Shown: piece by piece, positions 1 to 36,895 of the stretch | Numbering within the stretch: the stretch's first letter is position 1 | Layout of the letters: the number at the start of each line of letters is the position of its first letter | DNA from: an archaeon | Lineage (GTDB): Archaea > Iainarchaeota > Iainarchaeia > Iainarchaeales > DTGL01 | Length of the DNA: 36,895 nucleotides | NCBI GenBank assembly: GCA_029258755.1 | Contig: JAPDKC010000027.1 | Coordinates: 67,435 to 104,329, forward strand | Reading direction: 5' to 3' | Position numbers and translations under genes: made by a program | The notes under the pieces: generated by a model | What the model was told of the DNA's origin: nothing | The model's database searches: none | The model's input: the letters and a program-made list of their open reading frames with translations, nothing else

Positions 1-3000
1 CTGGGGTTGCTAACCTTTCTAAGTAAACAACAATCTTTGCATCTGGCACAGTATCATCGAACAAGCACCAACAATCGTTGTTATAAGTGATGCTTATACG
101 CACGTGGTATTTGCCTGCTGGCAAATAACCATGCTCTGGTCTCAGGAAGCTTGATTTAAATTCAAACAATTCTGGATTAACAAAGTACTTTCCTAAGCCA
201 GTTTCACCTTTATACCAGGCAGGCGCGTTGAAGAAATCCTTTGCTTCGCTAAACTCGTGGAAGTCTCTTCTAAAGTCGAGAGTATAACCGTCTCTGATAA
301 GATAGGCATTGAAGCTTACAAGTTCGAGAGCCTTCTTCAGGTTTGCGTTCTCCGGATTTGCAGCAATGAATTCGGCTAAGCGGTCCGTTGAATAGGGTTC
401 GCATTTCTCAAAGACCCCTGCGGGTGTGCCAACGAGAAGCTTAGTGAATATTATATCGTTTCCGGTATTCTCATTTTTGCATTCTGTTGGACATGTATTT
501 AGCTGTGGGTAGATTCTTATTGTAGCGGTATAAAGACCATCTTCCAACTCATTGAAGGCACAGGAAACCTCAGCCTTGCTTATTACTTGGATGGCTTTCT
601 CTCCCTCTGGGCAGGCTATTTCTTCGCCAGATTCTTCTTTCCTTAAGGTGATAGTAACATTTACAGTCATCTCCTTATTGTTGTTGCTTTCTATAGTGCC
701 GATTACTTTTGCGCTCTTTCCAGCCTTCTCTATCTTTATCTTTGTTACTGCTACATCTGTTTTAAGTTCATCTAGTGCTTGTGTCTTCTCGCTAAGTATG
801 CCTTCAGCCGATGGGCAGTTTAACTGCAAACCTCTTAGGAGCTCATCTATCTTATGTATCTTCTTTAGGAGCTCTATGCTGAATTGCGTTGCATCACAAT
901 ACATTTCTTTGCCGCCTTCGTCGCACTCGTCAATTTCTATATCGTTCCAGTTCCATCTGAATTTGACTCTTGGTACAGCATTGGGCCCGGTCATTCCGAT
1001 AAGGTTTCCTATCTTACAGCTTGCCTCGGGCCTTACAACTATTTCAGTAGGCTTTGCTTTGTAGGCATTGAACTGCAGGTGGAATTTCTGCGTAAACGGC
1101 TCTCTGCTCTTTATGTCTGGAGCCATCTGTTCTCGCAACCTTTCCGCTTGTTTCTTGCTTTTTATCTCATAATATGTGTTATAATCTAAGCGTTCGCCTT
1201 CTACCTTAAGTATCCTATAAATTGGCTTGTAAGGTTCTTCCTGAGTTATGCCGTTATTCTTGAATATAACCTCTATCTTCTCTATGCCTTCCGGCTTATC
1301 CTGTGTTGTTTCCACTCTGGATTCGCCTAGCTCAGCTAATATTTGCGTATCCTCGGTTTCCTCAAGCGCTTTCGGAATAAGTATCTTAACAGACTTTATT
1401 ACGAGATCATCAACAACCACGGGAACCTCTATCATTCCGACATTCTTGCTCTGCTCCCAGTACTTAAATAAGGTTCCTGCAACGAAGCCAATTAATGCAC
1501 CTGTCCATGGGTCTTCAATATTCAATATGCTGCCAACAATATCCGATACGCTTCCGAGCAGATTGCCAGCTCCTTGCACAATACCCTCTATAGACAGCAT
1601 GGCTGTTGGAACCTTTGCATATCCGCCAGCAAACTCAATTGTTCTGCCATCTGGCGTTATACATCTGCCTTCTTCATCAAATTTGCAGCATTCTACGGTA
1701 GGATCGCCTATGTGGCAGCATGTGATGGTTGTGCCATCAAATTGGGTTGTCTGGTAAGGAATCGCACAGCCTAAAGGATCTGTGCAGACACAATTGTAAC
1801 CAGTGGGGCATATGCCATATTCTGAGCCAAACTCGGCCTTGCATTTTTCTTCAGGTGTTTTTGGAGCTGTTTGTGTTTGCATCTCTTCGGGAGTTACACA
1901 CTTGGTTGAGCAACATACAACAGCGTTACCAGTTACTACATCCACAACCAGTTCTGTTCCTGGTTTGCCATCGGGTTTGTTAGCACATAACAATCCTTCT
2001 CCACAATAGAGCAGACCTTGACTTGCGCAGATCTCCGCTGATGAAGCTTTTTCTGTTCCCTGTGTGGTGCCTGGGCTTGCTCCTGGCGCAGTTGGCGGTA
2101 CAACCTCTGGTTCTGAGCCCCCTATGCACATAGTTGCACAGCATTTTGCTAAAGGTTCTGCGCTAAACACGCCATTTTCATAGATATTTATATAGGCTTG
2201 CCCTTCGCATACCTGATCCTTTTGGCAATAGTCAAAGCTTTGGCCCATGTACCTTGGATCGAATAGGCCGGGATTCTTACATATGTATTCCTGAGAATAT
2301 CCAGAGCCTGTAAATGCTCCAGTCTGCATGGTAGAACCCGCTGTAGTACCTTGGGTGCTGCTTCCTGGAGGTATGCATTTGTTATAGGAGCTTGAAGGAC
2401 AGCAATAGGTATTGTCCACTTTTACAGGCGGTCTTGGATTCGCTATACATTTGCCACAATATGTGCTTGAGCAAATACCATCTGGAGGACATTGCGGTCC
2501 ATAGCGCGGATCTGGACAAGGAGCGCCGATTTGCACAGTGTAAGATTCTGTGGGTGCAGTTGTACCTTCAGGAGCGGTAGTTCCAGCAGCAACAGTGTGC
2601 CCTTGCTCATCTAAGTACCTACAAGTATATCCTGCAGGACAGCAAGGCGTGCCATCCACCTCTCTAACACCAGTAGCTTTGTCTTCCTCATAGTTTATGC
2701 ATTGCCTATAAACTCCTGGCTTTTCCGGACAATAAGGACCTAAGCCAGCTTCTATACATTTATCTGTTTCTGTTTTATACTCTTCTTCCGTGATTTCTCC
2801 GCTGCAGACACCCGTTCTTGTGTCGCAGCATTCTATGCTTACAGTTTCGCCTGTTTCTGGATCCTCAAATTCTACAACAGGCGTATATAGCTCTGCAGCT
2901 TCGGGCTTTTTCACACACTTCAACCCTTGTGCTGGGTCGCAGTAGGTATACATAGGATCGGCTTTTTGGCATGCCTTTAAGGCACTTTCGAAGGATAGTG

Positions 3001-6000
3001 GCGCTTCTGCTCCTTCTGTGGTTTCTTCAGTTTTTGTAGATTTTTCTTCAACACACTCAACACTACAGCATACAACACCAGATACATTTACCATTTTGTC
3101 TTCTGGACATGTTTGGCCAAGCAAAGGATTGCAGTAATAATAAGGTCCTGCTCCTTCGCCAGGATTCTCGCAGACCTTTTGCAGTACTGAAACTTCCTCT
3201 TTCACACAAGGACCTTTACAGCACCAGATGTCACCAACACGTTCATAACCGTGCTGTGCGGGACAAATCTCTGTATAATCGCAGAATGGAGGTGCACAGC
3301 AGAAATCAAAGTTAGCGTCAACAGCTCTACACTTTGCCTCATTCTTTTCAAGTGTTTGCTCTGTTAGGCATTTATCTTTACAACACCTTAGACCTTCAAC
3401 AAGGATTTCTTTTCCTTCTGGGCAGTTGTCTGGACCGCAATACTTAGCACCTTTCTTTGCGCATATCTTTTCTTTATGGTCTATTTCTTCAGCTATACAT
3501 TCAGAGGCACAGCAGGTTACGCCTTTAACAACCTTGATCTTCTCTCCCTTACATTCCATATTTGCGCCACAATACTCATAGCCGGCTTCCTCGCAGATAG
3601 TTGATGGCAGCGGGAAGCCGAAGAAGTCCTTTCCATGTCTCACGGATTGTATGCCACCGTAGATAAAGCCCACTATTGCCCAAACGAGGCCTGTTTTCAT
3701 TGCCTCAAGCCAGTTTCGCTCATCATAATGCAGCTCAACTTTGGCTTTTTTCTTATAGCACTCATTTATTAACAAGCCGATATCGAAACCATCGTAAGGA
3801 TCGTTTGGATCATCGTAGATATCGTATTCATATCTGCTTAAGCGCAAGCAACCTTCAGGTTCAATTATTACCCTTATAAGTTTATTGAATGAGTATTCGC
3901 TTTCACCTACGCTTCGAACCTTAACGTATATTGGATACTGCCCCGGGATATATTCACCGGAAAGTATAGTCACTTGCTTGGAATCACTTGATTCTAAGGT
4001 AAATTCCTTCTCTGTTAGAGCTAGCTCTGTATCGAGCAAGAAATCAATATTTGTACCGCAATCCTTTGTTTCTATGGTGAAGCTACCATCCTCTCCTGGT
4101 TTCATTCTTATAACATCTTTATCATATCTTATGCAATTTTCTATGCTTATTATATCAATTTCTGTTTCTATAGTTGCTGTCAGCACTTCCTTTCCGGCTG
4201 CTGTTGGATGCTCAGCACTTATTATAATTGTTGCTTGTGCCCTGCCGGTTATTCCTCCATCAGGAATAAACGCAAGCATTGCCGGCACATCTTCCTCTTC
4301 ATTTATCACTCCCTTAAATCTTTTGAAGTAAGCCCCTCTGAGCTCTACGCTGTTTTCCCCTATTTCTATGTAATAATCGCCTAAGTGATTGCTTTGCCAT
4401 TCTATTTTGGCACTTAAGTTCTGCAGTTTTATTGGCTTTCCATCGACAGTGCAGGTATTTACTATGGAGAAATCTGTTCTTACCTCATTCCCTTTTGTTG
4501 TGGCTTTCCATTCGCTTATGCTTACTACTAAGCATGCTGGATCATCAACTTCTTCACCTAAACCTATGCTTATAACAACATCCTTTTCTGCTACCCAGCT
4601 TTGTCCTAAGGCAGAAACAACAACCACAAGCTTTCCACCAAGCTGCTTACCTTCGTTTAGCATTTTTCCTAAATCGCTTAATTGTACTTTAAGTGCAATA
4701 TCCAGTTTATCCTTCGGCAAAATACTCTTTTGGAAGTATTCCGAGCTCAGCCATGAATGAACCTTCTGCTCATCTATAAGGCCGAAAAAGTCACCTCTTA
4801 GTTCGATACTTTCTATTTTAAGCTCCATTTCCGTTTCGTTCAGCAATCTTACAGTAGCAGAATCAAGATGCTTTGTTGTAACGTTTAGGTGCAGAGAGAT
4901 CCTTTCGGGCTCTATCTTAAGCACGCGATCATCAGTTTTTATCTCTTTCCTAAACTCTGCATAATCTGGTTTTTCTACAGCAAGATAAACAATTTCTCCA
5001 GGCATTAAGGCAGGCAAAACTATTTCAGCTAAGCCCCTGGAAGTAGTACTAGTGCTTATAAGGGTTGAACCAAACTTATCCTTAATTTTTACCAAAGCAT
5101 CGCTTACCTCTAAGCCAGAATCTTTGTCGCGGACACGAACTATAAGAGTGTTTTCGATGCCACTTGGCAATAGAGGCGGCTCTTCCAAAAACTCTTCGTT
5201 TACCTTAAACTCAACCAGGAATTCCCTGGCTGCAGCTATGTCAACTAGAATCTCTTTTTCAAATATGTGCCTATGCCTGCTTGGATCGTGGATTCTTATC
5301 AGTATGCTGCCTACAGCTGCGGCCTTTGCAGTGAATTCTATTTCGCCACGTACTTCCTTGTTCCTCGGCAAATCACCGATTTCAATATAAGGAGTTTCGC
5401 TTGCATTAACTACGCCTTCAGAAATAGTATCACTAACTATAGAGTATTCGCTAAATACAATGTTTTTCTCCTTGTTTAAGATTTTCAGCTGTACGTTTGT
5501 GTACGTATCTGTTTCATACGGGCTATTGTTAAGTATACTGAAATACAGCTTATAGCTTTTGCCTACTTTTGCATAATAGGTTTCATCAACATATTCAGCG
5601 ACATCGCTTTCCAAGTCCAAAATCTTTATTGATACGCACCACTTATCGGTACAGAGTGTTTCCATGCCAACTTGGAAGGTTCTTTTATAAGCCCTTGCAT
5701 ACAGGTCTTGCTCGCTTGGTGCATCGCCCAAGGTATAATCGATAGGATCTCTCAGTATTTTTCCTTCTCTTATTCCCCACGCACGCCAAAATATGGGCAG
5801 CTCTTCCTCTACTGCAGTTTCTTTCACCTTGATTTTAGCATCTACGTATATAACACCGCTTCTGTGCTCACTCCACTCAAGATTAAACCATTTTGCCCCA
5901 TCAGCACTTAAGAATTGTGTATCATAGCTTATGCCTTTGTCGGGATTAAATGACGTGCCTCTTATGATATTTGGTTTTCCTGGGGCGTATACATCTTTTA

Positions 6001-8026
6001 TATAAATGAAGTCCTTTTCCATAATGTTGTATTTTCCTGTCCTTATATGCAAGCCGAACTTTTCGTAGTTAGCATGCTCCGGAACTGTTATCTTAAACTT
6101 TGCTATATATTCCTCGCCAGCGGCAACTATCGAAACGATCTTGTTATTCTTAAAAAGCCCTAAAAATTCAGCTTTTATCTCACCGCTTATCCGTTTTGGA
6201 TCAAGCACCGCTGTATAGGAGCGCACCTCATTTGGGATTAAGGTTAAAACCTCTGAGGTAAAGTTTGCATACCCCTCATATGTTATGTATAAGTAAATTG
6301 GAAGGCCGGCTCCAACTTTAAAGCTTATCCTTCCATTGAGATCTTCTATTACCATAGGGCCAGCAATTATCTTGTTATTCAGCGCATTCTTCACAGTAAT
6401 CATGCTAAACGGAAGCGGCTCCAACTCATAATTTACTACTCTGACCTCTAAAGTTGCTTTTGGAATGTGCAAAACAATAACGGCTCTCTTTTCTATAGCT
6501 TCTCTTACCTTATACTCTACTACATCGCTCCACCCGCTTCCGTATCCTTTATAAGCAAAGAATTTGTATTTTCCTTCTCGCAGGCCCTTGAATCTTGCTT
6601 CGCCATTGATATCTGTTAGGCGTTCCTTCCAACCTAAAGCATTTCCGTTTTCATCAAATATGCCAACCTTGGCATTAGGAATTGGCATGCCTACATCATC
6701 AACAACCTTTATTATTAGGATTCCTCCGCAGTCGCCCGTATATTTCTTCAGCTTCACCTCTATAGTACTCTCTGACTTCCTTACGTTGTGCAAGCGTTCC
6801 AAGCAGTATTCTGGATGGTCGATTACTATATCAAAGCTTTCATCTTTGGTGAGGTTAAACTGTACAATTCCATTTTCATCCGTTTCGTCAAACGCAAATT
6901 GGACAGAATCCTTAAACAATGTAACGCGTGTATCTTTAATGGGCTCTTTGTTTGCCTCATCTATAATGCGCAATCTAATATAACCTATAATTCTTTCCTC
7001 GACCGCTAGCACTACCGTTCTGTATTCATTTGCCCCCACAGTTATAAAGCCGGATTCCGCGCTGGTAAATCTTTCAGTTGCCCGGGTTTTCACCTTATAT
7101 GTGCCAGGCAAGACCTCAAATACTGCCTGCCCGTTTTCTGTTAGCTTTGATTCAACAAAGATAGGCGCAGCTCCCGTGTCTTTATATAATTCAACAACAA
7201 TAGTTTCTTGCACCGGTTCATTATTGAATTCAACAGAAACAATTATGCGACCTTTCTCTTCAGGGGGTTTTAATTCTTCCTTAGGTTTAAGCACTATTGC
7301 TGAGCCATCGCTGACCTGTTTGCGAATGACCTGTTCGTATCCAGGAGCGCTTATAGAAACTAAAAGAGGATCACATTCTATAGGAACATCCTTAACTTCG
7401 ATAAGGCCTGTGTAATCAGTGATTGTTTCCATATCGGCTGGTGCTTCCGCGTTATTGCCACACTCAAAGCTTAAGCTAACATACTTGTTTGCTATAGGAT
7501 TGCCTTCTTCATCCACAAGCCTAAAGCTCACATCTTTATATTTTATTATTTCTTCTAATATCACTTCTACAAGCTCAAATTCTTTCCTTATATCGAACTC
7601 CTTTGTGTAGGGATTGGGCTTAAATCCCTCCATTGATATGCTTAAAGCAATATGGTCGCCAACCTTTGCAATGTAAGGCTCGCTTAGCATCCCATCCTCA
7701 TTAGTATCCATTATTGCAGAACGCTCCTCATTGATTATTGTCACTCTAGCCCCTTCAAGAGGATAGATGTCGCCATATCTATCGCGATAAGAAACTTTGA
7801 CATTTATTTGCGCGGCTTTCGGTAGAAAAGCGGGTGCAAAGCTTATAAGTGCATAGCCAATGAGAACAGCTATGACAAGAAGAAGCAAAGCAAATGAAGG
7901 AACAACTTTATCTATAGCATCGGTTACTTTATAGATAGGGACCTTTGTACTTATCCTTTCTATGAGTTCATAATACTTATCCTCAAGATGATAATAAAGC
8001 TCTTTGAGCGATTGAATCACTCCCAT
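1..8026 (-). CDS. Giant N-terminally anchored Ig-like/Cys-rich surface protein (3' end beyond window)
   Basis: The reading frame is open on the minus strand from ATG 8026 to the left edge (2675 complete codons, no stop), so the C-terminus is missing. Residues 1-42 are a cytoplasmic tail rich in Tyr and charged residues, and residues 43-64 are a single TM (SFALLLLVIAVLIGYAL). About 70-600 are Ig-like/CarboxypepD_reg-like repeats with the usual 'D..G.A.F..L..G.Y' pattern. About 612-825 are the module shared with the two other giants. More beta domains follow, then a glycine-rich hydrophobic stretch (about 1445-1462), about ten disulfide-rich repeats (about 1475-2130), a second hydrophobic stretch (about 2172-2186), and a helix starting at the MYCDATQF motif (about 2374). 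The ATG at 8040 is in another frame and soon hits a stop. No clear Shine-Dalgarno precedes the chosen start. The likely role is a secreted surface protein or adhesin; this is inference from architecture. Confidence 0.9.
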   Translation of the reverse strand, partial: MGVIQSLKELYYHLEDKYYELIERISTKVPIYKVTDAIDKVVPSFALLLLVIAVLIGYALISFAPAFLPKAAQINVKVSYRDRYGDIYPLEGARVTIINEERSAIMDTNEDGMLSEPYIAKVGDHIALSISMEGFKPNPYTKEFDIRKEFELVEVILEEIIKYKDVSFRLVDEEGNPIANKYVSLSFECGNNAEAPADMETITDYTGLIEVKDVPIECDPLLVSISAPGYEQVIRKQVSDGSAIVLKPKEELKPPEEKGRIIVSVEFNNEPVQETIVVELYKDTGAAPIFVESKLTENGQAVFEVLPGTYKVKTRATERFTSAESGFITVGANEYRTVVLAVEERIIGYIRLRIIDEANKEPIKDTRVTLFKDSVQFAFDETDENGIVQFNLTKDESFDIVIDHPEYCLERLHNVRKSESTIEVKLKKYTGDCGGILIIKVVDDVGMPIPNAKVGIFDENGNALGWKERLTDINGEARFKGLREGKYKFFAYKGYGSGWSDVVEYKVREAIEKRAVIVLHIPKATLEVRVVNYELEPLPFSMITVKNALNNKIIAGPMVIEDLNGRISFKVGAGLPIYLYITYEGYANFTSEVLTLIPNEVRSYTAVLDPKRISGEIKAEFLGLFKNNKIVSIVAAGEEYIAKFKITVPEHANYEKFGLHIRTGKYNIMEKDFIYIKDVYAPGKPNIIRGTSFNPDKGISYDTQFLSADGAKWFNLEWSEHRSGVIYVDAKIKVKETAVEEELPIFWRAWGIREGKILRDPIDYTLGDAPSEQDLYARAYKRTFQVGMETLCTDKWCVSIKILDLESDVAEYVDETYYAKVGKSYKLYFSILNNSPYETDTYTNVQLKILNKEKNIVFSEYSIVSDTISEGVVNASETPYIEIGDLPRNKEVRGEIEFTAKAAAVGSILIRIHDPSRHRHIFEKEILVDIAAAREFLVEFKVNEEFLEEPPLLPSGIENTLIVRVRDKDSGLEVSDALVKIKDKFGSTLISTSTTSRGLAEIVLPALMPGEIVYLAVEKPDYAEFRKEIKTDDRVLKIEPERISLHLNVTTKHLDSATVRLLNETEMELKIESIELRGDFFGLIDEQKVHSWLSSEYFQKSILPKDKLDIALKVQLSDLGKMLNEGKQLGGKLVVVVSALGQSWVAEKDVVISIGLGEEVDDPACLVVSISEWKATTKGNEVRTDFSIVNTCTVDGKPIKLQNLSAKIEWQSNHLGDYYIEIGENSVELRGAYFKRFKGVINEEEDVPAMLAFIPDGGITGRAQATIIISAEHPTAAGKEVLTATIETEIDIISIENCIRYDKDVIRMKPGEDGSFTIETKDCGTNIDFLLDTELALTEKEFTLESSDSKQVTILSGEYIPGQYPIYVKVRSVGESEYSFNKLIRVIIEPEGCLRLSRYEYDIYDDPNDPYDGFDIGLLINECYKKKAKVELHYDERNWLEAMKTGLVWAIVGFIYGGIQSVRHGKDFFGFPLPSTICEEAGYEYCGANMECKGEKIKVVKGVTCCASECIAEEIDHKEKICAKKGAKYCGPDNCPEGKEILVEGLRCCKDKCLTEQTLEKNEAKCRAVDANFDFCCAPPFCDYTEICPAQHGYERVGDIWCCKGPCVKEEVSVLQKVCENPGEGAGPYYYCNPLLGQTCPEDKMVNVSGVVCCSVECVEEKSTKTEETTEGAEAPLSFESALKACQKADPMYTYCDPAQGLKCVKKPEAAELYTPVVEFEDPETGETVSIECCDTRTGVCSGEITEEEYKTETDKCIEAGLGPYCPEKPGVYRQCINYEEDKATGVREVDGTPCCPAGYTCRYLDEQGHTVAAGTTAPEGTTAPTESYTVQIGAPCPDPRYGPQCPPDGICSSTYCGKCIANPRPPVKVDNTYCCPSSSYNKCIPPGSSTQGTTAGSTMQTGAFTGSGYSQEYICKNPGLFDPRYMGQSFDYCQKDQVCEGQAYINIYENGVFSAEPLAKCCATMCIGGSEPEVVPPTAPGASPGTTQGTEKASSAEICASQGLLYCGEGLLCANKPDGKPGTELVVDVVTGNAVVCCSTKCVTPEEMQTQTAPKTPEEKCKAEFGSEYGICPTGYNCVCTDPLGCAIPYQTTQFDGTTITCCHIGDPTVECCKFDEEGRCITPDGRTIEFAGGYAKVPTAMLSIEGIVQGAGNLLGSVSDIVGSILNIEDPWTGALIGFVAGTLFKYWEQSKNVGMIEVPVVVDDLVIKSVKILIPKALEETEDTQILAELGESRVETTQDKPEGIEKIEVIFKNNGITQEEPYKPIYRILKVEGERLDYNTYYEIKSKKQAERLREQMAPDIKSREPFTQKFHLQFNAYKAKPTEIVVRPEASCKIGNLIGMTGPNAVPRVKFRWNWNDIEIDECDEGGKEMYCDATQFSIELLKKIHKIDELLRGLQLNCPSAEGILSEKTQALDELKTDVAVTKIKIEKAGKSAKVIGTIESNNNKEMTVNVTITLRKEESGEEIACPEGEKAIQVISKAEVSCAFNELEDGLYTATIRIYPQLNTCPTECKNENTGNDIIFTKLLVGTPAGVFEKCEPYSTDRLAEFIAANPENANLKKALELVSFNAYLIRDGYTLDFRRDFHEFSEAKDFFNAPAWYKGETGLGKYFVNPELFEFKSSFLRPEHGYLPAGKYHVRISITYNNDCWCLFDDTVPDAKIVVYLERLATP

Positions 8027-8071
8027 AGGCAAGGCCCCATATTAACTTCCTCATATTAATTGATTACACTC

Positions 8072-8083
8072 TTATTTTATTTT
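8072..8083 (-). promoter_or_regulatory. Weak candidate TATA element for the 8026 gene
   Basis: The 142-bp gap between two giant genes is A/T-rich. The minus strand reads AAATAAAATAAG about 50 nt ahead of the ATG at 8026. It is a plausible but poor TATA box, with no clear BRE and no well-placed Shine-Dalgarno. Read-through from the upstream giant gene is an equal possibility. Confidence 0.3.
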
Positions 8084-8134
8084 TTTCGAACTTTTCTGTT
8101 TTTACTTTCCATTTTAGCTTTAGCTTCTAAGTAT

Positions 8135-8149
8135 CTAAAAATATACGGG
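8135..8149 (-). terminator. Possible T-run terminator after the 2476-aa gene
   Basis: The minus strand reads CCCGTATATTTTTAG about 20 nt past the stop codon at 8169. Archaeal termination typically uses short T-tracts without a strong hairpin. The tract is only five T long, so the call is weak. Confidence 0.3.
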
Positions 8150-8168
8150 TTTTTTATACTTTCGGTTT

Positions 8169-11100
8169 TCATGTAGGAAGCTCTACAACTGCAGGATTCC
8201 ATCTTAATGTAAGCGAATTCTTATTTATGGTATCGATACATATCTCGCCAGAATTTATTCTATCAATATATTCTTTTATCGAAGGGGCCGCTCGAGGTTC
8301 GTTCAGCTTCACGCTGCCTCCTGGCAGGCCTGTTGTGGGCTGCGTCTGCGTTTCGCTTCCTTCGAATACCTTTGCCTTAAGTATTGTTGGCTGCATCGCA
8401 CACATGAGCTCAAGCTGTAAAGTTTCGCCTGTGCCTATATAAGGAACAAATGTTACTGAATACCAGTCGCCGGGCGGCGTGAAGAGTTTTGCGACCTTTC
8501 GTGGCTCATTCCAGCCCTCGCAAAACGTTGCAGGTTCAAACATCTTGAATTCATCAACTTGCATCTCTTCGCTGCCGTTTAACTGGAACCATACAAAGAG
8601 TTCGTTTACTGTGCCACAGTAGGCAGGAATGTTAAATCTATAGTATACCACATTGTTCTGAGTGCCAGAAGAGCTTATCTTCAAGCTAGCAGGATACGAA
8701 GGAATGTATTTTAACATATTCTTCCTTAGATCCAACTCTATAACCTTGCCTTCTCTTGTTTTCTCGAACTTATTGCTGAAGCTCATCTGAAGTGTTGTTA
8801 TGCCGGGTCCCCTGCTTGGTATCTCTCCATAAGTTTGTGTGTCTTCTAAGCTATAATACAAAGCTTCCTCTGGTAGGTTGGAAAAAGCCACGCCGTAGTC
8901 AGCATTTGTACTGCCTTTGCCCAATGGAGCATCGAATGAGAGATACATCAATGGATTTTCTGCGTAAGCGGTTCCGCTTTCAGCATCAATTCCTTCAAGG
9001 CTTTTTTCCTGATGCAGCTTTATAATAAACTTATCTAAGCTAATTACGGGCTTTCCATCAAATATGTTGAGGGTTATCTTCGGATCGATTCTGTAAGCAT
9101 ATTGGCCTGCAGTTATGCGCGTGCTCTTCATATCGTTGCTAAACAAAGAATTTTCCAAGCTCATATATTGCTTAAACTCTATCTGGTTCGGCTGTAAGGG
9201 AATGCCTGGATATGCTGCTAAGAAATCGCTTATGAATGTTGGACTGAAGTTCTCCGTCTTGAGATTTACTAATGTTATGCCTTCCTCAGAAGATTCTGCA
9301 GATTCATCCTTAATATAATCTTCAGCATACATCTTAACATAGTCCTCAAGTTCTGCGCTCATATTTGGCTTGTTCAGTACAACAAGCTTAAACTCCATAT
9401 TTTCTTTGAGTATCTGCAAAAATTCCAGCCATGTCTGTTCATCGGCTTGTAATACTGCATTTCCTATGGTAACTTCTATCGGAGCTCCTCTATCACCTGT
9501 TCGAATATTAGCAAGAACGCCTTGCAATATATCGTTGTGTAGCTTCATATATTCCTCAAATGTTATCACATAGGCATCAATTTCATTATTATATTCGATC
9601 ATAGGTATGCTTTCAATAGCGGGTGAGCTGAGCGCTGACCAAATATCCTTGCCGTTAGTTGCTGCCATCTGATTCTCTATTTCTGGGAATATAATACCTA
9701 TTACGTTATCAGCTTCGATATCTCCAAGATAGCATTCCCTAAGCTTGGCTTCAAACCTTCTTTTAAATCCTAATAAGTGCAATGCAGCATATTCTTCTGT
9801 TTCTGGAGAAAGTGATTCTACAAGATTTGTTAAGCTGCTTTCAAGCTCAGAGACATCGCAATTCTCTACCTTTGGAGCAGGAAGCAAGCCGCCACCCAAT
9901 TCAGGATCCTGCAAGAATACCAATAAGTTTCTGCCTTGCACGCTATCTGTTATAACGGTCTGTTTCTTCATTATCTTGTACATCTTTCCAGGTTCGTTTA
10001 TTTCTTTCATAAGCTCCGGATCTGAAGCAATAATGTTTGCTACAAGCATCAATGATTCATCGCTTTTTGCCAGGGCATCAAGCTTCTCTACCTTTTCTTT
10101 AATCTTTGTAAGAGTTCCAGAAATCGATAGCATGAACTGCGTACCATCACAGAAAAAGCCAGAGGCGTTAGCCGTGCCAACAGCACATGTTGCTGAAGTA
10201 ATGTTTTCTGGTTTCCAGGTAAACAACAACTTATCAAACCCATATCGCAGATAGGGTTCTGTTCCGGTGTTGTTCTCGCAAGGTTCTAAGAGCGCCCATT
10301 CAGGTATTGCTGTTGGTGTCACCTTTTCATACTCGCAACCCTCATAATATTCCTTCACTCCTTTGTTCAATACATTAACAGCCACATGTAAGGCAACCTC
10401 CTCCGTGCCAGGATTGTTAAACACCCTTGTTACTTTTATTGGGTACTGGAAGTCAATCTTTGCACACTTTGTAAACATTTGGCTTCTATCAACAGTCATT
10501 ACTATATGATGTCTATTGTGGGTAAGCTTGAAGGTAAGCACTACTCCAGAAGCGGGATCGGTCCATGTAGTATAGGGTAAGCGTTCGATATAATCGCTTC
10601 TTCCACAGAATCCAGTGGCTTGTTCTACACCAGGAACGCCGACAATTTGTTCGTTAGAAGATGCTACTGGCAATACCCATTCGCTTTTGGGTGGATTTTC
10701 CTTCCAAACAAACACATCGTTTTTGAAGAAATCATCTCCTATGAATTCGTACTCTTCGCCGGCTGCTGGAACATTAAGAGCTTCTTTATTGACACATTCG
10801 CTGGGTGCTTTATTAGGGTCACCAGCATCTATAAGCATGCCTGCTATTCCAAACCATTCAAACGGATCCTCAAATGTTACTGAAACCTTAAAGTATTTCA
10901 CCTGTCCTAAAAATGGCACGTACATAGGTACATATACTTCACCAGGCGAAACTACAGCACTATAAAGAGATGAGCTAGCTACTCTTATCATTCCAATCCT
11001 TTTGTCTATAGGTCCCTCTAACAGCACGGGCCAATGCTGGGTTATTGTCGGGTCATACCATATGCTAAATTCCATAATCTCCCAAACTTCGCTCTCGGAA

Positions 11101-14100
11101 ACCTCTTTTAATGTCGGTGGTGAGAAATAAATCTCCTTTATAAGAGGACAGGGCCCAGGAGCTATCTGCACACCTCCTGTTTCCGGAGAAGCACAATGGA
11201 AGTTTTCTTTACTAATCCTTTCCAATCGGAAACCTAAATTGTAGCATTTGTTATAAATTCTGCCAGTAGCTTTTTGCCATCCAAGGAAGTTCGCTCTTAA
11301 TGTAGTTGGTTCTATAACAGGATAGCACTTCTCTGAAACATCAGTAAAACGCATTACTGTGAAGTATATCTTTTCGATTTTTCTCCAGGGTTCCTTTGAG
11401 TCCTTAAGCTTGGCTCGAATCTCTATATTGAATTTGCCCAATCTTGCTGTTGGAGACACCTCAAAGCTTTCTGAAGAGCCGGCACTTATCTCAAGCTCGG
11501 TTGGCTCAACGCTAAGGGCAGAATGCGGAATTATAGATACAACAACATCGGCTGTGCAGTTGTTTTCTAAGGTGATTGTTGCCTTTTCTGCCTCACATTT
11601 CCAGCCAGTGCCATAGGGCTGTGTTGAGAAGGAAGTTTGCCAAGGTGGCTGTATTTGCGTGCTTGGCCATGTTGGCTGCATTGGAGCTTGCCAGGGCTGC
11701 ATAAATGTTGTTTGCTGACCTGGCTGTGGTTGTGTTTGCTGATCGCTAGCATAAGGGTCTCTATCGAAGTATCTTAAGCTGTTACCCCAGCCGGTATCAT
11801 AGCCACAGGTGCGGAGCTCTAAAGGCTCCTTTTTAATTATGGCAATACATTCCGCTATATTATTTACATTGATATTTGTGTTTATCTCTGCCTTTACTTC
11901 TTCCTTTCCACTTTTACTGAAGTGCTTTGCTTTTATCTGCAGCTTTGCTTGCGCTTCACCGCTGGCTATTTCAGGGTCAGGTGTAAATACAACTAAAAAT
12001 TCACCTTCAAATTCTGGTGGCAGATAATCTACAATTACAGTATAAGTGGCTCCGATTGGTTTTTCCTCTATTCCAAGGTCAGGATTGCTAATACTGAAGC
12101 TTCCGAGCTCGTTTGAAACCCCCCAATAGATTCTTATAGCAAGCTCTCTTAGAGGCACGGGTTGCTTTCCCACAGAGCAAGCGTTCTTCAGGGTAAATGC
12201 AAATTGCCTTTGTTTCGTTGTTGTATTTATTTCCCACTCTTGGGGCTCAACGATTAAGCAATCTGTTGTTTCTAAAGCATCTTCAAGCACTATTCTTATA
12301 TTAAGCTTAGCTGTTTTTGTCCATATAGCGTCAATAGTCTTATTCGTTACATTTACTGTTAAAGAACTTTCGAGCTCTGTAATTTCTTTTACTTTCTTGC
12401 CTTTATTTGTTAATTCTGCTTTGAGCTCTATGTCTAACTTCTTTCCAGCTTCTACAATCTTTCCTTCAAAACCTTCCATTCCTTCTATTTCTACAAGTTC
12501 ATTGAGGTCTCCTTCAAGGGCTATAGAATCAATTTCTAAAGGTATGGCACTTAGGTTTTCAACCGCAAACGAGAAGCTTACGGAGGAGCCACCTATAGGG
12601 GAAAGCTCTACCTTAATTTCTGGTGGGATTATGTTAAATACTTCCTCAGATACTTCTATAGTTTTGCTTAATGGATTGTAACCTGGCTTAGTAACTTTTA
12701 CCTTTAGCTTAGCTCCTGGGCTTGGAGCTTCTAATGTAAACGCAAAGACACCTTCGCTATTAGTTGCTCCTGTTGTTAGGAATTTGTCGTCTAATAAGAG
12801 AACAATGCTTGCACCTTCCACAGGTTCTTCTGTTTCCTTATCCATAACTTTGAAGAGAAGCTCATTATCGATCATAGCGATTACATTCTTAGGAATCATT
12901 TCAAGTATCATTTCCTTGCCAGCAGGTACCTCAATTGTAAGAGAGTTTTCAAGTATTCTTTCGCCCTCGCTTTGAATTCCTAAGGTTAGAACCTGTGAGC
13001 CCTCCTTCAAGGTTTCAAATGTTATAGTGCCGGAAATCGTGCTTTTTTCTGGAAAGCTCCCTATGGTTATACCAGCAGAACTTCCATCAAGAGTGCCAGA
13101 GAACTTTCTGCCGCTAGCATCGTAGATTTCATACTCTCCAAACAACAACCCTTTTTGTTCATTTTCTATAAAGAAAACTCCATTAGCAATATCGGCACTT
13201 TTGTTATTTATAGTAAAGTAGAGTTTATACTTGTTCCCTATCTTTGCGGAATATTTATCCACAACAGCAAGCTTGATCTTCGTGCTTAGGTCTTCTATAG
13301 CATATGATTGGCAGAAGTACTCATCGCATAGGTTGCTTAGCCCTATGCTGTACACAATATCATACGTCCTTGCATATAAAGCATCCTTTTCAGAAGTAGA
13401 TTTTTTGCCAGAGAGAACCTCGTCCTGAGGATCGCGCTCATAGGATGCGCTTATGCCATATGCTCTATAACTGAGTTTGAACAGATCACCAGCCAAAGCA
13501 GAATCTCTTATTACAATACTGGCTTCTATTTCAAATACGCCTTTCTTTATCTTGCTCATATCCCACTCAATATTAGCCCATTTTATCTCCTTCTCCGCAA
13601 CACTTTTCAGATCAGAGGATTCGCCTTTCGGAGGTGAATAGGTAGAGCCCTTCAAGAGTGTTGTTGCGGAGGCATTTATTTGGCTTATATAACCGTTGTC
13701 CGCTTCCACCTTATTTATTTTCCCAACAATATCTTTTCCCGTCCTTATGTGAAAACCTACTTTTGTATAGTCAGCTTTTCCCACAATGAGGAGGAAAGAG
13801 CCCGTGTAGCTGGCGCCGGGGCTTACAGTGCCTTCTACGGTTTCTTCTTCATGTGTGAGTCCTAAAAACTCAGCTTTTATTCCTGCGAACTCTTTTCTCA
13901 ATATAATGGTTTTTTCTACTGTTGTTTCGGGCACAGGCGTCATAGGAACCGTGATATAGGGAAGGTAGCCCTTAGCAGTTATCACAAAGTAAGGTGTTTT
14001 ATCCGTTCTTATTGAAAGAGATGCTATGCCTTCATCATCAGTTTTTACACTTTTCAGAAGCTTTCTTTCCCCTAAATCATACGCTTCTATAGTAGCGTTG

Positions 14101-15599
14101 CTTATGGGCTTGGAATTCTCGTTGACTACTGTGAGCTCAAAAATGCCTTTTGATATTTCTAATATTATTGGACCTACTGTTACAGTTTCTCCTGGAAGGA
14201 CCTCAAAATCTTCCGTTATCGCTGGCGAATATGAGTAAAGCTTTACCTGAGCGTAGTATCTGTCTGGCTTTACACGTTCTATTTCACAAAGACCATCAGA
14301 ACCTGTTACGCAGGAATAGCCGGCAGCTGAATGATCAATTTTATAGAGCTCTACAGTTGCGCTTTCAATAGGTTCTTTGTCCTGGTCCTTCACTTCAAAT
14401 ACAACAGTGCCGCCTTTTTCAAGCTCTTTTTCGTCATAGGTTACTTCATAAAAGCTTTCGCTTGGCGTTACCTTAAGCTGTTTCTTCCAGCCGTTTGGAA
14501 GACTTAATATAACCAAATATTCCTTTTCCTCGGTTACGCTAAATACATACTCTCCCTTCAAGTCAGTGTATCGCTTATTTACTAAGATTTGTTGTGTTGC
14601 TGCATCCCTTAGCTGTAGCTCAACATCTTTTACGCCAGTACCCTTTGTATCAACAACTCTTATTTTTATAGGATACCCTGTAAAGACGGGCTCCACATAA
14701 AGCGTTGTAACAGTATCTTTGCCTTCTTCAACTATAGCGGTTGCTGTTGATGGCTTGTAGGATTCGCTGACCGCTGTTATGGTATAGGTGCCAGCAGGAA
14801 GATCACTGAATACAACAGTACCGCTTGAGTTTGTCTTTTGAGAACCAACAAGCTGACCCAAATAATTTGTTACGGAAACTTCTACAGCATTAGCTTTAAC
14901 GGGGTTGTTTTCCGTGTCGACTACCTTTACTATAAGACGCCCTTTCTTTTCCTCTTCTTTTAAGTATATCTCCGCAGGCGTATAATCCTCAACGCTAATA
15001 TCATGCCATTCATCCTTAACCTTTATGCTGAGCTTTCCACAGTTACTTGGTACTCCTCTAAGCGTGGCTTCACCATCTATTACAGGAATGTTCATTGCTT
15101 GCCAATCAGTATTGCTGCATACAGCATCTATTGAGTCAATATCTTTGTATCTCTCAGTTGTTCCTTCTTTGTAAAATATTATTTTTTTATCAGAATATGT
15201 AACAAGCTCTACATCCAGCATAATTGTTTTTTCTGTAAAACCTTCTACAACAACAGTATCCCTCGCGCTTTCTTCGCCATACTCGGCTTCTATTACAACT
15301 TCCGAGCCATCATACACTATAAAGGTTGCCTTTCCCTCATCATCGGTTTTTTCCGTTTTCGTTATCTCTTCGCTCCTTATAGTTACATTTGCTTGGGGAA
15401 TAGGGTTGTTTTCCTTATCAACTACAATTACGCGAAGCGTTACCTCTTCTTTTGGAGTAGGGAATAGAAGCTCCAATCCGCCAAATAATAAAAACAGAAT
15501 AAATATAAGAGCAATTATTAAGCCAAAGAAAGCTGGTTTGGGGATATGGTGCTCTTCGAGCCAAAACATGAAGTCTTCCCAACGCTCTTTTAATCCCAT
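8169..15599 (-). CDS. Giant N-terminally anchored Ig-like repeat surface protein (2476 aa)
   Basis: This is a complete gene. ATG 15599 is preceded by a good Shine-Dalgarno (GGAGG, 7 nt spacer). Residues 1-22 are a cytoplasmic tail with Trp/Phe (ERWEDFMFWLEEHH), and 23-46 are a TM. About 52-560 are at least five Ig-like/CarboxypepD_reg-like repeats ('V.VVD..NNP...A.V.V'). About 571-790 are the module shared with the other giants (AEFLGL, HIRTGK, RDPQDE, LYARTY). Further beta domains with paired Cys follow, then a Pro/Gln/Thr linker (about 1280-1335) and more beta domains. The FFCDGTQF motif starts a helix at about 1816, and a jelly-roll-like beta region lies near the C-terminus. There is no C-terminal TM and no sorting signal. 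The predicted topology is N-in with a roughly 2430-residue extracellular part. I recognise the repeat classes, not the protein. An adhesin or cell-envelope scaffold is the best guess. Confidence 0.93.
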   Translation of the reverse strand: MGLKERWEDFMFWLEEHHIPKPAFFGLIIALIFILFLLFGGLELLFPTPKEEVTLRVIVVDKENNPIPQANVTIRSEEITKTEKTDDEGKATFIVYDGSEVVIEAEYGEESARDTVVVEGFTEKTIMLDVELVTYSDKKIIFYKEGTTERYKDIDSIDAVCSNTDWQAMNIPVIDGEATLRGVPSNCGKLSIKVKDEWHDISVEDYTPAEIYLKEEEKKGRLIVKVVDTENNPVKANAVEVSVTNYLGQLVGSQKTNSSGTVVFSDLPAGTYTITAVSESYKPSTATAIVEEGKDTVTTLYVEPVFTGYPIKIRVVDTKGTGVKDVELQLRDAATQQILVNKRYTDLKGEYVFSVTEEKEYLVILSLPNGWKKQLKVTPSESFYEVTYDEKELEKGGTVVFEVKDQDKEPIESATVELYKIDHSAAGYSCVTGSDGLCEIERVKPDRYYAQVKLYSYSPAITEDFEVLPGETVTVGPIILEISKGIFELTVVNENSKPISNATIEAYDLGERKLLKSVKTDDEGIASLSIRTDKTPYFVITAKGYLPYITVPMTPVPETTVEKTIILRKEFAGIKAEFLGLTHEEETVEGTVSPGASYTGSFLLIVGKADYTKVGFHIRTGKDIVGKINKVEADNGYISQINASATTLLKGSTYSPPKGESSDLKSVAEKEIKWANIEWDMSKIKKGVFEIEASIVIRDSALAGDLFKLSYRAYGISASYERDPQDEVLSGKKSTSEKDALYARTYDIVYSIGLSNLCDEYFCQSYAIEDLSTKIKLAVVDKYSAKIGNKYKLYFTINNKSADIANGVFFIENEQKGLLFGEYEIYDASGRKFSGTLDGSSAGITIGSFPEKSTISGTITFETLKEGSQVLTLGIQSEGERILENSLTIEVPAGKEMILEMIPKNVIAMIDNELLFKVMDKETEEPVEGASIVLLLDDKFLTTGATNSEGVFAFTLEAPSPGAKLKVKVTKPGYNPLSKTIEVSEEVFNIIPPEIKVELSPIGGSSVSFSFAVENLSAIPLEIDSIALEGDLNELVEIEGMEGFEGKIVEAGKKLDIELKAELTNKGKKVKEITELESSLTVNVTNKTIDAIWTKTAKLNIRIVLEDALETTDCLIVEPQEWEINTTTKQRQFAFTLKNACSVGKQPVPLRELAIRIYWGVSNELGSFSISNPDLGIEEKPIGATYTVIVDYLPPEFEGEFLVVFTPDPEIASGEAQAKLQIKAKHFSKSGKEEVKAEINTNINVNNIAECIAIIKKEPLELRTCGYDTGWGNSLRYFDRDPYASDQQTQPQPGQQTTFMQPWQAPMQPTWPSTQIQPPWQTSFSTQPYGTGWKCEAEKATITLENNCTADVVVSIIPHSALSVEPTELEISAGSSESFEVSPTARLGKFNIEIRAKLKDSKEPWRKIEKIYFTVMRFTDVSEKCYPVIEPTTLRANFLGWQKATGRIYNKCYNLGFRLERISKENFHCASPETGGVQIAPGPCPLIKEIYFSPPTLKEVSESEVWEIMEFSIWYDPTITQHWPVLLEGPIDKRIGMIRVASSSLYSAVVSPGEVYVPMYVPFLGQVKYFKVSVTFEDPFEWFGIAGMLIDAGDPNKAPSECVNKEALNVPAAGEEYEFIGDDFFKNDVFVWKENPPKSEWVLPVASSNEQIVGVPGVEQATGFCGRSDYIERLPYTTWTDPASGVVLTFKLTHNRHHIVMTVDRSQMFTKCAKIDFQYPIKVTRVFNNPGTEEVALHVAVNVLNKGVKEYYEGCEYEKVTPTAIPEWALLEPCENNTGTEPYLRYGFDKLLFTWKPENITSATCAVGTANASGFFCDGTQFMLSISGTLTKIKEKVEKLDALAKSDESLMLVANIIASDPELMKEINEPGKMYKIMKKQTVITDSVQGRNLLVFLQDPELGGGLLPAPKVENCDVSELESSLTNLVESLSPETEEYAALHLLGFKRRFEAKLRECYLGDIEADNVIGIIFPEIENQMAATNGKDIWSALSSPAIESIPMIEYNNEIDAYVITFEEYMKLHNDILQGVLANIRTGDRGAPIEVTIGNAVLQADEQTWLEFLQILKENMEFKLVVLNKPNMSAELEDYVKMYAEDYIKDESAESSEEGITLVNLKTENFSPTFISDFLAAYPGIPLQPNQIEFKQYMSLENSLFSNDMKSTRITAGQYAYRIDPKITLNIFDGKPVISLDKFIIKLHQEKSLEGIDAESGTAYAENPLMYLSFDAPLGKGSTNADYGVAFSNLPEEALYYSLEDTQTYGEIPSRGPGITTLQMSFSNKFEKTREGKVIELDLRKNMLKYIPSYPASLKISSSGTQNNVVYYRFNIPAYCGTVNELFVWFQLNGSEEMQVDEFKMFEPATFCEGWNEPRKVAKLFTPPGDWYSVTFVPYIGTGETLQLELMCAMQPTILKAKVFEGSETQTQPTTGLPGGSVKLNEPRAAPSIKEYIDRINSGEICIDTINKNSLTLRWNPAVVELPT
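11600..11762 (-). other. Pro/Gln/Thr/Trp low-complexity linker in the 2476-aa protein
   Basis: About 50 codons (residues about 1280-1333) encode a segment dominated by Q, P, T and W with few charges (QTQPQPGQQTTF, MQPTWPSTQIQPPW). It lies between two Cys-containing beta domains where the neighbouring giant has no comparable insert. It is probably an extended, possibly O-glycosylated spacer. Confidence 0.7.
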
Positions 15600-15606
15600 C
15601 TAAGGG

Positions 15607-15611
15607 CCTCC
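15607..15611 (-). promoter_or_regulatory. Ribosome binding site for the 15599 gene
   Basis: The minus strand has GGAGG seven bases before ATG 15599. It fixes the start and is one of the few canonical Shine-Dalgarno sites in the giant-gene block. Confidence 0.75.
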
Positions 15612-15649
15612 AGCATTAGCTTGCTTTTTACCTAAATTAAGTTAAACTT

Positions 15650-15665
15650 TCTTATTTATATATTT
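15650..15665 (-). promoter_or_regulatory. TATA box upstream of the 2476-aa gene
   Basis: The minus strand reads AAAATATATAAATAAG, centred about 58 nt ahead of ATG 15599. A transcript starting about 26 nt downstream would have a leader of roughly 30 nt carrying the GGAGG site. This suggests the gene has its own promoter and is not only read through from the 563-aa gene. Confidence 0.55.
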
Positions 15666-15711
15666 TCCCTTTCAAAAATCAGGTTCCGTAGCATCTTTTT
15701 GCCTTTCTTTT

Positions 15712-17403
15712 TTAAGGGTATTCTGGGTAGCATCCTTTGTAGCCAGTACCCTCTGAGCTTGTGAGACAAGTCCAAGCGCTTCCCATGCAAGAAATGTTTT
15801 GCGGAGCATGTGATAGCGAGCAATCTATATCCACAGCCCCAGAGTCATAGTTTGGATTAAATGGTGTAAAACTTCTATCTATTATTAGGAAGGAAAACCT
15901 TGTTTCCAAATCCTTGTTTATTTTGTACTTTTCATTCTTTTCTAAAAATGATATTGTAAGTCGAATTTCATTTACTTCGGCGCAGCAGCTCCAAGAAGTA
16001 CCAATGCCGCATTTCGGCGGCACTATGCCTAAAAGCCCTTCCATCCCGGCTAGGCCTTCGCATATATTAGCCCCAATTTCGCTGCTGGGCCAACTAATTC
16101 TGCCAGCATCTTTGTAGTAGCCCAGTCGTCGGTTTTGTGGTAGGAGAAAATTATAGGGGCAATCGCTTAAATTCGAGTTTGGTTCTTTCATGGGGTTTGT
16201 TCCTATAAGGCCTGGTGTTCTTGGAGAGCCAAGCTTTATTAGCTTTGAAGGAGTTTCCTCCACCAACACATCGCGCAATTCCAGTATGATATAGCAGTCG
16301 GGTATTGAAGGATCCTTTTCTATTTCAAAATCGCCAGGGGCATCGTATGCGGCAATAAGCTGCTTTGAAAGCTCACATAGGCGCTTTTTTACAAGCTCCC
16401 TCAAAACCTTGCTCATATAACGAGGGCTTTTTTTGTCTTCCAGATCGTATTTGAAAGGCTCTCCGCGAAACTGTCCTGAAACCTCTCTCAAAGTATTTGT
16501 TACTCCTGCTCCTGAACAAGCATAATCTTCGGAATATCTTTTGCTTGGAGGGAAGTATGGATTTTCTCTAGGATAGCAAAAACCATAATCGCAGTATCCT
16601 AAAGCCATAGAGTCAATCTCATTGTGGATTCTTGGGGATAGATAACCAAAATCGTAACGCGTGTTCATAGCGCTTAAATCCGAATGCATAAACTTCCTTG
16701 TTATCGCCATGGCTTTAAAGAGCCTAAGCGGAACATAGAGCTTAATATCATTTCTTGGAATTATGGGGTCAGCTACATAAGAGCCACTAAGCAAATCAGT
16801 TACTTTTAGCATGGGCAAGCTTTCATAAGCTTCATCGGAGAGTTTAGAGATTCTTAGATTTATATAGAAGCTTCCTAGCGGACAATTTTCCGGCTCGCCT
16901 TCGCACTCCACAATCTCTATAAAATCCTTTTCTGTTGCGCTCAGCATTATGGTTTCCTGCATAACATCTCTGAACCTTTCGGTATCATCGTGGTATATCT
17001 CGATCTTATAGTGGCCTTCATATGGAGCTGCATAATCAAGTCTAAGACTTGGAAGCACGCGAGCGATCTCTCTTGCAAATTTTGCTTCACCAACGAAGTA
17101 ACCTTCTGCAAACTCTTCCTTCAATCTATCCCAATCTTCCCAAGCTTTGAGATCATCTATCCTTACAGGATTTTTTCTGAAATAATCCTCTATAACCTCT
17201 CTTAAATGCTGATTGAAGGTGTGAAATATATCCGCCCTTACGAGGCGTGCTACAGATTCCAATCTTGCTTGGGATGTCATAAGCGCTATCATGTGACTTG
17301 TATTTGTTTCCGTCTGTATCATTGTGAGGTATAGAATGGTGCTTGTAAGAATAAGAATGAACGCTAATAATGCGGTGAATAAATTAAACGCTTTCTGATT
17401 CAA
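15712..17403 (-). CDS. Secreted protein with pilin-like N-terminal signal (563 aa)
   Basis: I place the start at TTG 17403, which gives MNQKAFNLFTALLAF followed by a hydrophobic stretch to about residue 29. This is the short, charged-then-hydrophobic start typical of archaeal class III (type IV pilin-like) signals. A GGGTGAT sequence 5 nt upstream supports it. A start further up (TTG 17436) would overlap the giant gene and add a non-hydrophobic leader. The rest is a mixed soluble domain with Cys clusters (CDYGFC, SWSCC) and no second TM. The stop of the 2680-aa giant lies 14 nt upstream, so the two are almost certainly co-transcribed. It resembles DPANN proteins that begin 'KAFNLFTALVAF', but I cannot name the family. 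It may be a minor pilin-like subunit of the same surface structure. Confidence 0.82.
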   Translation of the reverse strand: MNQKAFNLFTALLAFILILTSTILYLTMIQTETNTSHMIALMTSQARLESVARLVRADIFHTFNQHLREVIEDYFRKNPVRIDDLKAWEDWDRLKEEFAEGYFVGEAKFAREIARVLPSLRLDYAAPYEGHYKIEIYHDDTERFRDVMQETIMLSATEKDFIEIVECEGEPENCPLGSFYINLRISKLSDEAYESLPMLKVTDLLSGSYVADPIIPRNDIKLYVPLRLFKAMAITRKFMHSDLSAMNTRYDFGYLSPRIHNEIDSMALGYCDYGFCYPRENPYFPPSKRYSEDYACSGAGVTNTLREVSGQFRGEPFKYDLEDKKSPRYMSKVLRELVKKRLCELSKQLIAAYDAPGDFEIEKDPSIPDCYIILELRDVLVEETPSKLIKLGSPRTPGLIGTNPMKEPNSNLSDCPYNFLLPQNRRLGYYKDAGRISWPSSEIGANICEGLAGMEGLLGIVPPKCGIGTSWSCCAEVNEIRLTISFLEKNEKYKINKDLETRFSFLIIDRSFTPFNPNYDSGAVDIDCSLSHAPQNISCMGSAWTCLTSSEGTGYKGCYPEYP

Positions 17404-17417
17404 GCAATCACCCGCTG

Positions 17418-20400
17418 TTAGCCAGGCGTTGTGCAAATATTAAATGAATTCCATAGGTTATAAGCTGCTTTGATGCCCTGTATGTATCTATCTGGTGGCG
17501 TGCCTTTCTTACTTCCTACGATCCTTGCTATTTCCTCTATTTTGTCTGTTTCTGCCAGGGCTCTGCTTATCTTTTCTCCCGCACATCTTATAGCATACAC
17601 TCGCCTATCTTCAGCTTTTTCGTACCAATCTTTTGTTATAGAGCAACCTTCGATCCTTTCGGGATCTACTGTTAAGAACGCTACCAAAAGAGCTTCTGGC
17701 ACGGAAAATTCTTCCGAAACCTTTCTAAATACGGAATTATCTGTATAGTATGCCCTCACATGGTCTGCTTTTATTCCTTTTTCTGCCCTTGGCATAAGAC
17801 ATCCTAAAAAGCCCTTGAATTCTCGCTCACGATATTCTCTGCAATCGTCCACCCAATAAGCATCTGGGTTAGAAGCAATAGCATTTTTCATCTCTTCAAA
17901 CTCTTCTTCAGTGTCTATGGGCTCAATTCGGTAGTAAAGCCGTCCATATTGATTGCGCCCCACTATTATCTTATAAGGTCTGTATTTGTGAAGTTCTGCA
18001 GGGCCTTCATAGTATTTGCCGATATCTCCGTACTCAACTGTTGGAGATGGGATGGCGCCTTCCTCAGCAAGCTTCTTTAGGGCTGAGGTAACGCTTGCCA
18101 CAAATACTCTGTAGCCAGCGAAGTTTGCTACCGCATCACAGAATGCTCCGCGCAAGATTCTTCCTAAGTTGCGCCAGCTAAAGAACTGCTTTATCCTGTC
18201 CATAAGCGTTATCTTTGGAGCTCTTTCAGCAATTTCCTCACCAGTTTCCCTGACAATCTTCTCAGCAATTTCCTCACCATAAGCCCTTGCCAGCTTATCA
18301 GCAAACCTGGAATTTACTGCTATAATGCTCTCTTTTATCGCATTGTCCAAATTACTTGCTTCTATTATGAAGTTGCCTGCGGCATCTTTTGTGGCGGCCT
18401 GCCTTATAGTTCTTCTTATAGTATCTTCTATGGTATTTTCTATCGCACTTGATGCGCCGCCAAGCTTTGGCTTTATCTTATCAAATTCAATTAGTTTTAG
18501 TATTCTGTTCTTCGCTTCTTTCGCGATTCTTGCCACCTCAGAATCGAAGTCGCTAGCACTTATGGTTTTTGATGCTTCTCCTAGAATATCCTCTACTTTT
18601 AACATCTTTGCGATCTCATCTGGATCGAAAACCTCTTTGGCCCTCTTTGCCCCGGTTTTAGTGAGCTCTCTTGTTATTCTGGCTTTTTTGCTAAGTTCAT
18701 CTAGGTTTTCTAAAACCTTTTCCGTTACGTCTTTAGAAGCGCTTCGCCAAGCGCTTCTTACGGCATCTTCGGTCATAACCGAAGAAAGCTTCGCTTTCTC
18801 TGGAGCGGCATTTAAGATCTCCATAAACTTTGGCTTTAGAATCTCCTTTATCTCAGATTCCAATGAGCCAGCGAGCATCTCCGAGGAAAACTTCTTGGCT
18901 ACATAGCTCGAAGCTTTTTCCGCTATGCTTGGCTTTAGAGCTTCTGTTATTGGAATATCACCAAATGTTCTGATAAGTTCCCTGGTGACTCCAATGCCTA
19001 ATTTAGCTTCGAATCCAACTATCGCTGCGGGAATAACCTCTTCTCTAATAGCTTTCTGTAACTCTTCAGGCAACTCTTCGGTTCTCACAACATTGCTGAA
19101 AGGTTCTGCTTGCCTACCTAAGAACGGCAAGCGTTCCTTAACCCAACGCCAAAAACCACCTATTCTGTTTACAAATCCTGGAGCCCCCGTTGTGCTTGAA
19201 GCGCCCATAAGCACAGGCGGTCCACAATCGAATAGTAGCGCCTGAGCAATGTTCCAAGGAGCGAGGAAAAGGCCAATAATGCCTGATAAAGGTCCAAACT
19301 TTAAGCTATTACACGCCATAGAAACCCCGACACAGGTTAGGAGATAGTAAAGCCAACCTTTTTGGTAAGCTCTTGCTATTCTATCAACAACTACAGGGGT
19401 TTCCTTTCCTGGCTGTGGGAGCTGTCCGACAATCTCTTGCGCTTTTAAGCTTCTTTCAATATCCTCCAAGCTTATGCTCTCTGGCGTTCCTTTCCATCCA
19501 AGAGTAGTGTAAAAGACCTTTTCTTCGCCAGGTTCAACCTCAACAGATTTCATTCTTTCTATAAGGCTGTATGGGTGAATGCCGCAGACCTCAATTTCTA
19601 CATCGTGCCATTCCTTCATCTCTTTTGTAGCTATGCTTAAGCTTCTTGCTTTAACCTTTATTCGCTTTCCAGCGGCTTGTGGTACTAAGCCATTATCTCC
19701 AATAGCACATAGCTGGAAATCCTTTTTGTAGAGTCCTTTAAATCCAGGCACCTCTTCCAATTCTATGGGAGTTCCCTCAACGCCTTTTTCATTCGAGTAT
19801 TCCTCTATTATTTTTCCATCCACTTTTATATAAACTTCTTTTATACCAGCTCTTTCCGAGGGGTTTAACAAGGACCAATTCGTTCTTAAAGCAATGGTTT
19901 CGCGGATATTGCTGATTACATTCAGGTCAATGCAACTTTCTGTGTTGTAATAAAGGGGCAGATTTCCTTTGTGTTCTATTCTTAGTTCACCGACACTTTC
20001 CAGCTTCATTATTTTCATATAGGTCTCATCATTGCTTATGCATGCCTGAATCTCGAAAGAACCCTGCTTTATCTGTTGTAAAGCGTATGTAGCTTTACTC
20101 GCAATCTCGTTTCTTATTTCCTGGGCCCCTTCTCCATAATACCAATTTATCAGAAGCAGTATCGTTACTGGATTGGCTTCAACGGTTGAGCGCTGGTCTA
20201 TCTTTATTTCTACTATAGAGCCGCTTGGCAATTCTTCAAGTACAAGTTTGAGCTTGTTGGAATTCGTTGTTTGGGCAACTCTGCCCTGGCTTCTGCCAAA
20301 CAATCCTTCAGCAATGCTTGCGCCAAGCTCTTTCAAGTTCTCATTTGCCTGTACCATGCCAAGCCATGTTCCCATCGAGGATGTTTGACTTAGTTCTTTG

Positions 20401-23400
20401 TCTTCAGGAAGGAAGTTAAGGAAGTTTTGAACCTTCAATGTGCATTCAGGTGTTACAGCCCTGTCGCTTATAACTCTTACTAATATTATCAAGCTGTCTT
20501 TCTCAAGCTTTCCTTGTACTTGCTGAACAGCCCCTTCTATGGAGAAATAATATCGGCCACAACCCTTAAGGGGTTTTTCCAAGTATATTTGGTTTGCTGT
20601 GAATCCTGTGGCGGTTGTTAGCAGTTCTTCCAGGTTTCCTGTAGAATACCTTACTATCATATTGCTTAGGCCTTCTGTACGTTCAACCACATGTTGAAGC
20701 AGCTCGGCTGTAAGATTATCGTGGTTCATATATACCCTATACGGATAAGAAATAATTCCTAAGGAATTGAATGTACAGAATCTTGCTCCTGGCTGGCAGA
20801 AGGGGTAATTTCTTATATCGCTTCCACTTTCTTGTATTCTTTGCTTAACCGCTGCTATGGTTTCTTTGATTTTTTCAGCAATGTATGTGGAAAGCTGTAG
20901 GGCATCACAATAAGCCGCTTCACAATCAGCATTAGCACTTTGCATGGGGAATCTTACCGTTTTTGAGCTTTCCGGATCCTCGCATAGAGGAAGCGTTATT
21001 TCCGCATACCCGGGGCCTGCAGCTGTCTCTGGCTTTAAGCCGATCTCCGCTATAAGCATAAGCGGATTGGACCTTGTGAACTGCTGGCTGTTTACTAATA
21101 AGCCGCTAACTATAACCTCATCAGGTCTTTCCGTATTGAAATAGTCGCCTGCTTTAGAGAGCATTATCTTTGCTTCTACTGTCTGGTCTGGGTAGATGTA
21201 GGGGCCTGCTGGCACGAATAAGCTAAGCTTGTTGGGGCCTAAGTATTCTGGTTCAATAGCAATATCCCTTATTACTTCTCCGCATTCATTCGATATCAGA
21301 ATAGTTTTTGTTAGTACGCCCTGAGAAGCATCCTCGCTTACAAAAACAAGATCCTCTTTGGGGGTTATTCTCAAACATTCTGCAGGCGAAACAAATATCC
21401 AAACTGTAACAACCTTTTCAAAAGAGAAGCCTTCTATACTTGCGCTCAAGAGTATCTCGGCTCTATGGGGGCCTCTTTCCAAGCTGATGTTAGAACTTTT
21501 TGCATATATTGTAAGTGGATGTGCAAGCTCTTCGCCCGGAGCTAAGCTTATAGGGCCTTTTGCTATGGCTCCAGGCACTTGTGCCGCTTGCGGAGTTTCC
21601 GTTATGTAGATTTCTATTCCGGGAGGTGGAGAAACACTCCAGCGAATGTTCTCTATAAGCTTATGCCCTATATTTTTCATGTAAAGCTGTGCGAATCCTT
21701 CCAAGAATCCTGTTTGTTCGTTGTAGCTCATGTAGAGCGGTATGTTATTGCTTGTTCTTAAAGAGAATACGGGGTCAATGAAAGCCAATTCAACCTTCAG
21801 AGCCTTTGTTATGCTTTGTGCCTCAAAGAATAGCCAGCCGAGCAAAGGCTTCTCGCTTGGCTCTGCACGATCGATGATATTGAGAATGTATATGCTCACT
21901 TGCTTTGTCTCGCCAGGAGATATCTCAAACTCCTTAGGCATAAGCTCTAGGTTAGGATCATCTATATCCAACCTTTCAATGAACCTTAGTGTTCCTTCGC
22001 ACCCTTCTTTTTCTTCATACTTCACGGTAAACGTTAGCTCTTCTTTTTGGTTTGCGCTTCCTATAATTTCTACGTAGACGCTTTCGGGCTCTATGGTTAT
22101 GCATTCTTCCGGAAGCTTCTCATTGTATTTTACTATCACATCAGCGCTACCTTTTACTAGCAAGTCCAACGTTCCATAAATTGTCAAAGTTCCAGTCGCT
22201 GTTATGCTTTTTTCTTCTTCTCCGGTATAAGAAACAATGATCTGAACAGTTCCAGTAGCTTTTGGCATAAGCCGCTCTGGCAAGATGATTTCTATTATAA
22301 GTTCTTCTGGCCAATCTCCGCTGGGTGTAAACTCATAGAGCAGATCGCTAATGACATCCTCGGAATTATTGCGTATGGTCTTTATGATAGTTTTTTCCCT
22401 TTCCCCTTTTCTCAGCTTTATTTCGATAGGTGAATCAATTTCTATAACATTTTCAAGGCCTATTCCTATTTCCTTAGTATAAGGTTCGGAATCTTTGGCT
22501 TCTATAATTAGCTGGTATTTGCCCGGCATAAGCTCAGATGTTTCTATCGTGTAAATCCCATCTTTGCCGTTATTTTCGGTGTTGTCCCCAACTTTCTCTA
22601 CAATTGGTCTGCCATTTTTTAGCAACACAACTTTAGCATCGGTTATAGGTTCTTTTGTTTCTTCATCTTCTACAAGCACTTTAACATCTTTACCTAAAGG
22701 AATCACATCAGGTTCGGATAAAGTAACAGATAGCTTCTTTGGGCCATATATGTTGAAGTAAAAATCCTTTGCAATCTTTTTTCCATCGAGTTCCACACTA
22801 ACGCTAATTAAAGCGCCGCCCTCGGAAAGTGCTATAAAAGCAGCACCAAGCTTCTTTTCCTGGCCCTTAGCAAGCATTAAGGGAGCAGAAACTTCTGTTT
22901 TGTCATACATCTCTCTTGCTGTAAAGCCAAGCCTCGGTTCTCTGATTGCAGAAAAAGCAAGAGATTCTGGCTCCTTTGTTGTCGAAACCTTAAGCGTTCC
23001 TTTTCCGCCTTCATGGGAAAATATGGTTAGAGTAAGCATATATTCCTTCCCGACCCTTGCAAAGAAATCTTCAGGCTTTATTGTCTTTTCCCCATCCCAA
23101 AACTCAGCTTGGATGCATATTCCTTCCTCACAATCAGGGTATGCTGCAAACACCCTAATGTTTTCTTTATACGTCTTTGCATAAAGAGAGTGTTTCTTCT
23201 CCGTATATGCATATGTTTGAAGTTCGTCATCCACTGGGTCTCTATAAATGCTATCGCTTATCCTTGCCCAAGCTCTGTAGTGGAGCTCAAATCCTTCTTT
23301 TGAGAAGCTTCTCTCAACCTTTATCTTTACGCCTATTATAATCTCGTCTGCGGGCTCTTTAAAAGTGAGCTCAATCCATTTGTTTCTAATCCCCGCTCTT

Positions 23401-25460
23401 CCCGCGTTTGCGTAATCTGTGGCTTGGCCAAGTGGAGGATGATAGCTAAGCCCATAAGCGATAGAATCAGCTTTTCCATCGAAGCCGTAAATTCCAACAA
23501 GTTGGGATTCGGCAAACCTCACAGTGTCACTACCAACTCTAACATGAACTCCTATCTCATCGGCTTCTGGAGCAAGGATTCTGAATCTTGCCCATACGAA
23601 AGTTCCAATGGGTGCGCCCTCCAGAGAGTTTCCGCTTTTATCTACAATTCCCAAAAATTCTATTTTAGGGGCAGCGCCTTTGGCGGCTTTTTCCTTAGTT
23701 ACTTCTATCTCTGTTTCCTCTTCTTTTAATCTTGCCTCGGTCTCAAACTCCTTACCATCTTCTGTGACAACCTTTACCCTAACGGTTTCGTTTCCTTTTG
23801 AGTCGAATTCTACAATACCTTCTTTTATGGGGCCTTCGTAGAGCTTCTCGCCAGAAGGTGTTGTTATTATGGCTTGTCCTCTTACGGGTTTTCCTTCCTC
23901 ATCCAGAAACCTCAACCTTTTTATGGTTGGTATCCTGCTTGCGGCTATCTCTATTGTTTTTTCCTCACCAGCCCCTATTGAAAACTCCTTTTCAGCGGAA
24001 TATAAAGGTGTTTCAATCCTTGCAACATAATCTCCAGGGGCAAGCATAACAGTAATTTCCCCTTTATAGTTTGCTCTTAGCGGACCTATGCCTAAAGGAA
24101 TATTTCTTCCGTCAATCTTCCTGTATAAATGCAGATAGGCATCTGCAAGCTCTGTTCCAGCATCGCTTTTTAACCTGAATGTAACTGTTCCAGAATTAGC
24201 TTTGGTTATCCTCTTAAGCACAATGCTTATCTCCCTAGAGGTTTGTAATTCTTCAGGAGTAAGCTCTTTAAACGCTGGTAGAAAACCAGTGTAATAAGCA
24301 GTTATATAATACTTCTTGGTCGTATCTATGCCTTCAAATGTAACCGTTCCTGTAAAGTCGGTTCTTCCTTCTTTTATAAGCTCTAAAGCTTCATTAAACA
24401 ATTTTACACTTACATTTACTAGTTGAACATTGTCTTCACTTAACACCCTAACTGAAAAGCTTGTGCCTCCTTTCTTTAGGAGTATGGGAAATTCAGAATC
24501 GCTTCTTATGGTAATAGGGCTGCTTGAGTAGGCATAATAGCCATCCTTACTCACACTTATGGTTATTACGCTTCCTACGGGCAATTTAACAACGTACTGC
24601 CCATTTTCGGCATTTACATCCGCAAGAACATTTTCGGTGCCAAATTCAGTTATAACTATCCTTGCTCCGGGAATAAGCTTTTCCGTTTCGTAATCCCTTA
24701 CTGTTATTAAGATTGTTGCGGTTTCGCTTAGCTCTGCGGTTTTTGGAGGAAGCTCTACTTTCTTTGTTTCCCCTTGGGCAAACTTTACAAAGGTATCAAC
24801 AGTTTCGTATCCAGATGCTTCACAAAACAGACGCAATTCCAGGTTTGCGGGAACCCCCACAAACTCAACTAGGCCAGAGCCTATAGGTCTGCCATTAATT
24901 TTTTTCCCCTCAAACTCTACATAGCATTTGGGAGTTGCAATAAATGTTTTCGACTCAGAATCAAACACCTGAACCCTTGCGGTAATAAGCGTAAGTTCTC
25001 TTGCAAGCACCAATTCTGTGGAAATTTCTTTGGAATTTACCTCAACTTCAGTGAAATTACTTGTGTAGCCCTGTTTAGATCCTGTGATAACAAGCTTCGT
25101 TCCAAGAGGTATATCGGAAAGCTTTACGGTAATGCCGTTGTAAGCTGCTGGAAGCGTCTTTATGCTTTTTCCTTCGGGAGTGGATATCTTCACATACACT
25201 CCTTGCAGGGCATTTCCATAATCGTCTTTTATAGAGAGCTGAAGAGAGACCTCTAAGGTATTTGGAGTTAGAAAAGAGAGCAAAAGCAGGAACAGAAGCA
25301 GAAATAGTGCAACCGTCACAGGAAGCGAGGGCAAACCCCTTTTTTCCAAAAAATCCGCATAAGTATTTGCTGGTATACCGCGAGCGCTCAAGAAATCTAA
25401 AAAACCATACCATTTTTCCTCAATTTTGCCATATATGCCGCTTAAATACTCCAAAATCAT
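17418..25460 (-). CDS. Giant N-terminally anchored Ig-like surface protein with helical and lysozyme-like-looking C-terminus (2680 aa)
   Basis: Residues 1-46 are a cytoplasmic tail (EKWYGFLDFL), and 47-64 are a TM. About 68-590 are Ig-like/CarboxypepD_reg-like repeats. About 600-807 are the module shared with the other two giants (IEFLGI, HVRVGS, YRAWARI, RDPVDDEL, LYAKTY). Beta domains with paired Cys follow, and the AYCDALQLS helix starts near 1517. About 2037-2079 are hydrophobic (WLYYLLTCVGVSMAC and GIIGLFLAPWNIAQALL), enough for one or two further membrane passes. About 2127-2420 are a long amphipathic helical, probably coiled-coil, region. The last 115 residues start with VSEEFSVPEALLVAFL, which recalls the first helix of SLT/lysozyme-like domains, but the usual catalytic Glu context is not evident. 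No in-frame alternative start lies near ATG 25460. The surface role is inference. Confidence 0.92.
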   Translation of the reverse strand: MILEYLSGIYGKIEEKWYGFLDFLSARGIPANTYADFLEKRGLPSLPVTVALFLLLFLLLLSFLTPNTLEVSLQLSIKDDYGNALQGVYVKISTPEGKSIKTLPAAYNGITVKLSDIPLGTKLVITGSKQGYTSNFTEVEVNSKEISTELVLARELTLITARVQVFDSESKTFIATPKCYVEFEGKKINGRPIGSGLVEFVGVPANLELRLFCEASGYETVDTFVKFAQGETKKVELPPKTAELSETATILITVRDYETEKLIPGARIVITEFGTENVLADVNAENGQYVVKLPVGSVITISVSKDGYYAYSSSPITIRSDSEFPILLKKGGTSFSVRVLSEDNVQLVNVSVKLFNEALELIKEGRTDFTGTVTFEGIDTTKKYYITAYYTGFLPAFKELTPEELQTSREISIVLKRITKANSGTVTFRLKSDAGTELADAYLHLYRKIDGRNIPLGIGPLRANYKGEITVMLAPGDYVARIETPLYSAEKEFSIGAGEEKTIEIAASRIPTIKRLRFLDEEGKPVRGQAIITTPSGEKLYEGPIKEGIVEFDSKGNETVRVKVVTEDGKEFETEARLKEEETEIEVTKEKAAKGAAPKIEFLGIVDKSGNSLEGAPIGTFVWARFRILAPEADEIGVHVRVGSDTVRFAESQLVGIYGFDGKADSIAYGLSYHPPLGQATDYANAGRAGIRNKWIELTFKEPADEIIIGVKIKVERSFSKEGFELHYRAWARISDSIYRDPVDDELQTYAYTEKKHSLYAKTYKENIRVFAAYPDCEEGICIQAEFWDGEKTIKPEDFFARVGKEYMLTLTIFSHEGGKGTLKVSTTKEPESLAFSAIREPRLGFTAREMYDKTEVSAPLMLAKGQEKKLGAAFIALSEGGALISVSVELDGKKIAKDFYFNIYGPKKLSVTLSEPDVIPLGKDVKVLVEDEETKEPITDAKVVLLKNGRPIVEKVGDNTENNGKDGIYTIETSELMPGKYQLIIEAKDSEPYTKEIGIGLENVIEIDSPIEIKLRKGEREKTIIKTIRNNSEDVISDLLYEFTPSGDWPEELIIEIILPERLMPKATGTVQIIVSYTGEEEKSITATGTLTIYGTLDLLVKGSADVIVKYNEKLPEECITIEPESVYVEIIGSANQKEELTFTVKYEEKEGCEGTLRFIERLDIDDPNLELMPKEFEISPGETKQVSIYILNIIDRAEPSEKPLLGWLFFEAQSITKALKVELAFIDPVFSLRTSNNIPLYMSYNEQTGFLEGFAQLYMKNIGHKLIENIRWSVSPPPGIEIYITETPQAAQVPGAIAKGPISLAPGEELAHPLTIYAKSSNISLERGPHRAEILLSASIEGFSFEKVVTVWIFVSPAECLRITPKEDLVFVSEDASQGVLTKTILISNECGEVIRDIAIEPEYLGPNKLSLFVPAGPYIYPDQTVEAKIMLSKAGDYFNTERPDEVIVSGLLVNSQQFTRSNPLMLIAEIGLKPETAAGPGYAEITLPLCEDPESSKTVRFPMQSANADCEAAYCDALQLSTYIAEKIKETIAAVKQRIQESGSDIRNYPFCQPGARFCTFNSLGIISYPYRVYMNHDNLTAELLQHVVERTEGLSNMIVRYSTGNLEELLTTATGFTANQIYLEKPLKGCGRYYFSIEGAVQQVQGKLEKDSLIILVRVISDRAVTPECTLKVQNFLNFLPEDKELSQTSSMGTWLGMVQANENLKELGASIAEGLFGRSQGRVAQTTNSNKLKLVLEELPSGSIVEIKIDQRSTVEANPVTILLLINWYYGEGAQEIRNEIASKATYALQQIKQGSFEIQACISNDETYMKIMKLESVGELRIEHKGNLPLYYNTESCIDLNVISNIRETIALRTNWSLLNPSERAGIKEVYIKVDGKIIEEYSNEKGVEGTPIELEEVPGFKGLYKKDFQLCAIGDNGLVPQAAGKRIKVKARSLSIATKEMKEWHDVEIEVCGIHPYSLIERMKSVEVEPGEEKVFYTTLGWKGTPESISLEDIERSLKAQEIVGQLPQPGKETPVVVDRIARAYQKGWLYYLLTCVGVSMACNSLKFGPLSGIIGLFLAPWNIAQALLFDCGPPVLMGASSTTGAPGFVNRIGGFWRWVKERLPFLGRQAEPFSNVVRTEELPEELQKAIREEVIPAAIVGFEAKLGIGVTRELIRTFGDIPITEALKPSIAEKASSYVAKKFSSEMLAGSLESEIKEILKPKFMEILNAAPEKAKLSSVMTEDAVRSAWRSASKDVTEKVLENLDELSKKARITRELTKTGAKRAKEVFDPDEIAKMLKVEDILGEASKTISASDFDSEVARIAKEAKNRILKLIEFDKIKPKLGGASSAIENTIEDTIRRTIRQAATKDAAGNFIIEASNLDNAIKESIIAVNSRFADKLARAYGEEIAEKIVRETGEEIAERAPKITLMDRIKQFFSWRNLGRILRGAFCDAVANFAGYRVFVASVTSALKKLAEEGAIPSPTVEYGDIGKYYEGPAELHKYRPYKIIVGRNQYGRLYYRIEPIDTEEEFEEMKNAIASNPDAYWVDDCREYREREFKGFLGCLMPRAEKGIKADHVRAYYTDNSVFRKVSEEFSVPEALLVAFLTVDPERIEGCSITKDWYEKAEDRRVYAIRCAGEKISRALAETDKIEEIARIVGSKKGTPPDRYIQGIKAAYNLWNSFNICTTPG
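18735..18799 (-). repeat. Three consecutive perfect inverted repeats inside the giant gene
   Basis: On the plus strand, 18735-18744 (AGAAGCGCTT) pairs with 18749-18758 across a 4-nt loop. 18766-18773 (TCTTCGGT) pairs with 18778-18785 across CATA. 18783-18789 (AGAAAGC) pairs with 18793-18799 across TTC. The last two overlap by 3 nt. All lie in codons of the helical C-terminal region, whose protein sequence here is not itself repetitive beyond RSAWRSAS. Confidence 0.8.
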
Positions 25461-25483
25461 CTTCCCACGTAACTTCTCGAATT

Positions 25484-25495
25484 TTTATAAATAAA
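25484..25495 (-). promoter_or_regulatory. TATA box of the 2680-aa giant gene
   Basis: The minus strand reads TTTATTTATAAA centred about 29 nt ahead of ATG 25460. At the usual archaeal spacing this gives a start site only about 3 nt before the ATG, a nearly leaderless transcript. No Shine-Dalgarno is seen, consistent with that. The small coiled-coil gene ends only 71 nt upstream. Confidence 0.6.
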
Positions 25496-25531
25496 GCGCA
25501 TAGGTGGTTTATATAATTTTTGATGTTCACA

Positions 25532-26251
25532 TTAAGCTTCTTTCGACTTCTTTTTTGGTTTTTCTTCAGCCAAGCTTTCAAGCTCCTTGAATATATCTTC
25601 TTCTTCGCCTTCCATCTCTTCACTTTCTGCCTTTTTAGGGCTTTCTTCCATCTCTTCACCTTCTTTTAAAAGCTCGAGAAGTTCTTTATCTTCCGAAGAG
25701 GGTTCTTCTGAAAAATGTTCTTCTAAAGCCTTTTTTTCCTCTTTTTTGCTCCTCCTTACCGATGGCTTAACTACCGGCTTGCTTTCCAGAGGTTCTTTCG
25801 CCACAGCCTCTTTTAAATACTTTTTTATCTTTTCCACTTCCCTTTCTTTCATCCTTTTTTCCCTAAGAAGCTCTCTTTTCTTTTTTGCGGCCTCCCTAAG
25901 CTGTTCGTAGATGTTTTCCACGATTTCCTTATAGTCCTTTTCTGTAAGCTCGGGCCTGGATTCTTTAACAACCCTTATATTGTCTCTTATGATATTAGAG
26001 GTCTCCTTTTCATTTAACTCTTCAAAAAGCACATCAGCGAGATTGAGGAGCTCTTTTTTCTCAATCATGCTCAGCTGCCAGCGCAGCCTTTCTATAATCT
26101 TCCTCTTCTCAATCTCCTTTATGTCTGGAGCCTTCTTTACATGTTTGCTTATGGCTTTAAGCAATAGTTTATTGTTTCTAAAAAACCTTCTCTTCCTTCG
26201 CGGAATCTTGCTTAAATCTATGTCCTCTTCGATATTTCTCACCCTTAGCAA
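25532..26251 (-). CDS. Charged coiled-coil cytoplasmic protein (about 239 aa)
   Basis: No TM or signal is present. Residues about 12-30 are strongly basic (PRRKRRFFRNNK). About 40-160 are Lys/Glu/Arg-rich helix with coiled-coil periodicity. The C-terminal third is an acidic then basic Glu/Lys-rich tail, probably disordered. The start is TTG 26251 or GTG 26242; a TATA element centred 26 nt ahead of 26251 favours a leaderless or nearly leaderless message. It is the first gene of the minus-strand block and lies directly before the giant genes, so a cytoplasmic partner of their short aromatic N-terminal tails is possible; that is inference. I do not recognise a family. Confidence 0.75.
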   Translation of the reverse strand: MLRVRNIEEDIDLSKIPRRKRRFFRNNKLLLKAISKHVKKAPDIKEIEKRKIIERLRWQLSMIEKKELLNLADVLFEELNEKETSNIIRDNIRVVKESRPELTEKDYKEIVENIYEQLREAAKKKRELLREKRMKEREVEKIKKYLKEAVAKEPLESKPVVKPSVRRSKKEEKKALEEHFSEEPSSEDKELLELLKEGEEMEESPKKAESEEMEGEEEDIFKELESLAEEKPKKKSKEA

Positions 26252-26254
26252 AAT

Positions 26255-26264
26255 GTATTTATAT
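26255..26264 (+). promoter_or_regulatory. TATA box for the plus-strand gene starting at 26288
   Basis: TATTTATATG, preceded by an A-rich BRE-like CAAAA, is centred 28 nt before ATG 26288. This predicts a leaderless transcript. It lies within the 36-bp gap between two divergent genes. Confidence 0.6.
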
Positions 26265-26272
26265 GAGAGAGC

Positions 26273-26282
26273 ATTTATATTT
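26273..26282 (-). promoter_or_regulatory. TATA box for the minus-strand coiled-coil gene
   Basis: The minus strand reads GAAATATAAA, centred about 26 nt upstream of TTG 26251. Each of the two divergent TATA boxes lies within the promoter footprint of the other, so the two polymerases would compete. Confidence 0.5.
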
Positions 26283-26287
26283 CATTG

Positions 26288-26821
26288 ATGTCTATACCAA
26301 TAAATGTTTTCTTAAATATAATATTTTCTCTGCTAGATTTGCTTAAAGGTGGCTTTGTTTTTTCCTTAGTATTATTTCCCTTGGTTTTCGTAGGGAGCTA
26401 TCTTCGCGAGAAGGTGTTTGAAAAAAGATTCTCTTGGATGACAAGCTGCTTGCTTTCATCGTTCGCTTTGGCATTTGTCATTTTTCTGTTAGCGTACTTT
26501 TCTCCTTATGTATCTGCTATTCCAAAAGAATCTCTTGGCATAAAGCCGCCAGAGCTTGATGTTGGATTCTTTGGTGTGGTTAAGCTTATCGCATTTGGAC
26601 TTTTCAAGATACTAATCGTTTCCTTGTTTTTTGCATTCGCTTCAGTGCCTTTTATAGTTTTGGGGGCAATAGTGGTTGAGTATCTTACAAAACATAAGTT
26701 CAATAAATACTTTAGTTTGTTTATCGCCACATATGGCTGTTGCACGGCAGCGCTGGCCATATTTATTTTTTTATTTAAATGGGTTTTTTTAGGAATAATA
26801 TTCTTCCTTTATTCCTCATAA
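26288..26821 (+). CDS. Small polytopic membrane protein (177 aa)
   Basis: ATG 26288 is chosen over the TTG one codon upstream because of the TATA spacing. Hydrophobic segments lie at about residues 8-40, 48-70, 97-128 and 142-172, giving four to five passes with short charged loops (REKVFEKR, KHKFNK). A short extracytoplasmic-looking loop (IPKESLGIKPPELDVG) sits in the middle. It shares a likely transcript with the 1519-aa secreted protein, whose start follows within about 50 nt and has no TATA box of its own. No family is recognised; it could be an accessory or export partner of that protein. Confidence 0.75.
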   Translation: MSIPINVFLNIIFSLLDLLKGGFVFSLVLFPLVFVGSYLREKVFEKRFSWMTSCLLSSFALAFVIFLLAYFSPYVSAIPKESLGIKPPELDVGFFGVVKLIAFGLFKILIVSLFFAFASVPFIVLGAIVVEYLTKHKFNKYFSLFIATYGCCTAALAIFIFLFKWVFLGIIFFLYSS

Positions 26822-26857
26822 AAAATCAGAAGCGTGGAAGGATCTATGAAAGCGTTG

Positions 26858-26864
26858 GGTGAGG
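26858..26864 (+). promoter_or_regulatory. Ribosome binding site deciding the start of the 1519-aa gene
   Basis: GGTGAGG sits 8 nt before ATG 26873. A competing GGAAGG lies before the in-frame ATG 26846. The downstream pair gives a compact signal peptide, so it is preferred. Confidence 0.55.
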
Positions 26865-26872
26865 AAAAAATC

Positions 26873-29800
26873 ATGAAATCGGTTCTGAGAGAACTTAGCT
26901 TAGCGCTAATTGTTGCTATGCTTCTTAATGCAAGCTATGCCTATGCATATTACCCCTATTCGAACTCTTTTTATCAACTTCAGGAAGAAAAAAAAGCAAA
27001 CCTTAGGAATACCTTTACATGCGATGTAGGACAGCTCAGTACCGAGGATTCCTTTAGGATTCTTGAGCTCTTGAAAAAAGGTTTTTTAGGGACGCAGTTT
27101 GATAGCAATGGAAAAGCCGCAGAAGGGGATAGATTAGAGAACCCTATAGTAATAATTCCATTAGATAAAAAGAGTGGCAAGGCGCAAAAGGTAAAACTTG
27201 CTGACAGAAAGTTTGATATTAAAAACGCCATTCACCTCTCGGATAATTGGATTAACGGCCCTTATGCGTTTGGAATGGTGCTTACCGATACTTTGCGCAT
27301 AGGACGCTGTTTAAATTTAAAGGACAAAAATATCCCCTGCCCTCTTTCTGAAAAGCAACTTTCGCTGCGCAACTCAGGTACCGGAATAAAGAGCGATTTT
27401 AAACCGATGTGGGAATTCCTAAAGAACCTTATCCCTAGCTTAAAAGATAAGGATGTGGAAGATCTTACGGATGAGGATTACAGACGTATAAGAGAGCAGC
27501 TGGGTCTGCCTAAAAGTGCTGAAGAGGATATAAAGGTGCGCTTAGCGTTCTCAGACCTTAACGATGCAAATATAGAAACCTATGTAAGGATTCCAGGCAA
27601 AATAATCCCAAACTCCATACTTACTTACACTTTCTATGCTTACGGACAAACTACATGCAATAGCACCGATTGCGTGATTTCCATTTACTCGCTTTTTGAT
27701 AAGTACTATAACCAGTGGTTTTCCTTGGATATGACTTTTTCCACAGCAATGCCTGTTCTGCTTGGAAAGGCAAGGCAAGTATTCCAGCATCTTGGCCTTA
27801 GCCAGGTTTTTCCTTGGCGGTTCTCTGAGAGCACAATAACAGCAAAGATGAGGATGAAGCTCTATGGAAATCCGAAAAGCCTCTTTGGTAGATGGCTTAG
27901 GGCTAGGCTTGAGTATAGAGCCACGCGCTACCCAGAGGTTGGAAAGCTTAGAGCGCTTCTTAGTGAACCAAGGGGCTGGAATAGCGGTTACGATCTGCTC
28001 AATCCTGGATTGAGAGATACTTTGGTTAAGGAATGGCTTGCTCCTGATGGATGGCTTAGAAAAATAGATGACCCAATAGTAAAGAGGGAGTTGTATAAGT
28101 ATGTAAGAGACCTTGATGTTTACGTAAAAACACAAGCAGATATAATAAAAAGCGCCGAGCAGCGATACCGAGCTATTCGTGAGCTGTATGGCTTTGGTTC
28201 TCCACAAGAGCTAGCAGCCAGGATAGAAACAGGAAAGGTTGTCAGCAATGTTATGATGGATTATTCCGATAGTCAGGTTATTCCAAATCTTCCCGGATGG
28301 TTTTCCCGAAACGCTCCGACAGGTTTGTGGACCTTTAATGTCAAGCAAAAGGGTACGGTATCACCAACATGGCTTGCTGGTGATTCCACGCATATATATA
28401 ACATTCTAGATAAGTTTAGGAAGGACGGGCATTTTGGCGGCCCCTGGATTTACGAAACTGCAGGCAACAACTTGAAACTATGGCGTTTGAGTCCAGAAGG
28501 AAGATTCATACGTGAGATAAGCGTTGAGGATTTAGAAAAAAATTGGTACAGATACAAAGAATATTTCGTTAAGTTAGAAAGCGGAAATGTTTTGCCAGTT
28601 GCTGATTGGAGTTTGCCGCAGATAAAAAAGCATGCAACAGGACCTATTCCTCTGTATGCGGAGGCAAAAACCTTGGCTGCAGAACTTACACCTGAAGATT
28701 TTGCATCAAAACTTTTGGAGGAAAGAAATCTTCTAAATCTCAAAACTTTTGCCCCACTGAATACTGATTATATGAAGCATACGCTTGCTAAGCAAGGGTT
28801 TGTAAAAAGGAGATATTGGAATCTGCTTGATAGAGCAATATCTTACCAAGATGAGTTCTTCCATAACTATATGAGGCCGAAAGGCGGCATAAAGTGGACT
28901 GCATACTTCAATCTTTACTGGCTAGGTAAGCGCGGCTTGAACCAAAAATGGGCTTCTGCTTACATGCTTCCAGATACCTGGCGGGAGGTTAGATGGCCTT
29001 TGGGCTCCAGCGAGCTTTACAACGATGCATTTATAGATTTCTTTTCGCATGCGGGCTCTGATCAAGGAGATATGTTCAATCGCATGCTTCAGGTAATGCC
29101 CTGGGAATTCTTGGTGAAAAATGTATTCGCAAACTTTAAACCTTTGCGCGAGATCTATGAAAAGCTGAAAAATAATCAGATAAGAAACGAAGTTGAGAAT
29201 CTAGCTTTTTATGCAACAACACCTGAAAACTGTGATACTTGCGGGATCTCAATTCGCGCGGGTAGGGACTATTCCTACTTCTTTTCAACATTTTATTCTG
29301 GAAGAAAGCTTGATGCTTACATACTTGAAGACCCCGTATCGGAGAAAGCAAAGAAGAAGGGCACTACTATAATTACCTATACACACCATACAGATATTGA
29401 AGGAAAAGAGCAAGGTGTTCCGGGAACCACAAGAATATCCTTAGAGGAAGCCATTAGAAAGAAAAAGACATGTAGGGATATCGTGGAGAAAGTTACCTTG
29501 GGAACTTATCCGAAATGGTGGAACCCTTCCGCTATAGGCGGAGCCCTGGCTTTTGGTGAAAACTTGGGATATGTTCTTTTTGGCTTTGCAGGTGTTTTTG
29601 GAAGTTTGTTCCAGCAACTTGTTATCGCTCCGAAGCTTCAGGACTGTGTCGATGTAGATGGCGGCTACTATACGCATATCTTTGTTCCTACAAGAGAGGA
29701 GATAAAGGAAGGAAAGACCGCAAATCAACTTTCAGCAGAAGCCGCGCTTAATTCCATAGAATCATTTACCAAAGCGTTTACCTCAATGCTGAGGTCTGAC

Positions 29801-31432
29801 AGCAATAGCTATACTTCGCAAGCGGCTGAAGAATTCAATTCCATGGTTGAGCAGTTTGTAAGAGGCGCAAGAGAAGATGATATTGTTCAAGCCAATGTGC
29901 ATATGGAAGGTTCAACAGCGGGCACATTAGAGGGCGAAGCAATGTTTTCATTTTGGTTTAAGGGGGAAACAACCCCTATGAAATATAAAACCTCGGGGCA
30001 TAAAATAATCCGCTCAGCAGATAAAAATACCGCTTTGCTTATAGATTTTAAGACCGGATCAATCTTCCTTATAGACCAAAACGGAAATGTACTGGAGAAG
30101 ATCACCGATAACAACATCTCTTCACGGCTAATTTCCACAAACACGAACATCCCTGCTGAAGAGATTCCAAAGCGTTATACTCTTATAGGACTTCCTGATT
30201 CTAACGAACCCTTATTCGAGATGAACTTGGATTCAGAGCTCTTTGTGCTTGTGCCAGAGGTTGCAAGATGCATACTTGATGGCATAGAATATCAAATAGG
30301 TGTTCCCTATGAAAACGCAAGCGTAAACAGATTAAACTTAGCACCGGTGTTTGGGAAGGTTTTATCTATAAACACCGATATGTATACTATTAAGGCATTT
30401 AAAGAGCTAAAAAGGATAGTTGCTGAGGGAGTTCCAAGAAGAATGATTGAAGGGGAAGAAGCAAAAGTGATAGTATACGCTAATCGAAAAACAACGTTAA
30501 GCGATCACACGGAGAAGGAAGCGGGCCTATTGGAGTCGATAATATTTGAGAACGGTGCAATCATTTACAAGCCAGATACGCATGAGCTTATAGTGTGGCT
30601 TAAAAGAAGTGCTGATGTTGACCTGCCTCAGGAGTTTGTTGGCGGCATAAAGCTAAAGCCGGAGGAGATAATAAACCCAGAAACAATGTGCCCTGAACCA
30701 GCTGTTTCATTTGAAGTTTTGCCTAGTATGCAAGGGGGCTATGAAGCATACAAGGTCGAAAAATTTAACCGGGCCCTTCAAAAGGTAGGCCCGTTTACGG
30801 TTCTTGAAACGCCAACAAAGCGCTTTATATTCTTTTCGAGATACGAACCTGATGGAAAGTGCGTTGGCATAGAATGCTGTAAAGATTATATAAGGATAAT
30901 AGATAAAGAGACAGGCGAAATATATGAGGCCCCTATAGAATCGTCTGAGGTAACGCCTGATGGTATTCATATAAAGGACGCTAAAGGAAAGGAGCATAAT
31001 ATAGGCATAACTGCTGAGGATGGCAGGCCTATGGTGGTTTACAACAACTATCCGCCAGAGCCCTTGGTGAGCGCCCAAGGACCTAATGGATCTTTTTGGT
31101 ACGATCCGGAAAAAGGCATGTGGCATGCTGAGAATGCCCAGCTTTTGCCTCTCTTAGAGGCTTTCAGAAAAGGGGTCCTTACACAACCGGGGCCTGCAGG
31201 ACAGATAATAACAAAGCCAGGAGACAATATAATGAACATTCAAACAGGAGTTGGTGCAGGGCCGTTTAATTTACCTTCACTTCCTACAGAACCCTATCTG
31301 CTTGTGCTTTACATAGCAGGGCTTGTTTCGTGCTTCTTGATAATTCAATTAAAAATAGGAAAACGAAAGAAAGAAAACAAGCGCTTATCTTTTTTCTTCA
31401 ATCGCTGCAAAAGCCGCTTCAAAAAGCCCTGA
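26873..31432 (+). CDS. Large secreted protein with C-terminal membrane anchor (1519 aa)
   Basis: The chosen start, ATG 26873, gives a typical signal peptide (MKSVLRELSLALIVAMLLNA, cleavage likely after AYA at about 25). The body is a long, aromatic-rich, mixed alpha/beta region unlike the Ig repeats of the neighbouring giants, with few Cys. Residues about 886-919 are a glycine-rich hydrophobic stretch (IGGALAFGENLGYVLFGFAG) that could insert into a membrane. The C-terminal half looks beta-rich. The end has LPTEP, then about 20 hydrophobic residues (YLLVLYIAGLVSCFLIIQL), then a Lys/Arg-rich tail, the tripartite layout expected of archaeosortase substrates or of a simple stop-transfer anchor. 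The last 48 bp overlap the convergent gene. I recognise no family. Confidence 0.9.
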   Translation: MKSVLRELSLALIVAMLLNASYAYAYYPYSNSFYQLQEEKKANLRNTFTCDVGQLSTEDSFRILELLKKGFLGTQFDSNGKAAEGDRLENPIVIIPLDKKSGKAQKVKLADRKFDIKNAIHLSDNWINGPYAFGMVLTDTLRIGRCLNLKDKNIPCPLSEKQLSLRNSGTGIKSDFKPMWEFLKNLIPSLKDKDVEDLTDEDYRRIREQLGLPKSAEEDIKVRLAFSDLNDANIETYVRIPGKIIPNSILTYTFYAYGQTTCNSTDCVISIYSLFDKYYNQWFSLDMTFSTAMPVLLGKARQVFQHLGLSQVFPWRFSESTITAKMRMKLYGNPKSLFGRWLRARLEYRATRYPEVGKLRALLSEPRGWNSGYDLLNPGLRDTLVKEWLAPDGWLRKIDDPIVKRELYKYVRDLDVYVKTQADIIKSAEQRYRAIRELYGFGSPQELAARIETGKVVSNVMMDYSDSQVIPNLPGWFSRNAPTGLWTFNVKQKGTVSPTWLAGDSTHIYNILDKFRKDGHFGGPWIYETAGNNLKLWRLSPEGRFIREISVEDLEKNWYRYKEYFVKLESGNVLPVADWSLPQIKKHATGPIPLYAEAKTLAAELTPEDFASKLLEERNLLNLKTFAPLNTDYMKHTLAKQGFVKRRYWNLLDRAISYQDEFFHNYMRPKGGIKWTAYFNLYWLGKRGLNQKWASAYMLPDTWREVRWPLGSSELYNDAFIDFFSHAGSDQGDMFNRMLQVMPWEFLVKNVFANFKPLREIYEKLKNNQIRNEVENLAFYATTPENCDTCGISIRAGRDYSYFFSTFYSGRKLDAYILEDPVSEKAKKKGTTIITYTHHTDIEGKEQGVPGTTRISLEEAIRKKKTCRDIVEKVTLGTYPKWWNPSAIGGALAFGENLGYVLFGFAGVFGSLFQQLVIAPKLQDCVDVDGGYYTHIFVPTREEIKEGKTANQLSAEAALNSIESFTKAFTSMLRSDSNSYTSQAAEEFNSMVEQFVRGAREDDIVQANVHMEGSTAGTLEGEAMFSFWFKGETTPMKYKTSGHKIIRSADKNTALLIDFKTGSIFLIDQNGNVLEKITDNNISSRLISTNTNIPAEEIPKRYTLIGLPDSNEPLFEMNLDSELFVLVPEVARCILDGIEYQIGVPYENASVNRLNLAPVFGKVLSINTDMYTIKAFKELKRIVAEGVPRRMIEGEEAKVIVYANRKTTLSDHTEKEAGLLESIIFENGAIIYKPDTHELIVWLKRSADVDLPQEFVGGIKLKPEEIINPETMCPEPAVSFEVLPSMQGGYEAYKVEKFNRALQKVGPFTVLETPTKRFIFFSRYEPDGKCVGIECCKDYIRIIDKETGEIYEAPIESSEVTPDGIHIKDAKGKEHNIGITAEDGRPMVVYNNYPPEPLVSAQGPNGSFWYDPEKGMWHAENAQLLPLLEAFRKGVLTQPGPAGQIITKPGDNIMNIQTGVGAGPFNLPSLPTEPYLLVLYIAGLVSCFLIIQLKIGKRKKENKRLSFFFNRCKSRFKKP

Positions 31433-32296
31433 AATATACTTTGGATTCCTTCTCAATCTTCTTGATTCTCTGACCATCGCTTTGTAAGCATCCCTGTTAA
31501 AGTATCCGTGCTTAAAAGACCTCCAGTGGGAAAACTCAGTAAAGGCCTCCAATGTACAAACTCTCTGCAGCTCAGCGTTCCTTTTTATTATTTCTCTAAG
31601 AAGGTCGGCAAATCTCTTAGCATTTTCTTTTGTTGGATTTTCTTTGTATCTTTTATAGGCTTCCTCTAACGCTCTTAATTCCTCTTGATATAGCTTTTTC
31701 CATTGCTCTTGCCTTGCCTTGAGCCTTTTTAGCTCCGAGTCAAGTTTGGCTATTCTTATTCTGTCCGCTATTGCTGAACCTTTTATGGCCTTTATGGGAT
31801 GCAGTACTACTCCGAGAAAAAAATCGATAGGATGCAATAGCATTGAAAAAAAGCCCTTGCCATAAGCCCTTTCTTTTACCCGAGCCCTTAGTGCTTGCAG
31901 CTGGTTTTCAGCATTTCTTATAGAGGAATCTATTGAGTTTAGAGAATTTTTAAGCTCTTTGCTCCAGAGTTTGTAGAGAGTATCAACATCCTTCTTTTTG
32001 TTTAAGTGCACTGAGCCATGGGGGAAAGGAATATCCGCAAATGTATGCGTGGGCTTTTTCTTCTTTGGCTCTTCAGGTTTTTCCTCTGCTAAAACCTTCC
32101 TTAAAGCTCGTGTTATTTCTTCAGGGCTTTCCATAAGAACTTCTTTGACCTCAGGGGGGAGTCGCTTGTATTCTATTTCTTTTGTGTGATACACCTTATG
32201 TTTTTCATCTATAACATGCTCTACTTCAATCCTGCTTACCTGAGCTCTTTTAGTAGTTCTAACCCCACTCCATGGCCTCTTTCTTCTTGCGGGCAT
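31385..32296 (-). CDS. Coiled-coil basic protein (303 aa)
   Basis: Residues about 20-75 (RIEVEHVI, LPPEVKEVL, ALRKVLAEE) match the layout of the 102-aa protein encoded just upstream, suggesting duplication of a small N-terminal module. About 105-145 and 185-245 are strongly charged helix with coiled-coil periodicity. Between them is a hydrophobic/aromatic stretch (GFFSMLLHPIDFFLGVVLHP) that might be membrane-associated but is not a clear TM. There is no signal peptide. It starts 6 nt after the stop of the 102-aa gene, so the two are co-transcribed. Its 3' end overlaps the convergent 1519-aa gene by 48 bp. Function unknown. Confidence 0.82.
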   Translation of the reverse strand: MPARRKRPWSGVRTTKRAQVSRIEVEHVIDEKHKVYHTKEIEYKRLPPEVKEVLMESPEEITRALRKVLAEEKPEEPKKKKPTHTFADIPFPHGSVHLNKKKDVDTLYKLWSKELKNSLNSIDSSIRNAENQLQALRARVKERAYGKGFFSMLLHPIDFFLGVVLHPIKAIKGSAIADRIRIAKLDSELKRLKARQEQWKKLYQEELRALEEAYKRYKENPTKENAKRFADLLREIIKRNAELQRVCTLEAFTEFSHWRSFKHGYFNRDAYKAMVRESRRLRRNPKYISGLFEAAFAAIEEKR

Positions 32297-32302
32297 TTCT
32301 TT

Positions 32303-32611
32303 TCACTTTTGCGCACCAGCTTCTCTTTTGATACGCTCGATCTCAGCTTTTAGTATTTTTAAGTCCTCCGGTGTTACTTCTCGCCTTATTACACGCTTAA
32401 ATGCTCTAGCGCCTTCTCTGGTGAGATGCCTTACTATAACCTCTGTGGGTAGCTCTATGTGCTCTATTCTCTTCCCTTTTATTATTTTGGTAAGATATTC
32501 GATGACGTGTTCTTCTACAACTCTTGTAACTTTGGGTTCTCTTATCTCTGTAACTCTGCCAGGTCGCCTAATAACCTTTTTTCTCACAGGTTTCTTTGGA
32601 GGTTTTGGCAT
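32303..32611 (-). CDS. Small basic protein (102 aa)
   Basis: It has a GAGGTGA ribosome binding site 4 nt before ATG 32611, just past the stop of the PAC2 gene. The first 25 residues are Pro/Lys/Arg-rich (MPKPPKKPVRKKVIRRPGR). Next comes EEHVIEYL, IEHIELPTEVIVRHL and AFKRVIRREVTPED, which parallel the N-terminal part of the 303-aa neighbour. It could bind nucleic acid or an acidic surface by charge, but nothing in the sequence shows a specific activity. Confidence 0.8.
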   Translation of the reverse strand: MPKPPKKPVRKKVIRRPGRVTEIREPKVTRVVEEHVIEYLTKIIKGKRIEHIELPTEVIVRHLTREGARAFKRVIRREVTPEDLKILKAEIERIKREAGAQK

Positions 32612-32625
32612 TCATTCACCTCTTT

Positions 32626-33366
32626 TTATGTATACATTAATGGATGAGCGCTTTCCTCGAATTTGCGAACATTTTCATGGGCTTCCTTCAGCTCCTTTAG
32701 ATGCTTAAGCAAAGCTTGCTCAAACTTTTTGGCCTCTTTCAAAAGTGGCTTTGTATCAATATTGAGCTTCAGGATTTGGGACAGTTTATCCAAGCAGCTT
32801 GCTGCCGCTTTATAATCCTCAGCAATCTTAACATTGCCAAGTAGCGAATAGCCTATAATCTTATTTTGTCTGGAGAGTTCAAGCAGGATCATGGAAGTAA
32901 CGCCACTTGTTATACCATCTCCGACAGGTTTTATGTTGTATTTAAGCAGCTCTTTTTTTGCTTTCTCGGAGCAAGCTATGCCATAGATAGCAGTACTTTT
33001 CTCCTCAGAATGTGTTCCTATACCCTCTATAGATATTATCCTCTTTATCCCCTTTTTAGACGCCCATTCAACAACAGCCTTTGCAAGAGGTAAAACAGCT
33101 GCCTGGGGAATTATTTGTTCGGATATAAGCGCGAGCAGCTTTCTTTCTCTATCTATGTAGATGGTTGATGGATGCACGGGTATGCCATCATGGACTCGCA
33201 CTATAGGCAAAAAGAAACTGCTTTCTATATATGCGTAAGGTTCAAACTTCAGCTTATCTATGAGATACCTCACGGCTATCGTTCCAACAAGCCCCAAGCC
33301 GGGAAAGCCCTCTATCAGCGTGAAGCCATCAAGCTTTTCAGGTCTTTTCTCTACAACCCTTATCAT
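32626..33366 (-). CDS. PAC2-family proteasome assembly chaperone-like protein
   Basis: ATG 33366 has a fitting AGGTGAGG site and gives MIRVVEKRPEKLDGFTLIEG; the TTG five codons upstream lies in the leader. The N-terminal FTLIEGFPGLGLVGTIAVRYL is the hallmark of archaeal PAC2 proteins, followed by the family's IISIEGIG segment and a GDGITSGVTSMILLEL region. The length (246 aa) is usual. PAC2 family members in eukaryotes assist assembly of the proteasome alpha ring; archaeal members are assumed to act similarly in the cytoplasm. The C-terminal 50 residues are helical and charged. It heads a short operon with the two basic proteins that follow it. Confidence 0.9.
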   Translation of the reverse strand: MIRVVEKRPEKLDGFTLIEGFPGLGLVGTIAVRYLIDKLKFEPYAYIESSFFLPIVRVHDGIPVHPSTIYIDRERKLLALISEQIIPQAAVLPLAKAVVEWASKKGIKRIISIEGIGTHSEEKSTAIYGIACSEKAKKELLKYNIKPVGDGITSGVTSMILLELSRQNKIIGYSLLGNVKIAEDYKAAASCLDKLSQILKLNIDTKPLLKEAKKFEQALLKHLKELKEAHENVRKFEESAHPLMYT

Positions 33367-33407
33367 TTCCTCACCTTTCAAAAAACTCTATTAGAATTAC
33401 CCCTTTA

Positions 33408-33420
33408 CTATTTAATAATC
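33408..33420 (-). promoter_or_regulatory. TATA box of the PAC2 gene
   Basis: The minus strand has ATTATTAAATAG centred about 48 nt before ATG 33366, giving a leader of about 22 nt that contains the ribosome binding site. A second A/T element (TATTTAAAAG) lies 15 nt further up. Confidence 0.45.
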
Positions 33421-33459
33421 TTTTCTTTTAAATAGTTCTGGTTCTCTTATCAGCAAAGC

Positions 33460-33975
33460 TTACCGCTTGCTATGTGAAGCCCACCTGAACCAGAGGAAAT
33501 AAAAGCCAACTATGAGGAAAAAAAGAGATGCTCTAAAAAATCCGCTGTGCAGTGCTTCGGCTTGGCTCAGATTTTGGCTTATCAAAAATGTTGCTGTTAT
33601 GTATATGCGAAAGATGTTAAAAACGATTATTGTTGGTATCGCACCAAGTATTCCTAAAAGACGCTTCCTTAGTGTAAAGCCAAAGGATGAGGCTATTGCT
33701 GAGATAAGCACGGTAAGCTCTAAAAGTCCTGTGCACAGATCACTAAATACAATCTTCACAGAATTAACCTCGACCATAGGAACCTCTTTGCCATAAAACT
33801 CAGATGCTCCTACTTTCCCACCAAGTAGGAAGCCCATAACTCTTGCCATAAGAGAGCCCATAAGAAACTCAGCGTTCAGGATGAACAATGCCAGGTTTAG
33901 GAAGAAAAAGCAGAAGAGAAAGCTCAGGAGAAATACAAAAGCTTTCTTTACTGTGGCTTTTGCCTTCTTTCTCAT
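33460..33975 (-). CDS. Archaeosortase/exosortase-family membrane transpeptidase candidate (171 aa)
   Basis: ATG 33975 has a GGGGAAGG site. The protein is polytopic: TM segments lie at about 13-36, 84-100, 106-130 and 148-165. The catalytic pattern of the exosortase/archaeosortase family is visible: Cys81 in DLCTGLLEL, Arg123 in NIFRI, and His143 in ALHSGFF, each at the start of or within a TM helix. The family cleaves C-terminal tripartite signals of exported proteins and attaches them to an envelope lipid. At 171 aa it is at the short end of the family. It sits 16 nt after the stop of the six-Cys membrane protein, so they are co-transcribed. A possible substrate is the 1519-aa protein 2 kb away. 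The class is well supported; the subtype and substrate are not. Confidence 0.85.
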   Translation of the reverse strand: MRKKAKATVKKAFVFLLSFLFCFFFLNLALFILNAEFLMGSLMARVMGFLLGGKVGASEFYGKEVPMVEVNSVKIVFSDLCTGLLELTVLISAIASSFGFTLRKRLLGILGAIPTIIVFNIFRIYITATFLISQNLSQAEALHSGFFRASLFFLIVGFYFLWFRWASHSKR

Positions 33976-33991
33976 AAACCTTCCCCGAACT

Positions 33992-34525
33992 TTATGTTTT
34001 GTTTGGTTGTAGCTTGCCGAGTGCTATTAGGCAGCAAATTTTCCTCTTTCCAAATATGCAGCTGCAGTTTGATATCCAAACAATATCTAATTTTGCTTCT
34101 GTCTGCCTTGCCATTGTCTCTGAAAGCATATCCCCCAAGTCGCATAAAACGTAAAGTTTTGTTCTTTTTGCCGCGCCTCCAAAATACCTTATTGAGCTTG
34201 TCGCTTCCTGTTCCCACGAGCTTGTCTCGTCTTTAAAGTCACCAAGACTTAAGCATAGCTGATCTGGCTTTATTGCAACTTTGGATTTTGTAACTATGGA
34301 TGCAGAATCCATTTCGTAGCCGTTCTTAAATCTTACCTCTGCTATGAAGAGCACGCCCAGATTCCTATAAGCATCCCTCAACAAAAAAGCGGCATTCTCT
34401 GTCGGGTCTTCTGGGTGAAGATAAAAAAGAATTAATTCCAGGTTTACAAATGTCGCAATACCAATAGTTAGCAGAATTCCGCATAGCAAAAGCTTGTATT
34501 TTATGCTGGACTTTCTTCTTTCCAT
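33992..34525 (-). CDS. Six-cysteine membrane-anchored protein, paralogue of the adjacent pilin-like protein (177 aa)
   Basis: An N-terminal basic stretch and signal anchor (about residues 10-36) precede an extracytoplasmic domain. The C-terminal 90 residues match the 179-aa protein upstream: DQLCLSLGDF, LCDLGD, NCSCIFGKRKICCLIAL, with all six Cys in register. Unlike that protein it lacks the K-G-Q class III cleavage motif. A TATA box 26 nt before ATG 34525 predicts a leaderless mRNA. The archaeosortase-like gene follows after 16 nt. It could be a stationary, uncleaved variant of the pilin-like subunit. Confidence 0.85.
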   Translation of the reverse strand: MERRKSSIKYKLLLCGILLTIGIATFVNLELILFYLHPEDPTENAAFLLRDAYRNLGVLFIAEVRFKNGYEMDSASIVTKSKVAIKPDQLCLSLGDFKDETSSWEQEATSSIRYFGGAAKRTKLYVLCDLGDMLSETMARQTEAKLDIVWISNCSCIFGKRKICCLIALGKLQPNKT

Positions 34526-34545
34526 AGAAATGCCTTTACACTGGT

Positions 34546-34555
34546 GAATATATTA
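34546..34555 (-). promoter_or_regulatory. TATA box of the 177-aa six-Cys gene
   Basis: The minus strand reads TAATATATTC centred 25-26 nt before ATG 34525, the spacing expected of a leaderless transcript. It abuts the T-tract of the preceding gene. Confidence 0.55.
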
Positions 34556-34572
34556 AAAAAATAAAATAAAGG
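34554..34572 (-). terminator. T-rich terminator after the pilin-like gene
   Basis: About 20-35 nt after the stop at 34591 the minus strand reads CCCCTTTATTTTATTTTTTT. Long T-tracts like this end archaeal transcripts. It runs straight into the promoter of the next gene. Confidence 0.55.
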
Positions 34573-34590
34573 GGAAACAAAGGGATCTAT

Positions 34591-35130
34591 TTATGCGCTT
34601 CTATAGCGCAAGGCAATAAGACAGCATATCTCCCCAGAGCCTACGCATGGACAGTCGCTGACCCACTCCTCTTTTAAACCGCCGGCTTCGCCAGAATAAG
34701 CTCTTACAGTGTCCTCTAAGTTTGTTCCTGTATCGCAAACAATGGAAATCTTCACATCCTTAGGTACACTTCCCTTGTATTTTATGTACTCATGCTTATC
34801 TCCTACTGCCCATATTTCTGTCTCATCCCCAAAATCACCACGACTTAAGCATAGCTGATCTTCTTCTAAGCCCACTTCAGCAGAGGTTACTATGGATTTA
34901 GCAAGCATTGTGTATCCTTTGGTAAATGTCACGATGTCGGTTTTGAAGTGCTGCGTTAGCTTCGTTGCAGCATCCTTTAGCTTATCGCTTGTCGCTTGCA
35001 CGGGGTCGCCTGTTGAGCTTATTCCGGGAATAACTCTCAGTATCGCTAGCAGTATAATCAGAATCACGATGGCTATGATTGCTGCAATCAAAAGCTGAAA
35101 TGTAGAAAACGCCTGGCCTTTGTTATCCAT
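34591..35130 (-). CDS. Type IV pilin-like protein with class III signal peptide (179 aa)
   Basis: MDNKGQAFSTFQLL, followed by a 20-residue hydrophobic helix, is the archaeal class III signal; prepilin peptidase would cut after Gly5. A Shine-Dalgarno (GAGGTGA) sits 4 nt before ATG 35130. The globular part has six Cys (DQLCLS, VCD, DCPCVGSGEICC), probably three disulfides, and matches the next gene. It lies directly downstream of the two platform genes, so it is a likely substrate of that machine. The hydrophobic helix would pack the filament core and the Cys domain would be exposed. Confidence 0.9.
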   Translation of the reverse strand: MDNKGQAFSTFQLLIAAIIAIVILIILLAILRVIPGISSTGDPVQATSDKLKDAATKLTQHFKTDIVTFTKGYTMLAKSIVTSAEVGLEEDQLCLSRGDFGDETEIWAVGDKHEYIKYKGSVPKDVKISIVCDTGTNLEDTVRAYSGEAGGLKEEWVSDCPCVGSGEICCLIALRYRSA

Positions 35131-35173
35131 TTTTTCACCTCTTTAAAATTTTTTCCTTTTATTTTTAGATTTT

Positions 35174-35182
35174 AATTTATAG
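35174..35182 (-). promoter_or_regulatory. TATA box of the pilin-like gene
   Basis: The minus strand reads CTATAAATT about 48 nt before ATG 35130, leaving a leader of about 22 nt with the GAGGTGA site. The pilin-like gene can therefore be expressed separately from the platform genes, as expected for an abundant subunit. Confidence 0.5.
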
Positions 35183-35226
35183 GGCTTTTCCTATATTTAA
35201 TATTTTCGGTGTTTATTTGAGATGTT

Positions 35227-36129
35227 TTAGCTTAGAGCCAGGAATATGGCTAAAGCCACAGGAAGGATTGCAACCAGGTAGATAACCCCTTTCTTTAGGT
35301 TGTTTTCCAATACTCCTAAAAACAATCCAGCTATTATGGAAAGCTCTGCTATATACAAAATACTTGCTATCTTAGAGCATTCTATGAGCTCAGAGTAAGC
35401 TGTTTTTTCCATCTCTACTATATCCAAGTAGCTTAAATCAATATCTTTTGTGATTCCAGAAAGGGTTCCAAGGATGAAAGGAACAAGAACCATACTGCTA
35501 ATTAACACGCTGGTTTTTTGTATGGTGAGCAGGGAGGCCCTTTCCTTAAGTAACGCCTGTTCATCGATGATTTCTTTGGCAGCTTCACGCAGTACTTTTG
35601 AGCTAATATTTCCAGTAGAATCCGCTATCTTCAATATTTGTACGATTTTCTTTATGTTTCTTTTAGGGCAACGTCTTTTTATCCCATCAAGAGCATCGCT
35701 TGTGGGTACGCCTTTCATAATCTCTTTAACCGCTATTTTGAACTCTTTTGCAAGAGGATTCTTCAATGTGCCCATTTCCTTAATCATTCTTTCGACAGAA
35801 GTGCCATTGGGAAGCAAGCTGGCTTGCATCAGTGTTGCTGCAACACATTGGTCTTTCTCCAGCTGCTTTCTTTCTGCAAGAAAAATCAAAATGAATATCG
35901 CTAGAAAGTAACCAAAAGAGAGAGCAAGAAGGAAGCCAGCTATAATAAGCTCGCTGTTAAATTCGAACAGAAAGCATGCCAATAGAAATACTAACGAGAA
36001 TAAGCCAGCAAATCCAAACGCTATTTGCTCAGCATTTTTTACGCTCAGCCCAAGCTCGTGTTTTAATATAAATTCGTATCTTTTAGCTTGCTCCTTTCCT
36101 ACAAACCATAGGAGTATCTTTTCTATCAT
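35227..36129 (-). CDS. T2SF/FlaJ-type platform protein, C-terminal half (300 aa)
   Basis: ATG 36129 is preferred over GTG 36213, because the GTG would overlap the last TM helix of the upstream gene by 76 nt and adds a non-conserved, polar leader. TM segments lie at about 36-56 and 61-84, then a cytoplasmic T2SF domain at about 90-200 (TLMQASLLPNGTSVERMIKEM, ADSTGNISSKVLREAAKEI), then TMs at about 203-224, 254-273 and 281-299. Together with the upstream 194-aa protein this reproduces the two-domain layout of archaeal FlaJ/PilC/TadC platform proteins, which sit in the membrane below the pilus and are driven by a secretion ATPase. Confidence 0.85.
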   Translation of the reverse strand: MIEKILLWFVGKEQAKRYEFILKHELGLSVKNAEQIAFGFAGLFSLVFLLACFLFEFNSELIIAGFLLALSFGYFLAIFILIFLAERKQLEKDQCVAATLMQASLLPNGTSVERMIKEMGTLKNPLAKEFKIAVKEIMKGVPTSDALDGIKRRCPKRNIKKIVQILKIADSTGNISSKVLREAAKEIIDEQALLKERASLLTIQKTSVLISSMVLVPFILGTLSGITKDIDLSYLDIVEMEKTAYSELIECSKIASILYIAELSIIAGLFLGVLENNLKKGVIYLVAILPVALAIFLALS

Positions 36130-36137
36130 AGCGTTCA

Positions 36138-36722
36138 CTAGGGCATTTTTTCCTTTATGTAAATGAGCAGCAATGTTGCAATACCGGGAAACACTAAGGT
36201 TACACTTAGCCACACATAAAGCGGGCTTATCTGTAGAGCAAAAAGTGCTGAACCTATATTAACGAACGCAAGCCATAAGGCGGGCAGTACAACAACGCTA
36301 GCTACAAACATAAGGCTAAGTACTACAAGCTTTGACGAAAACTCGCGAAGCTTTACCTTTTGATTTTCAACGATTTCTTTGTGCAAAAGTTTAAGTGTAT
36401 CAAAGTTTGGCGAATAGCCGCTTCTTGCTATCTCGCTTATGTGACTAAGCACGCGGTTGAATTCTACAGATTCTATTCGGTTCGCAGAATTAAGCAAAGC
36501 TTTGCTTATCTCCCCTCCTTTTTCTAAGTCCTTTTCAATTTTTGAAATTTCTTCTGCTAAAGGTCCTTTTAGTTCGCTGATGGCTTTTTTCAAAGAACTT
36601 TCCAAACTTAGCCCACAAAGGAGATTTAGGCGCAGGGCGGTAATAAAAATAACGAGATCCTTTTCGATCTCTTTTGCCTTTTTAAAAGCATAATATCGCG
36701 TTAATAATTCCTTGACAAGCAT
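36138..36722 (-). CDS. T2SF/FlaJ-type platform protein, N-terminal half (194 aa)
   Basis: Residues about 20-125 are a cytoplasmic T2SF domain (LLCGLSLESSLKKAISELKG, LEKGGEISKALL, LSHISEIARSGYS). Two TM helices follow (about 133-154 and 167-188), and the protein then ends. A full-length archaeal platform protein would continue with more TMs and a second T2SF domain, which are supplied by the next gene 8 nt downstream. An AGGGA sequence precedes ATG 36722. The start overlaps the end of the upstream reading frame by 22 nt, suggesting translational coupling. Confidence 0.87.
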   Translation of the reverse strand: MLVKELLTRYYAFKKAKEIEKDLVIFITALRLNLLCGLSLESSLKKAISELKGPLAEEISKIEKDLEKGGEISKALLNSANRIESVEFNRVLSHISEIARSGYSPNFDTLKLLHKEIVENQKVKLREFSSKLVVLSLMFVASVVVLPALWLAFVNIGSALFALQISPLYVWLSVTLVFPGIATLLLIYIKEKMP

Positions 36723-36895
36723 CTTTGGTCCCTAACAAAATCAATAAAGGGTTTTTCCGGGGTATTTAAGTACTTTCTCAAGAGTGCCTGCTTCTTCCCG
36801 AATACTTGCTTTGTTCTGGAACCAAAGGTTCTCTTTATTTTCTTTATCAAATATTTTGGTTTGTTTTTCCTTTCTAACTTTTCTTTACCGTAATC
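36701..36895 (-). CDS. C-terminal end of an upstream gene (5' part beyond window)
   Basis: One minus-strand frame stays open for 64 codons from the right edge to TAA 36701-36703, while the other two have stops at once near the edge. The segment is very basic (KEKLERKNKPKYLIKKIKR) and ends LRKYLNTPEKPFIDFV plus a few residues. Its 22-nt overlap with the platform gene suggests the same operon. By position it could be the secretion ATPase, but no diagnostic motif is in view. Confidence 0.5.
   Translation of the reverse strand, partial: DYGKEKLERKNKPKYLIKKIKRTFGSRTKQVFGKKQALLRKYLNTPEKPFIDFVRDQRCLSRNY

Follow-up and report, generated by a model that had tools for sequence, protein, structure and literature searches.

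The giant genes and their neighbourhood

The window, by which we mean the whole stretch of 36,895 nucleotides that was analysed (C3:67435-104329), belongs to a 1.21-Mb genome (G000) whose relatives are Diapherotrites (DPANN archaea). Its left end is occupied by a giant gene on the minus strand, giant 1, which starts with a TTG codon at position 8032 and crosses the window edge; according to the open reading frame calls, the N-terminal 2,677 of its 2,975 residues are encoded inside the window (1..8032), with the C-terminus outside it (whole gene, L003:7540-16467). All parts of giant 1 described below lie on this strand. At its N-terminus the protein has a short run of charged residues and one strongly hydrophobic segment, the predicted single transmembrane anchor (aa 47-69, 7826..7894, hydropathy 2.8), followed by carboxypeptidase-regulatory and Ig-like domains; CarboxypepD_reg (PF13620) scores 77 bits against a gathering cut-off of 32.3, over three stretches confined to the N-terminal part. 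Everything downstream of the anchor is probably extracellular.

Two paralogues of giant 1 are encoded further into the window, also on the minus strand: giant 2 (8169..15599) and giant 3 (17418..25460), on either side of a 574-aa protein (15712..17436) that has a hydrophobic N-terminus, looks pilin-like by eye and has no Pfam match. Giant 4 (2,324 aa, L003:558-7532) comes directly after giant 1 and lies wholly outside the window. Three further families (represented by G018, G019 and G024) have the same gene succession of giant 3, 574-aa protein, giant 2, giant 1 and giant 4. This four-giant operon (window 1-25460 plus L003:558-16467), which encodes uncharacterised surface proteins totalling about 10,500 aa, is syntenic across Diapherotrites families and was not encountered outside the class. 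A giant profile, which also matches the paralogous giants, has hits in 67 of the order's 75 genomes and in 2 of the 12 remaining genomes of the class; among 302 archaea from outside the class it has none. Orthologues also occur in records labelled Falkowbacteria, Chloroflexi, Micrarchaeota or Thaumarchaeota (L086, L088, L096, L098, L105), which are probably mislabelled or mixed MAGs. Literature searches returned no description of these Diapherotrites giants. Beyond the operon, the window encodes a 1,532-aa protein (26834-31432) that has no Pfam or NCBIfam match, ends in a hydrophobic segment and a basic tail and may be a sorting substrate, and an exosortase/archaeosortase family protein (TIGR04178, 33460-33975). 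Small pilin-like proteins and two T2SSF proteins (35227-36722) are encoded in the vicinity of the latter.

Two groups of known surface proteins resemble giant 1 in part. The SPEARE giants of Nanohaloarchaeota carry serine protease, laminin-G and intracellular type III restriction-enzyme-like domains and mostly have a C-terminal anchor (PMC6642349). Like giant 1 they are DPANN proteins that are very long, membrane-anchored and mostly extracytoplasmic, with a variable outer part of adhesion-type domains and several copies in some genomes (PMC6642349). Giant 1 shares the general build, with 2,975 aa, an anchor and a probably extracellular bulk, but its anchor is N-terminal, and a Pfam scan of giants 1 and 4 returned only CarboxypepD_reg/Ig-like and related beta domains, with no serine protease, laminin-G or restriction-enzyme-like domain, which argues against SPEARE membership. 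The second group comprises surface proteins with carboxypeptidase regulatory-like or Ig-like repeats; such domains are present above the Pfam cut-off in the N-terminal half of giant 1, whereas these families lack the cysteine unit, the helical insertion site and the four-giant operon, all of which are features of giant 1.

Ten tandem cysteine-rich units in giant 1

An initial annotation, made from the window alone, had proposed about ten disulfide-rich units at residues 1475-2130 or so of giant 1. A unit profile and shuffled controls both bear this out, locating ten tandem units at aa 1477-2124 (window 1661-3604). All ten have six cysteines in common, in the order C-C-C-CC-C; the tyrosine that had been placed directly before Cys2 in every unit is found there in seven of the ten. 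Units 1 to 4 (aa 1477-1516, 3485..3604; aa 1521-1559, 3356..3472; aa 1565-1613, 3194..3340, with eight cysteines; and aa 1618-1664, 3041..3181) are spaced by 4-5 residues. Units 5 to 10 (aa 1685-1747, 2792..2980; aa 1756-1808, 2609..2767; aa 1836-1890, 2363..2527, again with eight cysteines; aa 1915-1973, 2114..2290; aa 1999-2049, 1886..2038; and aa 2061-2124, 1661..1852) are joined by linkers of 8-27 residues that are mostly T/G/P/S-rich, much as had been read for the later part of the array. The last unit, with ten cysteines, is the most divergent (profile match E 4e-4).

Cysteine makes up 68 of the 656 residues of the array (10.4%), compared with 1.2% of the remainder of giant 1. The strict six-cysteine pattern was observed nine times; in 5,000 shuffles of the same cysteine content it averaged 0.74 occurrences and never exceeded 6. 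Together with the ten profile matches, this identifies a tandem array of a single homologous unit. Across the whole genome the profile gives exactly ten matches, all in giant 1; as it was built from giant 1's own units, what is informative is the lack of matches anywhere else. Giants 2 and 3 contain no CC, in agreement with the reported absence of units from them, and giant 4 has neither units nor a CC. One 25-bp DNA match in another part of the genome (L002) lies in a frame lacking CC and was taken as chance.

Beyond this genome, the unit is a feature of the order. A combined unit profile, which in the window's genome also finds units in giant 1 alone, matches 44 of 75 genomes of the order; among the 302 archaea from outside the class, 6 match. 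Elsewhere in the order, other families carry one to four copies of the unit in proteins whose N-terminus is of lipoprotein type or which are anchored at the C-terminus. Across 42 aligned units, themselves chosen by the six-cysteine pattern, all six cysteines are invariant.

A variable insertion site and its rates of change

Orthologues of giant 1 consist of two conserved halves (giant-1 aa 1-1465 and 2150-2975) around one variable stretch, and the protein is conserved throughout the order apart from this insertion site. Each flank has a beta strand connected to a hydrophobic, Gly-rich helix. Helix A (aa 1444-1467, 3632..3703; example AMKTGLVWAIVGFIYGGIQ), 97% identical between G000 and the related genome G001, forms the left border; helix B (aa 2174-2194, 1451..1513), at the right border, often follows the pattern G-x-x-x-G-[TS]-x-x-x-Y, which recurs in orthologues. 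AlphaFold2 draws both next to strands with good local confidence, helix A shortly after a strand and helix B leading into one. Ahead of the site lies a conserved motif, C-x-x-L-x-x-Y-E-[FY]-D (aa 1392-1417, 3782..3859), with invariant columns among orthologues. Since helix A is only weakly hydrophobic (hydropathy 1.16), we do not claim that it inserts into a membrane; the equivalent place in giant 4 often has a stronger hydrophobic segment (1.5-2.8). A speculative and rather improbable reading of these segments is that all four giants together constitute a contact machine specific to the order. Its Gly-rich hydrophobic hairpins would penetrate a partner cell's membrane or fuse with it, the units of giant 1 acting as a swappable recognition head at the hairpin tip; insert type and unit number would then track partner identity.

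Inserts at the giant 1 site range from 34 to 933 aa across the order, and their contents, compared by eye, show no relationship from one family to the next: G018 has FN3/Ig-like domains, G012 and G023 a different cysteine-rich type, and others acidic, Pro-rich or Gly-rich linkers. In no orthologue examined is helix A joined directly to helix B. At this site the six-cysteine units are found only in the window's family. A comparison of unit number between strains, suggested as a check on the array, gives 10 copies in G000, 10 in G001 (one with four cysteines), about 10 in G006 (eight canonical and two long), 4 in G002, 3 in G004 and 2 in G005. The G003 orthologue (L046, G003:C16) has at least 4 units before its contig ends, with a frame change near unit 5 that is either an assembly error or a real frameshift. 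In G002 (L045) the insert also holds a second, unrelated cysteine repeat (GYFCQGTVLHWKDSCGNTGVERDCADAGGICQNGNCV), whose near-identical tandem copies suggest recent duplication at the insertion site. Judged by its distribution, the unit appears to be a surface-protein module of the order that was recruited into the giant 1 insertion site in the window's family and then multiplied.

Variation of this kind could reflect mere tolerance, and evolutionary rates bear on that question. The arrays of G000 and G001 share 53% identity, compared with 74-82% for most other regions. As dS is saturated for this pair, dN/dS was not used for it and dN was compared between regions instead: it is 0.19 in units 1-4 and 0.15-0.18 in the rest of the giant, compared with 0.58, about three times faster, in units 5-10. 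In the close pair G001 and G003, omega for units 1-4 is 0.015. In five genomes the units in first position are each other's best matches, with 38-88% identity outside the cysteines, whereas later units often have no clear counterpart between genomes. The low dN and omega and the positional match of unit 1 indicate that units 1-4 form a constrained base, and the retention of 60 of 67 cysteine positions between G000 and G001 indicates that the outer units 5-10 are not simply degenerate. The suggestion that the array is the fast-evolving, function-specific part thus holds for units 5-10 and for the insertion site as a whole, and fails for units 1-4, which change as slowly as the rest of the giant.

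Neutral expansion, in which any insert is accepted at the site and a functionless array drifts, would account for the unrelated inserts and for the persistence of a two-unit version in G005. We consider it improbable in view of the cysteines kept at 53% overall identity, the low dN/dS of units 1-4 and the failure of any orthologue examined to dispense with an insert between the helices. The main rival to the reading preferred below is that the array is a spacer or stalk, in which unit number sets the reach of giant 1 and no unit binds anything. The wide range of insert lengths with unrelated content, the T/G/P-rich linkers and a unit number varying from 2 to 10 all fit this proposal, which nevertheless seems to us unlikely on balance: the strong purifying selection on units 1-4 and the identity kept by unit 1 across five genomes seemingly exceed what a spacer needs, and a chain that returns into the conserved half is a loop, which gains reach inefficiently.

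Predicted unit fold, probable cysteine pairing and possible role

AlphaFold2 predicts the isolated unit with a mean pLDDT of 88 as a short helix with Cys1 followed by a small sheet that carries or borders the other cysteines. In a model of an 853-residue stretch containing the array, the same helix-then-sheet succession recurs, the better beads scoring 70-94 and the linkers 24-50; the prediction is therefore a compact bead repeated along the array and not a single irregular domain. Confidence between beads is low (pTM 0.28) and their packing is not defined by the model. Of the two functions initially suggested for the array, a uniformly rigid stalk is not supported by these models: units 5-10, with their T/G/P-rich linkers and low confidence, look like a flexible chain, and units 1-4 may be rigid. 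A binding array is a plausible candidate function.

Neither the array nor the unit profile had a significant hit in sequence searches of Pfam, NCBIfam and the PDB, and Foldseek found no significant PDB match for unit or array, a 40-aa query and a model of such low pTM being weak queries. WAP and inhibitor-cystine-knot mini-domains resemble the unit in being about 40 aa long, cysteine-rich, provided with an adjacent CC and used in tandem. The WAP domain has eight cysteines in a spacing of its own; the unit has six invariant cysteines and no Pfam match, and so was not assigned to it. Typical knottins with a CC place it at Cys3-4, whereas the unit has it at Cys4-5 and has no profile or fold match. 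The inhibitor cystine knot links cysteines 1-4, 2-5 and 3-6 in a knotted topology; in unit 9 of G001, Cys1 and Cys4 are both missing, which is compatible with a 1-4 bond, and no fold in the PDB matches. Multi-headed inhibitors consist of small cysteine-rich beads joined by linkers, a likeness that could cast the units as secreted protease inhibitors or toxin-like knottins released from giant 1. We regard this as very improbable, considering a cysteine spacing unlike that of WAP domains and typical knottins, the lack of any Pfam, PDB or fold match, and the position of the beads covalently inside a membrane-anchored protein.

Several observations suggest that the cysteines pair. Their number is even in every unit counted across four genomes (4, 6, 8 or 10), and they appear to be gained or lost two at a time: the two extra cysteines of unit 3 in G000 are both serine in G001 and G003, and unit 9 of G001, beyond which a search for degenerate units informative on pairing found none with just four cysteines, lacks the pair mentioned above. 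This is what disulfide pairing predicts, and would allow a 1-4 bond. Binding of metal instead, in metallothionein-like fashion or in Zn/Fe clusters, would suit the ligand-like CC-x3-C motif and the failure to find VKOR or canonical DsbA in the window's family; in the window's genome, searches for VKOR, DsbA and DsbD_TM as disulfide machinery likewise found none in canonical form. Such absences are weak evidence because MAGs are incomplete, and the even counts, the paired changes and the occurrence of the module in proteins with lipoprotein-type N-termini make metal binding an improbable alternative. The window's family also conserves a membrane-anchored thioredoxin-like protein (L161:572-1705) with FCPFG in place of CxxC.

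The explanation that we favour, with slightly better than balanced confidence, is that giant 1 is an anchored extracellular protein of a surface machine, carrying a swappable insert of disulfide-bonded beads that makes multivalent partner contacts. Giant 1, anchored at its N-terminus and exposed outside the cell, would belong, with the three other giants encoded alongside it, to a machine found almost exclusively in the Diapherotrites order. Giant 1 tolerates insertion at one site, where, by comparison of orthologues and with support from the model, Gly-rich helices leave and re-enter a beta domain. In the window's family this site is filled with 2-10 copies of a module otherwise used in the order's small lipoproteins and membrane-anchored surface proteins, each a bead of roughly 40 aa with probably three disulfides, as the even cysteine counts, paired losses and confident fold suggest. 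Units 1-4 form a constrained, closely spaced base and units 5-10 are flexible beads that vary between species. The beads may contact a variable partner multivalently, for example another cell, an envelope polymer or matrix; anchoring and reach would come from the giants. A binding or structural-contact role is favoured over pure length because units 1-4 are constrained and the bead is reused in unrelated lipoproteins. The insert is thus best read as an exchangeable cassette displayed outside the cell and serving in adhesion or recognition, adhesion being suggested by the architecture.

The context, that is, a swappable site, an order-specific operon and an undescribed module, is more informative than the array in itself. 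The six-cysteine module represents an undescribed domain family that has no match in Pfam, NCBIfam or the PDB. Within the four-giant operon the insertion site is the one place where whole modules swap, and with the module now identified it offers a handle on how small Diapherotrites archaea touch other cells or surfaces.
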